Below are positions 1 to 64,000 of a stretch of 64,000 nt of DNA, piece after piece. The position numbers and the translations under genes are program-made. Source of the DNA: Nitrospiraceae bacterium (GTDB taxonomy: Bacteria > Nitrospirota > Nitrospiria > Nitrospirales > Nitrospiraceae); the NCBI GenBank assembly GCA_019637075.1, contig JAHBWI010000001.1, forward strand, positions 558,001-622,000. Reading direction: 5' to 3'. Within the stretch, counting starts at the first letter, position 1; each line of letters starts with the position of its first letter. The notes under the pieces are model-generated. The model searched no databases. It was not told where the DNA came from and saw nothing but the letters and a program-made list of their open reading frames with translations.

Positions 1-86
1 TCAACCCCTACAGCAAGGAATTTGCGCAGCAGCCGCCGCCTCCGCCCGCAGTCAAAAAGATTCCGGTCCCCAAATACGCGGATTAA
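1..86 (+). CDS. C-terminal end of an unidentified protein (partial)
   Basis: The frame is open from the window edge (first full codon at position 3) and ends at TAA 84-86. It encodes about 27 residues, including a run of five prolines followed by a lysine/valine/proline tail ending KYAD. A Pro-rich tail of this kind is common at the end of secreted or membrane-anchored proteins, but nothing identifies the family. The 147 bases to the next gene hold no other recognisable feature. Confidence 0.5.
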   Translation, partial: NPYSKEFAQQPPPPPAVKKIPVPKYAD

Positions 87-233
87 GGTCCCGCACCTGG
101 ACGCTCACGATCCCTCCCCCTGCCCACCGGTTTGCCGACACGTGCCGACGGGTCCTTGACGGACTGAAAATTGTTTGTTTAGCATGCATCAGCATATCCT
201 CACAGGTAGCCGACCGAATTTGAAAGGGATCCC

Positions 234-686
234 GTGACCGATCAAGCCTCAGCCCCCAGTTCCTCGGAGACTGCGCCCGCAGGCAAGCAGGAGACCCCGT
301 TTCTGTTCCAACGCCCAGTCCGGCTCATCATCAACACGTTCCTCGGCCTGTTCCTCGTGAGCCTTATCGCCTTTCGGTTCGTTCCCGGATGGCTGGATCC
401 CGACTTTTCCAAGCACATCGAAAGCCATCGAGTAATGGTCGGCATGACGCGTGAGCAAGTACTCGAAGCTTGGGGCGGCCCCAACACGATGAACGTGAGC
501 CACACCAGCGAGGGACTACGCCGGGAAGAATGGATCTTCGAGGATTGGGAGAGTTCGTCGGTCGTCAAGCACCGCTATCTCTATTTCGAGGAAGGCAAGC
601 TCATCGGCGGACACTTCTCCGGTTCGGATGTGCGCATCCCGATGAAAACCGAACCGGCGGCGGAAAAACCCAAGGGGCATCCCTAG
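234..686 (+). CDS. membrane-anchored protein with SmpA/OmlA-like segment
   Basis: This encodes 150 residues from a GTG start preceded by AAAGGGA at about 224-230. A polar Ser/Ala/Pro-rich N-terminus of about 27 residues is followed by one hydrophobic segment (about residues 32-50, IINTFLGLFLVSLIAF). The outer part contains VMVGMTREQVLEAWGGP, which resembles the helix-turn motif of SmpA/OmlA (BamE-like) domains, then a strand-rich region with EEWIFEDW. I infer an inner-membrane-anchored periplasmic protein of unknown role. It is too divergent to call BamE. Confidence 0.7.
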   Translation: MTDQASAPSSSETAPAGKQETPFLFQRPVRLIINTFLGLFLVSLIAFRFVPGWLDPDFSKHIESHRVMVGMTREQVLEAWGGPNTMNVSHTSEGLRREEWIFEDWESSSVVKHRYLYFEEGKLIGGHFSGSDVRIPMKTEPAAEKPKGHP

Positions 687-792
687 GACAAGCAGGCATC
701 AAGGAAGGCCGGATCTGTGTGCACCGCAACAGCGCCGAGCGGACGGCTTCTCGGACATTACAAGGAAGCCGGCGGCCGTTTCCCGCGACCGG

Positions 793-1062
793 CTATTCGC
801 CCTCGCCGGACATCTCCCTGATCTGCAAACTGAGTCGGCTCAACAGCTCTTCGGCGCGATCCCGCTCCGCCTCCGCCACCATCACGCGACTGGAAAGAAA
901 CGGCACGCCGGGATAGAGTCCGCCGACATGCTCGTGCTGTACGACGTAGGCAATCCCATTGCCGTCCAGCAAACTCTTGACCACGGCCAACTCCCCGGCA
1001 TCCCCCGGTTCCCGCACCGTCACCAACCTGCCCGACTCCGGTTTACCCGTCCGATAGAACAT
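793..1062 (-). CDS. DUF2007-like small protein
   Basis: This encodes 89 residues. The ATG at 1062 is chosen over an upstream start at 1131 because GGAGG lies 7 nt before it and the extra 23 residues are arginine-rich and unlike a conserved N-terminus. The pattern LVTVREPGDAGELAVVKSLL, then GIAYVV, and a late VMVAEAERDRAEELL matches DUF2007 (putative signal-transducing protein). These domains are small alpha/beta folds often fused to or found beside regulatory proteins. No catalytic residues are evident and the partner is unknown. Confidence 0.7.
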   Translation of the reverse strand: MFYRTGKPESGRLVTVREPGDAGELAVVKSLLDGNGIAYVVQHEHVGGLYPGVPFLSSRVMVAEAERDRAEELLSRLSLQIREMSGEGE

Positions 1063-1244
1063 CCGGCGCCTCCGCTCTGCTCGCCCCGCGCACCGCGACC
1101 GCATTCCGCACAGCCGCCTCGCGATTCCCACGATCGACTACGTAGATGAACTCGACAGTATCTGCGGGATTCGTTGCAATTCTCCGGGATGCTGACTACA
1201 CTGAAATGGATGCACCTGCAAGGCAGGCCGCACCGCCGGAGCTT

Positions 1245-1529
1245 CTAAGGGGTTTCCGTTATCTGAACGCGCCGTTCCTTTCCGGCGCCCCCGGAGACGG
1301 TCAACACCCGCTTCCATTCGCGGATCTGATAGACGGCCCACGCTTGCGGCTCATTCTTGTAATACGCGTCCGGATCCTCTCCGGAGGCGTTCAGATAGAT
1401 CGGTTCCGTAAACCCTTCGTCCAGGACATAGTCCAAGAGACAATCGGTCGTGAACCCTTTGCCCCGCAGTGAAACCTCGGCCAGGAAGTTCAGAATGTCG
1501 TCGGAGTTTTGGATGGTGATAGGCTTCAT
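1245..1529 (-). CDS. hypothetical protein
   Basis: This encodes 94 residues starting MKPITIQNSDDILNFL. The ATG at 1529 is preferred to a start at 1631 because the longer form would run into the divergent gene at 1580. It is acidic and mixed alpha/beta by eye, with YYKNEPQAWAVYQIREWKR in the middle and no signal peptide or membrane segment. I do not recognise the family. It is divergent from the PqqC/CADD-like gene, so the roughly 50-bp gap probably carries both promoters. Confidence 0.6.
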   Translation of the reverse strand: MKPITIQNSDDILNFLAEVSLRGKGFTTDCLLDYVLDEGFTEPIYLNASGEDPDAYYKNEPQAWAVYQIREWKRVLTVSGGAGKERRVQITETP

Positions 1530-1579
1530 CGACTCGTACGTCGCCGATTGTAGCGATTGAGAAAGAAGGAAGGCAAGCC

Positions 1580-2335
1580 ATGGCAACGAACGCACTCCCG
1601 CGGACGGCATTTCAAGAACGGCTTCTGGCACTGATGGATCGCAAACACCATTGGGCCTGGCCGGTCATCATGGGGCCCGGCATCTCCAAGGACCAGCTGC
1701 GGATCCACTACCAGCAGGAATACCACGTGTACGTCCGAGATTTTCCCGTACTGCTGGCTCGGGTCCACGGGCAGAACCCGCCGCCTGACGTGCGGCGGAT
1801 GTTGGCTGAAAACATTTACGAGGAAGATACCGGCGGACTCTCGTTCGGCCGCTCCCATCCCGAGCTGTTCAACGAGATGATGCGGGGGCTCGGGTTTGAG
1901 CCTGCCGATTTCGACCGGGCCAAGCTCTTTCCCGCCAGCGCGCAGTACCGGCGATGGCTGGAAAAGGTCACGGCCAGCCGAGACTGGGTGATCGGTGCCG
2001 CGGCCCTCGCGGTCTTCGTCGAAGGCAGCGTCAAGGATCGCAAGGAAATCCTGGAACCGTCCAAACCCAAAACAGAGGAAGAGATCGAGGCGTACGTGAA
2101 CGCGCACCCCTTGGTCTGCCACCATCACATCGATCGCCGTCAGATGGATCTCATCCGCGCCCATCAGAAGGTCGAAGCCGGTCACCGTCAGGATGCCTAT
2201 ACGATGGTGACCACCTATGCCAAGACGAGAGCCCAGCAGAACGCGGTGCTCGCTTGCGTGAAAACCGGACTCCGCCTCTGGATGCGCTATCGCGACAGCA
2301 TCGCCAAGGCCTGCCGCTTGAAGAACCCCCGATGA
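1580..2335 (+). CDS. PqqC/CADD-like heme-oxygenase-fold metalloprotein
   Basis: This encodes 251 residues with an all-helical TenA/PqqC-type layout. Candidate metal ligands by eye are E81 or E82 with H93, E148, and the late motif H195-x3-E199-x2-H202, which matches the HxxxDxxH motif of CADD-type di-metal oxidases with Glu for Asp. Known family roles include PQQ ring closure and an alternative p-aminobenzoate synthesis (CADD of Chlamydia, NE1434 of Nitrosomonas). No pqq genes lie nearby, so a CADD-like folate role is the better guess, but it is inference. Its stop overlaps the ATG of the next gene (ATGA). Confidence 0.75.
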   Translation: MATNALPRTAFQERLLALMDRKHHWAWPVIMGPGISKDQLRIHYQQEYHVYVRDFPVLLARVHGQNPPPDVRRMLAENIYEEDTGGLSFGRSHPELFNEMMRGLGFEPADFDRAKLFPASAQYRRWLEKVTASRDWVIGAAALAVFVEGSVKDRKEILEPSKPKTEEEIEAYVNAHPLVCHHHIDRRQMDLIRAHQKVEAGHRQDAYTMVTTYAKTRAQQNAVLACVKTGLRLWMRYRDSIAKACRLKNPR

Positions 2336-3210
2336 ACAGCCTTCTCCTCCGGATTATGCTCCTCGTCGGGTTCTTTTGGAGCCTCCCGGCGGACAGTCGC
2401 GCGGACGACATGGTACTCGTGCCGGCCGGCGAATTCTTCATGGGGGGAAACGGTGACAGCGAGACACTCCCGGACGAGCAGCCAGCACGGCGAATCTGGC
2501 TCGGCGCATTTTTAATCGACCGCTACGAAGTTACCAATCAGGAGTATGAACGGTTCGTTCGGGGCACGGGCTATCCAGCCCCCGCGAATGCCTCTGCGGC
2601 AGCGACGCTCTGGGAAGGCACCACTCCCATGCCGGGCATCGAACGACACCCAGTCGTCAACGTGAGTTGGCTCGATGCCGTTGCCTACTGCCGATGGGCC
2701 GGCAAACGGCTCCCCACCGAAGCGGAGTGGGAAAAGGCTGCGCGCGGAACGGATGGCCGCAAATACCCGTGGGGACAGGAGTGGGATTTGACCAAGGCCA
2801 ACAGCGCCAGCTATTGGGCGAAGGACACCGTCCACTTTGCCGACAGCCAAGATTGGGAGAATTTTTGGCTCAAAGGCCGTGGTGCATCCCTGTCCAAAGA
2901 AAAGGGCCTCAAGGGTGAGGTGTTGACGATGCCCGTTGGGTCGTTCCCCGAAAGCGTGAGTCCTTATGGCCTGTTCGACATGGCAGGCAATGTCGCCGAA
3001 TGGGTGCAGGACTGGTACAACCCCAATTATTACCGCACCGGTCCGCTCACCGACCCGCCCGGTCCGGAACGTGGAGCCATCAAATCCATGCGCGGAGGTT
3101 CCTGGCTCAAACCGGCTGTCAGCCTGCGGACCAGCGATCGGGATTGGGGCACGATGGACAGCCGCCCCTCCGGCACCGGCATCCGGTGCGCCCGCGACTC
3201 ATACCAATAG
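2332..3210 (+). CDS. secreted formylglycine-generating-enzyme (SUMF1) family protein
   Basis: This encodes 292 residues from an ATG overlapping the previous stop, with a Sec signal peptide cut after about DSRA. The domain runs from MVLVPAGEFFMGG through IDRYEVTNQEYERF, AGKRLPTEAEWEKAARG, YPWG and MAGNVAEWVQDWY to MRGGSW and GIRCAR, all hallmarks of the FGE-sulfatase fold. True FGE enzymes need a C-terminal pair of copper-binding cysteines. Here the C-terminal region has only one Cys (GIRCAR), so formylglycine formation is unlikely. It is probably a periplasmic structural or binding relative. Confidence 0.85.
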   Translation: MNSLLLRIMLLVGFFWSLPADSRADDMVLVPAGEFFMGGNGDSETLPDEQPARRIWLGAFLIDRYEVTNQEYERFVRGTGYPAPANASAAATLWEGTTPMPGIERHPVVNVSWLDAVAYCRWAGKRLPTEAEWEKAARGTDGRKYPWGQEWDLTKANSASYWAKDTVHFADSQDWENFWLKGRGASLSKEKGLKGEVLTMPVGSFPESVSPYGLFDMAGNVAEWVQDWYNPNYYRTGPLTDPPGPERGAIKSMRGGSWLKPAVSLRTSDRDWGTMDSRPSGTGIRCARDSYQ

Positions 3211-3363
3211 ACGCCCACCGCCCCGTACGACTGCGCTCCCAAGGCAAGATTCCACGAGACGGCCGGCTGTCCACTTTTCACGACTTGCTAGGTCATCCTC
3301 CCCTTCTCCGCTTATACTGACTGTACTGCCAGACAGCCTCAGTAAGGCTACCAGGAACGATGC

Positions 3364-5616
3364 ATGATGCCACTGCGACTACAGGTCCAACAGGCTCCAC
3401 TTGCCGTCGTCTTGGCCCTCCTGACCGCTGCCATTTTCCTTACCGACCTCCGCTTCGAATATGGCGTCGCGACCTGGCTGCCCTACTTCATCCTGGCGCT
3501 GCCGGTGGCGAAACTCTATGCCCCGCGAATTTTGCTGTTCGCCGTGGCCAGCTGGTCGACGCTGATCCTCGCCAAATTCCTGCAGATGCCGCCGGCTGGC
3601 TATGTCGACACCGCCGTTTTCAACCGCGGCATCGCCATCGTCACCCTCTGGACCATGGCCTTTCTCCTATACCGGCACCGCACCCTCGGCCAATTGATCC
3701 ATGAGGAAGAGCGCCGAGTCAGCGAGATTCTGGACGGGGCCCTCGATGCCGTCATCGCGATCGACCCTCCCGGCCGTGTTACGGCTTGGAACCCCCAAGC
3801 GGAAAAGACATTCGGATTCAGCCGCGACGAAGCCCATGGCCGACTGCTCTCGGATCTCATTATTCCTCCGTCCTTTCGTGAGGCGCACGGCAAAGGATTG
3901 CAACGGTATGGTGAATCCGGGGACGGCCCGATATTGAACCGCCGAATCGAGGTCGTGGCGCGCCACAAAGACGGCCGGGAATTTCCGGTCGAGCTCTCGG
4001 TGATGCCGCTCCGCGTCGGCCGGACAATCAGTTTTTGCGCGTTCGTACGAGACATCACCGAGCGCAAGGAGCTTGAAACCACGCTACGCCGAGCCCGGGA
4101 GGTCGCCGAAAGCGCCAGCCAGGCGAAAAGCGATTTTGTCGCCAATATCAGCCATGAAATCAGAACCCCGTTGAATGCGATCTGCGGGACGACCGACCTC
4201 TTGCTCTCCACCACGCTTACCGGCCCACAACGCCGCTATACGGAAATGTGCCAGAAGGCCAGTCAGGCGCTGCTGCATCTGGTAACCGATCTCCTCGACT
4301 TCTCGCGCATCGAGTCCGGCCGGATGTCGCTGGAGCGCAAACCGTTCGATTTACGCCAGGTCGTGGATCGAACGATCCAACTGATGGGACCCCGGGCCGA
4401 CGAAAAACGCCTCACTTTGTCGGCGCACGTGGCGGACGACTTGCCGCACATGATTCAGGGCGACGCCTTCCGCCTGCACCAGGTGCTGCTGAATCTGATC
4501 GCCAACGCCCTCAAATTCACCAGCCAGGGCTACATCTCCGTCAAAGCCACGCCGGTCGACGGTGAGCGGGATTCCCCGCGCTTTCGACTCAGCGTCAGCG
4601 ACAGCGGCATCGGGATTCCGCCCGATCAATTGGAGCGAATCTTCGACCGGTTTACCCAGGTCGACAGCGCGGCCAGCCGTCAGCATGGCGGCGTCGGCCT
4701 CGGCTTGGCCATTTGCAAGCGGCTGGTGGAACTCATGAACGGCCGCATCTGGGCGGAAAACAACCAGGGCGGCAGTACGTTCTTCGTCGAACTTCCCTTG
4801 ATCCCTGCGGCGGCAACGGAAGCCGTCGCCGGCGACGGGAGTCACGCGCTGCCGGCAGCCCCCACGGTCACCGCCCCAACTGCTGCACCGTCCCCAGGCC
4901 TCCATATCTTGGTCGCCGAAGACTCCGCAGAGTCGCGTGAGCTGATTCACTATTACTTCCAAGGCACAGCGCATCGGGTCGAAACCGTCATCGATGGTGA
5001 CGAAGCTGTTTCGCGCTACTGTGCCGAAAACTACGACCTGGTGCTGATGGATTTGCAAATGCCCGGCATGGATGGATTCACGGCAACCCGCCGGATCAGG
5101 GCCTGGGAGATTGCGCAAGGTCGCACCGCCACCCCGATCATCGCCCTCACGGCGAATGCGTTCCGTGAAGCCGCGGACCAAAGCGCCGCTGCCGGCTGTA
5201 CCGGATTTCTGACGAAACCGATCGCCCGCGAACTTCTCCTGAGCACGATCGCCCGCTATAGGCCGTCTTCCACGCCCTCCGGCACCGTCGTAACCGCCGG
5301 ACAACCATCGGAGCGCCCGTGGAACGAGGTCACGCAGCGCATCGACCAGGAGATCAAAGACCGTCGTCCTCAGTTTTTGAAATACCGCCGGAAGGACCTC
5401 GCGACCCTGCAAGACGCCGCGGCCCGCGGCGAGTATGAGACCATCGCCCTTCTCGGCCACCGCATGAAGGGACTCTCCGGCTCCTATGGTTTTCCCGAGA
5501 TCGGCGCCATCGGACGCCGGCTGGAATCGGCGGCCGCCGGCAAGGACCTGGTCGCCATTCAGACTCAACTGGAACAGTTGGCGGCACTTGTGAAACAGGG
5601 GGATGAAGCGGCCTAA
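3364..5616 (+). CDS. hybrid sensor histidine kinase (PAS-HisKA-HATPase-REC-HPt)
   Basis: This encodes 750 residues. Residues 1-105 hold about three or four membrane helices in a MASE-like block. A PAS domain spans about 120-235 (ending VRDITERKELE), and the HisKA H-box is NISHEIRTPLN with phospho-acceptor H264. The HATPase has N-box NLIANALKFT, G1 DSGIGIP and G2 GVGLGLAI. A receiver domain follows with VLMDLQMPGMDG, then an HPt domain with LLGHRMKGLSG. It is a complete phosphorelay on one inner-membrane protein. The response regulator 33 nt downstream is a likely output partner. The ATG at 3367 is an equally possible start. A TATACT -10-like box lies at 3313-3318. Confidence 0.95.
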   Translation: MMPLRLQVQQAPLAVVLALLTAAIFLTDLRFEYGVATWLPYFILALPVAKLYAPRILLFAVASWSTLILAKFLQMPPAGYVDTAVFNRGIAIVTLWTMAFLLYRHRTLGQLIHEEERRVSEILDGALDAVIAIDPPGRVTAWNPQAEKTFGFSRDEAHGRLLSDLIIPPSFREAHGKGLQRYGESGDGPILNRRIEVVARHKDGREFPVELSVMPLRVGRTISFCAFVRDITERKELETTLRRAREVAESASQAKSDFVANISHEIRTPLNAICGTTDLLLSTTLTGPQRRYTEMCQKASQALLHLVTDLLDFSRIESGRMSLERKPFDLRQVVDRTIQLMGPRADEKRLTLSAHVADDLPHMIQGDAFRLHQVLLNLIANALKFTSQGYISVKATPVDGERDSPRFRLSVSDSGIGIPPDQLERIFDRFTQVDSAASRQHGGVGLGLAICKRLVELMNGRIWAENNQGGSTFFVELPLIPAAATEAVAGDGSHALPAAPTVTAPTAAPSPGLHILVAEDSAESRELIHYYFQGTAHRVETVIDGDEAVSRYCAENYDLVLMDLQMPGMDGFTATRRIRAWEIAQGRTATPIIALTANAFREAADQSAAAGCTGFLTKPIARELLLSTIARYRPSSTPSGTVVTAGQPSERPWNEVTQRIDQEIKDRRPQFLKYRRKDLATLQDAAARGEYETIALLGHRMKGLSGSYGFPEIGAIGRRLESAAAGKDLVAIQTQLEQLAALVKQGDEAA

Positions 5617-5649
5617 GCGTTTCACCACCGAGCCTTTGGAGGACGGACG

Positions 5650-6294
5650 ATGAGCATCTTGATCGTCGACGACTTCGACGAAGAGCGGGAACTACTTCAA
5701 ACGATCTTACGCGGTGCTGGTTTCGGCCCCCTCGTTCCGGTCGGATCGGCTCGGGAGGGTCTGCAGATCTTGGGAGTCGGAAAGAAAATGCGTACGCCGC
5801 CGGAGGTCGATTTAGTCCTCATGGACCTGGCGATGCCCGAGATCGATGGTCTGGAGGCCTGCCGCCGAATTCGAGCGGAAGACCGCTTGCAATCCCTGCC
5901 GATCATCGTCATCACGGCACGGACGGAGGCTGAAGACATCCAGGCAGCCTACACGGCCGGGGCGACGGATTACATACGGAAGCCCGTCATCCCAGCCGAA
6001 CTGATCGCCCGGACCGCGAATTCGCTGAGCCTGAAGCAGGAGACCGACGCGCGAAGGCAGCGCGAGCAGGAATTGCTGGAGCGGACGAAAGAGCTGGATC
6101 ACGCGTTCGAGCAAATGACGCGTCTACACGGCACGTTGCAAATCTGCGCCAAGTGCAAGAGGGTGAAGTCCGAGGGGAGTTACTGGCAACGGATCGAGGA
6201 CTTCTTACGGCAACACTCAGGCCGAAAAATCTCCGAAGCCGTCTGTGATACGTGCATGCACCAGGCCTATCCCCACCTGAGGCAGACCAAGTAA
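5650..6294 (+). CDS. response regulator with C-terminal CxxC/CxxC domain
   Basis: This encodes 214 residues from an ATG with GGAGG 7-11 nt upstream. An N-terminal receiver domain (ILIVDDFDEERELL, phospho-site VLMDLAMPEIDG, TARTEA, and KP in DYIRKPVIP) is followed by a short coiled coil (about 125-160). The C-terminal module is LQICAKCKRV...YWQRIEDFL...ISEAVCDTCMHQ, with paired CxxC motifs. This tail is a recurrent ending of receiver and PAS proteins and may bind zinc. No DNA-binding domain is seen. It forms a pair with the hybrid kinase just upstream. Confidence 0.9.
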   Translation: MSILIVDDFDEERELLQTILRGAGFGPLVPVGSAREGLQILGVGKKMRTPPEVDLVLMDLAMPEIDGLEACRRIRAEDRLQSLPIIVITARTEAEDIQAAYTAGATDYIRKPVIPAELIARTANSLSLKQETDARRQREQELLERTKELDHAFEQMTRLHGTLQICAKCKRVKSEGSYWQRIEDFLRQHSGRKISEAVCDTCMHQAYPHLRQTK

Positions 6295-6328
6295 GACGCG
6301 TGTTTGCCGATACGTCTTCGCCTTTGCG

Positions 6329-7003
6329 TCACGGATGCGACGAGTCCCTGAGCGCGAATTCCAAGGCCTCGATCCGCACCACCGGCATGATCAACCCCAG
6401 CCCCTCTTCCTCGTGAGAAAAGTCGTAGATCACCGACTCCTCCGGAATCAGCCGGCCCGCCAGAACCACGTCGAGCTCCACCGGCTTGCCGCCGGCTAAC
6501 CGTTCCTTGATTATGTTGACCTGTTCCGTTGTCGTCGCGACCAACCGGCCCGGCAAGTCCTCATACTTGAACCGTACGACTCCCCATACCGTCTTGTTCA
6601 TCTTCGGGCCGAGCACGACGGGAAACCCCTGCTCCTCCGCTTCAAACGCTGACAGTTCCCCCTGCCAGACGAATGCGAGTCGTCTGGAGAGGACTTCGTT
6701 GCCCGTCCGTTTGGCGTCCCGGTCACGATTCAGGGCAAACAGTCGCTCGTCATGACCCGGATCGTGGTGCCCTCCGCCGTACAGAACGACCCAATCCGGA
6801 GGGGCTCCCTCCAACTCAGTCAGAAAGGCCTCGATGTGGGCCGGCTCCAACAGAAGCTGAGTGTCGGATGGCAGCTCGCGCAAGGCATCCTCAAGCGACG
6901 GACGGAGGGGGCGAATCCCGGAGAGTTCTTGAGAACACGAGAGGGAGGGAGCGCTGAAGAGTGCCAGGATGGTGAGAACTAATGCCCACCGAACGCCACG
7001 CAT
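6329..7003 (-). CDS. secreted hypothetical protein
   Basis: This encodes 224 residues if read from the ATG at 7003, giving a clean signal peptide (MRGVRWALVLTILALFSAPSLSCS, possible lipobox LSC). A longer frame to 7129 would overlap the upstream gene and start without a signal sequence. The mature part has PPDWVVLYGGGHHDPGHDERLF and a strand-rich C-terminus with the phrase AGRLIPEESVIYDFSHEEEG. I do not recognise the family. It starts 7 nt after the stop of the upstream gene, so it is translationally linked. Confidence 0.65.
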   Translation of the reverse strand: MRGVRWALVLTILALFSAPSLSCSQELSGIRPLRPSLEDALRELPSDTQLLLEPAHIEAFLTELEGAPPDWVVLYGGGHHDPGHDERLFALNRDRDAKRTGNEVLSRRLAFVWQGELSAFEAEEQGFPVVLGPKMNKTVWGVVRFKYEDLPGRLVATTTEQVNIIKERLAGGKPVELDVVLAGRLIPEESVIYDFSHEEEGLGLIMPVVRIEALEFALRDSSHP

Positions 7004-7010
7004 GGGAGGG

Positions 7011-7334
7011 CTAACCCGGAACCTGACCGCGTAACCGGGCAAATTGGTCTTGCAGCGCGCGAACAGCGGGGTCATCCCACCCCACGACACCCAACTCGAC
7101 GAGCACGGCAATACGAGGGGCTGGATCAAGCCTGGACGATAGCGGTGGGGAGACCGACAGCGTCTTGAGCACTTGAGTATAAACGCCCAGCCAGGATTCG
7201 GTCACGGCGCGCAGCCCCGCGTCCGAGCCCTTCATTCTCCCCAACCGCACCTGTTGTAGGAGCTTGATCAGGGGATCAGACTGGGAAATCGTTCCGATCG
7301 CGCGGTGAAGTTGTTCTTCGTCTTCGTTCGACAT
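7011..7334 (-). CDS. hypothetical protein
   Basis: This encodes 107 residues beginning MSNEDEEQLHRAIG. It is mostly helical by eye, with no signal peptide and no metal-binding motif. It lies directly upstream of the secreted unknown at 6329-7003, and the two are probably co-transcribed. The family is not recognised. Coding is supported by the tight spacing and the lack of a better frame. Confidence 0.6.
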   Translation of the reverse strand: MSNEDEEQLHRAIGTISQSDPLIKLLQQVRLGRMKGSDAGLRAVTESWLGVYTQVLKTLSVSPPLSSRLDPAPRIAVLVELGVVGWDDPAVRALQDQFARLRGQVPG

Positions 7335-7386
7335 CAGCGGGTGATCCGGTGAAAGCGATGGACGGCACCCCGGCCGTCTCCGTCGG

Positions 7387-7611
7387 TTAGTTCATCGAAC
7401 AGGCGCCGGGTCCACGAGGATCGCCGCAGCTCCCGCAAGATCCGCCGCCGGAGGGACTCGACCAATCGCCCGTTGCCCCCACCCCGAATGCAGAAAACTG
7501 TTTGTTGAGCGAGGTGCCCTTGCAGGAAGGACAGGCAGGCGCGGCATTGCCCTGGACCAACAGCTCGAACCGGTGATTGCATTGCTGGCAGACGTACTCG
7601 AAAATAGGCAT
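7387..7611 (-). CDS. FmdB-type zinc-ribbon protein
   Basis: This encodes 74 residues. The start MPIFEYVCQQCNHRFELL followed by CPSCKG is diagnostic of the FmdB/CxxC_CXXC_SSSS family of small regulatory zinc ribbons. The C-terminus adds a Gly/Ser/Cys-rich tail (GGGSCGSCGDP) typical of several family members. AAGGAG sits 8 nt before the ATG, and a good promoter lies further upstream (7638-7666, minus strand). The molecular role of the family is not established; some members affect transcription of neighbouring operons. Confidence 0.9.
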   Translation of the reverse strand: MPIFEYVCQQCNHRFELLVQGNAAPACPSCKGTSLNKQFSAFGVGATGDWSSPSGGGSCGSCGDPRGPGACSMN

Positions 7612-7637
7612 GGGTTATACTCCTTGATGACGACGGC

Positions 7638-7666
7638 ATTATAGAAACCCCGAAACCACTTCGCAA
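7638..7666 (-). promoter_or_regulatory. sigma70-like promoter for the FmdB-type gene
   Basis: On the minus strand TTGCGA (7666-7661) is separated by 17 bp from TATAAT (7643-7638). The -10 box is perfect and lies 27 bp before the FmdB-type ATG at 7611. The divergent gene starts at 7694, so this short gap is a bidirectional control region. Confidence 0.65.
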
Positions 7667-7693
7667 TCATGAGTCCGCACAGGAGCTTGTACG

Positions 7694-7957
7694 ATGGTTA
7701 CCGAAGAACGTGAGTTTACGTTTCGCATTTCGCTTGAAGCCCGCTTCCCCGACGACTACGACGGCGCCGACGATGAGTATGCATGGCTGCGCGAATGGGA
7801 GACCCGTATCAAGCCCCACCTTCTCAAACAACTCTTTGACTCGCTCCGCCAATATCCGGCCTGGAACGCCCACGTTCGCAATCGCGGGAAATCGCCCCTG
7901 GAAGAAATCGAAGTCGCGTTGGAGCGTGACTTCGCCAAGCCACAACTTCCGTTTTGA
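7694..7957 (+). CDS. hypothetical protein
   Basis: This encodes 87 residues from ATG 7694. It is acidic in its first half (FPDDYDGADDEYAWLREWE), with a helical remainder that includes a QYPAWNAHVRNRG motif. It has no signal peptide, membrane helix or metal motif. Its stop overlaps a possible TTG start of the next gene, suggesting an operon with the HemW-like protein. It looks like a small conserved protein, but I cannot name the family. Confidence 0.65.
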   Translation: MVTEEREFTFRISLEARFPDDYDGADDEYAWLREWETRIKPHLLKQLFDSLRQYPAWNAHVRNRGKSPLEEIEVALERDFAKPQLPF

Positions 7958-7968
7958 CGCGAGCCAGC

Positions 7969-9180
7969 ATGACGGACCGACCCGAACGGGGCCTTTACAT
8001 TCACATTCCATTTTGCCACCAACGCTGCCACTTCTGCGCCTTCTATCTCGAGATCCATCAACCCAGACTGACGGAGCGGTTCCTGTCGGCGCTGCTCTCC
8101 GAAATGGATCATTACCAAACCAGCCGGCCGTTCGCCGGGCACCCCCTCGATTCCCTCTACTTCGGCGGCGGTACCCCAACGACGCTCTCCTCCGAGCAAC
8201 TGGCCACCCTGATCCGGGCGGTCAGGGCTCGCTTCGGACTTCAACAGGGCGCGGAGATCACCGTCGAGGCCCACCCGGCCGGCGCATCGGCTGAATCACT
8301 GGCCCGCCTTCTGGCCGCCGGGGTGAACCGCGTGAGTTTCGGAGCGGAATCGATGGATCCGCGTGAACTCCAACGGGTAGGCCGGCCCGGCTCCCCGTTG
8401 GAGACCGCACAGGCCGTCGGCTTGGCTCGCGCGGCGGGTTTTCACAATATCTGCCTCGATCTCATGTACGGACTCCCAGGCCAGACCCTGCACAGTTGGT
8501 CACGCTCCTTGGAAGCCATCCTCCACCTCGCACCGACTCATGTGTCCTGTTACGCCCTGACGATCGAGGAGGGTACCCATTTGCAGGCATCGATCAGGCG
8601 AGGCTCCGTACCGGCTCCCGATGAGGGGCTGCAAAACGACATGGAGGAGCGGGCGGAACAGGTCCTCACCGAAGCGGGTTATGTCCGCTATGAGATCTCC
8701 AACTACGCCCGCCCAGGTTATGCCAGCCGCCACAACCTGCTGTACTGGACGAACGGCCGGTATCTCGGCCTTGGCCCCAGCGCGCAGTCCTATGTCGGCA
8801 GCAGACGTTTCGGAAACGTCGCCGATCTCGACCAATACATGGCCCGTCTCGAGGCGGGAGCATTGCCGGTCACAGAGGACGAAACGTTATCGGAGCAGCA
8901 GGTCACAGCCGAACAGGTCATGTTCGGTTTGCGATTGTGCGAAGGCCTGCCGATGGGCGAACTCGAGCCGGCGCTACCGGCAAGGCTTCGCGATCAACTC
9001 GACCATCTGCGCCGGGAGGCCCTGCTGGAACGGCATGACAGCCGCCTTCGGTTGACGCCGCTGGGGCGAACGCATTTCGATACGGTGGCGGTGAGCTTGC
9101 TGGGAAGCCTCGATTCGAGCCATCAGACAGGTCATTTCTTTCCATTGACTTCCGGATCGGTGCGAGCGGAAACTGAATAG
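7969..9180 (+). CDS. hemW: HemW-like radical SAM protein (coproporphyrinogen III oxidase-like)
   Basis: This encodes 403 residues from ATG 7969. A TTG at 7954 that overlaps the upstream stop is an alternative; neither has a strong Shine-Dalgarno. The radical SAM cluster motif is CHQRCHFC (CxxxCxxC) after GLYIHIPF, followed by LYFGGGTPT and the NLLYWTNGRYLGLGPSA signature of the HemN/HemW C-terminal domain. The family binds [4Fe-4S] and SAM. HemW proteins are now viewed as heme chaperones rather than oxygen-independent oxidases. No other heme biosynthesis gene is adjacent. Confidence 0.92.
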   Translation: MTDRPERGLYIHIPFCHQRCHFCAFYLEIHQPRLTERFLSALLSEMDHYQTSRPFAGHPLDSLYFGGGTPTTLSSEQLATLIRAVRARFGLQQGAEITVEAHPAGASAESLARLLAAGVNRVSFGAESMDPRELQRVGRPGSPLETAQAVGLARAAGFHNICLDLMYGLPGQTLHSWSRSLEAILHLAPTHVSCYALTIEEGTHLQASIRRGSVPAPDEGLQNDMEERAEQVLTEAGYVRYEISNYARPGYASRHNLLYWTNGRYLGLGPSAQSYVGSRRFGNVADLDQYMARLEAGALPVTEDETLSEQQVTAEQVMFGLRLCEGLPMGELEPALPARLRDQLDHLRREALLERHDSRLRLTPLGRTHFDTVAVSLLGSLDSSHQTGHFFPLTSGSVRAETE

Positions 9181-9202
9181 TACAAGCAGGAAGGAATACC
9201 CT

Positions 9203-9403
9203 ATGCCCGTCAACATGGACCCGACCAAGAAACGCCGCCGCTTCTCGCAGGCTCAGACCTCCACCGCCGCAACTTCAGATGCCGCAACCGCCAAACCGGA
9301 ATTCGGCGGTGTGACCGCAGACGATGAGGAAAAGGACTTGGCCGAAGCGGAAAGCAAGAACCTCTGGGATGCGACGGAAGTCATCGACATGGATACGTTT
9401 TAA
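9203..9403 (+). CDS. small hypothetical protein
   Basis: This encodes 66 residues with AGGAAGG about 10 nt before the ATG. A basic N-terminal patch (PTKKRRRF) is followed by an Ala/Thr-rich stretch and a strongly acidic C-terminus (DDEEKDLAEAESKNL...VIDMDTF). It is likely disordered. The charge polarity recalls small regulatory or binding peptides, but there is no family match that I know. It lies downstream of the HemW-like gene and convergent to the CAX antiporter. Confidence 0.55.
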   Translation: MPVNMDPTKKRRRFSQAQTSTAATSDAATAKPEFGGVTADDEEKDLAEAESKNLWDATEVIDMDTF

Positions 9404-9416
9404 CCGGCGCGACCGA

Positions 9417-10487
9417 TCAGGCCGGAAGGAAGAAAAAGGCAATCGCCAAGATCAGGTAGACGCCGAGCAGCATCACACCTTCCATCCAGTGCGACTCCCC
9501 GTCCATGGCCACGAACCCGACGATCAGCACCGACATCGTGATTGCCGCCACCTCGAACGGCGTGAACATGAGATCCAGCGGAGATCCGAAGAGATAGCTG
9601 GCAAAGACCAAGAGGGGCGCGACCAGCAGCGCGATCTGCAGACTGGAGCCCACCGCAATTCCGAAAGCCAAGTCCATTTTGTTCTTGAGCGCAACCATCA
9701 CGGCCGTCGAATGCTCGGCTGCATTGCCTACCAAGGCCACAAGAATCACGCCGACAAAGATCTGAGTCATGCCGAGCGCCTTGGCCGCGGGTTCGATGGA
9801 GCCGACCAGGAATTCACTAAGCACCGCGATGGCCACCGTCGCAATGATCAGGACCGTGATGGACTTGGACATGGGCCAGGACGCCTCACCATCATCATGG
9901 CTCCCCTCTTCCCCTGAGAACAGATGGCGGTGCGTCCGGAGGGAAAACGCAAGGCTCAGCAGGTAAATGAGAAACAGCACGACAGCGATGGCCAAACTCA
10001 ACTCGTGTTCGATGGCGGGCCCCCGATCCGGCGCGGTGACGTGAAACAACGCGGGCACGACCAAGCCCACTGCGGATAGGAGGAGTAAACTCGCCCCCAT
10101 GCCGGCCGCGGTTTGATTGAACTTCTGCCGTTCATGCTTGAGCCCTCCCGCCACCATCGATGCGCCGAGCACCAGCAGAATGTTGCCGAGGATCGAGCCG
10201 GTCAAAGAGGCCTTGACGACATCGTGCAGCCCTTCACGGAGAGCAGCCAGCGCGATGATGAGTTCCGCGGCATTCCCGAGCGACGCGTTGAGCAGTCCGC
10301 CGATGCCGGCCCCGACATGGGTCGTCAGGTGCTCGGTCGCGGTGCCGAGCAAGCCGGCCAAGGGGATGATCGCCAATGCGGATGCCGTAAAAATCAGGAT
10401 CGGATCGGCGTGTGCGATCTCCAATCCCACGGCGATGGGCACGAAGATCAGTAGCAGATTGAGCCAGGATTCGAGTAGAAATCGCAT
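9417..10487 (-). CDS. CAX-type calcium/cation:proton antiporter
   Basis: This encodes 356 residues with about 11 hydrophobic segments arranged as two homologous halves. Each half carries the alpha-repeat signature of the CaCA superfamily: [13 protein letters not shown] in the first and [14 protein letters not shown] in the second. Glu in GNAAE is the expected cation-binding residue. The loop between halves is acidic and His-rich ([13 protein letters not shown]). The protein would export Ca2+ or a similar divalent cation in exchange for protons across the inner membrane. It is monocistronic in appearance. Confidence 0.93.
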
Positions 10488-10519
10488 AGGTCTCCCTTGA
10501 CTGAGAACGTATCCAATCC

Positions 10520-11191
10520 ATGATCACGGATGATCGACCAGACGCGCTGTTTCACCCCTTTCACCTCTGCGCTCCCCGCACCCTGGAGCTCCTGCTGCAG
10601 CGATTTCGCCGGATCCATTTCCGTGACTACATGGCGCTGCGTCTCACCCCGTTGACGGGACTCACCGCGTACCAGGATCGGATGGGCGACAACCATCCGG
10701 AATTGGTCACCGCAGGCCGGATCGTCCAAGGTCATGCGGTCGGGGACATCCTCGACAAGGAAGCGGTTGCCTGGATTGACCGGACGCTGGCAGACGAACA
10801 ATGGCGCCGTCGATGGCATGACGCACTCGCCACGGACCGGCGGTTTCAGCGAGGCCTGTTCGACCTGACCCATGCCATGCGCATCGGACAACACACCGTG
10901 CCTGGACCAGCGGCTCTGCTCCGGCTCCTGGATGCGGGCTTCGCCGAAACCCCTTTCGACGTGACGTGCGTCAAGACATTGAGCGGAGCGACGACTGACC
11001 TGGCCACAGGTTATGCGTTCGAATACGGCTTGGGTTTGCTGAAAACCGCTGCGGCCGAGTTTCACACGGTCAGCCTGGCGGCCCGGCACCGCCTGGTCGC
11101 CGTCACCGATTCGACCTCCCACCACGAGTTGCTCGCCCTCACCCTCGCGCGCGAGGCACCCGCGACGACCTATATCCTGATACGACCCTAG
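10520..11191 (+). CDS. hypothetical protein
   Basis: This encodes 223 residues, [16 protein letters not shown] onward. It is rich in helices and His/Arg, with [18 protein letters not shown] and [21 protein letters not shown] 366-codon frame on the opposite strand covers the same DNA. I prefer the plus strand because the translation has normal composition and ordered hydrophobic periodicity, while the antisense product is Gly/Arg-rich and featureless. It has no signal peptide. The function is unknown, and the Shine-Dalgarno is weak. Confidence 0.6.
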
Positions 11192-11242
11192 ACGTTTTTC
11201 ATTCACAGGCCGACCGCCGCCTGTTACACTTCGGCCCGACCC

Positions 11243-11536
11243 ATGAGCACACTCACACCCGTTTTCACGCCCGAAACCGAAGAGACGACGGACATCGGCA
11301 CCGGCGACGACCTCGAAGCGCGGGTAATCGTCTTCAACTGCGATTGCCACACTTATCAACAGGTGATTACGCTCTTCTGCAAGGTGATTCCCGGGATGAG
11401 TTCGTCCAGGGCCTTTGAATTGGCCTGGCGCATCGACCACGAAGGACAAGCGACGGTCTATACCGGAGAAAAGAAAGCGGCGGAAGACATCGGGAAACAG
11501 TTGGCCTCGGGCGGGCTGCGCGTCTCGGTGCACTAA
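11243..11536 (+). CDS. ClpS-like adaptor, divergent
   Basis: This encodes 97 residues. After a polar N-terminal arm of about 25 residues, the segment ARVIVFNCDCHTYQQVITLF...GMSSSRAFELAWRIDHEGQATVYTGEKKAAEDIGKQL follows the ClpS fold. It keeps the N-degron pocket Asn and Asp (FNCDC, versus NDD in E. coli) and the His after the helix (IDHEG). ClpS delivers N-degron substrates to ClpAP. No clpA is nearby. The Cys residues flanking Asp are unusual and could alter specificity. Confidence 0.75.
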   Translation: MSTLTPVFTPETEETTDIGTGDDLEARVIVFNCDCHTYQQVITLFCKVIPGMSSSRAFELAWRIDHEGQATVYTGEKKAAEDIGKQLASGGLRVSVH

Positions 11537-11586
11537 GCCCGCGCACACCGCCCCGCCCGGCGCGTGGAGGCTCTCGATCGGAAGGG

Positions 11587-11937
11587 TCAGTGGCTGGACC
11601 GTTTCTTCCCCGCTGGCGCCGAGCCCTTTCGGCCGGCGGATTTTGACGGCTTGGCCTTGGCTGGTTTCTGTGAGCCTTTCACTTCCCCATGACCGGCTTT
11701 CGCCTGCTTCGCTCCCTTGCCGGTCTGTGGCTGGGCACCCTTTTGCTGCTGGGTTGCGACCGCCTTGTAGTAAGATTTGTTCAGCTTGTTGAGCATGTCC
11801 CCGCTGAGCACACGGACCTGGTACAGCTCAAACAACTTGGCGATGGCCTTTGGATCGCCCTTTCGGGCCAAACCCAGCAACCGTCGGCGTTGATTCATTT
11901 CTTCTTCTTCTGTGTGAGACGCGGCTCGCCGCTCCAT
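11587..11937 (-). CDS. small protein with basic Lys/Ala-rich tail
   Basis: This encodes 116 residues. The ATG at 11937 is chosen because AAAGGAG lies 5 nt upstream; an internal ATG at 11898 lacks a comparable site. The first half (about 20-60) is helical, RRRLLGLARKGDPKAIAKLFELYQVRVLSG, resembling the short helix-rich modules of sigma-factor-like or SLR-type proteins. The second half is low-complexity KGAKQAKAGHG...AKAKPSKSAGRKG, a histone-H1-like nucleic-acid-binding tail. I infer a nucleoid- or RNA-associated protein of unknown role. Confidence 0.6.
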   Translation of the reverse strand: MERRAASHTEEEEMNQRRRLLGLARKGDPKAIAKLFELYQVRVLSGDMLNKLNKSYYKAVATQQQKGAQPQTGKGAKQAKAGHGEVKGSQKPAKAKPSKSAGRKGSAPAGKKRSSH

Positions 11938-12060
11938 AACACTCCTTTCTACAACCCACTGGCCCTGAACACGTAACCCGGACGAATATCGGAGGAAAGG
12001 CGCCGTAGTTTAACAGATTCGGCCCACCCATTACTACAGATTATTCCTGCCGCCCCCCGG

Positions 12061-12090
12061 TTGTGGAGCAACCCAACCCGTCACTATAAT
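12061..12090 (+). promoter_or_regulatory. sigma70-like promoter for the DUF3386-like/DUF5069-like operon
   Basis: TTGTGG (12061-12066) is followed after 18 bp by a perfect TATAAT (12085-12090). It lies 41 bp before the ATG at 12132, leaving a short leader with AAAGGAG ahead of the start. Confidence 0.65.
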
Positions 12091-12131
12091 CAATCGAGAC
12101 TTTCACCCTATCCTTCCAAAGGAGCCGATGC

Positions 12132-12809
12132 ATGCAAGCCAATACGACACAGGACCAAGCCACGGACGTGGCCGACGACCCTCAAGCCCGCGCCTGCCTA
12201 CGACAGGCCTTTGAACAGACCGCCCGCTGGCAACCTGACTTCAAGGGGTTCACCGCCGATCTCACCGTCAACACCAATGGCAACGCCGTCAGCGGTACGG
12301 TGGCCATACAAGGCCCCCGGCAGGTGACGGTTTCCCTGCCCGATCAGGCGCTGCAAAAGTGGGCCGAGGAACAGATTGGAATGATCGCAGTCCATCGCGC
12401 GCCCCGCAAGTTCGACGAGGCGGACGGCCGGCATCGGCTGACCTTCGGCGAAGACAGCGAGCATCCCCTCGGCCGGCGCCTCAACATTCACGGGGACGGC
12501 ATGTCGTCCCACTACCGGATCAAAGGCGACCGCATCACGCAGATCAATCGGGTCACGCCCCACGTCGCGTTCACGATCAATGTGGAAGACAGCATGACGA
12601 CCCAGGACCAGAAGCACCTCACGACACGCTACACCGTGTACTACTTTGCGCCGCAGGATGCGAAACTGCGCAACGTAGAGAGCTTCACCGACGCGCACGT
12701 GCGAGTTGGAAAATCCGATTTGCCCGCGACCCGGCAGATCATCTCCTTTGAGAACGGAGCGGTGCAGGTGCGCACCTTAACCTTCACCAACCATAAGTTG
12801 CTGGCCTGA
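12132..12809 (+). CDS. DUF3386-like protein
   Basis: This encodes 225 residues, with AAAGGAG 8 nt before ATG. The mid-region shows LTFGEDSEHPLGRRLNIHGDGMSSHYRIKGDRITQINRV, and the C-terminal part has a YTVYYF...FTDAHVRVGKSDLPATRQIISFENG block. I recall this pattern from the DUF3386 family of cyanobacteria and related bacteria, with no known function. It has no signal peptide. Its stop overlaps the ATG of the DUF5069-like gene by one base (TGATG), so the two are translationally coupled. Confidence 0.7.
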   Translation: MQANTTQDQATDVADDPQARACLRQAFEQTARWQPDFKGFTADLTVNTNGNAVSGTVAIQGPRQVTVSLPDQALQKWAEEQIGMIAVHRAPRKFDEADGRHRLTFGEDSEHPLGRRLNIHGDGMSSHYRIKGDRITQINRVTPHVAFTINVEDSMTTQDQKHLTTRYTVYYFAPQDAKLRNVESFTDAHVRVGKSDLPATRQIISFENGAVQVRTLTFTNHKLLA

Positions 12810-13264
12810 TGGACTTACGCACCGGCTTTCCCCGCAGCATGAAGGTGACGCTGGAGGGCTATGTCCATCTCGCGCGCATGATCGACAAATGCCGCGCCGT
12901 CCTGGCCCGGACCGAAGGCGAATATATCTATCCTTGCCCGATGGATGATCGGCTGTTGGACTATGCCGGCATTACGGCGGAGCAGTTTACGGCGGCGGTG
13001 AAGGCTGACCCAAGCGATGCCGGGGTGGCGAAGTGGTTTCGACGAACCGCCACCCCGCACAGCCCGGCCGAGCTCGAGGAATGGAACCGGAAGCTCCTGA
13101 CCCGCGGTCCCAGTTCCCCGGACAGCGCAGCCAAGTTCAAGAAGTACCGGGATGCCGCGGACCCTTCCCGAACCGACATCACGGCCTGGTCGGACTTGCA
13201 AGACCTCGAAGAAGGCCGCACGGTGCCCAGGCGCCAGGCTGCGACGGGGTCTGCCACGACGTAG
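12809..13264 (+). CDS. DUF5069-like protein
   Basis: This encodes 151 residues. The N-terminal phrases DLRTGFPRSMKVTLEGYVHLARMIDKCRAVLA and EYIYPCPMDDRLLDYAGITAEQF are characteristic of DUF5069. The last 50 residues are polar and probably helical. It is cytoplasmic with no obvious catalytic motif. The one-base overlap with the upstream DUF3386-like gene indicates a two-gene unit under the promoter at 12061-12090. The following 292 bases to the next gene hold no feature that I recognise. Confidence 0.8.
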   Translation: MDLRTGFPRSMKVTLEGYVHLARMIDKCRAVLARTEGEYIYPCPMDDRLLDYAGITAEQFTAAVKADPSDAGVAKWFRRTATPHSPAELEEWNRKLLTRGPSSPDSAAKFKKYRDAADPSRTDITAWSDLQDLEEGRTVPRRQAATGSATT

Positions 13265-13556
13265 CAGGATTGGACAGCGGTTCATCTCTTCTCGCCCATC
13301 GCCCGTCGGCAGTATCCGATCAGATTCAATCTCGTCACTGTTCAGATACAGACGACGGGAAGTTGCTCGAGAACGCTTCCGATCAGTTTTGCTTCCCCGT
13401 GATTGAGACCGTCTCCATTGATCCAGGGATTCGGCTTGTGCGCTCTATCACTCAGCCTGGATCCTGCGTGCGTGGCAGGCAGCAGGCACACATTTCGCTT
13501 TCAGCCTTGGACAGGCATCACATGGTAGTTCACCACCACCAACGGAGGACCTCCAT

Positions 13557-14156
13557 ATGGCATTGATTCAAGTCAATCTCGTGCCGGGATCCGGAGATCA
13601 ACTGCTCACCTTCGACAGCGACACAAATCTAGAGTGGCTGAACCTCACCGCCACCGCCGATCGGTCCTATCTGGATATCCTGGGCGGGTCCGGAGGCTAC
13701 ACGACGACCTATGGTTTCCGATACGCCACTGGTGCGGAGATTTCGACACTCTGGCAACACGCGGGCATTACAAAATTCGGATTGGGCCAGACGGTGCCAT
13801 TTCCGGCCAGCAATCACGCCTCAATTGAAGCCCTGATCCAGATGATGAATGGTGTCGCTCTGTATCCTTCTGTCACCAGAGGGTCCGTGCTCGTCCAGAC
13901 CCAGGGTATGATGCAGTTTCGTGGGAGCGGCACACCGACCCCGGCCACGCCCATGAGCGTGGCGCAACTGTGGCTGTTCAAAAATAATCCGAATGGGTCC
14001 TACGCGGACACCAATCCCGGCAGAGGCGCAGGGCAACGTTTTCCTGAGATATCCTCGTATCTCGTCAGAAATCGGGTTGCTGCTCCGCTTTCACCCACGT
14101 CTCTGGTGACCAGAGGCGGGAAAAGGAAACAGGCCCGTCGAAGCGCGAAAACGTAA
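13557..14156 (+). CDS. hypothetical protein of extracellular/PEP-CTERM-like type
   Basis: This encodes 199 residues. GGAGGACCTCC at 13543-13553 contains the Shine-Dalgarno next to its own complement. Motifs such as TNLEWLNLTATADRSYLDI and GFRYATGAEISTLWQHAGI are common in secreted proteins that carry PEP-CTERM sorting tails. Here neither a signal peptide nor a PEP-CTERM tail is present; the C-terminus is basic (RGGKRKQARRSAKT). It may be a truncated or cytoplasmic relative. A strong hairpin follows at 14179-14219. Confidence 0.65.
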   Translation: MALIQVNLVPGSGDQLLTFDSDTNLEWLNLTATADRSYLDILGGSGGYTTTYGFRYATGAEISTLWQHAGITKFGLGQTVPFPASNHASIEALIQMMNGVALYPSVTRGSVLVQTQGMMQFRGSGTPTPATPMSVAQLWLFKNNPNGSYADTNPGRGAGQRFPEISSYLVRNRVAAPLSPTSLVTRGGKRKQARRSAKT

Positions 14157-14541
14157 CCGCTTCGGGACTTTAGACAATGAGGCTCCCTGAGGTAGACACA
14201 AACCAACTCAGGGAGCCTCGGTCCAAACGCGACGGGCACCGTTGCGCGTCACCCTCACCTATTGAGCAAGATTCAGATCGCCATCCCTGCCGGACGCGGC
14301 GTTTGCGAAGTCCTACTATCACCCTCCATTGATTTGTCGGACACAGAAGCATAGGCTGAAGCTTCCATCGCTGCGGTCGGCTGACGCCCAGGAGGCATTT
14401 GTGCCGCCGCTTGCGACCACCCCCTCGCAGTGAGGGTCGGCATGGATGCCCGCTCCCCCCCACCCGATTGCAAGCAGCGCCAGACCGACAGCACCACATC
14501 TCGATGAGGCGTGCAGGGCTTGCTGCACGCAGGGTGACCCC
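14157..14541. other. intergenic region, 385 bp
   Basis: Apart from the hairpin at 14179-14219 this stretch shows no convincing gene. A minus-strand frame across it (14170-14757) is Cys/Arg/Gly-rich and overlaps the UspA-type gene antisense. It presumably contains the promoter of the UspA-type gene, but I could not pick clear -35/-10 boxes. Confidence 0.4.
14179..14219. terminator. 13-bp perfect hairpin, terminator-like
   Basis: GAGGCTCCCTGAG (14179-14191) pairs perfectly with CTCAGGGAGCCTC (14207-14219) around a 15-nt loop. It starts 22 nt after the stop of the preceding gene. There is no T-run after it, so it may act as an RNA 3'-end stabiliser or Rho-assisted terminator rather than a classical intrinsic terminator. 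Confidence 0.6.
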
Positions 14542-15099
14542 ATGACGACCATCACGACGGGCGACCAGCCCAGACTTACACCGCATCATGCCTCCGGCAC
14601 TCTGTCCTCGGCAAAACACATGCTCATCGTCGTCGATGACTCGAGCGAGTCCGCCAAGACCCTCCACTACGTCGGCCTTCTGCTCCGGGACATCCGAGAC
14701 GTCACCATCACGTTGTTTCATGTGCTCAACCCCATGCCGCGGGAATTGATGGAACACGGAGGATCGGAAAATCCCGACACGGAGGCACGGCTCAGCGCTC
14801 AGCTACGGCAGGCCCAGGAGGAGTGGGTGCGGACCGAGGAAGCACTTGAGTATCCGATTCTGATCAAGGCGCTTGAGGAACTCGGACAAACCGGCTTCCC
14901 ACTCGACCGAGTCTCACTCAAGCTTGGGCATGAACGCGATGTCGCCGACACCATTATCGACGAAGTCCATGGAGGGGAGTACGGCACCCTGGTCGTGACG
15001 CGTTACGCACGCGGGAGCGGAAGGCGTCTGTTCGGTTATGGGATGATCGATCGACTGATGAGGGAGTTGCCTGGAACCGCAGTCTGGATCGTGGGCTAG
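14542..15099 (+). CDS. universal stress protein (UspA-type)
   Basis: This encodes 185 residues from the ATG at 14542. The frame is open to 14446, but the added residues are Cys/Pro-rich and unlikely. The core starts KHMLIVVDDSSESAKTLHYV and ends ERDVADTIIDEVHGGEYGTLVVTRYARGSGRRLFGYGMIDRLMRELPGTAVWIV. The GxG-x9-G(T) loop expected for an ATP-binding Usp is recognisable but not perfect. The family forms dimers in stress physiology. It stands alone, followed by 270 bases with no gene before the convergent TPM gene. Confidence 0.85.
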   Translation: MTTITTGDQPRLTPHHASGTLSSAKHMLIVVDDSSESAKTLHYVGLLLRDIRDVTITLFHVLNPMPRELMEHGGSENPDTEARLSAQLRQAQEEWVRTEEALEYPILIKALEELGQTGFPLDRVSLKLGHERDVADTIIDEVHGGEYGTLVVTRYARGSGRRLFGYGMIDRLMRELPGTAVWIVG

Positions 15100-15369
15100 G
15101 CAGCAGATGTGGGCCCGTCGACCGATGACCTTCCGAGGGCGCGCGTGACAACTGCTCCTTCCAAGCTTGCTATCAGCCCCTCTAGAAAGGCCGGAAACAT
15201 TGGTCCCTGTGGGGACACCGAGCGAACCTCTGACACGCGATTATGATACGGTACAGGGCGGGTGGCGTCGAGCTGGGCGCCCTGGTGCGCGCAACGAAAG
15301 GGACCCATTGGGAAATGTGTGGAGTGAGCACGACAGGGCTGGTCGACGACAGGACCCGCCTACTGATCT

Positions 15370-16098
15370 TTATTTCCAGCCTTCGCCCCCCATCCCTCCG
15401 CCCATGCCGCCGAAATTCCCGCCGAATCCACCCTGACCGGTTCCCCAATATTCGCCTTTGCGGATGCGTCCGAAGGGATGGCGTAAGTCCGGTCGGCTGA
15501 GCCACCACAGAAACCAGAGGGCGCCGCTGGCGGTGGTGACCGTAATCCAAAATCCCAAGCCGCGGAAATGCGCCCTTTGTAGCGACCCGACACGGATCTC
15601 TTGCGCGGTCGATGCAAGCGCGACGGCGGTGCGGTAGAGCCCCTCGCCGAAATGCCCGTTCTTGATCGCAGGATCGAGATACTCATGGCCGATCTTCCCG
15701 ACGACATCCCCACCCATGACGGGAATCATCCGACGCCCCATCGTGACAGCGGCCTGCCGTTCCTGGACCGACAGCAGGATCAGCACCCCATGTTCTTCCT
15801 GCGTGCTGCCGATGCCCCATTTCTGATACAGGTCCGTCGCGAAATCGTTGGCCGATCCGTACGGCTTCAACGCCGGAACCGTCACGACCACCATTTCGAC
15901 GCCGGTCTTTCGTTCCAGATCCTGGCACACCGATCGAATACGTTCGCGCCACTCCTGGTCAATGACGCCGGCATGGTCGCTGACATATCCAAGCGGCTCC
16001 AACGCGGGCGGTTTCTCGCGTGCCTCAGCCAACGACGCTGCGCCGAGGCACAAGACCCAGCAGAACGAGATCAGAACCGACAGGTGCCGACGCATCAT
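15370..16098 (-). CDS. TPM-domain (YgcG/Psb32-like) membrane protein
   Basis: This encodes 242 residues. A signal peptide (to about residue 26) is followed by a TPM domain: GYVSDHAGVIDQEWRERIRSV, KTGVEMVVVTVPAL, YQKWGIGSTQEEHGVLILLS and GRRMIPVMGG. One membrane helix (about 190-205) and a Gly-rich tail (GGFGGNFGGMGGGMGGEGW) follow. The family includes photosystem II repair and putative phosphatase proteins. Its ATG overlaps the stop of the upstream nucleotidyltransferase-like gene (ATGA), so the two are made together. Confidence 0.88.
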   Translation of the reverse strand: MMRRHLSVLISFCWVLCLGAASLAEAREKPPALEPLGYVSDHAGVIDQEWRERIRSVCQDLERKTGVEMVVVTVPALKPYGSANDFATDLYQKWGIGSTQEEHGVLILLSVQERQAAVTMGRRMIPVMGGDVVGKIGHEYLDPAIKNGHFGEGLYRTAVALASTAQEIRVGSLQRAHFRGLGFWITVTTASGALWFLWWLSRPDLRHPFGRIRKGEYWGTGQGGFGGNFGGMGGGMGGEGWK

Positions 16099-16859
16099 CG
16101 AGATTTCGCGCCCCCGTTCGCGCAGACGTACCGGAAAAGTTTCTCGAGATCCGCCACGTAACGTTCAAACAACCGCGGCACCTCCACCGGTCCCGGCGAA
16201 ATCTTTCCCCGCTTGAGGTTCAACACGTCCATGATCCCCGGCAATTCGCATCCGGCCATTCGCTGGATGTCCGCGATCAGCGCATCGGAATTGAACATCA
16301 CGGTTCCTCCGGCGAGACGCTGCAATCCGCGGAGGCAGGGCAAAAGCCCCGTAAGCGAGAACGGCAGGAGCATGGTGGTCGCCTCTTCCGTGGCGCCGCC
16401 TTCCACAAATCGCTGGCGTACGCGCACCAAATTACCCGCAACCCCCTGGAAGACTTCGATGGCCAGATTGCTTCGGTCGATGTGGAGCCCGATAAAGGGG
16501 TCTCGGCCCGACAACACGCGATGCTGTTCTTGAATCTCAAGGTATTCGAGCGGGAACAGCGTGGAAGACGTTTGAATCTCGTCGGCAGTGACCATCAAGG
16601 GCACGACGATCTGTTCACGACTCCATCGACGCTGCGCATTGGCATAGCGTTTAAGGATCTCACGATCGGAGGAGGCCAGGCACAGCAACAGGTTGAGATT
16701 CGAGCGGCCGGGCAAAAATTCCCCTCGCACGGCGCTGCCGTACAGCACGATGCCTTCCAGGGCCGTCCCCAGGAGCGCACTCGTCTCCTTCACATAGCGA
16801 GTCAGTAGGCTTTGAGTATCGGACGGAACGTCCAAGGCAGTAGGTTGAGTCACGACCAC
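16095..16859 (-). CDS. nucleotidyltransferase-like protein with degenerate active site
   Basis: This encodes 254 residues. The N-terminal region has the polymerase-beta-type helix-turn GSAVRGEFLPGRSNLNLLL. In active minimal nucleotidyltransferases the motif is GS-x(n)-SDxDL; here both metal-binding aspartates read Asn (SNLNL). The remaining roughly 170 residues are helical with no recognised domain. I infer a pseudo-enzyme with a binding or structural role. It is coupled by a 4-nt overlap to the downstream TPM protein and lies 42 bp after the FAD monooxygenase in a leftward operon. Confidence 0.7.
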   Translation of the reverse strand: MVVTQPTALDVPSDTQSLLTRYVKETSALLGTALEGIVLYGSAVRGEFLPGRSNLNLLLCLASSDREILKRYANAQRRWSREQIVVPLMVTADEIQTSSTLFPLEYLEIQEQHRVLSGRDPFIGLHIDRSNLAIEVFQGVAGNLVRVRQRFVEGGATEEATTMLLPFSLTGLLPCLRGLQRLAGGTVMFNSDALIADIQRMAGCELPGIMDVLNLKRGKISPGPVEVPRLFERYVADLEKLFRYVCANGGAKSR

Positions 16860-16901
16860 CTCATCCCGCGTTGCGTCAGGCTCATCGATTCTTCTCCTCC
16901 G

Positions 16902-18170
16902 TTAGTCGGCGGACCGCACCGAAGCCCAGGGATCTGGAAGAAATCCCGCTACCATCATGCGATCGAGCAAGGAAAACGGCGGGCGGTTACGCAGCCCCGC
17001 CGTGGTGCAGAGCACACGATACCGCAGCCGCGCATTGCGATCGAGTGTCTTGAACGAGCGATCCCGTAAAAAGGCCAGGAGCGGATTTCCCGTATTCCAG
17101 AAGAACACCTGCTCATCGGCCAGTTGTTGAAGCATCGTCACATGGGGCCGCCGGGCGGACTCAAAGGCAGAGAGCGCGGAGGCCGAGCAGTCGCCTCGTT
17201 TCAACCAATCAGGAATCATCTCCGCCACAACCAGGGCATCCACCATCGCCTGCATCCGCCCCTGCGACGCGTGGGGGTTCATGGCATGGGCTGCATCACC
17301 GATCAAGAGCGCCCCATTGGCCACCCACCGCTCGGTCCTGACCCGCCCGGTGGGCATGTACCCGGTTTGACTCCAGTCGAGGAGGCCCTTGAAGGTGGGT
17401 TCCATCGAAGGGTCGATCCTCGTCCAACTGTCTCGAAGCGCGTCGAGCCCTCTGGCCTTGATCGCATCATACGACCCGGCTTGGATCATGTAGAACACGT
17501 AGGCCTTGCCTTCGGCTGCGGGGAAGAGGCCGAGAATCGACTTCGTGCCGACCAGGTAACGGCCTTCGTTGAACTCCATTCCGGCATCCATCAACGCGAT
17601 GAGGTAGCCCTCGGCATAACGGTGCAGGTCCGTGTTGATCTTCAGCCCCTCGCGTACTTTCGAAAAGGCTCCGTCCGCGCCAACGACGAGACGTGAGGAG
17701 ATGTCCACCGGCTCCCCCTGTCGAACAGCGTGGAGACCGACGACCCTGTCGCCCTCAAACCGCAAGCCCGTGAACTGCGCGTCGTACCAGAGTCCCTCGG
17801 AGTTCGCCTCGGCCAGCGCCTCAAGGATCGCATGATGCGCGACGTTCGGCAGAGTCACGACCGCTTGGTTATAGGGAGCGGGCAACTCGGAATAGTCCAC
17901 CGTGCAGAGCCGCTCCCCGCCGGTTCGGCAGAAATTGAATTTGCGCACGATGCGCGTGGCATTGGCAGGCAAGCGATGCAGCAACCCAAGCCGGTCCAAG
18001 ACCCGCTGCCCGTTCGGCTGCAGAATCTCACCCCTGAGCCCTTTCGGAGGCCCAGCGGCCTGCTCGATCACGAGTGAACGGATTCCCTGCTGCGCCAGCA
18101 TCAGCGCCAGGACGGCCCCGCCGCCCCCGGCACCGACGATTGCCACATCTGTTTCCACCCTGCGTCCCAT
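16902..18170 (-). CDS. FAD-dependent monooxygenase (PHBH/UbiH fold)
   Basis: This encodes 422 residues from ATG 18170, 8 nt after the upstream stop; an ATG at 18194 would overlap that gene. It has the N-terminal dinucleotide-binding motif DVAIVGAGGGGAVLALMLA, the DG motif VVGADGAFSKVR, and the GD motif LLIGDAAHAMNPHASQGRMQAMVDA. This is the three-motif set of aromatic hydroxylases and ubiquinone hydroxylases. The substrate is unknown; the usual GDAAH(x)xxPxxGQG reads NPHASQGR here. Neighbours give no pathway hint. It may act on a quinone or lipid. Confidence 0.85.
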   Translation of the reverse strand: MGRRVETDVAIVGAGGGGAVLALMLAQQGIRSLVIEQAAGPPKGLRGEILQPNGQRVLDRLGLLHRLPANATRIVRKFNFCRTGGERLCTVDYSELPAPYNQAVVTLPNVAHHAILEALAEANSEGLWYDAQFTGLRFEGDRVVGLHAVRQGEPVDISSRLVVGADGAFSKVREGLKINTDLHRYAEGYLIALMDAGMEFNEGRYLVGTKSILGLFPAAEGKAYVFYMIQAGSYDAIKARGLDALRDSWTRIDPSMEPTFKGLLDWSQTGYMPTGRVRTERWVANGALLIGDAAHAMNPHASQGRMQAMVDALVVAEMIPDWLKRGDCSASALSAFESARRPHVTMLQQLADEQVFFWNTGNPLLAFLRDRSFKTLDRNARLRYRVLCTTAGLRNRPPFSLLDRMMVAGFLPDPWASVRSAD

Positions 18171-18178
18171 CCTGTCGC

Positions 18179-18748
18179 CTACTCTCCCGTCCAAGGCACG
18201 AATCGGTCACGGTCGTTCCACAAGGCCAGGAACTTCTCCCGCGCCTTGGCCGTCACGGCCCGGTCCGTGATGACGTCCAACCGTTCATCATTGTACCGAT
18301 TGCCGCTGGTAGTGTGGTTGGCCGAGCCGGAGGTGTTGACCTCATCGTCGATCACCACCTGTTTCAGATGCATCAAGCCGTCATGCTGGTTCACGCGAAT
18401 CGGCACACCCGCCGCACGCAAGGCCTTCGCCGCAGCCTGTTGCTTGGGATCGCTCATCCTCTCACGGTCGGTAATGACACGAACGTCCACGCCTCGGTGC
18501 TTGGCCTCCACGAGCGCCTTGACCACGGCAGGCGCGGTCATGCCGTACACCGCAACATAGATGTAGCGTTTCGCATGTCCATACAGACCCACCACCCGCT
18601 CGATCGGTAAATCCTCCGGCGCATAGAGGACTTCGATGGTGGCGGCAAATCCGCCGGACGCGGAAGTGAATAACGCGAAGGCGAGCGCAAGGACCACACA
18701 GCGAGAGAGCGCACGAACGTTGTGCCTGGAGCGCGATCGCGGAATCAC
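18179..18748 (-). CDS. secreted phospholipase D-like (Nuc-type) protein
   Basis: This encodes 189 residues with a Sec signal peptide ending near SGGFA. It carries a single PLD motif, HLKQVVIDDEVNTSGSANHT (HxKx4D followed by GSANHT), and YIYVAVYGMTAPAVVKALVEA upstream of it. One HKD per chain is typical of Nuc-type nucleases and some phospholipases, which dimerise to complete the site. It would act in the periplasm or outside. The start overlaps the upstream unknown gene by 4 nt. Confidence 0.9.
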   Translation of the reverse strand: MIPRSRSRHNVRALSRCVVLALAFALFTSASGGFAATIEVLYAPEDLPIERVVGLYGHAKRYIYVAVYGMTAPAVVKALVEAKHRGVDVRVITDRERMSDPKQQAAAKALRAAGVPIRVNQHDGLMHLKQVVIDDEVNTSGSANHTTSGNRYNDERLDVITDRAVTAKAREKFLALWNDRDRFVPWTGE

Positions 18749-19122
18749 TCGAGGTCAAAGAGAGTCCGGAAATGGTCGTCCGATTCGTTCCAGGCTTCCG
18801 GCGAAGTCTGGGAAAGCCAGGTCCGAAGGAAGGTTTTCTGATCGGGGGTCAGCATCTGCTTGATCTGGTGCGACCGTCCCTGCAGCGGCTGGAGAAACCC
18901 GGCCCGCGTCCTGAAGTCCAGCGTCGCCGTCCGGACATACATATTGGTGTACATGGACGGCTTCTCGTCTTCACCCTCCCCCTGCACCCAAACTGAGAGA
19001 AATTTCTCAAGCTGCAATCCGGCGCTGTCGAGCGCCGGTTCCGTGTCGTGAAAGAGCTCGTTCTCCGATTCCTTAAGCGGCATGGCCTCGTGGGCCCGAA
19101 ATAAGAAATTTTTCTTCCACAT
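18745..19122 (-). CDS. hypothetical protein
   Basis: This encodes 125 residues with GGAGGGTAGGGT directly before ATG. It is acidic and helical (LKESENELFHDTEPALDSAGLQLEKFLSVW, then TPDQKTFLRTWLSQTSPEAW). It is the first gene of the leftward five-gene group 19122-15370. No family is recognised and there is no signal peptide or membrane segment. Confidence 0.65.
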   Translation of the reverse strand: MWKKNFLFRAHEAMPLKESENELFHDTEPALDSAGLQLEKFLSVWVQGEGEDEKPSMYTNMYVRTATLDFRTRAGFLQPLQGRSHQIKQMLTPDQKTFLRTWLSQTSPEAWNESDDHFRTLFDLE

Positions 19123-19244
19123 ACCCTACCCTCCAGACCGGCGCATACTGTAAGCTAGCGCTATCGAAAGTCAAGAAAGCGGCCCCGGGTCGGGACCCGC
19201 CGGTCAGCGCACACACCGGAAGGCCCGAGGGGATGGTCGTTACC

Positions 19245-19274
19245 TTGACAAGATGCGAACCCGTTTGCTAACTT
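19245..19274 (+). promoter_or_regulatory. sigma70-like promoter of the sulfur-transfer cluster
   Basis: A perfect TTGACA (19245-19250) is followed after 18 bp by TAACTT (19269-19274), 40 bp before the ThiS-like ATG. GAGGAG precedes that start. This is the best promoter candidate for the rightward operon beginning at 19314. Confidence 0.65.
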
Positions 19275-19313
19275 CTTGAAATTCTTTAGACTCTTACCTT
19301 CCGAGGAGCGGGC

Positions 19314-19514
19314 ATGCAGGTCATGATCAATGGAAAGTCCGAGCAGATCGCAGGGGGCAGCGTCCTCGATCTCCTCAAAGCCAAGAACATCGAACCCCAG
19401 ATGGTGGCGGTCGAGGTCAACGACAAGATGCTGGAGCGAACCCACCTGGAAAGCACCCAGCTGAAAGACGGCGATCAAGTCGAGTTCCTGTTCTATATGG
19501 GCGGTGGTCGGTGA
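19314..19514 (+). CDS. ThiS/MoaD-like sulfur-carrier protein with C-terminal GGGR
   Basis: This encodes 66 residues with the beta-grasp pattern MQVMINGKSEQIAGGSVLDLLKAK...VAVEVNDKML...LKDGDQVEFLFYMGGGR. Carrier proteins end in Gly-Gly, whose carboxylate is adenylated and thiolated. Here one Arg follows the glycines, so trimming is likely needed, as in carriers processed by JAMM peptidases (for example QbsE/QbsD). A JAMM gene lies at the end of the same cluster. The stop overlaps the GTG of the cysteine synthase (GTGA), indicating coupling and probable partnership. Confidence 0.88.
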   Translation: MQVMINGKSEQIAGGSVLDLLKAKNIEPQMVAVEVNDKMLERTHLESTQLKDGDQVEFLFYMGGGR

Positions 19515-20440
19515 CCGCAAGCGCGCATAAAGAAATCACTCAGCTCATCGGCAACACGCCGTTGGTGCGACTGAATCGCCTATCCAAGCCGGGAGCCGCG
19601 ACGATTTACGCCAAGGTCGAGTCGTTCAATCCCGGCGGGAGCATCAAAGACCGTATCTGCCTCAACATGATCAATGAGGCGGAGCGACAGGGGAAACTGA
19701 AACCGGGCGGCACGATCGTCGAGCCGACCAGTGGAAACACCGGGATCGGGCTGGCCCTCGTCGCCGCGGTGCGTGGATACAAATTGATCCTGGTCATGCC
19801 CGAGAGCATGAGCATGGAGCGCGCAAGCCTCCTGTCTTCCTACGGAGCCCAACTGGTGTTGACCGCCGCCTGGGAAGGCATGAAGGGCTCGATCAAGGAA
19901 GCCGAGGCGATCATCGCGCAAAACCCGTCCTATTTCATGCCGGACCAGTTTTCCAACCCCGCCAATCCGGCCATGCACCGGATGACGACGGCGCCGGAAA
20001 TACTGGACGCATTGGATGGAAAGGTCGATGCCTTCGTGGCGGCCGTGGGAACAGGCGGCACCATCACCGGCTGCGGCGAGGTGATCAAGGAACGGAATCC
20101 GGCGGCGAAGGTCATTGCCGTGGAACCGGCCGGCTCCCCGGTATTGTCCGGCGGCGATCCGGGACCGCACAAGATTCAAGGCATCGGAGCGGGATTCGTC
20201 CCGAAAGTCCTGAACCGCAAGCTGCTCGACCGCGTTATCACGGTGACCGACGACGAAGCCTATCAAACGGCCAAGTTGCTGGCGAAGAAGGAAGGCCTCT
20301 TGGTCGGGATTTCGGCAGGCGCCAATGTCTTCGCCGCCCAGAAAGTGGCGGAGGAACTCGGCCCGGGCAAGAACGTCGTGACCATTCTCTGCGACACAGG
20401 CGAGCGCTATATCAGCATCGAAAAGTACTTCAACATTTGA
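19511..20440 (+). CDS. cysteine synthase (PLP-dependent CysK/CysM family)
   Basis: This encodes 309 residues from GTG 19511. PLP Lys is K46 in FNPGGSIKDR. The substrate loop is EPTSGNTGIGLA (about 71-82), the phosphate loop is GTGGTITG (about 176-183), and the C-terminal CDTGERYIS is typical of O-acetylserine/O-phosphoserine sulfhydrylases. Coupling to a sulfur carrier suggests it uses a protein thiocarboxylate as sulfur donor, as CysM does with CysO in Mycobacterium. Whether the acceptor is O-acetyl- or O-phosphoserine cannot be read by eye. Confidence 0.93.
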   Translation: MTASAHKEITQLIGNTPLVRLNRLSKPGAATIYAKVESFNPGGSIKDRICLNMINEAERQGKLKPGGTIVEPTSGNTGIGLALVAAVRGYKLILVMPESMSMERASLLSSYGAQLVLTAAWEGMKGSIKEAEAIIAQNPSYFMPDQFSNPANPAMHRMTTAPEILDALDGKVDAFVAAVGTGGTITGCGEVIKERNPAAKVIAVEPAGSPVLSGGDPGPHKIQGIGAGFVPKVLNRKLLDRVITVTDDEAYQTAKLLAKKEGLLVGISAGANVFAAQKVAEELGPGKNVVTILCDTGERYISIEKYFNI

Positions 20441-20499
20441 GAACAGAAGCCGTCAGCGGGCAAGCTCTCGGTAGCTCGCCGAGGCCTATTCACCGTATA

Positions 20500-20605
20500 G
20501 AGGAATGGATGCTCAAAATGGCCTTCCAGCAAGGCCGCAGGCGAGAAGAGACCGGAAGCGTACCCTCCGGAGTGCGTTGAGGATCTCGTCGAGCTGAGAA
20601 GAAGC
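20500..20605. repeat. intergenic element with small hairpins, Nitrospira-type repeat candidate
   Basis: The 177-bp gap between the cysteine synthase and the first E1 gene contains GGCCTT-CCAGC-AAGGCC (20520-20536) and CCGGA...TCCGG (20552-20570). I remember closely similar text (ATGCTCAAAA, then GGCC...CCAGCAAGGCCGC) recurring between genes in Nitrospira. That is memory, not a search. The element splits the operon and could process or attenuate the transcript. Confidence 0.4.
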
Positions 20606-20617
20606 TTCCCGACGATC

Positions 20618-21436
20618 ATGGAATTTACAGAATCACAGATTACCCGCTACAGCCGGCACATTCTCCTGCCCGAGGTAGGCGGGAAAGGACAAAAGAAGAT
20701 CGCCAAGGGTAAGGTATTGCTCGTGGGGGCCGGAGGACTGGGCTCGCCCGCCGCGCTCTATTTGGCGGCCGCCGGTCTCGGCACCATCGGCTTGATCGAC
20801 AGCGATGTCGTCGACCTCACGAACCTCCAGCGGCAGGTCCTTCACCACACCTCCGACGTGGGACGCCCCAAGGTCCTGTCGGGCAAGGAAAAGATCCAGG
20901 CCCTCAATCCGGACGTGAATGTCTTGATGTACGAGGAGCGCCTGAATGCGGGGAACGCGCTGAAGATTTTCGGCGAGTACGACGTCATCATCGACGGCGT
21001 CGACAATTTCCCGACCAAGTTTCTGATCAACGACGCCTGTTACTTCGCCGGCAAGCCGCTGATTCACGGCGGTATCCTCCGGTTCGATGGGCGGGTCACG
21101 ACGATCATTCCGAAGAAGTCCGCCTGCTATCGATGCGTCTTCAAGAAACCGCCGCCCGAGGGCTTGGTCGCCTCCTGTCAGGAAGCCGGGGTCATCGGCG
21201 TGCTGGCCGGCATTGTCGGCACGATCCAGGCCACCGAAGCGCTCAAGCTGATTCTGGGACTGGGCCGTCCGCTGACGGATCGACTGCTCGACTTCGACGC
21301 CAGACGAACCCAATTTCGCGAGATCCGCATCAAACGGAACCCGGATTGCCCGCTCTGCGGCGAGCATCCCACGATCACCGAATTGTTCGAGGACGGCAAT
21401 GTCGGACCGTCCTGTGCGTTGCCGGGCCAACAGTAA
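20618..21436 (+). CDS. MoeB/ThiF-type E1-like adenylyltransferase (first copy)
   Basis: This encodes 272 residues. ATP site: VLLVGAGGLGSPAALYLAAAG (residues 33-53); LIDSDVVDLTNLQRQ supplies the conserved Asp, Asn and Arg; the zinc pairs are CYRC and CPLC; the candidate active-site Cys lies in ASCQEAGVIG. It would adenylate the C-terminus of a MoaD/ThiS-like carrier and pass it to a sulfur donor. There is no C-terminal rhodanese domain (unlike MoeZ), so sulfur must come from elsewhere. It lies between cysteine synthase and threonine synthase. Confidence 0.93.
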   Translation: MEFTESQITRYSRHILLPEVGGKGQKKIAKGKVLLVGAGGLGSPAALYLAAAGLGTIGLIDSDVVDLTNLQRQVLHHTSDVGRPKVLSGKEKIQALNPDVNVLMYEERLNAGNALKIFGEYDVIIDGVDNFPTKFLINDACYFAGKPLIHGGILRFDGRVTTIIPKKSACYRCVFKKPPPEGLVASCQEAGVIGVLAGIVGTIQATEALKLILGLGRPLTDRLLDFDARRTQFREIRIKRNPDCPLCGEHPTITELFEDGNVGPSCALPGQQ

Positions 21437-21457
21437 CTTTGTAGCGAAGGTGTCTCC

Positions 21458-22708
21458 ATGGCAAAGATGAAAGCGCTGGTCTGTCGCGAGTGCGGAAAAG
21501 AATACCCGGCGAAAGCCATTCACGTCTGCGAGATGTGCTTCGGCCCCCTCGAGGTGAAGTACAACTACGACGAGATCAAGGGGGTCGTCTCGCGCAAGAA
21601 GATCGAACAGGGCCCGCAAAGCATGTGGCGCTACATCGACCTGCTCCCGGTCGAGGGAACCGCGCTCATCGGCCCTCATGCGGGACTGACCCCGATGGTC
21701 CGCGCCAAGAACCTGGGTGCGTTCCTCGGCATCGACGAGCTCTACATCAAGAACGACACGGTCAACCACCCGACCCTTTCGTTCAAAGATCGCGTCGTCT
21801 CGGTCGCGCTGACACGGGCCCGCGAGTTGGGCTTTGAAACGGTCGCCTGTGCCTCGACCGGCAACCTGGCCAATTCGGTGGCCGCGCATGCAGCGGCGGC
21901 CGGCATGAAGTGCTACGTGTTCATTCCCGCGGACCTCGAAGCCGCCAAGGTGCTCGGCAACCTGATCTACAAGCCGAACGTGGTGGAAGTGGAAGGCAAC
22001 TACGACGACGTCAACCGGCTCTGCAGCGAAATTGCCGCCGAGCACGGATGGGCCTTCGTCAACATCAACATTCGTCCCTACTATGCGGAAGGGTCCAAGA
22101 CCTTGGCGTTCGAGACGGTGGAACAGCTCGGGTGGCGCACGCCGGATCAGGCCGTCATCCCGATGGCGTCCGGCTCGCTCCTCACCAAGATTTGGAAGGG
22201 CTTGAACGAAATGCACGCCCTCGGCCTGGTGGACGAGGTCCGGACCAAAGTCAACGGCGCCCAGGCGGAAGGCTGCTCTCCGATTGCCACGGCGTTCCTG
22301 GCGGGCAGAGACTTCTTCAAGCCGGTCAAGCCCAAGACCATCGCCAAGTCGCTGGCCATCGGCAACCCGGCCGACGGTTACTACGCCTTGAAGGCCACAG
22401 CCGAAAGCAAGGGCGCCATGGAAGCGGTGACCGACGAGGAAGTGGTCGAGGGCATCAAGCTGTTGGCTCAGACCGAAGGCATCTTCGCGGAAACGGCCGG
22501 CGGCGTGACGATCGGCGTGCTGCGCAAGTTGGTCAAAAAAGGGATCATCAAGAAAAGCGACGTGACGGTCGCCTATATCACAGGCAACGGGCTCAAGACG
22601 CAGGAAGCCGTGGTGGATGCCGTGGGACGTCCTTACCGCATTCAGCCGAGCCTGCTCAGCTTCCAAAATACCTTCAAAATGGGAAAGAACGGTGGTGGTG
22701 ACGCATGA
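21458..22708 (+). CDS. thrC: threonine synthase (PLP-dependent)
   Basis: This encodes 416 residues. An N-terminal zinc-ribbon-like pair (C9-x2-C12, C24-x2-C27) precedes the PLP fold. PLP Lys is in HPTLSFKDRVVS, and the substrate loop is CASTGNLANSVAAHAA. It converts O-phosphohomoserine to threonine. The stop overlaps the ATG of a MoaD-like carrier by 4 nt (ATGA), and an E1 gene lies on each side of the pair. The enzyme may therefore be the housekeeping ThrC, or a relative that accepts sulfur from the carrier to make homocysteine. The second idea is inference. Confidence 0.9.
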   Translation: MAKMKALVCRECGKEYPAKAIHVCEMCFGPLEVKYNYDEIKGVVSRKKIEQGPQSMWRYIDLLPVEGTALIGPHAGLTPMVRAKNLGAFLGIDELYIKNDTVNHPTLSFKDRVVSVALTRARELGFETVACASTGNLANSVAAHAAAAGMKCYVFIPADLEAAKVLGNLIYKPNVVEVEGNYDDVNRLCSEIAAEHGWAFVNINIRPYYAEGSKTLAFETVEQLGWRTPDQAVIPMASGSLLTKIWKGLNEMHALGLVDEVRTKVNGAQAEGCSPIATAFLAGRDFFKPVKPKTIAKSLAIGNPADGYYALKATAESKGAMEAVTDEEVVEGIKLLAQTEGIFAETAGGVTIGVLRKLVKKGIIKKSDVTVAYITGNGLKTQEAVVDAVGRPYRIQPSLLSFQNTFKMGKNGGGDA

Positions 22709-22977
22709 TTAAAGTACGCATTCCGACTCCCCTGCGGACCCTGACCAAGGGCCAGGGAGAAGTCGAAGCCCCTGCAGGCAGCATCGACGATATGATCGGC
22801 ACGCTGGACGCAACCTATCCCGGCCTCAAGAGCCGGCTTTGCGACGAAAAGGGCGACCTGCGCCGCTTCGTCAACATCTACGTCAACGAAGAGGACATCC
22901 GTTTCCTGAACGGAAAGGAGACCTCGTTGAAAGACGGCGACGAAGTGTCCATCGTCCCAGCCATCGCCGGAGGCTAA
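22705..22977 (+). CDS. MoaD/CysO-like sulfur-carrier protein ending Gly-Gly
   Basis: This encodes 90 residues, starting MIKVRIPTPLRTLTKGQGEV and ending KDGDEVSIVPAIAGG. The free C-terminal GG is ready for adenylation. It has the CysO-type signature of a long loop between strands and EDIRFLNGKET before the last strand. CysO-type carriers deliver sulfide to PLP enzymes in cysteine or homocysteine synthesis. It overlaps thrC upstream by 4 nt and is separated from the NIL gene by 2 nt. Confidence 0.93.
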   Translation: MIKVRIPTPLRTLTKGQGEVEAPAGSIDDMIGTLDATYPGLKSRLCDEKGDLRRFVNIYVNEEDIRFLNGKETSLKDGDEVSIVPAIAGG

Positions 22978-22979
22978 TC

Positions 22980-23219
22980 ATGACGAGCCTGCGTTTTCAC
23001 ATTCGTTTTCCGGAAACCAAGATCAAAGAACCGATCATTTACCAGATCGGCCATGAGTTCAAAGTCGTCACAAACGTGCGCCGGGCGGACGTGCGCGAGA
23101 CGACCGGCTGGATGGACCTTGAACTCACGGGCGACACGGCGGAAATCGAGCGCGCGATCGACGGATTCCGCGCCAAGGGCTGCGTCGTCGACCCCATCGA
23201 ACTCAACGTGGTGGAGTAA
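22980..23219 (+). CDS. NIL-domain protein
   Basis: This encodes 79 residues from ATG 22980; the longer in-frame extension runs inside the carrier gene and is not used. The sequence FRIHF-type start, EPIIYQIGHEFKVVTNVRRADV and GWMDLELTGD is the NIL (ferredoxin-like regulatory) domain, known at the C-terminus of methionine ABC ATPases. Stand-alone NIL proteins occur beside homocysteine and sulfur-carrier genes. It may sense or bind sulfur amino acids. It is tightly packed between the carrier and the second E1 gene. Confidence 0.9.
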   Translation: MTSLRFHIRFPETKIKEPIIYQIGHEFKVVTNVRRADVRETTGWMDLELTGDTAEIERAIDGFRAKGCVVDPIELNVVE

Positions 23220-23290
23220 CTCACGCCGATCGCACCTCATGGAGGCTGTCCCGCATTCGACGTTCCGCTTCGCGACGAGAGACCAACGAC

Positions 23291-24094
23291 ATGGAATTTA
23301 CCGATACGCAAATACAGCGTTATAGCCGGCATATCATCTTGAGCGAAGTCGGCGGCAAGGGCCAGATGAAGCTGGCCAAGGCCAAAGTCCTGCTCATCGG
23401 CGCAGGAGGTCTGGGATCTCCGGCCGCGCTTTATCTGGCGGCAGCCGGCATCGGCACCATCGGCCTCGTCGACGGCGACGTCGTGGACCTGTCCAACCTC
23501 CAACGGCAGATTCTCCATTCGACCGCGACCCTTGGCCAGCCGAAGGTGGAATCAGGCCGCAAGACGATCACCGCCATCAATCCCGACGTGGACGTGAAGA
23601 CCTTCCAGATGAACGTCGACAGCGACAACATTCTTGATTTGGTTTCGAAATTCGACGTCGTGCTCGACGGATCGGATAACTTTTCGACCCGCTTCCTCGT
23701 CAACGATGCCTGCTTCTTCGCGAAGAAAACACTCGTGTCTGCGAGCATGTTTCGTTTCGAAGGGCAGCTCACGACAATCAAGCCCCATGCTGGCTACCCC
23801 TGCTATCGCTGCTTGTACCCGGAGCCTCCGCCGGCCGGCCTCGTGCCGAGCTGCCAGGAAGCCGGCGTGCTGGGCGTCCTCGCGGGAACGATGGGCATTT
23901 TGCAGGCCTCGGAAGCGATCAAGGAAATCCTCGGCATCGGCGAAACGATCGCCGACAAACTCCTGATCTACGATGCGCTGGAGATGAAATTCCGAAAAGT
24001 CTCGCGCCCCAAGGATCCGCGCTGCCCCCTCTGCAGCTCGACCCCGACCATTACCAGCCTCGGTGGCGACTATACCGTCACCTGCACGATCTGA
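23291..24094 (+). CDS. MoeB/ThiF-type E1-like adenylyltransferase (second copy)
   Basis: This encodes 267 residues. It has the same architecture as the first copy: VLLIGAGGLGSPAALYLAAAG, LVDGDVVDLSNLQRQ, CYRC and CPLC zinc pairs, and PSCQEAGVLG. The two copies share their N-terminal start (MEFT and RYSRHI) and are clearly paralogous, but they differ throughout, so this is not an assembly duplicate. This copy lacks a rhodanese domain too. Its position after the GG-ending carrier and NIL protein suggests that it charges that carrier. Confidence 0.93.
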   Translation: MEFTDTQIQRYSRHIILSEVGGKGQMKLAKAKVLLIGAGGLGSPAALYLAAAGIGTIGLVDGDVVDLSNLQRQILHSTATLGQPKVESGRKTITAINPDVDVKTFQMNVDSDNILDLVSKFDVVLDGSDNFSTRFLVNDACFFAKKTLVSASMFRFEGQLTTIKPHAGYPCYRCLYPEPPPAGLVPSCQEAGVLGVLAGTMGILQASEAIKEILGIGETIADKLLIYDALEMKFRKVSRPKDPRCPLCSSTPTITSLGGDYTVTCTI

Positions 24095-24095
24095 C

Positions 24096-24605
24096 GTGGC
24101 GGACCTGTCGATTCCCCAACGAATCCTGGATGAGATCGTCGCGCACGCGCGCGAGCTGACGCCGTATGAGTGCTGCGGCCTGCTTGCCGGCAAGGACGGC
24201 ACGGTCACGGACCTCTACCGCATCACGAACGTGGTCGCGCTCGAAGGAGCCTCGCAACTGGCGAGCTTCGACGACGCGAAGCTCTCGCACCTCTCCCGGC
24301 TGTCGCCCCAGGAGCGCGCCGAGATCGCCTTTGTGATGGATGCGCGGGATCTCGCGCTGGCGCAAAAAGACATGCGGAAGCGAGGCTTGCAGCTTCAGGT
24401 CGTCTACCACTCCCATCCGCACGACCCTGCCCGCCCTTCCGTAACCGACATCAAGATCGCCACGGATTACGAAGACTACTGGGGCAAAATCAATCTTCCG
24501 ATTCCGGCCTACACGATCGTCTCGCTCATGCACGCAGCGCCCGATCTGCGCACCTACTGGATCAAGGGCGGAACCGTCAGCATCACAGACCTGCGGATCA
24601 TCTGA
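24096..24605 (+). CDS. M67/JAMM-family metallopeptidase (Mec+-like)
   Basis: This encodes 169 residues if read from GTG 24096, 1 nt after the preceding stop. A GTG at 24063 inside the upstream gene is an alternative, and neither has a clear Shine-Dalgarno. It carries the full JAMM zinc set: Glu in TPYECCGLLAG and HSHPHDPARPSVTD (HxH-x7-S-x2-D). Mec+ of Mycobacterium hydrolyses the carrier-cysteine adduct, and QbsD trims a carrier C-terminus. Both jobs fit here: releasing amino acid from the GG carrier and trimming GGGR of the ThiS-like carrier. Confidence 0.92.
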   Translation: MADLSIPQRILDEIVAHARELTPYECCGLLAGKDGTVTDLYRITNVVALEGASQLASFDDAKLSHLSRLSPQERAEIAFVMDARDLALAQKDMRKRGLQLQVVYHSHPHDPARPSVTDIKIATDYEDYWGKINLPIPAYTIVSLMHAAPDLRTYWIKGGTVSITDLRII

Positions 24606-24686
24606 CGTCGACGCAATTCTCCTCTACCAATCCCCAGGGGACGATGCCATAATTGCCCTTTCTTTTTTGACGGGAGGGGGTTTGCC

Positions 24687-25022
24687 ATGCGTCATCTGCC
24701 GCTCTTCATTGCACTTATTGCGATCTATTTCGGCGCGGGCCTGGCGACGCCGCCGGCTGCGAATGCCGTGGAGAAGAGCTTTTACAGCCCGGTGATCCAT
24801 GTGGACAAGGAAAACAGCCGCATCCTCATTTCCACCTCCGGCTCGGTCTTTTGGATTGAAGTTCCGGAAGCGGCGAGGCCGCACATGGACAAGCTTCCGA
24901 TCTCCGGATTAGCCGATTTCGTGGTAGAAGTGACGGAAGGACAACCGCCGGTACTGAAGAGCTGGAAGGTCAAGTCGGGAGAATCGACCTGCCTGCACTT
25001 TGACGGAAAAGTCTGCAAATAG
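24687..25022 (+). CDS. small secreted hypothetical protein
   Basis: This encodes 111 residues with GGGAGGGGG 6 nt before ATG. A signal peptide (RHLPLFIALIAIYFGAGLA...ANA) is followed by about 85 residues that look like a small beta-rich domain (RILISTSGSVFWIEVPEAAR), with two cysteines near the end (STCLHF, KVCK) that could form a disulfide. The function is unknown. It lies just after the sulfur cluster but is separated by about 80 bp with a T-rich run (CTTTCTTTTTTG), so it is probably transcribed on its own. Confidence 0.7.
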   Translation: MRHLPLFIALIAIYFGAGLATPPAANAVEKSFYSPVIHVDKENSRILISTSGSVFWIEVPEAARPHMDKLPISGLADFVVEVTEGQPPVLKSWKVKSGESTCLHFDGKVCK

Positions 25023-25126
25023 GCTGAACGCAGTTGGTGAGTTCGTGATCTGGTGAGTTAGCGACCTGCCGTTTGCTCATTGGACGTTGCTCCAATTAAC
25101 GATCCACCGGATCACCACCTCGGACG

Positions 25127-25336
25127 TTACTCGGAGCTGCCGAGCATGTCGTCGACCAGCGGACGGTTGATGTCGGTACAACCCATGCAGATCGTATCGA
25201 ACAACGCCTCGTGGTCGGAGACGAAGTTCCGACCATCGACCAGCTTCTCTGCGATCACCTGGTCGTAGCAGACGTCGCAGAGCATCATCAATCCGCGCTG
25301 GACCCCGACCGTTTTTCGTCCCGCACTTCCTCCCAT
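25127..25336 (-). CDS. small CxxC/CxxC protein
   Basis: This encodes 69 residues with AAAGGAGAGG before the ATG. Two cysteine pairs, LCDVCYDQ and ICMGCTD, about 30 residues apart, suggest a zinc-binding knuckle. Much of the rest is acidic (LVDGRNFVSDHEALFD). The family is not recognised. It and the next small gene, which also has a CxxC, lie head to tail, so they may work together in metal or redox handling. Confidence 0.6.
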   Translation of the reverse strand: MGGSAGRKTVGVQRGLMMLCDVCYDQVIAEKLVDGRNFVSDHEALFDTICMGCTDINRPLVDDMLGSSE

Positions 25337-25378
25337 GACCGGCCTCTCCTTTATATGATCACGGCGTGCGCCTGCGCG

Positions 25379-25573
25379 CTACACCGACCCTTTTTGTCTT
25401 GCCACCCAGAAATCTTCCTGCTCCAGGTCGATTCCACATTCAGCACATTCATAGGGCTGCTCGGCCGGGGGGATCGATAATTCCGTCCGCACAAGACGCC
25501 CCCGGCACACATGATAAAACCGCCCCCGTGCATCCTCGGTATCCAACGGATCGTGTTCGTAGACCAGAACCAT
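25379..25573 (-). CDS. small CxxC protein
   Basis: This encodes 64 residues. The ATG at 25573 is chosen because GAGGGATAACG precedes it; a start 8 codons upstream has no such site. The sequence MVLVYEHDPLDTEDARGRFYHVCRGRLVRTEL...EQPYECAECGIDLEQEDFW carries one CxxC and a single upstream Cys. It resembles a short rubredoxin- or zinc-ribbon-like fold but is too short to assign. It lies upstream of the other small Cys protein on the same strand. Confidence 0.6.
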   Translation of the reverse strand: MVLVYEHDPLDTEDARGRFYHVCRGRLVRTELSIPPAEQPYECAECGIDLEQEDFWVARQKGSV

Positions 25574-25596
25574 CGTTATCCCTCTTCCTAGCTTCA

Positions 25597-25700
25597 TTCA
25601 CGAAAGACATTCATGCCACGTTGCACGAAGAGTATCTCGTGAAGCGCATTTCGTATCTCGAATCCAAATCCCAGTCACGACACGTCGCTTCACGAAAGAC
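25597..25700. repeat. short repeats and inverted repeats in intergenic DNA
   Basis: TTCACGAAAGAC occurs at 25597-25608 and again at 25689-25700. CGTGAAGCG (25638-25646) is the inverse of CGCTTCACG (25686-25694). The words CGTATCTCG and CGCTTCAC also appear in the gaps at 35711-35730 (inverted) and 42186-42194, pointing to a dispersed intergenic element. Confidence 0.5.
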
Positions 25701-25703
25701 GCG

Positions 25704-27428
25704 TCAAATTTGAAACTGTGCCTCGTAGAGCGCGGCATAGACGCCCCCGCGTCGAATGAGATCCTCGTGTACGCCTTCCTCGACGATCATTCCCCGCTCG
25801 ACCACGACGATGCGATCCACGTCGTGCAGGGTCGCCAGGCGATGCGCGATGATGAACGTCGTCCGGCCTTTCGTCAGATCGTTGAGCGCCTCGCGGATCT
25901 TCACCTCGGTTTCCGTATCGATATTCGACGTCGCTTCATCGAAGATCACGATCGGCGGATCTTTGAGCAGCACGCGGGCAATCGACACCCGTTGTTTCTG
26001 GCCGACGGACAACTTCACGCCGCGCTCGCCGATCCAGGTATCATAGCCGTCCGGGAGAGCGGAAATAAAATCGTGGGCCCGCGCCGCCCTGGCCGCCGCT
26101 TCGACCCGCTCATGGCTCGCGGTCAAGTCGCTGTAGAGAATATTCTCGCGCACCGTCCCGTTGAACAGAAACGGCTCCTGCTGCACCAACCCGATCTGGC
26201 TTCGCAGGAACCCCAGAGGCATGTCCCGCACATCATAGCCGTCGATCAAGACCGCGCCGCTCCGCACGTCGTAAAAACGCACCAAGAGTTTCAACAGCGA
26301 CGTCTTCCCCGCGCCGCTCGGACCGACCAAGGCAATCCGCTGTCCGGCTTCGACATGCAGGTTGACGTGGGACAATACGGTGCCTTCGTGCCGATACCCG
26401 AATGCGACGTCGCGGTACTCGACCCGACCCCTCAGACGTTGGACGGGAGCAAGCACGCCAGGGCGATCCTGGACCTCCGGCTTCGCGTCCAAAATTTCAA
26501 ACACCCGTTCGCTCGCCGCCAAGGCATGCTGCAACATGTGGTTGAGCGAGTGGATCTCATTCACCGGCGTATAGAACAGCGTCAGGTAGGACAAAAACAT
26601 GACCAACTGCCCGACCGTCAAACGGCCGGCCATGACCTCTTGGGCACCGTACCAGAGGATCAGGACAGTCCCGCTGCTGCCGACGAAGACCATCCCAGGC
26701 CAATACCACGACCACAGATACATCGCCTTCAGGCTGTTCTGGCTGTAGGCCTCGCTCAGTTTCTCGAATCGACGACGCTCATACTCATGCTGACTGAAGC
26801 CGATCGTTTCCTTGATCCCGGACAATGCATCCTGCAGATAGGCATTGAGCTCCGCCACGCTCTTTCTCGTGTTGTAATAGTACCCGTGCACCCGGCGTGT
26901 GAACCACACGGCAGACACGATCAGGATCGGGATCGGCACGAGGGACAGCAGGGCCAGCTTCCAATTGAGCGTGAAGAGCATCACGGTGATGCCGACCAGC
27001 GTGAGCGAGGCGGTCAGCAGCCCTTCGAGCCCGTCCACAAAAATCCGCTCGACATGCTCCGTGTCGCTGGTTACCCGGGTCATGATTTCACCCGTGGACC
27101 GATTCTCAAAATAGCTCAACGACAGCCGCTGCAATGCAGTGAACACCTGCATCCGCAACGAATGCACGGCCTGTTGCTCCAGCTTGTTGTTGAAGCGCAC
27201 GCGCATGAAACTGGCGACGTTTCGCAACACGTAGGACAGCAGCAGCGCGCCGAGGACCGCCGTCAACAGATCAGACTGACGGGCCTGGATGACATCGTCG
27301 ATGACGATCTTGATCAGGTAGGGCGGAACGAGTTCCAACGCCGTGGCCACCGCGGCACAGACAAAGGTCGTCACCGCCAGCCATTTGAACGGCTTCAGAT
27401 AGGAAAGGACTCTGAGGAGAGATTTCAC
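25704..27428 (-). CDS. ABC exporter, fused permease-ATPase (MsbA/LmrA type)
   Basis: This encodes 574 residues from GTG 27428. Six membrane helices (to about 320) are followed by an ATPase with Walker A GPSGAGKTSLLKLL, signature LSVGQKQRVSIARVL (LSVGQ rather than LSGGQ), Walker B IVIFDEATS, and H-loop IAHRLAT. It is a homodimeric half-transporter, and substrates could be lipid A, other lipids or drugs. It follows peptide deformylase by 24 bp on the same strand, so the two may be co-transcribed, although the functions are unrelated. Confidence 0.95.
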   Translation of the reverse strand: MKSLLRVLSYLKPFKWLAVTTFVCAAVATALELVPPYLIKIVIDDVIQARQSDLLTAVLGALLLSYVLRNVASFMRVRFNNKLEQQAVHSLRMQVFTALQRLSLSYFENRSTGEIMTRVTSDTEHVERIFVDGLEGLLTASLTLVGITVMLFTLNWKLALLSLVPIPILIVSAVWFTRRVHGYYYNTRKSVAELNAYLQDALSGIKETIGFSQHEYERRRFEKLSEAYSQNSLKAMYLWSWYWPGMVFVGSSGTVLILWYGAQEVMAGRLTVGQLVMFLSYLTLFYTPVNEIHSLNHMLQHALAASERVFEILDAKPEVQDRPGVLAPVQRLRGRVEYRDVAFGYRHEGTVLSHVNLHVEAGQRIALVGPSGAGKTSLLKLLVRFYDVRSGAVLIDGYDVRDMPLGFLRSQIGLVQQEPFLFNGTVRENILYSDLTASHERVEAAARAARAHDFISALPDGYDTWIGERGVKLSVGQKQRVSIARVLLKDPPIVIFDEATSNIDTETEVKIREALNDLTKGRTTFIIAHRLATLHDVDRIVVVERGMIVEEGVHEDLIRRGGVYAALYEAQFQI

Positions 27429-27452
27429 AACACGTCGGCGAGCCGGACCGGG

Positions 27453-27983
27453 TTAGATGACGCTGGCCGGTTCCTTCTGCCAATATTTCTGGAATTCTTC
27501 CATCTGCGTCAGCGTGGACATGTCGGTCATCCGATCAAGGAACACCTTCCCGATCAGGTGATCGATCTCGTGCTGGATGCAGACCGCATAAAGTCCGCTG
27601 GCCTCGATATCCTGGCGCTTGCCCGTCCGGTCCAGCGCCGTTACCCGCACCATGGAGGGACGGGTCACCTTGCCGCGCAGACCGTCGACGCTGAGACAAC
27701 CTTCCCAGAATTCAGCCTGTTCAGGACCATAGTACACGATGGTCGGATTGATCAACACCGTCGACGGGAAGCCCCCTTCACCCGGACAATCCATCACCAC
27801 CAGCTGCACCGATCGCCCCACCTGCGGCGCGGCCAAACCGATGCCCGGCTCGTCGTACATTGTCTCATACATATCGTCGATCAGCTGCTGGAACGCCGCC
27901 TTCTTGATTTCGGCAGGATCCACCGCTTGCGACTGCTGCCGGAGAATCGGGTTCCCCAGCTTCGTAATTTTCAGAATGGCCAT
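27453..27983 (-). CDS. def: peptide deformylase
   Basis: This encodes 176 residues; the ATG at 27983 has GAGGAAA upstream and begins MAILKITKLGNPILRQ. All three diagnostic motifs are present: GIGLAAPQVG, EGCLSV and QHEIDHLIGKVF, supplying the metal Cys and two His plus the catalytic Glu. It removes the N-formyl group from nascent proteins. The C-terminus is longer than the minimal type, with MEEFQKYWQKEPA. Confidence 0.97.
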   Translation of the reverse strand: MAILKITKLGNPILRQQSQAVDPAEIKKAAFQQLIDDMYETMYDEPGIGLAAPQVGRSVQLVVMDCPGEGGFPSTVLINPTIVYYGPEQAEFWEGCLSVDGLRGKVTRPSMVRVTALDRTGKRQDIEASGLYAVCIQHEIDHLIGKVFLDRMTDMSTLTQMEEFQKYWQKEPASVI

Positions 27984-28061
27984 CGCGTTTCCTCGCTCAA
28001 AAAAATCTAACACAGGCTCCCGCGGCCCCGCAACCAAACGAACGCTCGGCGCGCGGGCCGC

Positions 28062-28865
28062 TCAGCCGCTGCGTCGGCGCTGCTGGGGCGGCGGCAGTTC
28101 GAACGAGTCCTTCGAGGCATTCCACCACTCGGTCCATTCCTGCATCCAATTTTGCCGGTCCTGCTTGCTCGAGGCTTCCCAGTCGTGGAACTCGGTTTCG
28201 TGACGGGTCAACATCCAGAGCGATTGGACCGCAGAGATCGCCACATACCGCTCCTCATCCGCGACCAGCTCGATCAGGGGCTGGATCACATGTTTATCCC
28301 GGATATAGCGGGATTCGAACGCCGCCACCTTCCTGATGGTCGGGTTGGCATCCTTCGCCATCACCTCGATAGCAGCGGGAGCCTGCAACGGATCGAGCCT
28401 CACCGCCACGCGCAGGGCGTGCTCCCGAATGCGCGGCAACTCGTTGACCTGCTTGGCTGCTTCGAGGAGAGCCGGCACCGCCGTGGGCGATTTCAGCATC
28501 GACAGCGTTTCGATCGCGTTGTATCGGATTCTCGGCCCCGGCATCGTCAGGGCCTTGGTCAGGACCGGCACGACCGATTCACCCAAGTGCACGAATTCCC
28601 CCATCGCCCAAAACTCCTGCTTGCCTTCCAGCAAAGGCAACAAGGCCTCCGCGCGCTGCAGTTCTTCCGCAGACAACGGGTTGGTGTTCGGCGCGACCGA
28701 CACGTCGGGAATGGGTTCCGACTTGGGCGGCATCTCATAGGGCACCTGGACGAGCCACACCGTTTCGGCCGATGCCGTCGGGGCAAGGGCGATGCTCTGC
28801 CACAACGCGAACAGAAGGACACCCAACTGGCTGATTCGATCACGACCGGCTGCGGGGGATCTCAT
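28062..28865 (-). CDS. secreted HEAT-repeat protein
   Basis: This encodes 267 residues with a signal peptide (to about ASA, residue 33). The middle holds repeated helical pairs (SVVPVLTKALTMPGPRIRYNAIETLSMLKSPTAVPALLEAA and later RKVAAFESRYIRDKHVIQPLIELVADEERYVAISAVQSLW), matching HEAT/PBS-lyase repeats. The C-terminus is Trp-rich (WMQEWTEWWNASKD). It starts 16 bp after the RND pump gene on the same strand, suggesting a periplasmic helper of the efflux system. That link is inference. Confidence 0.8.
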   Translation of the reverse strand: MRSPAAGRDRISQLGVLLFALWQSIALAPTASAETVWLVQVPYEMPPKSEPIPDVSVAPNTNPLSAEELQRAEALLPLLEGKQEFWAMGEFVHLGESVVPVLTKALTMPGPRIRYNAIETLSMLKSPTAVPALLEAAKQVNELPRIREHALRVAVRLDPLQAPAAIEVMAKDANPTIRKVAAFESRYIRDKHVIQPLIELVADEERYVAISAVQSLWMLTRHETEFHDWEASSKQDRQNWMQEWTEWWNASKDSFELPPPQQRRRSG

Positions 28866-28880
28866 GCGACGATTCCTTTC

Positions 28881-31800
28881 CTATCCTTGGGACATATGCT
28901 CAGGCTCCGGGGCTCCCGGAGTCCCCGAATGTTGCGAAGAGGCCGAACGACGGTGCACCAGCTCATACAAGACTGGCAGGACCACCAGAATCAGCACGGC
29001 GGCCGTCAACATGCCGCCCACGACGACCCGCGCCAACGGCTTCTGGGCTTGCGAGCCGATGCCTGTCGCCAGGGCGGCCGGCAAAAGTCCGATGGCCGCG
29101 CCGAGCGTCGCCATGAGGATCGGACGCATTTGCATCTCGGCCCCCTTGATGACCGCCTCGCGCAGGCCAAGCCCGCTGACCCGCAGCTCTTCTATCCGAG
29201 AGATTAGCAAGAGTCCCCCCAGAATCGCCACCCCCAGAGTCGAAATGACGCCGACGGCGGCGGAGATGCTGAAATTGGTGCCGGTCAGGACCAGAGCGAA
29301 GACACCGCCGATCAGCGCAAACGGCACCGTCACGAGCACCAACAACGCATTTTTGAAGGAATTGAACGTCGTATAAAGAAGGAATAGGATCAGCAACATG
29401 CTGAGCGGAACGATACCGAGCAGCCGTTTCTGCTCCTCCTTCAACTGATCGTACTGGCCGGCCCACTCGGTTCGATAGCGCTCTGGCAACTCGACCGCGG
29501 CCGCAATCTTCCCCTGCGCCTCCTTGACGGTACTCTCAAGGTCGCGATCGCGCACACTGAACTTGATCGGGATGTATCGTTCATTGTTCTCCCGGTAGAT
29601 GAGGAAGGCGCCGGTCTGGGTCTTGATGGTCGCCAGCTGCTTCAGCGGGATGCGCGCGCCATCCGGCGTGTTGACCAGGATGTTGCCGATCGTCTCGGCA
29701 TCCCGGCGATATTCAGGCAAGAACCGCACGACCAAGTCGAACAGCCGCTCTCCTTCAAATACCTGGGTGACGCCCTGCCCGCCGACGGCGGCCTGCACCA
29801 CGGCATTGACGTCGGAGATTCGCAATCCATACCTGGCGCTGGCCTCGCGGTCGACCTGAATCAGCAGATTCGGTTGTCCGACCAGCCGGAAAATACCCAG
29901 GTCCTTCACACCCCGGATGCCACGCATGACTTCCTCGATTTCCATTGCCTTGGCTTCCAGGACTTTCAGATCCGAGCCGAAGAGTTTGATCGAGTTTTCC
30001 CCTTTCACGCCGGACATTGCTTCTTCGACGTTGTCCTGGATCACCTGTGAGAAGTTGAAGATCACGCCGGGAATCGATTTCAGCCGCCCTTCGATTTCCT
30101 CGATCAGTCGGTCCTTCGTCATCCCAGGGCGCCATTCTTTCCCAGGCTTCAGGTTGGCCAAAAATTCTCCGTTGAAGAAGCTCGTCGGGTCGGTGCCGTC
30201 GTCGGGCCGCCCCAGCTGAGAGACGATCGTCGTCACTTCCGGTGAACTGCGGAACATCTGCCGGATCTCTCCGGTCAAGCGCGCGGCCTCGTCGAAGGAG
30301 ATGTCGACCGGCATGGTGGCCCGAACCCAGAGATTACCTTCCTCCAGCGCCGGCATGAACTCGCCGCCCACAAACTGCAACGCCACGAGCGATGCCAGCC
30401 ACAAGACCAGCGAGGCGGCGAGCACCTTGACCTTGTGCCCGAGCGCCCACTCAAGCGTCGATAGGTAGCGGCGCCGCACCGCCGCAACGAGCACCGTATC
30501 CTGTTCGGTAATCGCCCCCTTCAGCAGCAGCGAGCACAGCACCGGCGCGAGCGTGAACGCCATCAAGAGCGCGCCGGCCAATGCAAATCCATAGGTGATG
30601 GACATGGGCGCGAAAATCCGTCCGGGTACGCCCGTCATCGTGAACAGCGGAATGAACGCGACCACGATGATCGCGGTCGAGAAGAAAATGGGACGCCCCA
30701 CTTGTCTGGCCGCACGGACGATGACTTGGGGTACGGTGAGGCCGGTGCGTCGATCGTGCGCCAAATGGAAGAAGATGCTTTCCACCATCACCAGCGTCGC
30801 ATCGACGATGATCCCGAAATCGATCGCGCCCAGCGAGATCAAGTTCGCGGATTGCTTGATCAGCACCATCATCGTGAACGTAAAGAGCAACGACAGCGGA
30901 ATCGTCAGCGCGACGATGATCGAGGCCCGCAAATTCCCCAGAAATACGAGCAGGATCAGGAAGACCAGAACCATCCCGCTGATGAGGATGTCCGTGACCG
31001 TCTCGACGGTCGTGTGGATCAACGCGGTGCGGTCGTAGAAGGTTTTGATCTTGACGCCATCCGGCAACTTCCACTTGTTGAGATCCGCGACTTTCTCCCG
31101 CACCCGCTCCAGGACATTCAGCGCCTTGTACCCCCGCTGCAAGAGAATGACCCCTTCGACCACGTCGTCCTTGTCATCGATGCCGACTTTGCCGAGCCTG
31201 ACGCGATGGCCGACGGTGACGGAGCCGAGGGTCTTCACGAAGATCGGCGTCCCTTCTTTCTCGACCACCATCACGTTCTCGATGTCCTGCAGGTTGTTGA
31301 TCAGCCCCAGCCCGCGAATGTTGTAGTTCTGCCCTCCGACGGTGAGATAGTTCCCGCCGACGTTGGCATTGCTGTTGCTGAGGGCCTCCATGACCTGGGC
31401 CAAACTGACGCCGTAGCTGATCAATTTTCCGGGATCGATATCGACGTGATATTCGCGGGTCGTGCCGCCGAACGCGGTCACGTCGATGACCCCGGGAATG
31501 CGCCGAAATTCCCGCCGTAACTGCCAATCCTGAATGGTCTTTAGGTCGGTGAGACTGGTCTGCGGAATACCCTCAAGCTCATAGCGATAGATTTCGGCGA
31601 TCGCCCACCAGGGGGAGAGGGTCGGCTGAACGTTTTGCGGGAGTGTGACCGTCGCCAGACGGTTGATGACTTCCTGCCGGTCGAAAAAGTAGTTCGTGTC
31701 GAAATCGAAGTAGATCTTAATATCGCTCAACCCGAAAATCGACAGCGAGCGGATGTCGGCCAGGCCGGGCATGCCGTTGAGCGCCACCTCGAGCGGAATC

Positions 31801-31997
31801 GTGATCTGCCGTTCGATTTCTTCGGCGGACCAGCCCGGATACTGCGTGATGACCTCGACCATCGGCGGCGAGGGGTCCGGATAGGCGACGATGTCGAGGA
31901 GATGAAACGCGTACAGACCGCCGAACAAGAGGGTCAAACCGAGAGTGCAGATGAGGAACCGCTGGACGAGGGAGAGTTCGACGATGCGCGCGATCAT
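28881..31997 (-). CDS. heavy-metal RND efflux pump (CzcA/CusA family)
   Basis: This encodes 1038 residues with the RND layout of 12 membrane helices and two large periplasmic loops. HME-type residues are present in TM4: GAIDFGIIVDATLVMVESI keeps the Asp-Asp-Glu set (DFGxxxD...E) that carries protons in CzcA. The start MIARIVELSLVQRFLICTLG is typical of the HME class. It is the inner-membrane part of a tripartite pump for Co/Zn/Cd/Ni-like or Cu/Ag ions. It sits between the adaptor and the HEAT-repeat gene in one operon. Confidence 0.95.
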   Translation of the reverse strand: MIARIVELSLVQRFLICTLGLTLLFGGLYAFHLLDIVAYPDPSPPMVEVITQYPGWSAEEIERQITIPLEVALNGMPGLADIRSLSIFGLSDIKIYFDFDTNYFFDRQEVINRLATVTLPQNVQPTLSPWWAIAEIYRYELEGIPQTSLTDLKTIQDWQLRREFRRIPGVIDVTAFGGTTREYHVDIDPGKLISYGVSLAQVMEALSNSNANVGGNYLTVGGQNYNIRGLGLINNLQDIENVMVVEKEGTPIFVKTLGSVTVGHRVRLGKVGIDDKDDVVEGVILLQRGYKALNVLERVREKVADLNKWKLPDGVKIKTFYDRTALIHTTVETVTDILISGMVLVFLILLVFLGNLRASIIVALTIPLSLLFTFTMMVLIKQSANLISLGAIDFGIIVDATLVMVESIFFHLAHDRRTGLTVPQVIVRAARQVGRPIFFSTAIIVVAFIPLFTMTGVPGRIFAPMSITYGFALAGALLMAFTLAPVLCSLLLKGAITEQDTVLVAAVRRRYLSTLEWALGHKVKVLAASLVLWLASLVALQFVGGEFMPALEEGNLWVRATMPVDISFDEAARLTGEIRQMFRSSPEVTTIVSQLGRPDDGTDPTSFFNGEFLANLKPGKEWRPGMTKDRLIEEIEGRLKSIPGVIFNFSQVIQDNVEEAMSGVKGENSIKLFGSDLKVLEAKAMEIEEVMRGIRGVKDLGIFRLVGQPNLLIQVDREASARYGLRISDVNAVVQAAVGGQGVTQVFEGERLFDLVVRFLPEYRRDAETIGNILVNTPDGARIPLKQLATIKTQTGAFLIYRENNERYIPIKFSVRDRDLESTVKEAQGKIAAAVELPERYRTEWAGQYDQLKEEQKRLLGIVPLSMLLILFLLYTTFNSFKNALLVLVTVPFALIGGVFALVLTGTNFSISAAVGVISTLGVAILGGLLLISRIEELRVSGLGLREAVIKGAEMQMRPILMATLGAAIGLLPAALATGIGSQAQKPLARVVVGGMLTAAVLILVVLPVLYELVHRRSASSQHSGTPGAPEPEHMSQG

Positions 31998-32010
31998 GCG
32001 ATGTGAACGC

Positions 32011-33174
32011 TCATCCCTTGACGTCCTGTCCCTTGACCAGCACGGCGCCCTTCGTCACGATGCGCTCGCCGGGCGTGAGCCCTTCCAGCACCCGCACGAA
32101 TTCCGCCGACACGCTGGAGACCTTCACTTCCTTCTTCACGAATTTATCGCCGGCCTCGACCAGATACACGAAATGCTTCCCATCGATTTCGACCACGGCT
32201 TCCTTGGGGATCGCCAGAAACGGCAGCGCGTCGCCCACGTCCAGGCGCAACCGGGCGAACATTTCCGGCTTGAGCTTCTGCTCCTGGTTGTCGACCCAGG
32301 CGCGCACCTTGATCGTCCTGGTGTTAGGATCGACCACGTCGCCGATGGAAGCGACCACCGCACCGAAGTCGGTCGAGGGATAGGCTTCCACGTTGACACG
32401 GGCCACCTGGCTCACCTTCACCAACGCCAGGTCCCGCTCGTACACGTCGGCCACCACCTGCAGCCGCTCCAAATCCGCCACGGTAAACAACACCTGCCCG
32501 ACGTCTCCTCCCACCGACTGGCCCGGCGTCACGGTCCGTTCGACCACCGTTCCCGTCAACGGGCTCTTCATCTCGAAGCGTGAGGTGATGCGCTGCTGCG
32601 CGAGCGGTTTATCCAATTCGGAAGCGGAAATGCGCAGGGAAAGCAACCGTTCCTTCGCCCGCCGAAATTCCGCGCGAGCCTTGATGAGATCGTTTTCCGC
32701 CTGCTTCAGGTCTTTCAAGGCAAGCGCTTTTGTCGCGTAGAGCTCCTTGGCCAGTTCCTGTGCCCTGGTGGCGTACTCGAGGTCGGAGGCTTCCTTGACG
32801 AATTCCGAGTAGGCAGCGGTGATGTCGGGGCTGTCGATGACGAGGAGAGTATCGCCGGCCTTGACGCGATCGCCCAAATGGGCGCGCACCTCCACGACAC
32901 GGCCCTGGAGAGGGGATGAGATCTTCGAATAGCGATCTTCTCCATACGCGACCTTGCCGACCAACACCAACTCCGGCTGCACCGGCTTCAACTGCACAAC
33001 CGCCGTTTCCACTTGGCCGGCTATGGGAGAAGCCGGCTGGCCTGCGGCGGTTTGCACGGCGCCCGTCGCCGGTTCGCTTGAAGTCCCCGGCGTCGTGGGC
33101 TCCTGAGTCTGACTGCAGGACCAGACCGTGCAGACCGACAGCGTCATCAGCAGACGGGCCGCCGCCAAGGTCAT
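32011..33174 (-). CDS. RND efflux periplasmic adaptor (CzcB/CusB family), lipoprotein-like
   Basis: This encodes 387 residues. The N-terminus MTLAAARLLMTLSVCTVWSCSQ carries a possible lipobox (VWSC). The lipoyl/barrel halves flank a helical hairpin (SDLEYATRAQELAKELYATKALALKDLKQAENDL). A beta-barrel segment (VADVYERDLALVKV) and a C-terminal domain follow. It bridges the RND pump and the TolC-like channel. Its ATG overlaps the stop of the upstream TolC gene by 4 nt, and the pump gene follows after 13 bp. Confidence 0.93.
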   Translation of the reverse strand: MTLAAARLLMTLSVCTVWSCSQTQEPTTPGTSSEPATGAVQTAAGQPASPIAGQVETAVVQLKPVQPELVLVGKVAYGEDRYSKISSPLQGRVVEVRAHLGDRVKAGDTLLVIDSPDITAAYSEFVKEASDLEYATRAQELAKELYATKALALKDLKQAENDLIKARAEFRRAKERLLSLRISASELDKPLAQQRITSRFEMKSPLTGTVVERTVTPGQSVGGDVGQVLFTVADLERLQVVADVYERDLALVKVSQVARVNVEAYPSTDFGAVVASIGDVVDPNTRTIKVRAWVDNQEQKLKPEMFARLRLDVGDALPFLAIPKEAVVEIDGKHFVYLVEAGDKFVKKEVKVSSVSAEFVRVLEGLTPGERIVTKGAVLVKGQDVKG

Positions 33175-34526
33175 GACGACACCTCCTGCCCTACGGCACT
33201 CTCCAATTGAAACAGGTTGTGCTGGTAGGAAAACAGGGCCTCGATAAAGTTCTGTTGAATCGTCCGGGACGTACGCGCGGCATCGAGCAAGTCCAGAATC
33301 GTGGCCCCTCCCCGCTCATAGGCCCGCTCGACGATAGTAAAGGTGGAGCGGGCATCGTCCAACACGCCGGCCAGGTAAGCCTCGACCAGCCGCCGGCTCT
33401 GCAGGAGGTTGTGATGGGCCACCTCGATCTCATTTTCCGCTTGATTGACGGTCTTATCCAAGTCCGCCTGAGCGGATTGCACCGCCACCTCGGCTTGGAC
33501 GATCGCACCTTGGTTCCGGTTGAACAGGGGCAGCGGCACGCCGAAGTTGAGGAGGCCCATCTGCTGGTTGTCCGGACCGCGAGGCCCCTGCACCGAATAG
33601 CCGGCCCCTACCGTCACGTCGGGAAACCGGTAGGCCTTGGCCAGCTTCAAATCGGCTTCCCGCTGCGAAAACGAGGAGCGTTTCGATCGAATGTCCGGAC
33701 GCATTTGGATGGCCGCAAACCGCAGCTTGCCGATGTCGGGATCGACCCGCCGATAGTCCAATTCCGTGGTCAGCTCCACGCGAGTCCCGGCGGAGATCCG
33801 CAAGAGCTGGCGCAGGTCGGCCCGCGCCGACTCAGCCTCCTGTATCGCGCCGATGACCTGCGACTGAAAGTCCACCATCTGCAGCCGGATCCGGATCAGA
33901 TCGATCTCGGCGATATAGCCTTTCTTGAAACGAATCGTGTTCACATCCAGGATGCGCGCGAACCGGTCACGATTCTCTTCCGCCAAGGCCAATCGGCGTT
34001 GAGCCAGCTGCACACGGAAGTAGGCATCTTTGACGGCAAAACTCAGTTGGCGCACGGCATCCTCGAAATCCGCTTCGCTGGACTGCACCCCGTAGGCGGC
34101 GCTTTCCACGCGGAACCCGCGTTTGCCGGCCGTTTCGAACAGCTGCTGCACCTGGCTGGTAATTGCGCCGGTAGTGGCGGGGTTGTTCCCCTGCGTAAAC
34201 GAGGCCACATTGCCGACCTGCAGCGTGGGATTCGGCAGGAGCCGGGCGGTGATCTGCTGGCCTTTGTTGGATTCGATGCCGTATTTGGCGATCAGGAGGT
34301 CGAGATTCTGTTTCAGGAAGAGGGCGAGTGCCTCACCGAGACTCAACCGCACGGCGCTGGGTAGTACCGAACTCGGCGCGGGCCCTTCGGCGGCGTTGAG
34401 TAGGATCGGGAAAGAAATGGAGACCGTGCCGATCGCAATCAGCAGCAGGATGCGGGCGATGCCAAAGCGACTGCCCCTGGCGTGACCGGAAACTCCGCAA
34501 CCTTGGCGGACGATGAAGGACTTCAA
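33171..34526 (-). CDS. TolC-family outer-membrane efflux protein
   Basis: This encodes 451 residues from a TTG start with GGGAGG 6 nt upstream. A signal segment (ARILLLIAIGTVSISFPILLNA) is followed by two OEP repeats, the first with RLSLGEALALFLKQNLDLLIAKYGIE and PNPTLQVGN. The second ends SYQHNLFQLESAVGQ. This is the outer-membrane channel of the efflux system, the first gene of its operon, with a promoter at 34565-34593. The early polar region (MKSFIVRQGCGVSGHARGS) is unusually long for a signal peptide n-region. Confidence 0.93.
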   Translation of the reverse strand: MKSFIVRQGCGVSGHARGSRFGIARILLLIAIGTVSISFPILLNAAEGPAPSSVLPSAVRLSLGEALALFLKQNLDLLIAKYGIESNKGQQITARLLPNPTLQVGNVASFTQGNNPATTGAITSQVQQLFETAGKRGFRVESAAYGVQSSEADFEDAVRQLSFAVKDAYFRVQLAQRRLALAEENRDRFARILDVNTIRFKKGYIAEIDLIRIRLQMVDFQSQVIGAIQEAESARADLRQLLRISAGTRVELTTELDYRRVDPDIGKLRFAAIQMRPDIRSKRSSFSQREADLKLAKAYRFPDVTVGAGYSVQGPRGPDNQQMGLLNFGVPLPLFNRNQGAIVQAEVAVQSAQADLDKTVNQAENEIEVAHHNLLQSRRLVEAYLAGVLDDARSTFTIVERAYERGGATILDLLDAARTSRTIQQNFIEALFSYQHNLFQLESAVGQEVSS

Positions 34527-34564
34527 ATCGCCTCCCTGTCGGCAGCCCCACGCAAAACCGCGAC

Positions 34565-34593
34565 ATTATACTGACTTTCCCTTGCCATGGAAA
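34565..34593 (-). promoter_or_regulatory. sigma70-like promoter of the RND efflux operon
   Basis: On the minus strand TTTCCA (34593-34588), 17 bp, then a perfect TATAAT (34570-34565). It lies 38 bp upstream of the TolC-family start at 34526. No MerR-type operator with a long spacer is seen here, so metal control would need another site. Confidence 0.65.
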
Positions 34594-34615
34594 CAACGGA
34601 TAGAGCCGAATGGAA

Positions 34616-35710
34616 TTAGCGCATCTTCAGCTCCGTCCAGGCCCGATCATAGAGGCGAACCGCCTTCCCCACGTCGCGCATCCATTCCAACCGGCCCAAA
34701 TCATCGACCGCCGGGTACACCGCCACGTTGGCCCGAACCTCCGGCGTCACACGTTCACGCGCATCGCGGGACGCAGAGGCAAATTTGAGCCGTTCCGACG
34801 TGCGGGCGGCGATCTCCGGTTCCATCAGAAAATTGATGAACTTCATCGCCAGCCGTTTGGAGGGTGCGCCCTTCAACACGACCAGGCAGTCGGCCCAGAC
34901 CGTCGCTCCCTCCTTCGGCACGACGTAGCGAAGCGAGGGCCGTTCGACCATCGCTCGAGCCACCGGACCTCCCCAACCATGCGCCAGTACCACCTCGCCC
35001 GAAGCCAGTAGCTGGTCATAGTGGTCGCTGGTGTAGGTCTTCACCAAAGGCTTTTGTTGCAGCAGTTTGTCCTTGGCCGATTCGATTACGGCGGGATCCG
35101 TGCTGTTCATGGATTGTCCCATCGACCGCAGCACCGCCCCAAAGACCTCGCGCTGATCGTTGAGCATGCTGATCCGTCCTTTATAGCGCGGGTCCCAGAG
35201 GACCGCCCAACTATCCGGCGGGGTGGTGATGACGGCCGAGTCATACCCGATGCCGACGGTCCCCCAGAGATAGGGCACGGAGTAGCGGCGATCGGGATCG
35301 AAGGGCAGATGTTGCAGATGCGATTCGAGGGAGGCGGCATTGGGAATCTCGGCCTGGTCGAGTTCGGCCAAGAGCCCCTGCTGGATCATGATCGACACCA
35401 TGAAGTCGGACGGCACCGCAACGTCGTAGCCGGTGGCGCCGCTCTGGAGTTTCGCCAGCAATTCCTCGTTACTGCTGAAGGTGTCGACCACCACCTTGGC
35501 ATGTTCCCGCCGCTCGAATGCTTGAATGATCTCCGGTCCCACATAGTCGGACCAGGTGAAGTAATGGAGCACCGCCCGATCGTCTGATCCATGCCCGGTC
35601 CCGGCTCCGTCACAGCCACTCCACAGGCCGACCATCGCAAGCGCGCCGAGCAAGGCGATGAGACCGGATCGACGCAGGAGCCAGGGCACCGATGCACTGT
35701 GTTTCATCAT
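34616..35710 (-). CDS. potD: spermidine/putrescine ABC transporter substrate-binding protein
   Basis: This encodes 364 residues, a lipoprotein-type signal (lipobox GLWSGC) followed by VLHYFTWSDYVGPEIIQAFE and DVAVPSDFMVSIMIQQGLL, the typical PotD/PotF N-lobe. The C-lobe includes VLKGAPSKRLAMKFINFLMEPE. It binds polyamines in the periplasm and hands them to PotBC. It is the last gene of potABCD, in the same leftward order as the rest. Confidence 0.93.
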   Translation of the reverse strand: MMKHSASVPWLLRRSGLIALLGALAMVGLWSGCDGAGTGHGSDDRAVLHYFTWSDYVGPEIIQAFERREHAKVVVDTFSSNEELLAKLQSGATGYDVAVPSDFMVSIMIQQGLLAELDQAEIPNAASLESHLQHLPFDPDRRYSVPYLWGTVGIGYDSAVITTPPDSWAVLWDPRYKGRISMLNDQREVFGAVLRSMGQSMNSTDPAVIESAKDKLLQQKPLVKTYTSDHYDQLLASGEVVLAHGWGGPVARAMVERPSLRYVVPKEGATVWADCLVVLKGAPSKRLAMKFINFLMEPEIAARTSERLKFASASRDARERVTPEVRANVAVYPAVDDLGRLEWMRDVGKAVRLYDRAWTELKMR

Positions 35711-35750
35711 ACGAGATACGCTTCACACGCGACGTTCGACGAATGCCGTG

Positions 35751-36527
35751 CTAGGTCTCCTTGCGCTGCAGGTGGAGCGAGAGCCCCACGCAGACCATCG
35801 ACACGAGCAGCAAGAGCGCGGACAGCGCGTTGATTTCCGGCGTCACCCCCGCCTTGATCATCGAATAGACTTTCACGGGCAAGGTCGTGGCCCCCGGGCC
35901 TGCCAGAAAAAACGTGACGAGAAAATCGTCGAGCGAGACCGTGAAGGCCACCAACGTCGCACCCAGGACAGCGGGACGCAGGAGCGGCAGCGTGACATAC
36001 CGGAACGTTTGCCAGGGGCTCGCCCCCAGGTCTGCCGCCGCTTCGAGCAAGGCAGGGTCGAGCTTGCGCAACCTGGTCCGCACCATGATCGTCACCAACG
36101 GAATGTTGAAGACAATGTGCCCCAATATCACGGTTGTGAGCCCGAGCGGGACGCGCAACGTGACGAAGAACAACATCAGCGCGACACCCATCATCACTTC
36201 GGGGATGACCAGGGGGAGCACCAGCGCCCCTTCGAGGCCGGCTTGGCGGCGGTGCGGCATGCCTTCCATCCCTAGGGCAATCAAGCCGCCGAACGTGACG
36301 GCTCCGACCGTCGAGATGACGGCGATAAGCAGGCTATTCCACGTCGCGGCAAGCAGAGCTTCGTCCTGCCAGAGCACCGCGTACCAATGTAGAGTGGCAC
36401 CTCGCCAGGCCATCGACAGATGCGCGGCGTTGAATGAATAGACGACGAGCACGAGGATCGGGCCATAGAGAAACGCCAGGCTGAAGGCGCTCGTCAGGGC
36501 CAGTGCGCCGGATTTCCGCCGCGTCAT
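35751..36527 (-). CDS. potC: polyamine ABC transporter permease PotC
   Basis: This encodes 258 residues from ATG 36527, which overlaps the PotB stop (ATGA); the longer open frame upstream lies in PotB. Six membrane helices; the EAA-type loop is LLEAAADLGASPWQTFRYVTLPLLRPAVLG, contacting the ATPase. Pairs with PotB to form the membrane channel. Confidence 0.93.
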   Translation of the reverse strand: MTRRKSGALALTSAFSLAFLYGPILVLVVYSFNAAHLSMAWRGATLHWYAVLWQDEALLAATWNSLLIAVISTVGAVTFGGLIALGMEGMPHRRQAGLEGALVLPLVIPEVMMGVALMLFFVTLRVPLGLTTVILGHIVFNIPLVTIMVRTRLRKLDPALLEAAADLGASPWQTFRYVTLPLLRPAVLGATLVAFTVSLDDFLVTFFLAGPGATTLPVKVYSMIKAGVTPEINALSALLLLVSMVCVGLSLHLQRKET

Positions 36528-37420
36528 CGTGCCTCTCCCCGTCCGACCGCGCTGTCCGACTGCCGATAGTGCAGCAACACCGCCCCCATCACCACCGCCA
36601 TCAACACGAACGAAGCCGCCGACCCGAGCGGCCAGTCCCGCACGACCAAATATTCGTGTTGAATGAGGTTGCCGATCATCATGCTGCGGGCCCCGCCCAA
36701 CAGGTCCGGGGTAATGAAGGCGCCGATCGACGGAACGAACACCATCACACAGCCGCCCACGATCCCCGGCTTGATGAGGGGCAGGATGATCTTCGTCAAC
36801 ACCGCCCAACGCGAGGCATAGAGGTCCCAGGCGGCCTCCACGAGGATGGGGTCGAGCCGCTCCACCGCCACATATACTGGAAGCACCATGAACGGCAGGT
36901 ACCCGTAGACCAACCCGATCAATACGGCCAGCGGGGTATAGAGCAGCTCCAGCGGGGATTCGATCACGGCCAGCGCCTCGAGAAGGCGATTCACCAGTCC
37001 GTCATGGCGCAGGATAATCATCCAGGCGTAGGTCCGCACCAGGAAATTCGTCCAGAACGGCAACATCACCAGCATCAAGAGCAACGGCTGCCAACGAGCC
37101 GGACTGCGGGCGATGTAATAGGCCAAGGGCAGCCCCAGCAGGAAACAGAACGCCGTGGTGAGCGCGGCGTACCAGATCGATTGCCCCAAAATCTTCGCGT
37201 AGAGAGGATGGACCAGATCAGCGTAGTTGGAGAGGGTCCAGTCCCATTCGATCCCGCCGTACGTCCCGCGAGAGGCGAAACTGATCACGAACACCAGCAG
37301 CAGGGGGATCACGAACAGGATGACCATCCAGAGGAGGCCTGGTGCGGCCAACCAACAGGGTCCGCATCGCCGGACCGGTTTTCCCGTCGCCGGCGACCGC
37401 TCGAGGGCTGCTCCGTTCAT
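36524..37420 (-). CDS. potB: polyamine ABC transporter permease PotB
   Basis: This encodes 298 residues from ATG 37420, 1 nt after the PotA stop; the 39 codons upstream overlap PotA and are not used. Six membrane helices with WLAAPGLLWMVILFVIPLLLV at the start and loop VEAAWDLYASRWAVLTKIILPLIKPG as the EAA motif. The N-terminal 20 residues are cytoplasmic. Confidence 0.93.
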   Translation of the reverse strand: MNGAALERSPATGKPVRRCGPCWLAAPGLLWMVILFVIPLLLVFVISFASRGTYGGIEWDWTLSNYADLVHPLYAKILGQSIWYAALTTAFCFLLGLPLAYYIARSPARWQPLLLMLVMLPFWTNFLVRTYAWMIILRHDGLVNRLLEALAVIESPLELLYTPLAVLIGLVYGYLPFMVLPVYVAVERLDPILVEAAWDLYASRWAVLTKIILPLIKPGIVGGCVMVFVPSIGAFITPDLLGGARSMMIGNLIQHEYLVVRDWPLGSAASFVLMAVVMGAVLLHYRQSDSAVGRGEAR

Positions 37421-37421
37421 A

Positions 37422-38564
37422 TCATGCGCCGAATACCCGGGCGGCTTTCGCCGCCCAGTGCAGAAAGACGTCGTTCCCCGGCTCAAACCGTTCGCCCCGT
37501 TGCTCGACCGACCCGATCGTGAGGTCCCACAGGACATCAGGCGCCAGGCGCACGAGACATTTCACCGTGCTCCCGGCAAACAGCATTCTTTCGATTCGTC
37601 CCGGCAAGACATTGTCGAAATCGCCGCTCCGCGTCACGCGCATGGTCACGGCCTCGGGCCGCAAGGACAGCACTGCCCGTCCGCCCGCGCCGTTCTGCGC
37701 GGCACCATCGACCGATAGGCTCGGCAGGCCGGACCGGTGCGGACGAAACCACAGCCCCTGCCCGTCTCGCTCCACCTGCCCCGTCAGCTCGTTGGAAACT
37801 CCAAGGAACCGGGCGACGAACAGGTCGGACGGCCTGCTGTAGACCTCGCGCGGGCTGCCGACCTGGAGCATCTGCCCCCGGCGCATGACCGCGATCCGAT
37901 CGGACATCATCATCGCCTCTTCCTGATGGTGCGTCACGCAGACGCAGGTCAGCCCGGCCCGCTGCTGGATGGCTTTCAATTCCACCTGCATCTCCTGCCG
38001 CAACTGCTGATCCAGCGCAGCCAAGGGTTCGTCCAGCAGAACGACGGCCGGTTTGTTGACGAGGGCTCTCGCCAAGGCCACCCGCTGCTGCTCGCCCCCG
38101 GACAGTTGAGACGGAAGTCTGGCGTCTTTTCCTTCCAACCGAACCATATCGAGCGCGCCTCGCACGGCCTGTTGAACGTCGGCGGAACCGACCCCGCGCA
38201 TACGCAGGCCGAAGGCGACATTATCGAACACGGTCAGGTGTGGGAAGAGCGCGTATGACTGAAAGACGAGATTCACAGGCCGGCGATTCGGCGGCACGCC
38301 GAGCATGGGATGGCCGTCGATGCGCAGATCGCCTTCATCCGGCTCTTCGAAGCCTGCCAACATGCGCAGCACGGACGTCTTTCCGGCTCCGCTGGGCCCC
38401 AAAATCGAAAAGAATTCTCCGCGCTCGACGGTAAAGGACACGCGGTCCACGGCCGTGACCGATCCATGCCGACGCACGAGGCTGCTGACCTCGATCGTCG
38501 GCCGAGAGACGGGGGCATGGAGCGATTCGGAAGAAGGGGGCACCGGCGGGGAGATATCCACCAT
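37422..38564 (-). CDS. potA: polyamine ABC transporter ATP-binding protein PotA
   Basis: This encodes 380 residues. Walker A LGPSGAGKTSVLRMLAG, Q-loop NLVFQSYALFPHL, signature LSGGEQQRVALARALV, Walker B VVLLDEPLAALD, H-loop VTHHQEEAM, then a C-terminal TOBE-type regulatory domain (ELTGQVERDG to WDLTIGS). It energises spermidine/putrescine uptake. It is the first gene of the potABCD unit and lies 42 bp downstream of the small coiled-coil gene. Confidence 0.95.
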   Translation of the reverse strand: MVDISPPVPPSSESLHAPVSRPTIEVSSLVRRHGSVTAVDRVSFTVERGEFFSILGPSGAGKTSVLRMLAGFEEPDEGDLRIDGHPMLGVPPNRRPVNLVFQSYALFPHLTVFDNVAFGLRMRGVGSADVQQAVRGALDMVRLEGKDARLPSQLSGGEQQRVALARALVNKPAVVLLDEPLAALDQQLRQEMQVELKAIQQRAGLTCVCVTHHQEEAMMMSDRIAVMRRGQMLQVGSPREVYSRPSDLFVARFLGVSNELTGQVERDGQGLWFRPHRSGLPSLSVDGAAQNGAGGRAVLSLRPEAVTMRVTRSGDFDNVLPGRIERMLFAGSTVKCLVRLAPDVLWDLTIGSVEQRGERFEPGNDVFLHWAAKAARVFGA

Positions 38565-38606
38565 CGAGGTCGGGGCCGGGCGCGTCGAAGGACGCGCGGA
38601 CGGCCA

Positions 38607-38882
38607 TCAATGGTCGAGCGGCATTTTCGAGCTGACGTCCCGCAGGTGCTTGCGGACGCGCACCTGATGCTCGTGCTTCCGGAGCAATTCCCGGCGAATG
38701 ACGTCGCGGTCCTCCGCCACGATCCGCACCAAACGATCGTTATCCTCGGCGAACTCGCGAACCAGCTCGGACAGTTTCTGCACCTGGCGCTCGAGCCGCT
38801 CCAACCGCCACACCATCTCCTTCATCGGATTGGCCGCAGCCCCATCCTTCATCGTCGCCGGCAACGCGTTCTGTCGCTTCAT
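38607..38882 (-). CDS. small coiled-coil protein
   Basis: This encodes 91 residues; ATG 38882 has GGGAGGAG 7 nt upstream, whereas an upstream start at 38966 has none. After a polar N-terminus, residues 20-75 form a heptad-like helix (MVWRLERLERQVQKLSELVREFAEDNDRLVRIVAEDRDVIRRELLRKHEHQ), suggesting an oligomeric coiled coil. It is on the same strand as potA and may share its promoter. No known family is assigned. Confidence 0.65.
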   Translation of the reverse strand: MKRQNALPATMKDGAAANPMKEMVWRLERLERQVQKLSELVREFAEDNDRLVRIVAEDRDVIRRELLRKHEHQVRVRKHLRDVSSKMPLDH

Positions 38883-38998
38883 GGTCACTCCTCCCTGATT
38901 CCGCTTGCGCCCACAGAGGCTCTCGTGAATCGTAGTATCAACCGAGTCCGGCATGAAGTCAATCATTCTGCTTTCTTCCTATTTGCAGACGGTCCTGC

Positions 38999-39004
38999 TA
39001 GAAT
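38999..39004 (+). promoter_or_regulatory. extended -10 box close to the glgC start
   Basis: TGC-TAGAAT (TG at 38996-38997, hexamer at 38999-39004) ends 9 bases before the ATG at 39014. No -35 match of quality is visible. If used, the transcript would be almost leaderless. Confidence 0.35.
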
Positions 39005-39013
39005 CACCTTCCG

Positions 39014-40252
39014 ATGCCGAACATTTTCACCATGATCCTCGCGGGCGGCAAAGGTGAGCGCCTGCATCCGCTGACGGAGCAACGAGCCAAACCGGCCGTG
39101 CCGTTCGGCGGGAAGTACCGCATCATCGATTTCACCCTCAGCAACTGTCTCAACTCGGGCCTGCGGCGGATCGCGGTCCTCATTCAATACAAGTCCCATT
39201 CGCTGGACCGGCATATCCGCACGGGCTGGAATATCCTCAACCCCGAGTTGCGCGAGTACATCGCCTCGGTCCCGCCGCAGCAACGCATCAGCGAAGATTG
39301 GTATCGCGGCACCGCCGATGCCGTCTATCAGAATCTGTTTCTCCTCGACGAGGACAAACCCGAATATTTGCTGATCCTCGCCGGCGACCACATCTATAAG
39401 ATGAACTACGCCGACATGTACAACTTTCTGGTCGAAAAGCAGGCGGATGCCGTCGTCGGCGCCATCGAAACGCCGCTCGAGGATGCCAGCCGCTTCGGCG
39501 TGATCGGTGTGGACGAGGACCATCGCATCCTCCGCTTCGACGAAAAACCGGCGAACCCCACCCCCATTCCCACCGATTCGTCTCAGGCGTTCGTGTCGAT
39601 GGGCATCTATCTGTTCCGAAGCGAGGTGGTGCGCGAGCAGCTCGTCCGGGACGCGCGCGAGGGCACGACGCACGACTTCGGCAAGAACATCATCCCGCGC
39701 ATGATCAAGGAATGCCGCGTCTATGCCTTCAAATTCCAAGATGAGAACAAGAAGGACGTGAAGTACTGGCGGGACATCGGCACGCTCGACGCCTATTGGG
39801 AAGCCAACATGGACTTGGTCGACGTCGATCCCCTCTTCAATCTGTACGACGAGGCTTGGCCCATCCGAACCTATCAGGGGCAGTTTCCCCCGGCCAAGTT
39901 CGTCTTTGCGCAGGACTATCAGGGCGGCCGCATGGGGGTGGCGCTCGACTCCATCGTCTGCGGCGGCTGCATCATCTCGGGTGGGCGCGTGCAGAATTCC
40001 GTGCTCTCCCCGCATGTGCGTGTGCATGACCATGCCGACGTGCGGGAATCCGTCGTCATGGAAAACGTCGTGATCGGCGCCCACGCCAAGATCCGGCGCG
40101 CGATCATCGACAAGGACGTGATCATCCCGCCCAAGACGGAGATCGGCTTCGATCCGGCCGCCGACCGGCAACGATTCAAGGTGACCGATTCCGGCCTCGT
40201 GGTCATCTCCAAGGGAATGAAACTGCATGCCGCCGTCGATCCATCCGGTTGA
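39014..40252 (+). CDS. glgC: glucose-1-phosphate adenylyltransferase
   Basis: This encodes 412 residues. The start [21 protein letters not shown] carries the nucleotide-binding GGxGxRL loop. [19 protein letters not shown] and the substrate site [12 protein letters not shown] follow, with a C-terminal left-handed beta-helix ([25 protein letters not shown]). It makes ADP-glucose for glycogen. Its C-terminus overlaps the start of the next gene by 26 bases. No other glycogen gene is in the window. Confidence 0.95.
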
Positions 40253-42089
40253 TCTGATCGAGACGCTCCGCAGCAAGCACCTGACCCCCGCGATCATTTT
40301 TCTGACCTCGAGACGCGCCTGCGACGAAGCCATGCAGGCCTTCGAGCGCAGCAACGTCCAACTCCCCTCGGTCCGGCAAGAACAAATCGCCGCCGTGCTG
40401 CGCCAGGTCACGGAACAATTCCCCAGCATCGCCGAACACCCGTTGATCGAAACCGTCCAGCGGATCGGCGTCGCGGCGCACCATGCCGGCCACCTTCCTT
40501 CGTGGAAAATCGCGGTGGAGGAGCTCATGCGGACCGGCTGCCTCGACGCGGTGTTCGCCACCACCACCCTCGCGGCCGGCGTCGATTTTCCGGCGCGCAC
40601 GGTCGTCGTGACCCAATCGAGCATCAGGAAATCGCGCGACTTTACGGATCTGACCGTCAGCGAGATCCAGCAACTCGCGGGCCGGGCCGGCCGCCGCGGC
40701 AAAGACCTCGTCGGCTTCGCCGTGATCGCGCCTTCACCCTACATCGACCTCGCGGTCCTGACCAAAGGCTTGACAGGCCAGCCGGAAGCCATCGACAGCC
40801 AATTCGTCATCACCTATCCGATGGTGTTGAACCTCTTGAAGGCCCATCCGCTGGAACATATCCAGCCGATCCTTGCCAAGAGCTTCGCCCAGTTCCAATT
40901 AAACCAGCGCACCGAAGTGCTGGAACGGAAACTCGATACAATCCGAAAGGACATGGAACCGTTCGGGCCGCGGGTCTGCTCGGATTGGATCACACAGTGG
41001 CAGGTCTTCGACCAGGCCCGTCGACGCAAACACACGCGCCCTCAAACTCGCCGTCAGGAGCCGCCGGATGTGGCGGCCCGCTTACATTTCCTGACGCCCG
41101 GCCGGGTGGTCGGGCTCGTGCGCGGGCGCGGGATCGTACTGCGGCAATATCGCAGCAAGGGACAGCGCGCCCCGATGATCACCTTGATTCGCGAAGGCGG
41201 CGCCGTCAGCGAATGTCCCGCCTCGATCGTCACCCAGGTCTTCGACCGCACGTTCGAATGCGAGGAATCGCCGGTCTATCCCTGGTGTACGCCGGTCACG
41301 CTCGATCGGCTGATTCACCAGCTCGGCGATTTGCCGCCGCGCCTCCCGTTATTGCCGATTCTGGTCCAGCCGGAAGAGGACATCCCGTTGGACAGTTCGA
41401 TCATTCAAACGCTGGGCGATTTCACCTGCCCCGCCTGCCCGTCACGGCAGGCCTGCCAGAAAGATTTCGCGCAGGCTTCTAGATTGCGCCAGGAGATGCA
41501 CCGCCACGTGAAATCCATCCAGGCGCTGCAAACCAGCCTCTGGCACCGGTTCCAAGAAAAGATCGAAACACTTCAACACTTCGGGTACCTCAGCCCCACG
41601 GCCCACCTCACGGCAGACGGCGAATGGGCCAGGCTCATCCGAATCGACCACTCGCTCCTCATCACGGAGCTGATCCGAGCCGAAGCCTTCAGCGCGATCG
41701 ATCCGCCGCTCCTGGCCGCCATCATGGCCGGCATTGCGCACGACGACGACCGGCCCGGCTCGTTTCCTCGCGGCAGCACGGGGCTCGTCTCGCTCCTGTT
41801 CCAAGTGCGCAAGTTGGCCGAGAGTCTCACGCCCTATGAGGAACCGCCGCTTTTACGCGCGGACATCGCGTCCCTCACCGAACGCTGGGTGGCCGATCCC
41901 ACGCTCACCTGGATCGGCTTGTCTCGCCAAACAACCATGGCCGAAGGTGACATGTACCGGCTGTTCGCAAGGACCTTGGAATTTCTTTCCCAGATCAACC
42001 AGCTCAAGGCCACGCATCCTTCGCTGGCGGAAACGGCCGACCGCGCCATGACCGCGATGCGCCGGGGCGTGCTGGAGGAGCTGCCATGA
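40227..42089 (+). CDS. Ski2-like helicase, RecA2 plus DSHCT-like half
   Basis: This encodes 620 residues that begin directly at the second RecA domain: motif IV PAIIFLTSRRACDEAM (about 21-36), then AAHHAGHLPSWK, motif V FATTTLAAGVDFP (110-122) and motif VI QLAGRAGRRG (149-158). There is no Walker A or DExH box. A Cys cluster (C401, C404, C410) lies in the middle. Residues of about 445-620 (FGYLSPTAHLTADGEWARLIR...WIGLSRQTTMAEGDMYRLFARTLEFLSQI) match the DSHCT domain of Ski2/Mtr4. The matching RecA1 half is the separate gene at 42216, downstream in the reverse of normal domain order. It starts inside glgC. Confidence 0.85.
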   Translation: MPPSIHPVDLIETLRSKHLTPAIIFLTSRRACDEAMQAFERSNVQLPSVRQEQIAAVLRQVTEQFPSIAEHPLIETVQRIGVAAHHAGHLPSWKIAVEELMRTGCLDAVFATTTLAAGVDFPARTVVVTQSSIRKSRDFTDLTVSEIQQLAGRAGRRGKDLVGFAVIAPSPYIDLAVLTKGLTGQPEAIDSQFVITYPMVLNLLKAHPLEHIQPILAKSFAQFQLNQRTEVLERKLDTIRKDMEPFGPRVCSDWITQWQVFDQARRRKHTRPQTRRQEPPDVAARLHFLTPGRVVGLVRGRGIVLRQYRSKGQRAPMITLIREGGAVSECPASIVTQVFDRTFECEESPVYPWCTPVTLDRLIHQLGDLPPRLPLLPILVQPEEDIPLDSSIIQTLGDFTCPACPSRQACQKDFAQASRLRQEMHRHVKSIQALQTSLWHRFQEKIETLQHFGYLSPTAHLTADGEWARLIRIDHSLLITELIRAEAFSAIDPPLLAAIMAGIAHDDDRPGSFPRGSTGLVSLLFQVRKLAESLTPYEEPPLLRADIASLTERWVADPTLTWIGLSRQTTMAEGDMYRLFARTLEFLSQINQLKATHPSLAETADRAMTAMRRGVLEELP

Positions 42090-42215
42090 TTTCGTCGTGC
42101 GTCGTTCGCGAAGCGTCGTTCGCCGGGAACGGGCTCACATCTTCCATGAATCATCGCATCACGCGCAGGCTTCCGTTGCGCACCACGCTTCACGTGCCAC
42201 ACTTCACGGAGGCTT

Positions 42216-43283
42216 ATGGATACTAACGAGTTGGAACGTTTGCTGCTCGAGCAGCCGGTGTCGTTGCTTCATCGCCTGGCGCGGGGACGGGTCAGTCGCC
42301 ATTTCCGAAGCGGCAAGCGCCGCTTGGTGGAGATGTTGCTGCGCACGACGGCCGAGAACCGTCCAGGGCTGATTTCCGACCTCACCGCCTTGATCGAGGA
42401 ACAGGCCCGCAAACGAGAAGCGCAACCTCCCTCACTGCCGCGTCCGCAGCCGCGCCGTGAAAAACCGGCCAGGCCATCGCCCTTTCAGCGTCAACCCAAG
42501 ACGGAGGAACCGAGCCACCACCACGAACCGCCGGTCTCGCTGCACGAATGGCTCTCCGGCATCGGCGTGCCTCCGGTTCAACCGTTCGTGCCGGACCCCT
42601 GGCAGATCGACGCGCTCGCCAAACTGGTCGACTTCGACGTGATCGTGAGCGTCCCGACCGGGAGCGGCAAGACCTACGTGGCGATCGAAGCCACGAAACG
42701 GGCGATGCAGGACAATCGAACGGTAATCTACACCTCGCCGCTCAAGGCGCTGTCGAACACCAAATTCACGGAGTTTTCCCGCTTGTTCGGCGCGGACCAG
42801 GTCGGCATTCTCACGGGGGACCGGCGAGAGAACGCGCAGGCACCGCTTCTCATCATGACGACGGAGATCCTGCGCAACCTGCTCTACGATGCGGCGGGAG
42901 GCGAGATCGATGTGCGGTTGGACACGTTGGGACTTGTGATCATGGATGAATCACAATATTTGGCGGACCCGGAGCGCGGCGTGGTGTGGGAGGAGACGTT
43001 GATTTTCTGTCCCGGGCAGGCTCGCCTGCTTCTGCTCTCAGCCTCGATCGGAAATCCCCAAGACATCGCCGACTGGCTCACCGCGATTCGCCCTCAGCCC
43101 TGCGCCCTGATTCGCCATACCAAGCGGACCGTACCGCTCCGCGCGGGCTACCTCCACCCCAATGGCAAACTCACGCCGCTATTCAGGACCGCAGGGATTC
43201 CCTACGGACAACCTTACCTCATGCACCCCGAAGCCAAACGATTGTTTGCGGAGTACGAAGAAGAAACCGGCACCGCGCGCTGA
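42216..43283 (+). CDS. Ski2-like helicase, RecA1 half
   Basis: This encodes 355 residues with CGGAGG just before ATG. An N-terminal linker of about 120 residues, Pro/Arg-rich in the middle, precedes DPWQIDALAKL (Q-motif-like). Walker A VPTGSGKT is at 146-153, motif Ia TSPLKALSN, Ib ILTGDRREN, TTEILRNLLY, motif II MDESQY (D244-Q247) and motif III LLLSASIGN (SAS at 275-277). The protein stops at the linker after KRTVPLRAGYLHPNG, exactly where RecA2 would start. It cannot unwind RNA alone and probably needs the upstream 620-residue half. Confidence 0.85.
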   Translation: MDTNELERLLLEQPVSLLHRLARGRVSRHFRSGKRRLVEMLLRTTAENRPGLISDLTALIEEQARKREAQPPSLPRPQPRREKPARPSPFQRQPKTEEPSHHHEPPVSLHEWLSGIGVPPVQPFVPDPWQIDALAKLVDFDVIVSVPTGSGKTYVAIEATKRAMQDNRTVIYTSPLKALSNTKFTEFSRLFGADQVGILTGDRRENAQAPLLIMTTEILRNLLYDAAGGEIDVRLDTLGLVIMDESQYLADPERGVVWEETLIFCPGQARLLLLSASIGNPQDIADWLTAIRPQPCALIRHTKRTVPLRAGYLHPNGKLTPLFRTAGIPYGQPYLMHPEAKRLFAEYEEETGTAR

Positions 43284-43320
43284 GGGGCGAGCACCGAGAG
43301 ATTCAGACCGAACAGTCTGT

Positions 43321-44352
43321 CTAGAAGGTATAGTTCAGAGACACAGTTGGTCCGTGCCGCAAGGATTCGAACTTCGTCAACGGGGCGGTCGAAGACGACC
43401 CGTCGGCAAAGTTGATCTTCCACTGGTCGCCGAAGAGCACCCGGTTCCACCACACCCGATAGCCCCCGCTCAAATAAAGCCGATCGACGATCCGCACCCG
43501 CACGGCCACATCGCTGTTCGTCCCGATTCCATAGCCGGTCATACGGAAACTCGGGTCTTTGGACAAGTCCGTTCTGAGATAGTGCGTGTCTTCGTTATCG
43601 AGATAGGACAGCAACATTGCGACTCGAGCATCCACACTGATCCGCGGATCGATCTGATATTGAATTTCCCCACCCACGCGGCCGGACACCCAGGTAGTCG
43701 TATTGTTGATCACCGATTGGCCGCTGAATCGCACCGTACCTGGAACCGAGCACCCATAGAGGGGGTTCAAGGGCGACGTCGTGCATTCGACCTGCGTGAT
43801 CCCGGTGACGACGTGCTTCTCCCGCCAATACTGAAATCCCGCAAAGAGGTCGAATCGCCCGCGCTTCCCGGCAAACTCCTGCACCACCGCCCCCACGTCG
43901 CCGTTCAGGTACCAGAGATTGTTGCCCGACACGTCGCTGAGGGTCCGTGAAAACCGATGTTCCCCGCTGACGCTGGCGCCCTGGCTGGCGGCCCCCTGAG
44001 CGCTCAGGAAGTCGTCGTCGGTAAGGCGTCCGCCGCCGATCTCGCCGAACCCCAGCACGCCACGCACGAACAGCCGGCTGCGCAGATCAACCCGCGCATT
44101 CAACTCCACCACATTGGTGCCCGTATCTTTGTATTTGAGTTTGGAGGTGGGGTTGCCGAGGTTCGGATCAAGACCATTGGCATTGTGCGACCAGGTCGTT
44201 TCCCCCTGACTGAACCATCCGGTAATCCCCACATCCACGCGCGCGATAGAGGAAGGCACCGCCGGCGGTGCATCCGCCGCGAGGACGGGAGAGCCGGACA
44301 GCAACCATGCGCCCCCCAGCAGACCCAGGCACAGAAACCGGCCAGGCATCAT
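43321..44352 (-). CDS. outer-membrane beta-barrel protein
   Basis: This encodes 343 residues from ATG 44352, which directly precedes a good signal peptide (MPGRFLCLGLLGGAWLLSGSPVLA). A frame to a TTG at 44394 would put 14 polar residues before it. The mature protein is strand-rich, with alternating aromatic and polar residues, and it ends LNYTF, the aromatic-terminus signal for BAM. FDLFAGFQYWREKH recalls omptin-like barrels, but I cannot place the catalytic residues. A porin-like or adhesin role is equally possible. Confidence 0.75.
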   Translation of the reverse strand: MMPGRFLCLGLLGGAWLLSGSPVLAADAPPAVPSSIARVDVGITGWFSQGETTWSHNANGLDPNLGNPTSKLKYKDTGTNVVELNARVDLRSRLFVRGVLGFGEIGGGRLTDDDFLSAQGAASQGASVSGEHRFSRTLSDVSGNNLWYLNGDVGAVVQEFAGKRGRFDLFAGFQYWREKHVVTGITQVECTTSPLNPLYGCSVPGTVRFSGQSVINNTTTWVSGRVGGEIQYQIDPRISVDARVAMLLSYLDNEDTHYLRTDLSKDPSFRMTGYGIGTNSDVAVRVRIVDRLYLSGGYRVWWNRVLFGDQWKINFADGSSSTAPLTKFESLRHGPTVSLNYTF

Positions 44353-44766
44353 ATTGGGCCGCCTGTCGGACAGGAAGTCGGAACGGGCAACCAAGAGGAG
44401 AGAGGCATCGTCATATACTCGCTTCCGGTCATCCGCTGATGGACGACCTTATTGATTTTGGGATTGCGCGGCCTCGCCATGATCCCGAGGGAAGATTACG
44501 TATGATTCTCGAACGAACGGGAGCAAGAAATACCTTACCGCGCACGGAAGGTCAACTGAATTTTTGTCGCAACATCGATCATCGATGATCGCAGAGACGC
44601 ATCGAAAATATTTCGTCGCGAACGCCATGCGACTGAGCAATGTAGTTCTAATTTGCACGATCGAATGCCGTACGCCTACAGCAATCAGGATGTGATTGGG
44701 AATTACCCTGCAGAAATTTTCGTGGCAGGTTGGTCCCTCAAAAACTCGTCTCATTAAATTTCTTGC

Positions 44767-44795
44767 TTGACCATTGCATGGTATTTCGCTAGGGT
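44767..44795 (+). promoter_or_regulatory. candidate promoter of the BACON-like/FN3 gene
   Basis: TTGACC (44767-44772), 17 bp, then TAGGGT (44790-44795). It gives a leader of about 160 nt before ATG 44963. The -35 match is good and the -10 match is weak. Confidence 0.4.
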
Positions 44796-44884
44796 CAACC
44801 TTGATACGACACCTGTACGGGAATCTCACGTATTCTCTGCTGAGAAAATCCCTACAAACAAGCGGCAACATTCTCTCGTCAGTC

Positions 44885-44919
44885 TGTTGTGGCACAACAG
44901 TTGCTGAGCGATCAGCAAC
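44885..44919. promoter_or_regulatory. two adjacent palindromes in the 5' leader
   Basis: TGTTGT-GGC-ACAACA (44885-44899) is followed immediately by GTTGCTGA-GCGA-TCAGCAAC (44900-44919). Both are perfect. They may be operators or RNA hairpins ahead of the gene at 44963. No known riboswitch is recognised. Confidence 0.5.
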
Positions 44920-44962
44920 TTGACTCCTCATTTCATCAGATTCACCTAAGGGAGTAGTGACC

Positions 44963-46627
44963 ATGAGATCTGCACAATCCACCTTCAAACATTTTCTCGC
45001 CGTCCTGGCCATCGCCATTGTGCAGATGCTTATGTTCGGCACTCCGTCATATGCGCAGGTAATCACCACGTCGCCTTCGGCGCTGTCGCTCACGGTGGCG
45101 CAGGGCGGAACCGTCAGCGGTACGCTCTCGCTCTCGAAGACCGGCACCGATGTGCACAGTTATTACATCAGCACCAATCAAGGATGGGTATGGTTGAATC
45201 CGGCTTACGGCAGCACCCAAACCATTTCCACCGAAACCGATCTCTTGACCGTGACCGTGAACACCTCGGCCATGGGACTCATTCCGGGAAGCTATAGCGC
45301 CGTCGTATATTTGGGTGAAACCGGCCCCGGCGTCTCGACGGTCGTTCGCGTGCCGGTTTCCCTCACGGTTACGGCCGCCGGCACGACACCGCCGCCCCCG
45401 CCGCCCTCAACGACGCCGCCACCGCCTCCGCCTTCAACGACGCCGCCACCGCCGCCGCCTTCGACGACACCGCCGCCCCCGCCGACAGCGACGCCCCCGC
45501 CGCCGCCGCCGACCAGTTCGTTGACGTCGTTCATCCAATCGTTCCCCGGCTCGCTGGCGCTTGCCGCTCCGCAGGGCACCAATCCGTCCGGCGTGGTGAA
45601 TCTGCAAAAATCCGGCACGACGACACATAGCTATTCGATCAGTACGAACCAGGGCTGGATTTGGCTGAACCCGCCCTATGGGAGTACGCAGACCATCACC
45701 TCGGAGATCGATCCGCTCACGGTGACCGTCAATACGGCTGGCCTCGCGGTGGGGTCTTATTCGGCCGTGGTCTATATTCTCGAGTCCGGGCCGGACATCC
45801 CGGCTACGACCTTGCGGATTCCGGTTACCGTTACGGTGACGGCCCCCGGCACGACACCGCCGCCCCCGCCGTCGACAACACCGCCTCCGCCTTCAACGAC
45901 GCCGCCGCCGCCTTCGACGACACCGCCGCCCCCGCCGACAGCGACACCCCCGCCGCCGCCGCCGACCAGTTCATTGACGTCGTTCGTCCAATCGTTCCCC
46001 GGCTCGCTGGCACTTTCGGCGCCAAAGGGTACGAACCCATCCGGCGTGGTGAATCTGCAAAAATCCGGCACGACGACACATAGCTATTCGATCAGTACGA
46101 ACCAAGGCTGGATTTGGCTGAACCCGCCCTATGGGAGTACGCAGACCATCACCTCGGAGATCGATCCGCTCACGGTGACCGTCAATACGGCAGCCCTGGC
46201 GGTCGGATCCTATTCCGCCGTGGTCTACATTCTCGAGTCCGGGCCGGATATCCCGGCCACGACCTTGCGGATTCCGGTTTCTGTGACCGTCACGGCCACC
46301 GGAACCACGGCACCGCCGCCCCCGCCGCCGCCCTCGCCGACCGGAGGCGCCACGCCGCCGCCCCCGCCGCCGCCTCCTTCGTCCACGACGACCACCGGGA
46401 CGATGACGGTGTCATGGAGCGCCAACACGGAAGCGGACCTGGCAGGCTACCGGATCTACGTGGGCACGCAAACCGGCGTGCACCCGCAGATGTTCGACGT
46501 GGGCAACGTGCTTTCGAAACAGCTCACGTTGCCGCTCGGCTTCACCTACTTCGTCGTGATCACGGCCTACGATAAGGTCGGGAACGAAAGTTCCCCGTCG
46601 GCGGAGTTGAGCCGGAGCGTGTTCTGA
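44963..46627 (+). CDS. secreted BACON-like repeat protein with Pro-rich linkers and FN3 domain
   Basis: This encodes 554 residues. ATG 44963 has GGGAG 8 nt upstream; a GTG at 44957 is less well placed. A signal peptide (to about AQ) is followed by three Ig-like repeats of about 90 residues (TNQGWIWLNPPYGSTQTIT, then GSYSAVVYI), joined by linkers of PPPPPS/TTPPPP. The last domain (MTVSWSANTEADLAGYRIYVG) is fibronectin type III. Repeats 2 and 3 are nearly identical in DNA. I infer an extracellular or surface protein that binds polymers or spans distance. Confidence 0.85.
   Translation: MRSAQSTFKHFLAVLAIAIVQMLMFGTPSYAQVITTSPSALSLTVAQGGTVSGTLSLSKTGTDVHSYYISTNQGWVWLNPAYGSTQTISTETDLLTVTVNTSAMGLIPGSYSAVVYLGETGPGVSTVVRVPVSLTVTAAGTTPPPPPPSTTPPPPPPSTTPPPPPPSTTPPPPPTATPPPPPPTSSLTSFIQSFPGSLALAAPQGTNPSGVVNLQKSGTTTHSYSISTNQGWIWLNPPYGSTQTITSEIDPLTVTVNTAGLAVGSYSAVVYILESGPDIPATTLRIPVTVTVTAPGTTPPPPPSTTPPPPSTTPPPPSTTPPPPPTATPPPPPPTSSLTSFVQSFPGSLALSAPKGTNPSGVVNLQKSGTTTHSYSISTNQGWIWLNPPYGSTQTITSEIDPLTVTVNTAALAVGSYSAVVYILESGPDIPATTLRIPVSVTVTATGTTAPPPPPPPSPTGGATPPPPPPPPSSTTTTGTMTVSWSANTEADLAGYRIYVGTQTGVHPQMFDVGNVLSKQLTLPLGFTYFVVITAYDKVGNESSPSAELSRSVF
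45502..46300 (+). repeat. near-identical internal DNA repeats within the repeat protein gene
   Basis: The second and third Ig-like units (about 45502-45860 and 45955-46310) share long identical stretches, for example from 45598 to about 45649 and the same text 453 bases on. The Pro-codon linkers (GCCGCC and CCGCCC runs) between them are also low-complexity. This makes the gene prone to recombination and copy-number change. Confidence 0.85.
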
Positions 46628-46746
46628 TCGCGAAGAAGTCGCGTTGCAGACTTGACCAGTCCGCCCGCGGACCTGTATAACGAGCGCTGCTTCGTGCCGC
46701 TTGTCGGCCAAAGTCTCCGACTCTCCGGCAGGCGCACGAGGCATCC

Positions 46747-46823
46747 GGCGCCCGTAGCTCAATGGATAGAGCACCAGACTACGGATCTGGGGGTTACAGG
46801 TTCAAGTCCTGTCGGGCGCGCCA
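46747..46823 (+). tRNA. tRNA-Arg (ACG)
   Basis: The acceptor stem GCGCCCG (46747-46753) pairs with CGGGCGC (46813-46819), followed by discriminator G and encoded CCA (46821-46823). D-arm GCTC...GAGC, anticodon loop CTACGGA with anticodon ACG, and T-arm CAGG-TTCAAGT-CCTG are all in place. The ACG anticodon is expected to be edited to ICG and reads CGU/CGC/CGA. Confidence 0.97.
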
Positions 46824-47242
46824 TTCGGCACGAACCATCCATCCAACATCGACTACGGCGGCAGATCCTCTCGCCCAGCGAGTTCGTTCTCGCTCGCCCT
46901 CTTCGACGTACCAGGGTGAGTACGCCTGCGTCGTCCTCACTTGCGAGCGAGCTCGGCGAGCTTCGGTCTCCTCCCCCTCGTTACGATGTTGAAGGATAGT
47001 TCGTGCCGTACCAGCTTGCTCGACCGCTGGCCCATCCCGCGTAGCCGCTCTTCCTCACGCCAGCGGATAATCACCTCAATCTGATCTTCCTCTTTCTCGT
47101 CCGGCAAAGCCGTTCTCATTCGCCCTCTTCGACATACCCCGATAAGACAAAGAGCCTGTATGCCAGCCGACGGTTCCTGTTACCATTCCCCCGGGCTGCA
47201 TGACCCAAATCGGCTTGCGCCATACGAATGGGGGAGCTCGGC
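46824..47242. other. noncoding stretch after tRNA-Arg with short direct repeats
   Basis: This 419-bp gap holds two related copies of the segment GTTCTCxxTCGCCCTCTTCGAC (starting near 46884 and 47111), one of which is followed by a possible 60-codon minus-strand ORF. No integrase or phage gene is seen. The words may be gene remnants or a repeat family. Confidence 0.4.
46937..47119 (-). CDS. possible small protein or gene remnant
   Basis: This 60-codon frame begins MRTALPDEKEEDQIEVIIRW with GAGGG just upstream. It is highly charged (EEERLRGMGQRSSKLVRHE) and has no recognisable domain. It lies in the repeat-containing gap beyond tRNA-Arg, so it could be the end of a decayed gene. Low confidence. 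Confidence 0.2.
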   Translation of the reverse strand: MRTALPDEKEEDQIEVIIRWREEERLRGMGQRSSKLVRHELSFNIVTRGRRPKLAELARK

Positions 47243-47704
47243 ATGACTGACATGAACGCGGCTTGGCAAAGCAATCTGATCGATGATCCGGCGGAACTGC
47301 GGCAGTTGCTCGGCTCGATGAAACGCATCGCGGTACTTGGAATCCGCAGCGAGCACTTCGCTTCTCGCCCCGCATTCTATGTACCGGAGTACTTGGCGTC
47401 GGAAGGCCTCGATGTGATTCCGGTGCCGGTGTACGAGCCGGATGTCTCGACGATACTCGGCAAGACCGTCTTTCGCCGCCTCGCCGACATTCCCGGCGAC
47501 CTGGACCTAGTCGACGTGTTCCGTCGCTCCGAGGACATTCCCGCGCATCTTGAGGATCTGCTCGGCAAGAAACCGAAAGCGGTCTGGTTCCAATCTGGGA
47601 TACGAAATGACGAGGTGGCGGAGACGCTCGCCAAGGCTGGAATCAAAGTCGTGCAGGACCGCTGTCTGATGGTCGAGTACCGCCGGTATCTAACTGGCGG
47701 GTAA
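47243..47704 (+). CDS. CoA-binding-domain protein (YccU type)
   Basis: This encodes 153 residues from ATG 47243, with GGGGAG about 6 nt upstream; a start 5 codons earlier lacks a site. The sequence MKRIAVLGIRSEHFASRPAFYVPEYLASEG, then IPVPVYEPDV, and ELDLVDVFRRSEDIP with AVWFQSGIRNDEVAETLAKAGIKVVQDRCLMVEYR matches CoA_binding_2 Rossmann proteins. The family binds CoA. Its exact role in this organism is unknown. Confidence 0.93.
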   Translation: MTDMNAAWQSNLIDDPAELRQLLGSMKRIAVLGIRSEHFASRPAFYVPEYLASEGLDVIPVPVYEPDVSTILGKTVFRRLADIPGDLDLVDVFRRSEDIPAHLEDLLGKKPKAVWFQSGIRNDEVAETLAKAGIKVVQDRCLMVEYRRYLTGG

Positions 47705-47817
47705 CGCAATCGGTCATTTCAAGACAGACAAGACGTCACGGTATCAGGCACCATGAGCCGGCCTGCTCCCGCCGACTTGATAGCAGTACTTGGCGCGGGT
47801 TCAAGACCGTCTCTTCT

Positions 47818-48294
47818 TTAGGTCGGCTCCCCCGCTCCGGCGCGGCAGGCCGGGGTATCTTGATCTTGCGCTGCGTCCATCACCCTGCTGTTCACTTCCG
47901 ACACATAGATGGAGACCCCGCTCTTTTCCTTCACCGCCTGCTGCAGAAGCGGGATACGTTGGCTCAACAGGGCATGGTACGTGTCGGTGAATTGCTCTTC
48001 GGTGACTTCCTCGCTGGTCAAGCGCGAGGCGATTTGCAGCCAGCTTCGATCGACCTCGTCCTTCATGAGTTGGGCGGTGGGTGAAGGGTTTCCGCTCTGC
48101 AGATCCGACCGGCTAGCCACGATATAGTAGAGAGCTTCGACCGGCACGTGATCCTTCGTGCAAGCGGTCGTTCGAAACACACGGGTGTCGCTCTCGTTGA
48201 AATTGCCGGGGTCCTCCGGCATCGCCTGAACGGTCGCGGCCAGCGTGACCAAGTTGAGCCAGATCAATATCCCGGCAAGACGCACCTTCTTCAT
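47818..48294 (-). CDS. secreted hypothetical protein
   Basis: This encodes 158 residues; ATG 48294 has GAGGAG 7 nt upstream and opens a signal peptide (MKKVRLAGILIWLNLVTLAATVQA). The mature part is helical with VFRTTACTKDHVPVEALYYIVASRSDLQSG and two cysteines (one near the N-terminus, one near the C-terminus at TPACRAG). The family is not recognised. It follows the heme-binding protein on the same strand by about 70 bp. Confidence 0.65.
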   Translation of the reverse strand: MKKVRLAGILIWLNLVTLAATVQAMPEDPGNFNESDTRVFRTTACTKDHVPVEALYYIVASRSDLQSGNPSPTAQLMKDEVDRSWLQIASRLTSEEVTEEQFTDTYHALLSQRIPLLQQAVKEKSGVSIYVSEVNSRVMDAAQDQDTPACRAGAGEPT

Positions 48295-48365
48295 GACCGA
48301 TCTCCTCGCTCCTCCGCTGGGCTGCACGATGGCTTCTCGTCGGCAATCACTGAGACAGCCCTGAC

Positions 48366-48962
48366 CTAATTGGCAAGGGGGATAGTGATCAACACCCCAC
48401 CCATCACGTCTCCCACCTTGAAGTCCCGCTTGGGACTTTCCGGATGCACATTGTGGCAATGGGCACAGGTCGACGACAGGGCCTTGTCCGGATAGATGGC
48501 CTGAAAGACGCGAGTTTTCCCGTCGCTCACGATGCCTGTGTAAGGCCGCTCAGTATTCGTGAGCATTTCGGTGAGCGCGGTCCGTTCGAAATCCGTCGCC
48601 GGCCCATTCTTCCTATTGATCGCCCAATTGCTGATCAGCCGAAACTTGATGTTGTTGGGTTGTTTCGCCACGAGTCGACCGGATTCGAGCAGGAACTGCG
48701 CCGGTAGCGGCAAATCACCATCCTGCCTCCAATGTTCCGACGCGAAGACGATCCCGCGTTTCTGCATCCGGTCCACCACCTCGGTCGAATAGAACGTGCG
48801 ATCGGCCTGCAGCACGCTGTGGATATAATCGGCCACGCGCTGAGGCGCGATGCCTTTCTGGGCATCCGCTTCCTTACTCGCGACAGACAGTCCCCATTGA
48901 CCGAGCAGGCTCGTGACGATCGTGCCTACGGCAAGTCCGAAGCAAAACCCTCTCATCTGCAT
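48366..48962 (-). CDS. c-type heme protein with DUF3365/Tll0287-like domain
   Basis: This encodes 198 residues with GGGAGG 8 nt before ATG and a signal sequence (GFCFGLAVGTIVTSLLGQWGLS). The heme motif CAHCH is at about residues 166-170 in STCAHCHNVHPESPKRDFKVGDVMGGVLITIPL, and the remainder (TFYSTEVVDRMQKRGIVFASEHW, FRLISNWAINRKNGP) is typical of Tll0287-like PAS/cache heme sensors. It is likely a periplasmic redox sensor or electron carrier. Confidence 0.88.
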   Translation of the reverse strand: MQMRGFCFGLAVGTIVTSLLGQWGLSVASKEADAQKGIAPQRVADYIHSVLQADRTFYSTEVVDRMQKRGIVFASEHWRQDGDLPLPAQFLLESGRLVAKQPNNIKFRLISNWAINRKNGPATDFERTALTEMLTNTERPYTGIVSDGKTRVFQAIYPDKALSSTCAHCHNVHPESPKRDFKVGDVMGGVLITIPLAN

Positions 48963-49259
48963 GGTGCGTCCTCCCTGTCTACTTGCTGGTTACTTCGGTC
49001 ACTGGGCATCGCATTGGACGACGTCTCCCAATAGCGTCGCACCCCTTCGGCTCTCACATCTACTCCCATTGCACTGAGTCGAACCGACAGACATCGAACA
49101 ATTTCACCTCGTATGCCTGGACAAGGTGTGAGTCGGATCACATGAGAACCAAGCCTCGAACGATTACCTCGAAGCCGTAGAAGTTGATTGTAGCAGAAGG
49201 GGCTCTGCGCGGCCGTCTCATCGCGCCGGGCACGCATGCACAGCAAGTCTCATCGAAGC
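48963..49259. other. intergenic region, about 297 bp
   Basis: There is no gene or clear promoter motif that I can support here. It separates the heme protein from the ankyrin lipoprotein, both on the minus strand. Confidence 0.4.
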
Positions 49260-49727
49260 TTATTCCCGAGCCTGAAGGAGCGGAATGATCTCCGCATGCC
49301 CGAGCGTGGTTGCGATACTAAGCGGGCTCGGCAGATACCAGTGATGGCTCGGCATCGAGGCGCCCCGCTCCAACAACAAAGCCACGATCGCACGATCTCC
49401 CTTTGAGGCGGCAGCATGAAGCGCCGTCCACCCGCTCACGTCGGCGGCATTGACGTCCGCGCCGGCATCCAACAGCGCCCGCACCAACTCGACATAGCCA
49501 TGCCCCGCGGCCACAATCAGCGGGCCTGTGCCGATGAGTGGAAACCGCCTATTCACGTCCTGTCCTTCCGTGATGAGGCGCTGCACCCTCTCAAGATCGC
49601 CCGAGGCCGACGCGTTCAGCATCGACAGCGAACAGCCGGCCTGCAGGCTGCTGACCACTGTGGCCATGAGGAGGAAAGTCACCGCCCTTTTGGTTCGCGA
49701 GACCTTGTGCTTTCGGGAGTCGTGCAT
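49260..49727 (-). CDS. ankyrin-repeat lipoprotein
   Basis: This encodes 155 residues if read from ATG 49727. A TTG at 49751, overlapping the upstream stop, is possible. The signal ends in a lipobox (SLQAGC). Ankyrin units follow: LNASASGDLERVQRLITEGQDVN, GTGPLIVAAGHGYVELVRALLDAGADVN, and GWTALHAAASKGDRAIVALLLERGA. It is a periplasmic or outer-membrane scaffold. It follows the Omp85-like gene and probably shares its transcript. Confidence 0.85.
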   Translation of the reverse strand: MHDSRKHKVSRTKRAVTFLLMATVVSSLQAGCSLSMLNASASGDLERVQRLITEGQDVNRRFPLIGTGPLIVAAGHGYVELVRALLDAGADVNAADVSGWTALHAAASKGDRAIVALLLERGASMPSHHWYLPSPLSIATTLGHAEIIPLLQARE

Positions 49728-49747
49728 GGCGGTTCCGACGATCACTG

Positions 49748-51082
49748 TCAAAACGGATAATCCAGCCCGACGAACACGTTCGCCCCATCCTTACCATACC
49801 CGATGTCCAGACGACCTACGACATTCGGCAGCGAAATCACGCGAAAGCCGATTCCCGGATTGATTTGCGGGTTCGATAGTTTATCGAAGCTGAAATGTCC
49901 CATCACCCGGCCGATATCGACGAAGGGCGCGACCTCCAGATCTAATTCATGTTCGAAGATTTCGCGGCGGCTGAACCGAAAGCGCTCCTCGAAATTCACG
50001 AGGAGAAGCGTATCGTCCACGAAACGGTTTTGCCCGAACGCTCGCAATGTGGTTTCGCCCCCGAGGGTGGGCTGTTCGTAAAACGGCGTCTTGTTGCCGT
50101 TGACGGCATCGGCGAGAAAACGCGCGACGAACACCATCCGGTCGTTGTAGTGAGGAATGAACTGTCTGGCCTCGAAAGTCGTGCGCAACCATCGGTTGGG
50201 CTCCCGGCGCTCCAGGTTCTGGTTGAGTTCAACGGAACCGATGATATAGGTCCCGCTCGTCGTCACCAGTTGTTTGTCCCTAGTGTCGTAGCGCAAAGCC
50301 AACTTATGGCCGAAGACCTGTGCGCCTTCCAGACCGGTCAAGTGGGGAAAAAGCATTTTGGTCTGCGGCAGGGATTTGACGGCGCCTTCCTCGACGCGGA
50401 CGTCGTGGAACCGTTCGCTCCAGAGCAGGGCCAGATCCTGATTGAAATTGATGCCGGCCGTCAGTTGAATGAGCGTCTCGCGCGACGTGTAGTTGGTTTC
50501 CGCGCTCTCCGACGCATGGTTGCCGATCCCGAAAAATCGGCGGAAGGCGTTCTTGAACCAGGTGGCCTGGGCCGCCAGAATGTAGCGCCCTCCACCCGCC
50601 GCCACATTCTTGTAGTTGAGATCGATATCCCGCTGAATCTTCGTGCTGTACGACGCGACGGCGCTGTATTGCTCCGTATCAGACGGGTATCCGAAATAGT
50701 TGACGGAGAACGTTTCCCCGATACTGGGATTGTGCAGGTATTGCGGCGCAACGATATCGGTCAGCTCGCCCTTGGCATTCGATTTGAGGATCGGCATCAA
50801 TGCGCCGACCCAGTATTGCTCATTGCGATTGTATGAGAAGGCAGGCAGCGGAATCGCCGTATAGCCTTCCTTTCCCGCAAGCGATTTGAGTGCTTCCTCT
50901 TTCGCTTCCGCTTGTTTCAATTCCGCGCGCTCGCTTTCCGTCTCTTGGACGGGAACATCGGTGCTCGGCGGAAGTTTTGGGTTGGGATCACCCGGGCGTT
51001 CGACGGTGATCAGCACTTGTCCGGTCGAGACCCCAGGCAGGAGGAACAGCGCGCACAGAGAAAGGGCCAGCCGGATCAGCAT
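49748..51082 (-). CDS. Omp85/BamA-TamA-type outer-membrane protein without POTRA
   Basis: This encodes 444 residues with a signal peptide (LIRLALSLCALFLLPGVSTG). A short coiled-coil linker (ESERAELKQAEAKEEALKSL) leads into a 16-strand-type barrel with the family signature GGETTLRAFGQNRFVDDTLLLVNFEERFRF. It ends in DYPF. No POTRA repeats fit into the roughly 75 residues before the barrel, so it is not a BamA. Likely a surface antigen-type transporter or lipid-related barrel. It overlaps the ankyrin gene at its 3' end region. Confidence 0.88.
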   Translation of the reverse strand: MLIRLALSLCALFLLPGVSTGQVLITVERPGDPNPKLPPSTDVPVQETESERAELKQAEAKEEALKSLAGKEGYTAIPLPAFSYNRNEQYWVGALMPILKSNAKGELTDIVAPQYLHNPSIGETFSVNYFGYPSDTEQYSAVASYSTKIQRDIDLNYKNVAAGGGRYILAAQATWFKNAFRRFFGIGNHASESAETNYTSRETLIQLTAGINFNQDLALLWSERFHDVRVEEGAVKSLPQTKMLFPHLTGLEGAQVFGHKLALRYDTRDKQLVTTSGTYIIGSVELNQNLERREPNRWLRTTFEARQFIPHYNDRMVFVARFLADAVNGNKTPFYEQPTLGGETTLRAFGQNRFVDDTLLLVNFEERFRFSRREIFEHELDLEVAPFVDIGRVMGHFSFDKLSNPQINPGIGFRVISLPNVVGRLDIGYGKDGANVFVGLDYPF

Positions 51083-51205
51083 AGGAAATTCGCGGTCATC
51101 ACCCCTTGCGGCACGTGCGGATCAATCGGCAGACCATGAAACCAGAGTCTTCAGGCCCTGTCAAAGCGACTTCATCCGGATCGGCGCGATGCCTCCTGCG
51201 CGCCC

Positions 51206-53416
51206 CTATTGTATGACTGCCGGCCCATCAGGCGACCAGATCCTATTGCGCTCCAGCGCCCTGTTCCAGGCCAGGTACCGAGCGCCCATCGCATGCAAAT
51301 AGGAGATTCCCGCGGGCCCCTTCTCGATGTCGTATCTTGTACTGGTTCGAAGATCCAGATCCGTCCGGCTCAAGAGTCCCCGCCGGAACGAATACTGCCA
51401 AATGCCCGTCTCGTCGGCTATGCCGATCGCGTCGTCGTACACGCTGCTCAAGTAGGCGCGATTCTCGATCCGGCAAGGACCGGCCAACACACAACTCAGA
51501 TCCTGCCCGACAAAGGGTTCGACGCGCGGCATCAGGCCGATTGCCGTCAGGACCGTCGGCGCGATATCCACCTGGCTCGCGACCTGCTTCACCGCCCCAG
51601 CCTGAAAACCTCGTTGTCGCCGCAACGATTCATCCAGCCAAACGAAGAGCGGCGCCATGTAATGGCCGACTTGCCGTTCGTGGTCCGACTCGCCCACCGC
51701 CTCGTGCCGTCCGTGATCGCCCAGGATCAGCACAATGGTGTTGTCGAGCAGTCCGTTCTTCCGCATCCGGCCGAAGACCCGTTCAAGTTCGGCATCGAAA
51801 TACCTGAGCGCAGCCACGTAGCCGTCCGGGTCTTTCGTGAGGGCTTGCACATCGGGATGACTCGCCGGAACGGCAAACGGATGGTGCGTGCTTGTGGTCA
51901 GCGCGGCCAGAAAAAACGGCGTGCCCTCCGTCCGCAGAGCGGTCACACGATGCTCGATAAAATCCAACAGGGCCCCGTCGGTCAGGCCCAACCCCAGACG
52001 TTCGGCCTGTTGCGGAAAGTCCTGCTCCGCGTAATACCGCTCGATCCCGTTACGTTCCAGGAATTCCCTCAACCCCGTGAGGTCGCTGTCCAGACTCACG
52101 ACCATTTCGGTATGGTAGCCCGCCTGCCGAAGCACCGACGGCATGCAGAGAAAGTCATGCGTGCGACGAGTCTTGATGACGGCGGTCCCCTGCCTGGGCC
52201 AAGCGGAACAGAGCGTGGCGAACAGACCGCGCAAGGTCTGTACGCCGTTACTGAAAAAATTCGGGAAGTACAGGCTCTCATCCTTCAATCGATCGAGGAA
52301 AGGCGTCAGGCGAATATCCGAGGCGGTCTGGTCCCCCGGTCTCGACGAGCCGGAGGGCGTATACCGCCGGCCGAGGTACCGCCGATCGAGCCCCTCGACA
52401 AACAGCAGGACGATATTGGGCGGCCGTGTGAAATACGGGGCTTCCGGATGGCGCTGGGTGCCGATGAACGGATAGTCAGGCCCGGCGAAGACCCGCTCCC
52501 CGTCACTCGCAAGGCGGACCCCGTCATCGGCCTGTATTTCGGTCATCCGAAACGGCAAGGCGGACGGACTCCAGCTGAGCTGCGATAAGAAGACGTCTCG
52601 AAACGGATGGTGCGCGAACAACACGGGATTTTGCGAAAGGCTGTAGTAGGCCTCGCTGTCGATCGCCTCCCACACCAGCGACGAGGCCGGTGGGGGCGTG
52701 AGCCCCGCAGCCGTCACGCCGACCGCGGCCACCAGCATCATCGTCAACCCGGCCGACGTTCCTTGCTGCAGCGCCTCACTGTGTCGGTGCAACGCAGCCC
52801 GAAACAACGCCGTCCAGGTGGCGGCAAACAAGACCAGGAGCCCCCAAAACAGTCCGATGCGGGACAGCCATTTGCTCGGATCCTCCAGCTCGGCTCCGGT
52901 CTGTTCCGCAGCCTGCGACGGGCCGTTTTGGCCGAACGCATGGATCAACTCGTCCAGATACTCGAAGAACACGAAATCCAAATGTTGGTGGTTGTAGGCA
53001 AAGTAGGACAGATCGGCCGTCGTGACGGCGAAGAGCCCGACCGCCGACAGCAGGGAAACGCCGGAGATTGCCCGACCGAAGAGCTCCGTGCGCGGCAGTG
53101 TGCCGCCCCATCCGCCCAGGACACACAACCCCGTCACCAATGCCGCCAGGAGCAGGACCAAACCGAGACCGATAGCCGCGACATAGAGATCGTTGCCCAG
53201 CCCCGCGAGAAACGTCCTCACGAGCAGGCCGGGGACGCCTGGTTGGCGAGCCATCACGTCCGGCGCCAGGCACACCCGCTCGGCCTGTTGGATCAACAGG
53301 AAGAGCACGCCCCAAAACAGGGACAGGCCCCACCACGGCACCGGCTGGCCGCCGGCAATGGTCATGATGCGCTGCTTCACTGTGGTGCTCGACCGCTCCG
53401 CGTCTAGCAAGCCCAC
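51206..53416 (-). CDS. LtaS-like alkaline-phosphatase-superfamily membrane transferase
   Basis: This encodes 736 residues from GTG 53416, though internal GTG 53380 and ATG 53365 are possible. About five N-terminal membrane helices (to about 210) precede a periplasmic sulfatase-fold domain: PNIVLLFVEGLDRRYLG (metal Glu), SNGVQTLRGLFATLCS with a candidate catalytic Thr, and ILGDHGRHEA (metal Asp/His). These enzymes transfer phosphoglycerol or phosphoethanolamine from phospholipids to glycans or lipids. It begins inside the end of the epimerase gene. Confidence 0.88.
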   Translation of the reverse strand: MGLLDAERSSTTVKQRIMTIAGGQPVPWWGLSLFWGVLFLLIQQAERVCLAPDVMARQPGVPGLLVRTFLAGLGNDLYVAAIGLGLVLLLAALVTGLCVLGGWGGTLPRTELFGRAISGVSLLSAVGLFAVTTADLSYFAYNHQHLDFVFFEYLDELIHAFGQNGPSQAAEQTGAELEDPSKWLSRIGLFWGLLVLFAATWTALFRAALHRHSEALQQGTSAGLTMMLVAAVGVTAAGLTPPPASSLVWEAIDSEAYYSLSQNPVLFAHHPFRDVFLSQLSWSPSALPFRMTEIQADDGVRLASDGERVFAGPDYPFIGTQRHPEAPYFTRPPNIVLLFVEGLDRRYLGRRYTPSGSSRPGDQTASDIRLTPFLDRLKDESLYFPNFFSNGVQTLRGLFATLCSAWPRQGTAVIKTRRTHDFLCMPSVLRQAGYHTEMVVSLDSDLTGLREFLERNGIERYYAEQDFPQQAERLGLGLTDGALLDFIEHRVTALRTEGTPFFLAALTTSTHHPFAVPASHPDVQALTKDPDGYVAALRYFDAELERVFGRMRKNGLLDNTIVLILGDHGRHEAVGESDHERQVGHYMAPLFVWLDESLRRQRGFQAGAVKQVASQVDIAPTVLTAIGLMPRVEPFVGQDLSCVLAGPCRIENRAYLSSVYDDAIGIADETGIWQYSFRRGLLSRTDLDLRTSTRYDIEKGPAGISYLHAMGARYLAWNRALERNRIWSPDGPAVIQ

Positions 53417-54321
53417 TTATGACGGAACCAGTCCACGGTCCGGCGCAACCCGTCTTCGAACGACACCGTGGGATACCATTCCAGCTCGCGCGCGGCCTTC
53501 TTCGCCGTCACTTCTTTTCCCCCGAAATCGCCGGGACGAGCGGGGACGAAATCGAGCTGGACTTGATCGCCGAGCACCTTCTTGATCCCCTCCGCCACCT
53601 CCAATACCGTCACCTTCCTGGTTCCCTCGAGGTTGTACGTCTGATTCGCCGCATCCTCCTTCATCGCCAACACGTGGGCATCCGCCATGTCCCGTACGAA
53701 CACGAAGTTCCGGTACTGTTCCCCCTTGCCGGAAATCGTGAGCGGCTGCCCGCTCAAGGCCTTCTTGATGAAGATCGGGATCAGGAGTTCTTCGCGCATG
53801 CGCGGTCCGTACGGAATACCGTACCGGAGGATGGTGAACGGCACCTGATAGAGCTGCCGATAGTTGTGGCAGAGCATCTCGGCCGCCATCTTGGACGAGG
53901 TATAAATGTGCCCGGCGGATTCGAGGTGGAACGGGACTGTTTCGTCGACCACCTTCCCGTTCGCCGCGCCATTGTAGACCCACACGGTGGAGGCCAGATG
54001 AACCCGCCTCGTGCCGTGGACCCGCGCGGCCTCGAGAATGTGGGTCGTCCCCATCACGTTCAAGGCCGTCGAATACACCGGATACTTGTAGGCGTAATTG
54101 ACGTTCGAGACCGCAGCCAAGTGAAAAATATGCTCGGCCCCCTTCGTTGCCGCCACGACCGAAGACAGGTCCATCAGGTCAATATCCTCGAACTTGACGT
54201 CCTGCCGGTGCGGGCGCACACGATGGTCGATCACGGTCACGTCGTGACCGGCGTCAACCAGCGCGTCGACGACGTGTGAGCCGATGAAACCGCTTCCCCC
54301 TGTAACGACGACTTGTGACAT
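53404..54321 (-). CDS. NAD-dependent sugar-nucleotide epimerase/dehydratase
   Basis: This encodes 305 residues. Rossmann loop VVVTGGSGFIGSH, catalytic YTSSK (YxxxK) in GHIYTSSKMAAEML, and an NFVFVRDMADAHVLAM motif before the C-terminal lobe place it with extended SDRs (GalE/UDP-glucuronate decarboxylase type). The exact sugar is unknown. It lies next to a DegT aminotransferase, so the pair could make an amino or 4-keto sugar for lipid modification. Confidence 0.92.
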   Translation of the reverse strand: MSQVVVTGGSGFIGSHVVDALVDAGHDVTVIDHRVRPHRQDVKFEDIDLMDLSSVVAATKGAEHIFHLAAVSNVNYAYKYPVYSTALNVMGTTHILEAARVHGTRRVHLASTVWVYNGAANGKVVDETVPFHLESAGHIYTSSKMAAEMLCHNYRQLYQVPFTILRYGIPYGPRMREELLIPIFIKKALSGQPLTISGKGEQYRNFVFVRDMADAHVLAMKEDAANQTYNLEGTRKVTVLEVAEGIKKVLGDQVQLDFVPARPGDFGGKEVTAKKAARELEWYPTVSFEDGLRRTVDWFRHKWAC

Positions 54322-54343
54322 GGCAAGCCGCTCCTTTCGTAAA

Positions 54344-55498
54344 TTAGCCGATGACGTCTTTCAGCGCGTGAATCACTTGATGGGCATCCGCATCCTCCAT
54401 GCCGGAAAACACCGGCAAGCACAGGTGGCGGGCGCAGTAGTCTCCGGACACAGGCAACACCCCGGAAGCGTATGAGGCAAAGACGGGTTGCTTGTGCAGC
54501 GGCTCCTCATAGACTTCGCCCGACAAGGAGACGCCGTACGTTTCCCGCAGCAGCGTCTTGAGGGCCTTGCGGTCCTGCTGCCTTTTGGGAAGCACCAAGT
54601 ACTTGTAGTAATTGCAGACCCCTCCGGGAGGGATCGAAACCAGATCTAGGTTTCGCAGCCCGGCCAATTCCTCGTCATACAGTGCCGCGATCCGTTGCCG
54701 GTCGGCGATCATCGCGGGAAGCCGTTCCAGGTGTTTCAATCCGATGATGGCGTGCGGTTCGGACAGGCGCCAGTTGGCTCCCATGCGCACATGTGCGTTT
54801 TGAGTGAAGCTGGCTTTCCCCTGATCCCGGTAAATCTTGGCTTCGGCCGCGATATGGGCATCGTTGGTCACGATCATGCCGCCTTCTCCGGAAGTCATGA
54901 CCTTCGTAGGGTAGAAACTGAAGGACGAGGCGATGCCGAAGCAGCCCGCGCGTGTCCCGTTCAACGCCGATCCGTGCGCATGCGCCGCATCCTCAACGAG
55001 CCACAGGCCCTTGCGTTTCGCCCATTCCTGCAATTCCGGCATCCGCCGCGACACAATACCGCCGATATGGACGACGATGAGCCCGTCGGTTTTCGGCGTG
55101 AGACGATGCTCGAGATCCTCAGGCCGCACCCCGAACGATTCCGGATCCATGTCGACCAGCACCGGCCGGCCTCCCGCATGCACGACCGCAGCAGCCGTGG
55201 CAAAGAAGGTGTTGGTGGGGACCAGCACGTCCTTCCCTGCTACTTGCAGCGCCCGCAAGATGATCTCCAACGCGCTGGTCCCGCTGTTGACGGCCACCGC
55301 ATGTTGCGTTCCGGAGAATCGGGCGAACTGTTGCTCAAACTCGGCCCCATATTTTCCCAGCGTCAATTGGCCGGTCCCGAGCACCTCCTCGATGCGCGCG
55401 GCGATCCAGGCCCTGTCTTCCGGCAAGAATTGGATCCTTGCGGCGGGAACCTTGCGGGCGGGAGGCAGAACCGTGCTCTCGGAAGTAACACCTTGCAT
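54344..55498 (-). CDS. DegT/DnrJ/EryC1/StrS aminotransferase
   Basis: This encodes 384 residues. PLP Lys is K199 in SFYPTKVMTSGEGG, and the cofactor Asp is D170 in LVEDAAHAHGS. Typical NSGTSALEIILRA and VLVPTNTFFAT motifs are present. The family aminates keto-sugar nucleotides, as ArnB does for aminoarabinose. It lies between an epimerase and an EamA transporter, as in lipid or glycan decoration clusters. Confidence 0.93.
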   Translation of the reverse strand: MQGVTSESTVLPPARKVPAARIQFLPEDRAWIAARIEEVLGTGQLTLGKYGAEFEQQFARFSGTQHAVAVNSGTSALEIILRALQVAGKDVLVPTNTFFATAAAVVHAGGRPVLVDMDPESFGVRPEDLEHRLTPKTDGLIVVHIGGIVSRRMPELQEWAKRKGLWLVEDAAHAHGSALNGTRAGCFGIASSFSFYPTKVMTSGEGGMIVTNDAHIAAEAKIYRDQGKASFTQNAHVRMGANWRLSEPHAIIGLKHLERLPAMIADRQRIAALYDEELAGLRNLDLVSIPPGGVCNYYKYLVLPKRQQDRKALKTLLRETYGVSLSGEVYEEPLHKQPVFASYASGVLPVSGDYCARHLCLPVFSGMEDADAHQVIHALKDVIG

Positions 55499-55540
55499 GA
55501 GTGACTCCTCTCGTCGGAAATGGAGTGAGTGATCGGGCTC

Positions 55541-55927
55541 TTAGGCGGTTTCCCCACCGCCCGCCGTGATCAAGATGACGCCCAGGATGACCAACAGAAT
55601 GCCGGCCCAGCGCAGGGTGGGCACGACTTCGTTCAGAAGTACGACGGCCAAGACTGCGGCCATACCGAATTCGAGCGCCGTCATGGGAAGCACCACGGTG
55701 ATGTCGGTCCACGAGAGCGCCGCGAGGAACAGAAAGTAGAAGACCGCGTTCAAGCCGGTGCCGATGACCACGTAAGGATTCGTCAATGCCCGCCCGAAGT
55801 ACGCGACCAGCGCCGCCGGCGCATACTGGTCCAGCGCGCCGACCTCCTGCATCCCCTGCCGCACAAAGATCTGCCCCACGGCCGCCGCAGCCGCCGCGAT
55901 CGTCATGACGATCAGCACTTTGAGCAT
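55541..55927 (-). CDS. EamA/SMR-type four-helix transporter
   Basis: This encodes 128 residues, almost entirely hydrophobic with four membrane helices. The repeat-like ALSWTDITVVLPMTALEFGMAAVLAVVLLNEVVP matches the EamA/ArnE-ArnF group, in which such subunits flip undecaprenyl-phosphate-linked amino sugars. Given the DegT and epimerase neighbours it may flip an amino sugar-lipid. That is inference. Confidence 0.85.
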   Translation of the reverse strand: MLKVLIVMTIAAAAAAVGQIFVRQGMQEVGALDQYAPAALVAYFGRALTNPYVVIGTGLNAVFYFLFLAALSWTDITVVLPMTALEFGMAAVLAVVLLNEVVPTLRWAGILLVILGVILITAGGGETA

Positions 55928-55943
55928 GCATTCCTCCGTACGT

Positions 55944-56798
55944 TCATCGGCAATCGCTGAAGGCCGCCGGCTTGATCCCGCACAGGGTCAGCGTGGCTTT
56001 CACCTTGGGGCTGATCAGCGCGTGCAATTCCTGTTCATGTTCATAGTCCGGCATGCTGTGGTCGATCTCGGGGCAGCGGCGGACCGCGGGGTGGCAATAG
56101 ATCTCGGTGACGCCCTGCGGCAGAGAACGGAGAAAGCGCTCGAGAAGGTGGGCCGTCACATGGCCGGAATCATGCAGCCCGAACACGAAATCGTTCGAGG
56201 CAACACCTGCGAGCCGGAGGCGCAGGCGCATCAACCGGATCCAGGGCCACAGACCTGCCCAAGACAGCACCCGGGACGGGGCGCGGTTTCCGGCCGCTCG
56301 GAGCGACGGCAACAACGGCTCATAGGGCACACGGACCGCGCGTAGGCCAAATTCCCGCCCGACTTCCAGAATCAATCCCAGCACCGTCGGATGCACATGC
56401 ATATGATTGTGGGCGTTGACGTGATCCAGTTCGAACCCCGTCCGGCGGAACGCCTCGAACTGGGCCCGGATTTCCCTCTTCAACTGCCGTCGCACGCCGG
56501 GTCGGAAGAAGAACTTGACCCCGGCACGGACCAAGCGAGTCGAAAACTCTCCCGCGCCGTCGACAAGGTCCGGCACCTCCGCCACGTTCGACACCGGCCG
56601 TCCTTCGACCAGCACGAGGTGCAACCCGACCCTCAGAGAAGGCAGCCGCCTGGCGCGCGCGATCGCATCCTGAACCGCCGCCGCCCCGACCATCAGACTG
56701 GCTGTCGTAAGAATCCCGTCCCGATGCGCCTGTTCGATCGCCTCATTGATCGGCAGGGCCAATCCGAAATCATCTCCGGTGACGATAAGCGCCTTCAC
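55944..56798 (-). CDS. hpnK: HpnK-type ChbG/YdjC-family deacetylase
   Basis: This encodes 284 residues. It starts MKALIVTGDDFGLALPINEAIEQAHR and has LDHVNAHNHMHVHP, giving the Asp and His ligands of the ChbG/YdjC fold. The HpnK subfamily deacetylates a GlcNAc-type group on a bacteriohopanetetrol glycoside. It overlaps the downstream-reading hpnI gene by 4 nt (ATGA), which supports a shared pathway. Confidence 0.85.
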   Translation of the reverse strand: MKALIVTGDDFGLALPINEAIEQAHRDGILTTASLMVGAAAVQDAIARARRLPSLRVGLHLVLVEGRPVSNVAEVPDLVDGAGEFSTRLVRAGVKFFFRPGVRRQLKREIRAQFEAFRRTGFELDHVNAHNHMHVHPTVLGLILEVGREFGLRAVRVPYEPLLPSLRAAGNRAPSRVLSWAGLWPWIRLMRLRLRLAGVASNDFVFGLHDSGHVTAHLLERFLRSLPQGVTEIYCHPAVRRCPEIDHSMPDYEHEQELHALISPKVKATLTLCGIKPAAFSDCR

Positions 56799-57973
56799 GC
56801 GCGATCTCCCGGGAGCACCAGCCGGCCGTCCCTCGTCAGCACGAATTCCGCATCACGCCAAATCGTCGTCCGCTTCGTGAACGCCAGCACCCACGACCCG
56901 AGAGCGGCGATATCGCGGAAGGGAACCAACCACAGCCATCGCATTCCCTCACGATCCTCCAACCCCCAACGCATGATGCAGCCGGCCAGTGCCAGCCGGA
57001 GCAGCACCGCGGCCAGGAGCACGGCAATTCCCACTGGAGCCCCAAACGTCAGGAGTGCGAACAGGCACGCGAAGGGCACGGGACGAATCACGACGGTGGA
57101 AAAGAGCGCGCCGGGTCTGGCGGCCCGGTTGTTTTGATCCCAGTAGACGAGGTGATTCCACCATTGCGCCGGAGTCTTGAGGTCCACCACCGTGTCGACT
57201 AGGTAGGGAAGAATGACCATCCGCTTCCCTCTCGTCCAAATCCGCCGCCCCATCTCATAGTCTTCGACCAGGTAATCCGCCAGGCTCGGAAGGCCGCCGA
57301 TCTCCGCCAGCGTCGATCGGCGTAGCGCGGTCGAGGCCCCGAGACAGAACTTGGCAGCGCCGGTGACCAGGGCGAAGGCCATGTTGGGCGTCAGGTCGGT
57401 GTTGATCGTCAGCAGTTCCATCGCCTCAAACCACGTGTCGGCTTCGCTGGCTTTGTAAAGCGTGCAGACATAACCGACAGCGGGATCGGCCAGAGGCGCG
57501 ACGACGGTCTTCAGATAATCGGGGCGAAGCCGGATATCGCTGTCGCTGATGACCAACAGGTCATGGCGCGCATGCTTCAGTCCCCCGATCAAATTGTTGA
57601 TCTTCCCGTTGGGGCCTGCGTTGAAGGCCTCGATCGCCACCGTGACGAGGTCCGCGCCGAATTCCTCCTGCAGGGCATGCAGCAGCGGGATCGCCGGATC
57701 GTCCGTCCGTTGGACCGAGAAGACGACTTGAAAATCGGGGTAATCCTGCCGGCAGGTACTCCGAAGATTTTCCGCGAGGTTTTTCTCAAGACCGCAGACC
57801 GGTTTGAGAACGGTGACCGGTGGCCATTCCGTGAAGGCGCGCGTCACCCGGTAGGAGCGGTTCCGACGGAATTGCAGCAAGGCGAGCAGACACAACAAGC
57901 CATAGATCGCCCCGAAGACAACCGGGATCAAGCAGATGATTTGGAGAATGGATAGAACCATGCCGATCGTCAC
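56795..57973 (-). CDS. hpnI: HpnI-type hopanoid glycosyltransferase
   Basis: This encodes 392 residues from GTG 57973; an ATG at 57961 is an alternative. An N-terminal membrane helix precedes a ceramide-glucosyltransferase-like GT2 domain: VLKPVCGLEKNLAENLRSTCRQDYPDFQVVFSV, VISDSDIRLRPDYLK (DxD-type), and LVEDYEMGRRI (ED acid). Further C-terminal helices follow. HpnI adds a hexosamine to bacteriohopanetetrol. It is the first gene of the leftward lipid-modification group. Confidence 0.85.
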   Translation of the reverse strand: MTIGMVLSILQIICLIPVVFGAIYGLLCLLALLQFRRNRSYRVTRAFTEWPPVTVLKPVCGLEKNLAENLRSTCRQDYPDFQVVFSVQRTDDPAIPLLHALQEEFGADLVTVAIEAFNAGPNGKINNLIGGLKHARHDLLVISDSDIRLRPDYLKTVVAPLADPAVGYVCTLYKASEADTWFEAMELLTINTDLTPNMAFALVTGAAKFCLGASTALRRSTLAEIGGLPSLADYLVEDYEMGRRIWTRGKRMVILPYLVDTVVDLKTPAQWWNHLVYWDQNNRAARPGALFSTVVIRPVPFACLFALLTFGAPVGIAVLLAAVLLRLALAGCIMRWGLEDREGMRWLWLVPFRDIAALGSWVLAFTKRTTIWRDAEFVLTRDGRLVLPGDRA

Positions 57974-58125
57974 ATCATTGCCACATAGCGACAGCCTTCA
58001 CACCACTGAGCGAGCAGGAACCGGGCCAGGCGCGTGACAAGCGGCGACAGGAACAAATGCCAGTAAATCGGAGGATCCAGAGATATGGAGGTCGGACGGC
58101 GTGGGGGAGTTGTAAAGTTTTTTGA

Positions 58126-58153
58126 ATCGGCGTCAAAAACTTTGGACGCCGAT
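58126..58153. terminator. hairpin downstream of the NtrC-type regulator
   Basis: ATCGGCGTC (58126-58134) pairs perfectly with GACGCCGAT (58145-58153), a 9-bp stem with a 10-nt loop. It lies 22 nt after the stop of the minus-strand regulator gene. There is no downstream T-run on the minus strand, so termination strength is uncertain. Confidence 0.5.
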
Positions 58154-58175
58154 CTTCAGGCTGACCCGAGGCTGG

Positions 58176-59546
58176 TTACTGTGTGTCCGGCCGGTGTTTC
58201 AACTTGTACTGCAACAAGCTCCGGCTGATCTTTAGCAACTCTGCGGCTCGTGCCTGGATGCCGTTCGACTGAGTCAAGGCACGACTGATCATGTGGTCCT
58301 CGACGGTTTTCAGCGTTCGGTCGAGCGCCGCGTCGAGAGGAAGCAATCGGTCCAACGCACCGGCCCAGTCCTGACTGGGAGTGAGTTCGAGCGGCAAGTC
58401 TTCCGCTTGAATTTCATCCCCCTTCGCCATCAACGCCGCATGGGCAACGACGTTGTGCAGTTCCCGGACATTCCCGGGCCAACGGTGCCGCAGCAGCAGC
58501 CCCTGCGCGCGAGGCGAGAACCGCTGTCCCCGGACCGTCCCCTCTCTGGTCAAGGTCTGCAGGTGAGTCTCGGCAAGCAGGAGAATGTCGTCCTGGCGCT
58601 CCCGCAAAGAAGGCACGTCGATCCGGACGACACTCAACCGGAAATAGAGATCTTCTCGAAACCGGCCGTTCTGCACCTCCGCCTTCAGATCTCGGTTGGT
58701 GGCCGAGAGAATTCTGACATCGACCCGGATGGCTTTCTCCGTCCCAACCCGCCGGATCTCCTGACTATCCAACGCGCGGAGTAACTTTGCCTGAAGCGGC
58801 AGCGGGAGTTCGCCGATCTCGTCCAACAGGAGCGTTCCCCCGTTGGCCTGTTCAAATAGCCCCAAATGCCTGGCGTAGGCGCCGGTGAAGGCGCCCTTCT
58901 CATGACCGAACAGCTCACTCTCCGCCAACGAATCGGCCAAGGCGCCGCAATTGATGGCCAAGAACGGTCGCCCGCTCCGCGGCCCGCCGAAATGGACCGC
59001 GCGGGCCACCAATTCCTTCCCCACCCCGCTCTCGCCGGCTATGAGAACCGCGCTTTTCGACTGGGCCACGCGATGGATTTTTTCCACCACGGCCTGCATG
59101 GCCGGACTGCGCCCTACCAGATTGTCGAGACGATGGCGATGTTCCAGTGACCGAGAAAGGCGTACGTTTTCCCTGGCGAGCACGCTGCGCTCCGCGGCCC
59201 GTCTGATCGAACGAAGGAGTTCGTTGTTTTCGAACGGTTTCACGATGAAGTCATACGCGCCCCGGCGCATGGCCTCCACCGCCCGCTCGATCGTGCCATA
59301 GGCCGTCATCAGCACGGTGGAAGTCGTCGGGCACAGTTCCCGTGCCTTGTCCAACACCGTCATTCCATCCATTTCAGCCATGCGGAGATCCGTGAGCAAG
59401 ACATCTATGGTAGACTCCCGCAGCACCGTCAACGCATCGGTTCCCTTCTCGCACGTCACGACTTCATAGCCCTCGCCGCGGAGCAACTCGTCCAGCATCC
59501 AGAGATAGTTCTTCTCGTCATCGACAACCAGGATGGTTCCGGTCAC
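58176..59546 (-). CDS. NtrC-family sigma54-dependent response regulator
   Basis: This encodes 456 residues. Receiver domain with D53 in DVLLTDLRMAEMDG and KP at 103-104. The AAA+ domain has Walker A GESGVGKE (171-178), the sigma54-contact loop GAFTGA (218-223), and Walker B LLLDEIGE (239-246). The C-terminal Fis-type helix-turn-helix ends near the tail (ARAAELLKISRSLLQYKLK). It activates sigma54 promoters when phosphorylated by the adjacent kinase, whose stop it overlaps by 4 nt. The targets are unknown. Confidence 0.96.
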   Translation of the reverse strand: MTGTILVVDDEKNYLWMLDELLRGEGYEVVTCEKGTDALTVLRESTIDVLLTDLRMAEMDGMTVLDKARELCPTTSTVLMTAYGTIERAVEAMRRGAYDFIVKPFENNELLRSIRRAAERSVLARENVRLSRSLEHRHRLDNLVGRSPAMQAVVEKIHRVAQSKSAVLIAGESGVGKELVARAVHFGGPRSGRPFLAINCGALADSLAESELFGHEKGAFTGAYARHLGLFEQANGGTLLLDEIGELPLPLQAKLLRALDSQEIRRVGTEKAIRVDVRILSATNRDLKAEVQNGRFREDLYFRLSVVRIDVPSLRERQDDILLLAETHLQTLTREGTVRGQRFSPRAQGLLLRHRWPGNVRELHNVVAHAALMAKGDEIQAEDLPLELTPSQDWAGALDRLLPLDAALDRTLKTVEDHMISRALTQSNGIQARAAELLKISRSLLQYKLKHRPDTQ

Positions 59547-60916
59547 AAGGCCTCCGCTGAAGCCAAACGGACAGGGTGACCCGTTAGAGTCATCGCACGG
59601 TTCGATTCGGTAACCGGCAGCACGATGGTCACCGACGTGCCCTGATCCGGCATGCTGGCCACCTGCACCGCCCCCCCATGCCCGAGGACGACACGACGCG
59701 CCAACGCAAATCCAAGCCCGATACCCCCGCCGCGCTTTGTAAAAAACGGTTCTCCGAGCCGCTGCAGGTCTTCCGGCGCCAGGCCGACGCCCTGGTCTGT
59801 CACCGTCAACGACACCCTGGTCCCGTCCTCCGACAGGACCTGCGTGATTGTGACGACCCCTCCGGACGGCATGGCCTGAAATGCATTGCGGACGAGATTC
59901 GCCAGCGCCTGATGAAGAAGATCATAGTCGCCGCACACCATGACGGCAGTACCGCCGGCCAGCATTCTGAGCGTGGCGCCGGAAGGCACGGACCAGGCCC
60001 TGGTCGCCAGGACAATGCCGTCGAGCAACTCGGAGAGGCTGACCGGCTCCTGCCGTAAACCCAACGGAGCAGCGAGGCGAAGGACGCCCTCCACCGCCTT
60101 GTTGAGCCGTGTCGTCTCCTCCAGCACGACGGCGATATGACGCTGCGTCGACTGGTCCTTGACCCGTGCGGCCAGCATATCGACCGCCCCCCTGATGATG
60201 CCCAACGGATTTCTGACCTCGTGAGCGATTTGCCCTGCCATTTCCCCGAGCGCGGCCATCTGACTCACATGCTGAAGCCGTTCCTCCATCTTGGAAACTT
60301 GATCCAGCCGTTCCGTCAGCTCCAACTGCGCGTGCTTCAACTCGTCGTTCCGTTGCGTCAACGTCTCAGCCAGCTTCCGATAGCTCTCGCCCTGCGCCCG
60401 CTCTCCCTTCGCAAAGATAAACACCAGCAATCCCGTCATGGTGAAATACACGATCGCCGCCACGGCGTCCTGAAATTCCTTCACGCGAGTGATCGACGCC
60501 GACAACTGTTCGCCGGTGACGATAAACCCGATCATGGCCACGATCGACCCACACACCACCCACACCACATCTCGTCCCGCCAACTTCGTCGCGGCGGATA
60601 CGATGGGCAGCAGATAGACCAGCTCGTAGATGCTGCCGCTGCCGTCCGTCGCCGCCACCAAGATTCCCGCCAACACCATTTGAACCAGAATACTGATGCG
60701 CAGGAGGAACGTGCGTCTGGCGAGGTCCAAACTGGATTCGGCGAAGACCGGCGCGAAGAGTTCGATCGCCTGCAAGACCATGATGGCTGAGAAGGACAGA
60801 TAGGCCGCGATCGACGTGGGATGGCTGGCGCTCCCTAACGAAAAGAGGAGCGCGGCAAGTAAGGCAAGCGTCGATGCCTTCAGGACTTCGAACGGGGTCA
60901 AGCGAGGAAACGTCAT
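59543..60916 (-). CDS. membrane sensor histidine kinase (NtrB/ZraS type)
   Basis: This encodes 457 residues from ATG 60916; a GTG at 60955 would add 13 residues. About six membrane helices span residues 10-165, followed by a coiled-coil (ESYRKLAETLTQRNDELKHAQLELTERL), the H-box GQIAHEVRNPLGIIRG, N-box ALANLVRNAFQAM, and G1/G2 DQGVGLAPED and GGIGLGFALARR. It pairs with the NtrC-type regulator by the ATGA overlap. The signal is unknown. Confidence 0.93.
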   Translation of the reverse strand: MTFPRLTPFEVLKASTLALLAALLFSLGSASHPTSIAAYLSFSAIMVLQAIELFAPVFAESSLDLARRTFLLRISILVQMVLAGILVAATDGSGSIYELVYLLPIVSAATKLAGRDVVWVVCGSIVAMIGFIVTGEQLSASITRVKEFQDAVAAIVYFTMTGLLVFIFAKGERAQGESYRKLAETLTQRNDELKHAQLELTERLDQVSKMEERLQHVSQMAALGEMAGQIAHEVRNPLGIIRGAVDMLAARVKDQSTQRHIAVVLEETTRLNKAVEGVLRLAAPLGLRQEPVSLSELLDGIVLATRAWSVPSGATLRMLAGGTAVMVCGDYDLLHQALANLVRNAFQAMPSGGVVTITQVLSEDGTRVSLTVTDQGVGLAPEDLQRLGEPFFTKRGGGIGLGFALARRVVLGHGGAVQVASMPDQGTSVTIVLPVTESNRAMTLTGHPVRLASAEAL

Positions 60917-61011
60917 AGAAGAGCTCTGGGTGAACCGGAGCATCCACGGACACACGCTAGAGGCCCTGGAGAACAGGCTGTCACAGCGGAGCCTTGCGAG
61001 GCTCCGGACAC

Positions 61012-61695
61012 CTACGGCTTCGGCAAGGAGGCGAGGAGCGCCGAGGCCTCTTGGCGATGGCGACGGTCACTATCTGTTTGAGGCATGGAGGGAGCCGATT
61101 GGAGCATCGTCAGCAACTCCTTCCTTGCTTCAGCAAAATCTTGACGCTTGACGTACACCCGCGCCAGATCCAACCGCGCGTGGGCGTAAGACGGATCGGC
61201 TGCCGTGGCCTGTTTGAGATAGGTGACCGCAGCTTGGGCATCCCCGCCCATGAACCAGGGCAGCTCCTCCAGCATCATACCCATCATGTGCAAGGAGGGG
61301 GCGTGATTCGGCTGGATCTCCAAAGCACGACGGACATGCGCTTTCAAATCCGCCACCGTAAGGGCCGAGGCCATCATGCCCTTCAGCTGAGCGGCGCTCC
61401 CCGTATTGGCGGCATAGAGATAGTGAGCCTGCGCGTTCCGTTCCTCCCGCTCCAACGCTTGCTTGGCATACTTGGCGCCTTCGTCGTATGCGGCCTTGCG
61501 GGTCGCCGGATCGGTGCGTTCGTCGCCGAGGTCGAGATGCAAATCCGCGAGCCTGACCAACGCATTTACGTTGGGCTGCCGCCCCGCCTGCTCGGCCAGC
61601 ACCGCCCGGATGCTCCCTTCGAGAATCTGCTGCGTTTCGGCCGGCGTCACGGCGGGCCAGGCCAACACCCCGAGCAAAAGCGCCGAGGCCCGCAT
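61012..61695 (-). CDS. secreted TPR protein
   Basis: This encodes 227 residues from ATG 61695, which opens a signal peptide (RASALLLGVLAWPAVTPA); a longer frame to 61782 adds basic residues. TPR-like helix pairs follow: NVNALVRLADLHLDLGDE, KYAKQALEREERNAQAHYLYAA, VRRALEIQPNHAPSLHMMGMM, and AVTYLKQATAADPSYAHARLDLARVYVKRQDFAEARKELL. It is a periplasmic scaffold with no known partner. It lies about 95 bp beyond the sensor kinase gene on the same strand. Confidence 0.82.
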   Translation of the reverse strand: MRASALLLGVLAWPAVTPAETQQILEGSIRAVLAEQAGRQPNVNALVRLADLHLDLGDERTDPATRKAAYDEGAKYAKQALEREERNAQAHYLYAANTGSAAQLKGMMASALTVADLKAHVRRALEIQPNHAPSLHMMGMMLEELPWFMGGDAQAAVTYLKQATAADPSYAHARLDLARVYVKRQDFAEARKELLTMLQSAPSMPQTDSDRRHRQEASALLASLPKP

Positions 61696-62304
61696 CGTTA
61701 TCGCGGCCCTTCGCGCAGCGCTCGCAAGAGCGCGTGCTGCCCGAGTGTTCAGCGTTCTCCAGCTTCCAAATGGCATCGGCATGGCCTCTTACATCCACAA
61801 ATGAACGTCTCGCCTGTCGTGACCGAGCAGGGACCGCCGCGACGCGAAGGGGTTATCATAATCTCCTCCCTGGCGAACTGCCAGGGAAGGGCGAAGCCAC
61901 CGCAACTCCCGCCGCAGAGGATTCCAGACCGGCGGCGATGTCACGCAAAGCCAATAGGCATGGACCGTTGCGCGATTCGCATGGTTCATTCTCTGTGGCA
62001 TGCTCCACAGATTTCACGGTTCCACGCTCTCCATTTCGATCATTTTCAGACTAGTCCTACAAAGTACCGAGTCACTTCCGATATGTGAAGGCAACGGACC
62101 AGGAATTGCCGACCGGTCGGCACGAGGCACTCGCCGGATGGCCACCCTTGCCTAGTATCGCCGCAGCAATCGGTCAAACACCCTCGTGCGACGGGATTTT
62201 GCTGAGCGGATCGCGGTGGCACAGGCATTGCCAATGTCACGGGCACCGGGTCGCACCCGCCACCGATCATCAATGGATGGGTTTGTCGATCCTAAGGAGG
62301 CGTT
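61696..62304. other. intergenic region, 609 bp
   Basis: There is no gene that I can support. Short frames on both strands are Cys/Arg-rich and unconvincing. The region must hold the promoter of the His-rich gene, but no strong -35/-10 pair was found by eye. Confidence 0.4.
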
Positions 62305-62820
62305 ATGTCTATATCAGGTATCGGGTCGTCGTCTATGGTGCAATGGCTCCAGAGTTACCTCTCCAACCCCAAAACCCCGGGCGAGACCCAGGCCGCATGC
62401 GGCTGTCAACACTCATCCGATAGCGCATCGATTTCTCAAGATGCGATCCAACAGAATGCGAACCAGGCCTTGCAGTCTCTTGATCCAAGTCAGGCCTCCG
62501 GCGCAAGCGCAACCCAAGGCCATCACCATCACCGTCATCACCATGGGAGCGGTCAGCAGGAGGGGAACTTCGTGAGCCAACTTGCTCAGGCGATCGCGAC
62601 TGACCTCCAGCAGGCAAGCGGGAACACCACCTCAGCCGACGCCTCGGTCGCAACCGGGGATACCCCGGCCCAGCCCGTCAATTCGACAGGCGATTCCTTT
62701 GTGACTCGGCTGGCCGACTTGATTGCCCACGACTTACTTGCGCAGTATCAGCAACAGTCCCAAGCCTCGACATCCGCTTCCTCAACCAGCACCGGCAATC
62801 AGGTTCCCCCAGCGGCCTGA
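62305..62820 (+). CDS. His-rich Gln/Ser-rich protein of unknown function
   Basis: This encodes 171 residues with AAGGAGG directly before the ATG. It has a Cys pair (ACGCQ at about residues 32-34), a metal-binding-like tract HHHHRHHHGSG (about 73-83), and two related helical blocks, NFVSQLAQAIATDLQQ and SFVTRLADLIAHDLLAQYQQQ. It has no signal peptide. I infer a metal-buffering or disordered protein; the family is not recognised. A strong hairpin follows at 62832-62868. Confidence 0.65.
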   Translation: MSISGIGSSSMVQWLQSYLSNPKTPGETQAACGCQHSSDSASISQDAIQQNANQALQSLDPSQASGASATQGHHHHRHHHGSGQQEGNFVSQLAQAIATDLQQASGNTTSADASVATGDTPAQPVNSTGDSFVTRLADLIAHDLLAQYQQQSQASTSASSTSTGNQVPPAA

Positions 62821-62831
62821 ACTCACGCAAC

Positions 62832-62868
62832 GCCTGCGGGCCGGCCCACGTGACGGTGGCCCGCAGGC
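62832..62868. terminator. 11-bp perfect hairpin between convergent genes
   Basis: GCCTGCGGGCC (62832-62842) pairs with GGCCCGCAGGC (62858-62868) around a 15-nt loop. It sits between the stop at 62820 and the convergent stop at 62884 and could stop transcription in both directions. There is no T-run. Confidence 0.6.
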
Positions 62869-62883
62869 ACCAGCCTCCCCGGC

Positions 62884-63498
62884 CTAATACGGGGACGGCC
62901 CTCCATATCCACCCCGTCCGCGTCCGCCACGACGCCGTGGGGCCCCCTCGGAAGGGCCATCCGACGGACGCGACAGGACTACCACGGGTGCCTTCGCGAC
63001 GACACGGATCTCCACCAACGCCTCGGAAAACGCGAGTCGCTGTACCTGCAGCACCGTGCTCGCGACCTCCGGATGGTCGCTGTAGATGTCTCGTCGGACC
63101 TTGGGCCCCACGGTCAACAGCACCGGCATATCCGTAACGTAGAGCGTCTCCTCAAGCACGTCCGCCATGGTCAAGCTAAACTGCTGCAGGACCTTGGCAA
63201 CATTGGCATAGGCCTGACGCAACTGTGCCTCCATGTTCCCCTTGCCTGCTAGTCCTCCCTTATCATCCAGGCTGACTTGCCCGGCCACGAAGACCAACCC
63301 TCCGGACTTGACACCTTGCACCAGTCCGAATTCCTGCTCCCACGGCGTGCCCAACGGCTTAATTTCCTTCGTCGAGGGTGCAACAGGGCCGGGATATTCT
63401 CGCCCAGGATGGGACCGTGGGGAGTCCGCACATCCTGCGCTCAGTACCCCGCCAAGCAGCAATAGACCCTGCACCAACGTTGTCCCCTTCTGCTTCAC
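62884..63498 (-). CDS. RidA-family lipoprotein
   Basis: This encodes 204 residues. A lipobox (LSAGC at about residue 23) marks it as exported and lipidated, unusual for RidA, which is normally cytosolic. The core LVFVAGQVSLDDKGGLAGKGNMEAQLRQAYANVAKVLQQFSLTMADVLEETLYVTDM is RidA-like. By eye, the conserved C-terminal Arg of active RidA is not obvious (SEALVEIRVVAKA). The last 25 residues are RGG-like and Pro/Gly-rich. Expected role: a periplasmic relative, perhaps without deaminase activity. Confidence 0.85.
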   Translation of the reverse strand: MKQKGTTLVQGLLLLGGVLSAGCADSPRSHPGREYPGPVAPSTKEIKPLGTPWEQEFGLVQGVKSGGLVFVAGQVSLDDKGGLAGKGNMEAQLRQAYANVAKVLQQFSLTMADVLEETLYVTDMPVLLTVGPKVRRDIYSDHPEVASTVLQVQRLAFSEALVEIRVVAKAPVVVLSRPSDGPSEGAPRRRGGRGRGGYGGPSPY

Positions 63499-63878
63499 CT
63501 TTCACCTCCTCCTTGAGCTGATCCCATGCATCAGTCATCCGTCGCGCCTCTTCGCGTCTGTCCATCGGTCAACGGTCCGCGCCCTAAGGCCCTTCCTCAA
63601 TCGAACAGTCGTCCGTTCCGTCGCAGAGGTTACACATGGTCCGGCACAGGTGATTCCGATGACTCTGGACGCCATCCGACAGGGGCCTTTCGGCAGCACA
63701 CCTGCTCCATCGTTGTCGGAGTGGTCCTACAATTTATCGGGCGCTCATCCCACCTACGATTGCGGCGGGCCAGGAATTGTCGTCCGTACCCAGGCGACTA
63801 TATGACGTGGGGTGAGTTTCCATCACCGTTGGTGCAACGCACCGGTGCACGCGCGAGATATCTGGAGGTACATAACCC
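63499..63878. other. intergenic region, 380 bp
   Basis: There is no gene that I can support. A plus frame at 63526-63882 is Arg/Pro/Ser-rich and extends into the next gene's start. The region should carry the promoter of the partial gene at 63879. Confidence 0.4.
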
Positions 63879-64000
63879 ATGAGTGGTCGTACCGGATTGC
63901 CTATGCTGCTGTGGCTGGGATGCGGAATTGTGCTCGGAGTCATGTCCGATCATTACTACGAAGGTTCGCACCGTGACTATTGGAGGGAACAAGAAATGCC
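63879..64000 (+). CDS. N-terminal part of a membrane-anchored protein (partial)
   Basis: The frame starts at ATG 63879 with GGAGGT 10 nt upstream and runs off the window edge. Its first 40 codons read MSGRTGLPMLLWLGCGIVLGV, a hydrophobic membrane or signal segment, then a His/Tyr-rich stretch (SDHYYEGSHRDYW). Too short to identify. Confidence 0.6.
   Translation, partial: MSGRTGLPMLLWLGCGIVLGVMSDHYYEGSHRDYWREQEM

Follow-up and report, generated by a model that had tools for sequence, protein, structure and literature searches.

The window, a 64,000-nucleotide stretch from a genome of 4.06 Mb with a completeness score of 100%, probably that of a relative of Nitrospira, carries a run of seven genes on one strand (Table 1). 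Coordinates and profile scores agree with the original prediction that hpnI and hpnK are coupled and are followed by EamA, DegT, SDR, LtaS-like and Omp85 genes. Gaps and overlaps were likewise described as short, and the distances from hpnI to omp85 are, in order, -4, 16, 42, 22, -13 and 123 nt. Given the last of these gaps, omp85 may or may not share the operon transcript. The gene order recurs in other genomes and is thus not a chance neighbourhood, and much of the gene set recurs in other bacterial groups. The genes form a block that is conserved, probably co-transcribed and tied to hopanoids, which are sterol-like membrane lipids. The ankyrin-repeat gene next to omp85 has a match at the same position at six of the eight type A loci that lack hpnJ, the operon locus being one of the six; type A genomes are those of the 395 phylum genomes that have the operon DegT, 12 in number.

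Table 1. Genes and putative regulatory site at the locus, with positions in the window.
Feature	Position	Strand	Profile score and remarks
Sensor histidine kinase, AtoS/ZraS-like C-terminal half	59543..60955	minus	AtoS model 190 bits, below cut-off 646
NtrC/AtoC-type sigma54 response regulator	58176..59546	minus	AtoC model 472 bits, below cut-off 714
Sigma54-like site TGGCCCGGTTCCTGCT	58013..58028	minus	Score 21/23; end 39 nt upstream of hpnI start
hpnI	57973-56795	minus	TIGR03472 338.2 bits, curated cut-off 310; BHT GlcNAc transferase homologue, DegT-linked clade
hpnK	56798-55944	minus	YdjC-type N-deacetylase; TIGR03473 390.7 bits, cut-off 232.6
Small EamA/SMR (ArnE-like) membrane protein	55927-55541	minus	EamA 30.6 bits, cut-off 28.2; candidate flippase
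DegT/DnrJ/EryC1/StrS sugar aminotransferase	55498-54344	minus	DegT Pfam 339 bits, cut-off 19.8
Extended SDR	54321-53404	minus	Epimerase 182 bits, cut-off 20.9; motifs ASTVWVY and YxxxK
LtaS/OpgB-type membrane phospho-transferase homologue	53416-51206	minus	Sulfatase (LtaS fold) 124 bits, cut-off 25
Omp85-superfamily barrel	51082-49748	minus	Omp85 Pfam 49.4 bits, cut-off 24
Ankyrin-repeat protein	49260..49751	minus	4-nt overlap with omp85

The sigma54-like site upstream of hpnI was scored against the sigma54 consensus, and its score is reached in 2 of 500 shuffles. Seven of the 13 type A loci scanned (the window, L072, L073, L075, L076, L081 and L118) score 19-22 of 23, values reached in 0-39 of 500 shuffles, and the other six (L044, L047, L048, L049, L050 and L071) score 12-17. 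A match to the kinase or the regulator is present at 12 of these loci, being partial in L073 and about 5 kb off in L076; L050 has none. Copies of the NtrC-type regulator that are 69-73% identical are found upstream of hpnI in L044, L047, L048, L049, L071, L072 and L075, and a histidine kinase gene adjoins ntrC in several relatives. Eight loci without ntrC score 14-17, with the exception of L045 at 19. Scans for sigma70-type promoters (1 against 3.0 by chance) and for terminators (10 against 10.4 by chance) revealed no excess. The linkage of hpnI to a preceding sigma54-like site and NtrC-type regulator appears to be new, and the reading preferred here is an operon under sigma54/NtrC control whose products would synthesize an amino-sugar hopanoid and export it.

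Hopanoid biosynthesis genes, whose lack had been named as grounds for rejecting the original prediction, are present in the genome. Profile searches detect shc (763 bits, cut-off 431), on a contig other than that of the operon, and hpnH (544 bits, cut-off 225), and an HpnG-like gene immediately 3′ of shc scores 103 bits, below its cut-off of 187. The absence of hpnJ noted for the window extends to the whole genome, where no HpnJ match lies above the cut-off. The best one (151 bits against 577.6), on the shc contig and 22 kb from shc, falls so far short that we rejected an hpnJ elsewhere in the genome. The HpnJ cut-off is passed by 49 of the 395 phylum genomes.

In the known hpnI-hpnK-hpnJ pathway (Schmerk et al. 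2015, as cited in PMC12583986), the end product is BHT cyclitol ether. The operon genome resembles this pathway in having HpnI and HpnK over the curated cut-offs, shc and hpnH. However it has no hpnJ over the cut-off, its hpnI belongs to another clade, and the genes form a separate operon, away from the shc contig, that adds EamA, DegT, SDR, LtaS-like and Omp85 genes. In addition there is no hpnL among the operon genes, and no HpnN over the cut-off was found genome-wide (best 28 bits against 752). Another parallel is Rhodoligotrophos appendicifer, an alphaproteobacterium that has hpnI and hpnK and lacks only hpnJ of the three, and for which PMC12583986 gives 100% BHT glucosamine as the end product; no DegT/SDR/LtaS set was found mentioned in the parts consulted. 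Transfer of N-acetylglucosamine to BHT is the predicted function of the operon HpnI, and a bacteriohopanetetrol (BHT) glucosamine-type core is likely to be the minimum product. The absence of hpnJ by itself predicts BHT glucosamine, which is an already known compound.

Despite passing the TIGR03472 cut-off, the HpnI of the operon does not group with classical HpnI. A 100/100 branch splits the DegT-linked rows from the classical rows in a tree that was rooted on the latter by choice and in which the clade outside Nitrospirota was sampled via its DegT. Presence of hpnJ changes at least four times (loss or gain) on this tree, and one genome, G250, has an HpnI of the operon clade without the DegT. 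The identity of only 30-36% between operon-type and classical HpnI, across that branch, would fit an enzyme that places an amino sugar not on BHT but on another lipid (for example ceramide, diacylglycerol or undecaprenyl phosphate), deacetylation and flipping then following as in Arn. The gene set also parallels Arn (L-Ara4N), which comprises a lipid glycosyltransferase, a sugar deacylase, a small EamA/SMR flippase, a DegT aminotransferase and an SDR. Against another acceptor stand the HpnI score itself and the HpnK, 51% identical to matches at the hpn loci of Methylobacterium and Mycetohabitans. In addition, hpnJ over the cut-off lies at the operon locus in 4 of 12 type A genomes, and shc is found in 18/18 Nitrospirota genomes with this HpnI type. 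We regard an acceptor other than BHT as very unlikely. The operon differs from Arn lipid A modification in that the EamA protein scores only 23 bits with the ArnE model (cut-off 92), no ArnT-type transferase is found among its genes, the SDR has no counterpart of the acidic residue present in aligned UDP-glucuronate decarboxylases, and the lipid is probably a hopanoid.

The EamA protein, of 128 aa, appears to be a half-size protein of the SMR/ArnE type and is, by profile search, the only one in its genome. It scores weakly with curated models, and its AlphaFold2 model (pLDDT 88) gives weak matches to Gdx-Clo/EmrE chains, the six best with TM 0.64-0.74 by target length but with E >0.1. Of 17 hpn stretches, 12 contain a small EamA protein; 20 control stretches, taken arbitrarily from 18 genomes of the phylum, contain none (p 3e-6). 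Small EamA proteins are also present in 17/18 Nitrospirota loci with the operon HpnI type and in six of ten Acidobacteriota-like loci with hpnI or hpnK. None was detected in L077, even at E 1e-3. Of 15 classical Nitrospirota genomes, three (G083, G190 and G198) likewise gave no match, as did four proteobacterial loci, the annotated one of which has HpnL. All eight hpnJ-less type A loci have a single eamA, and three of the four with hpnJ have a pair, L077 being the exception. A rule that a single eamA goes without hpnJ and a pair with it is not general, as five type B loci have hpnJ and a single eamA. From its association with hpn genes, we consider the chances slightly better than even that the EamA protein is a glycohopanoid flippase. 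No inner-membrane flippase for polar hopanoids was found named in the parts of the hopanoid literature consulted.

The operon DegT occurs within 6 kb of hpnI in all 12 phylum genomes that have it (Fisher p 2e-15, relatedness ignored), and HpnI over the cut-off and shc are each present in all 12. Across phyla, 24 of 27 close DegT loci adjoin hpnI or hpnK, and the remaining three begin at contig ends. The best PDB match of DegT is a perosamine synthetase, and its profile scores 160 bits with ArnB (1mdo). In the SDR, STVWVY replaces the acidic residues (TDE) that follow the catalytic S/T in 4,6-dehydratases. Because of this replacement, we rejected the idea that the SDR supplies DegT by acting as a 4,6-dehydratase or as a UDP-xylose synthase. 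DegT-SDR pairs with about 51-60% identity are also found in genomes without shc, so that a sugar nucleotide is the probable product of the pair.

These pairs raise the question of whether two pathways share one envelope regulator, with hpnI-hpnK-eamA making and flipping BHT glucosamine and SDR-DegT-LtaS-Omp85 serving LPS or another surface glycan. Such a division would also fit the group-1 glycosyl transferase found near DegT-SDR pairs at 4 of 7 loci sampled, the lipoteichoic acid synthases among the PDB relatives of the LtaS-like protein, and the absence of the SDR beside DegT in several Acidobacteriota loci. Among the ten Acidobacteriota-like loci, the SDR is present at ≥71% in three and at 42% in one more; the L088 stretch ends at degT. 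However DegT lies beside hpnI or hpnK in MAGs of Nitrospirota, Acidobacteriota, Myxococcota and Pseudomonadota, even where LtaS and Omp85 are missing. A different DegT with an FAD oxidoreductase stands beside hpnI-eamA at 5/5 type B loci, and in L093 an HpnN over the cut-off (1012 against 752 bits) is encoded 3′ of degT-sdr on the same strand. Two separate pathways are, in our judgement, rather unlikely, and placement of the DegT/SDR product on the hopanoid is a tentative reading, with chances somewhat short of even.

The LtaS-like protein has E341, T394, D567 and H568, which we take to be catalytic, invariant in eight copies. The T and D-H align with LtaS 2w5q, and the E falls outside the aligned part; the LtaS equivalog model gives 82 bits, well below its cut-off of 970. 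No LtaS was found in L044, L047, L074, L077 or the Acidobacteriota-like loci, and no hpnK in L074 and L077. The Omp85 barrel scores 144 bits with NF047779 (cut-off 200). Its predicted model is of low confidence (mean pLDDT 63); the fold matches SAM-complex, TamA and BamA barrels, and no POTRA domain was seen in it. Action of the LtaS-like enzyme on the hopanoid is unlikely, and the same holds for the barrel; the substrates of SDR, DegT, LtaS and Omp85 can be suggested only weakly.

The original prediction of a new amino-sugar or phospho-decorated hopanoid with its export thus stands in part. The conserved hopanoid-linked block, with DegT near hpnI in 12 of 12 phylum genomes, bears it out, but decoration of the hopanoid by DegT, SDR and LtaS is no more than a proposal. 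DegT-SDR pairs occur without shc, and LtaS and SDR are missing in some relatives. In the pathway preferred here, HpnI would transfer N-acetylglucosamine, or a close relative, to BHT, and HpnK would deacetylate the product. As there is no HpnJ over the cut-off, synthesis would end at a BHT glucosamine-type lipid and not at the cyclitol ether, and the small EamA protein, as a half transporter, would flip this glycolipid to the periplasmic leaflet. That the operon makes such a core and has dedicated export is, taken jointly, a reasonably likely proposition. The SDR and DegT could supply an extra NDP-amino sugar that ends up on the same lipid, serving either this HpnI clade or a later step as donor. 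The LtaS-like enzyme might attach a group of the phosphoglycerol type on the periplasmic side, and the barrel might assist lipid placement in the outer membrane.

A bolder version is improbable: the GalE-like SDR and DegT would convert an NDP-N-acetyl sugar to a 2-acetamido-4-amino sugar, which this HpnI clade puts on BHT, HpnK deacetylates and the SMR protein flips as a dicationic hopanoid, to be received at the outer membrane by the POTRA-less barrel. If true, hopanoid glycosylation would have a second branch, one coupled to DegT, with Arn-like flipping in which the hopanoid itself is the lipid.

The operon was not found described in the parts consulted of the hopanoid literature (hpn genes, EamA, DegT, Omp85, flippases, Nitrospira); for a Leptospirillum hopanoid cluster, PMC12654047 lists a transporter of the EamA-like kind together with domains for the assembly of outer membrane proteins. 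The DegT-hpnI conservation, the separate HpnI branch and the association of EamA with hpn stretches appear to be new. A small EamA/SMR protein accompanies hpnI/hpnK/hpnJ in most examined Nitrospirota loci and is a single-gene flippase candidate. The locus also predicts which members of Nitrospirota and Acidobacteriota are expected to have amino-sugar hopanoids without the cyclitol ether, which would matter because such lipids are used as biomarkers.

The seven genes of the original prediction, hpnI, hpnK, eamA, degT, an SDR gene, an LtaS-like gene and omp85, were all recovered on one strand of the window (positions 558001-622000 of contig C1 of the source genome, G000, a 4.06 Mb assembly of 22 contigs with completeness scored at 100% and contamination at 4.94%), and the short gaps and overlaps described between them correspond to intergenic distances of -13 to 123 nt. 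A gene for a 163-aa ankyrin protein overlaps the operon end by 4 nt. Upstream of hpnI, across a gap of 202 nt, lie genes for an NtrC/AtoC-type regulator and a histidine kinase; by-eye inspection of this gap shows an inverted repeat directly after ntrC. The score of a sigma54-like sequence in front of hpnI was equalled or exceeded in 2 of 500 shuffles, and scores of at least 19 are found in 7 of 13 type A loci (those with the window kind of hpnI and a close DegT), own locus counted. Elsewhere in the window, a short way before a tRNA-Arg gene, lies an open reading frame whose repeated domains are connected by long proline-rich linkers.

Other hopanoid genes lie elsewhere in the genome. There shc (763 bits, cut-off 431) and HpnH (544 bits, cut-off 225) are found over cut-off, and the gene directly after shc is HpnG-like at 103 bits, under its cut-off of 187. 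HpnJ, already noted as missing from the window, is not found over cut-off in the own genome (best 151 bits against 577.6), nor is the hopanoid transporter HpnN (best 28 bits against 752). The HpnG-like gene is followed by MlaE, MlaF and MlaD homologues and then another Omp85 barrel, which shares 37% identity with that of the window; together these genes are a possible hopanoid transport set, in a genome that has no HpnN over cut-off. Because HpnI and HpnK are present and HpnJ is absent, bacteriohopanetetrol (BHT) glucosamine is the predicted product, as reported in PMC12583986 for Rhodoligotrophos appendicifer, which has no hpnJ and 100% BHT glucosamine. The same paper states that many strains with hpnI, hpnK and hpnJ still carry BHT glucosamine as a dominant compound.

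To survey the Nitrospirota, 395 genomes were searched with a five-protein DegT alignment (E ≤ 1e-130). Twelve genomes were positive, and all twelve, own included, have hpnI within 6 kb of DegT, HpnI over cut-off (vs 29 of 395 phylum-wide) and shc (vs 187 of 395 over cut-off). Eight show no hpnJ over cut-off (G000, G025, G028, G194, G227, G245, G268 and G321), G227 and G268 being single-contig genomes. All eight keep the order hpnI-hpnK-eamA-degT-sdr with omp85 downstream; ltaS is present in seven (absent in stretch L044) and the ankyrin gene in six. In stretch L050, from the same contig as L085, omp85 is broken across two frames, by sequencing error or as a broken gene. The other four genomes (G015, G031, G221 and G367) have hpnJ, which adjoins a second SDR each time; three of them have an eamA pair, and hpnK, ltaS and omp85 were not found in the stretches of G221 and G367. 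A second, GalE/TviC-like SDR lies beside hpnJ in L047, L048, L074, L077, L081, L098, L099 and L119, and may take part in cyclitol formation.

In five further genomes (G011, G018, G019, G243 and G313) the layout differs. This type B consists of hpnJ, a membrane protein that matches nothing in Pfam at 1e-5, hpnI, eamA, a DegT with an identity of only about 40%, and an FAD oxidoreductase; hpnK was not found in these stretches. Relatives of the membrane protein adjoin hpnI or precede omp85 in some type A loci.

Loci were inspected in each of the 29 genomes whose HpnI passes the cut-off and in four just below it; 75 further genomes have below-cut-off matches at E ≤ 1e-60. The window kind of HpnI is found in 18 of the 29, with DegT nearby in 17; the exception, G250, has an eamA pair. 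The other 11 and the four inspected below cut-off carry classical HpnI, whose identity to the window HpnI over the match is 30-36%. A tree of 51 HpnI stretches, its root put by choice on the classical side, separates 15 classical (11 Nitrospirota and four plasmid-borne proteobacterial) from 36 window-kind sequences with 100/100 support. Identity to the window HpnI is 46-76% inside its clade and 30-36% outside; the branches of L125 and L161 are long. Because DegT served to find many of the 36, the DegT-linked share is biased outside Nitrospirota; within the phylum, sampling was by HpnI. In the window's family hpnI is patchy, with 11 genomes matching at E ≤ 1e-60 vs 108 among the shc matches (hand counts). 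This is in line with the predictions in PMC7231039, of hpnIJ for Leptospirillum and not for Nitrospira marina. PMC10579370 reports shc and hpnH for its marine Nitrospirales.

A DegT scan across phyla gave 43 loci, some being records of phylum-set genomes already counted. DegT is at least 64% identical in 27, from MAGs of Nitrospirota, Acidobacteriota, Myxococcota and Pseudomonadota; hpnI or hpnK lies within the stretch in 24 of these, and the remaining three (L092, L095 and L096) start at a contig end no more than 534 bases from degT. Among the 16 loci with a more distant DegT, hpnI is present in four and absent in 12. Ten Acidobacteriota-like loci (nine Acidobacteriota and one labelled Rhizobium) carry hpnI or hpnK; six have EamA, and the SDR after degT matches at 71% or more in three, at 42% in one and is missing in five, one stretch stopping at degT. 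Searches for shc and HpnJ covered 20 of the 43 genomes: shc is found in nine of the ten Acidobacteriota-like genomes and HpnJ over cut-off in none, and both are present in the four genomes behind L098-L101. The labels of L111 (a MAG labelled Klebsiella pneumoniae) and L093 (labelled Rhizobium), which have hpnI with a DegT relative, look doubtful; in the HpnI tree, L111 clusters with gammaproteobacterial MAGs. In L093 a single gene separates degT-sdr from an HpnN gene that lies downstream in the same orientation (1012 bits, cut-off 752; 991 against 1100 with a second model), a tie of degT-sdr to a known hopanoid gene.

Six of the genomes searched have a distant DegT in a stretch that lacks both hpnI and hpnK (L102, L104, L107, L108, L110 and L116), and five of these six have no shc. 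A group-1 glycosyl transferase is near four of the seven distant DegT-SDR pairs sampled (L102, L108, L115 and L116); the others neighbour a PMT_2 protein and polyprenyl synthetase (L104), an LPG_synthase_TM protein (L110) or NeuB (L107). Of 42 stretches, archaeal ones included, 36 have STVWVY or STTWVY in the matched SDR; in this count several stretches are the same contig twice, and the match in L081 and L119 is the second SDR. From these results, SDR-DegT would appear to be an old sugar-nucleotide pair later joined to hpnI-hpnK.

The small EamA protein also occurs at other hpn loci. A tblastn search with three EamA queries covered 17 further hpn stretches (three of the window HpnI kind) and, as controls, 20 arbitrary stretches (353 kb, 18 phylum genomes); it found the protein in 12 of the former and none of the latter. 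By genome, it is present in 12 of 15 classical Nitrospirota (absent in G083, G190 and G198) and in 17 of 18 with the window-kind HpnI (absent in G367), and a profile built on 20 copies yields only the window copy in the own genome. It was not found in the four proteobacterial hpn loci, the sole annotated one of which has HpnL after hpnK. The structure model (pLDDT 88) has the SMR proteins Gdx-Clo and EmrE as best folds, but with E above 0.1. The protein is a candidate glycohopanoid flippase and perhaps fills the place held by HpnL in Proteobacteria.

The residues E, T, D and H are retained in the LtaS-like protein, whose PDB relatives are the uncharacterized VP1736, lipoteichoic acid synthases and a primase, and sulfatases. 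Chains of the SAM complex, TamA and BamA match the low-confidence model of the window Omp85 barrel, in which no POTRA domain is seen. Omp85 relatives lie near shc or hpnJ in 4 of the 17 hpn stretches (L123, L132, L134 and L137), vs none of the 20 controls, and also in L172 and L173.

Features of the window, the own genome and compared loci (L, stretches from other genomes or elsewhere in the own genome)
Feature	Source	Position	Remark
Sigma54-like sequence	window	58028-58013	39 nt before hpnI start; score 21 of 23
ORF with repeated domains	window	44957-46627	
tRNA-Arg	window	46748-46823	
shc	own genome, C3	531604	
HpnH	own genome, C3	567988	
shc, HpnG-like gene, Mla homologues and second Omp85 barrel	L041 (C3)	11359-18518	possible hopanoid transport set
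Type B locus	L043	6804-13822	further examples L045, L046, L135, L136
Relative of type B membrane protein	L044	10927-11718	
Relative of type B membrane protein	L047	10721-11560	
Relative of type B membrane protein	L082	14082-14666	
Second SDR beside hpnJ	L048	11714-14118	
omp85 in two frames	L050	16756-17800	
Omp85 barrel related to the window's	L123	3744-5006	classical cluster
Omp85 barrel related to the window's	L137	2754-4091	classical cluster
Omp85 barrel related to the window's	L132	13953-15284	classical cluster
Omp85 barrel related to the window's	L172		classical cluster
Omp85 barrel related to the window's	L173		classical cluster

No description of the window operon came up in literature searches on hopanoids and its component genes. 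In it, hpnI and hpnK without hpnJ are a known core, and the operon that surrounds them is conserved and unusual. Decoration of hopanoids by DegT, SDR and LtaS is a hypothesis, and the EamA protein is the strongest new lead from the operon.
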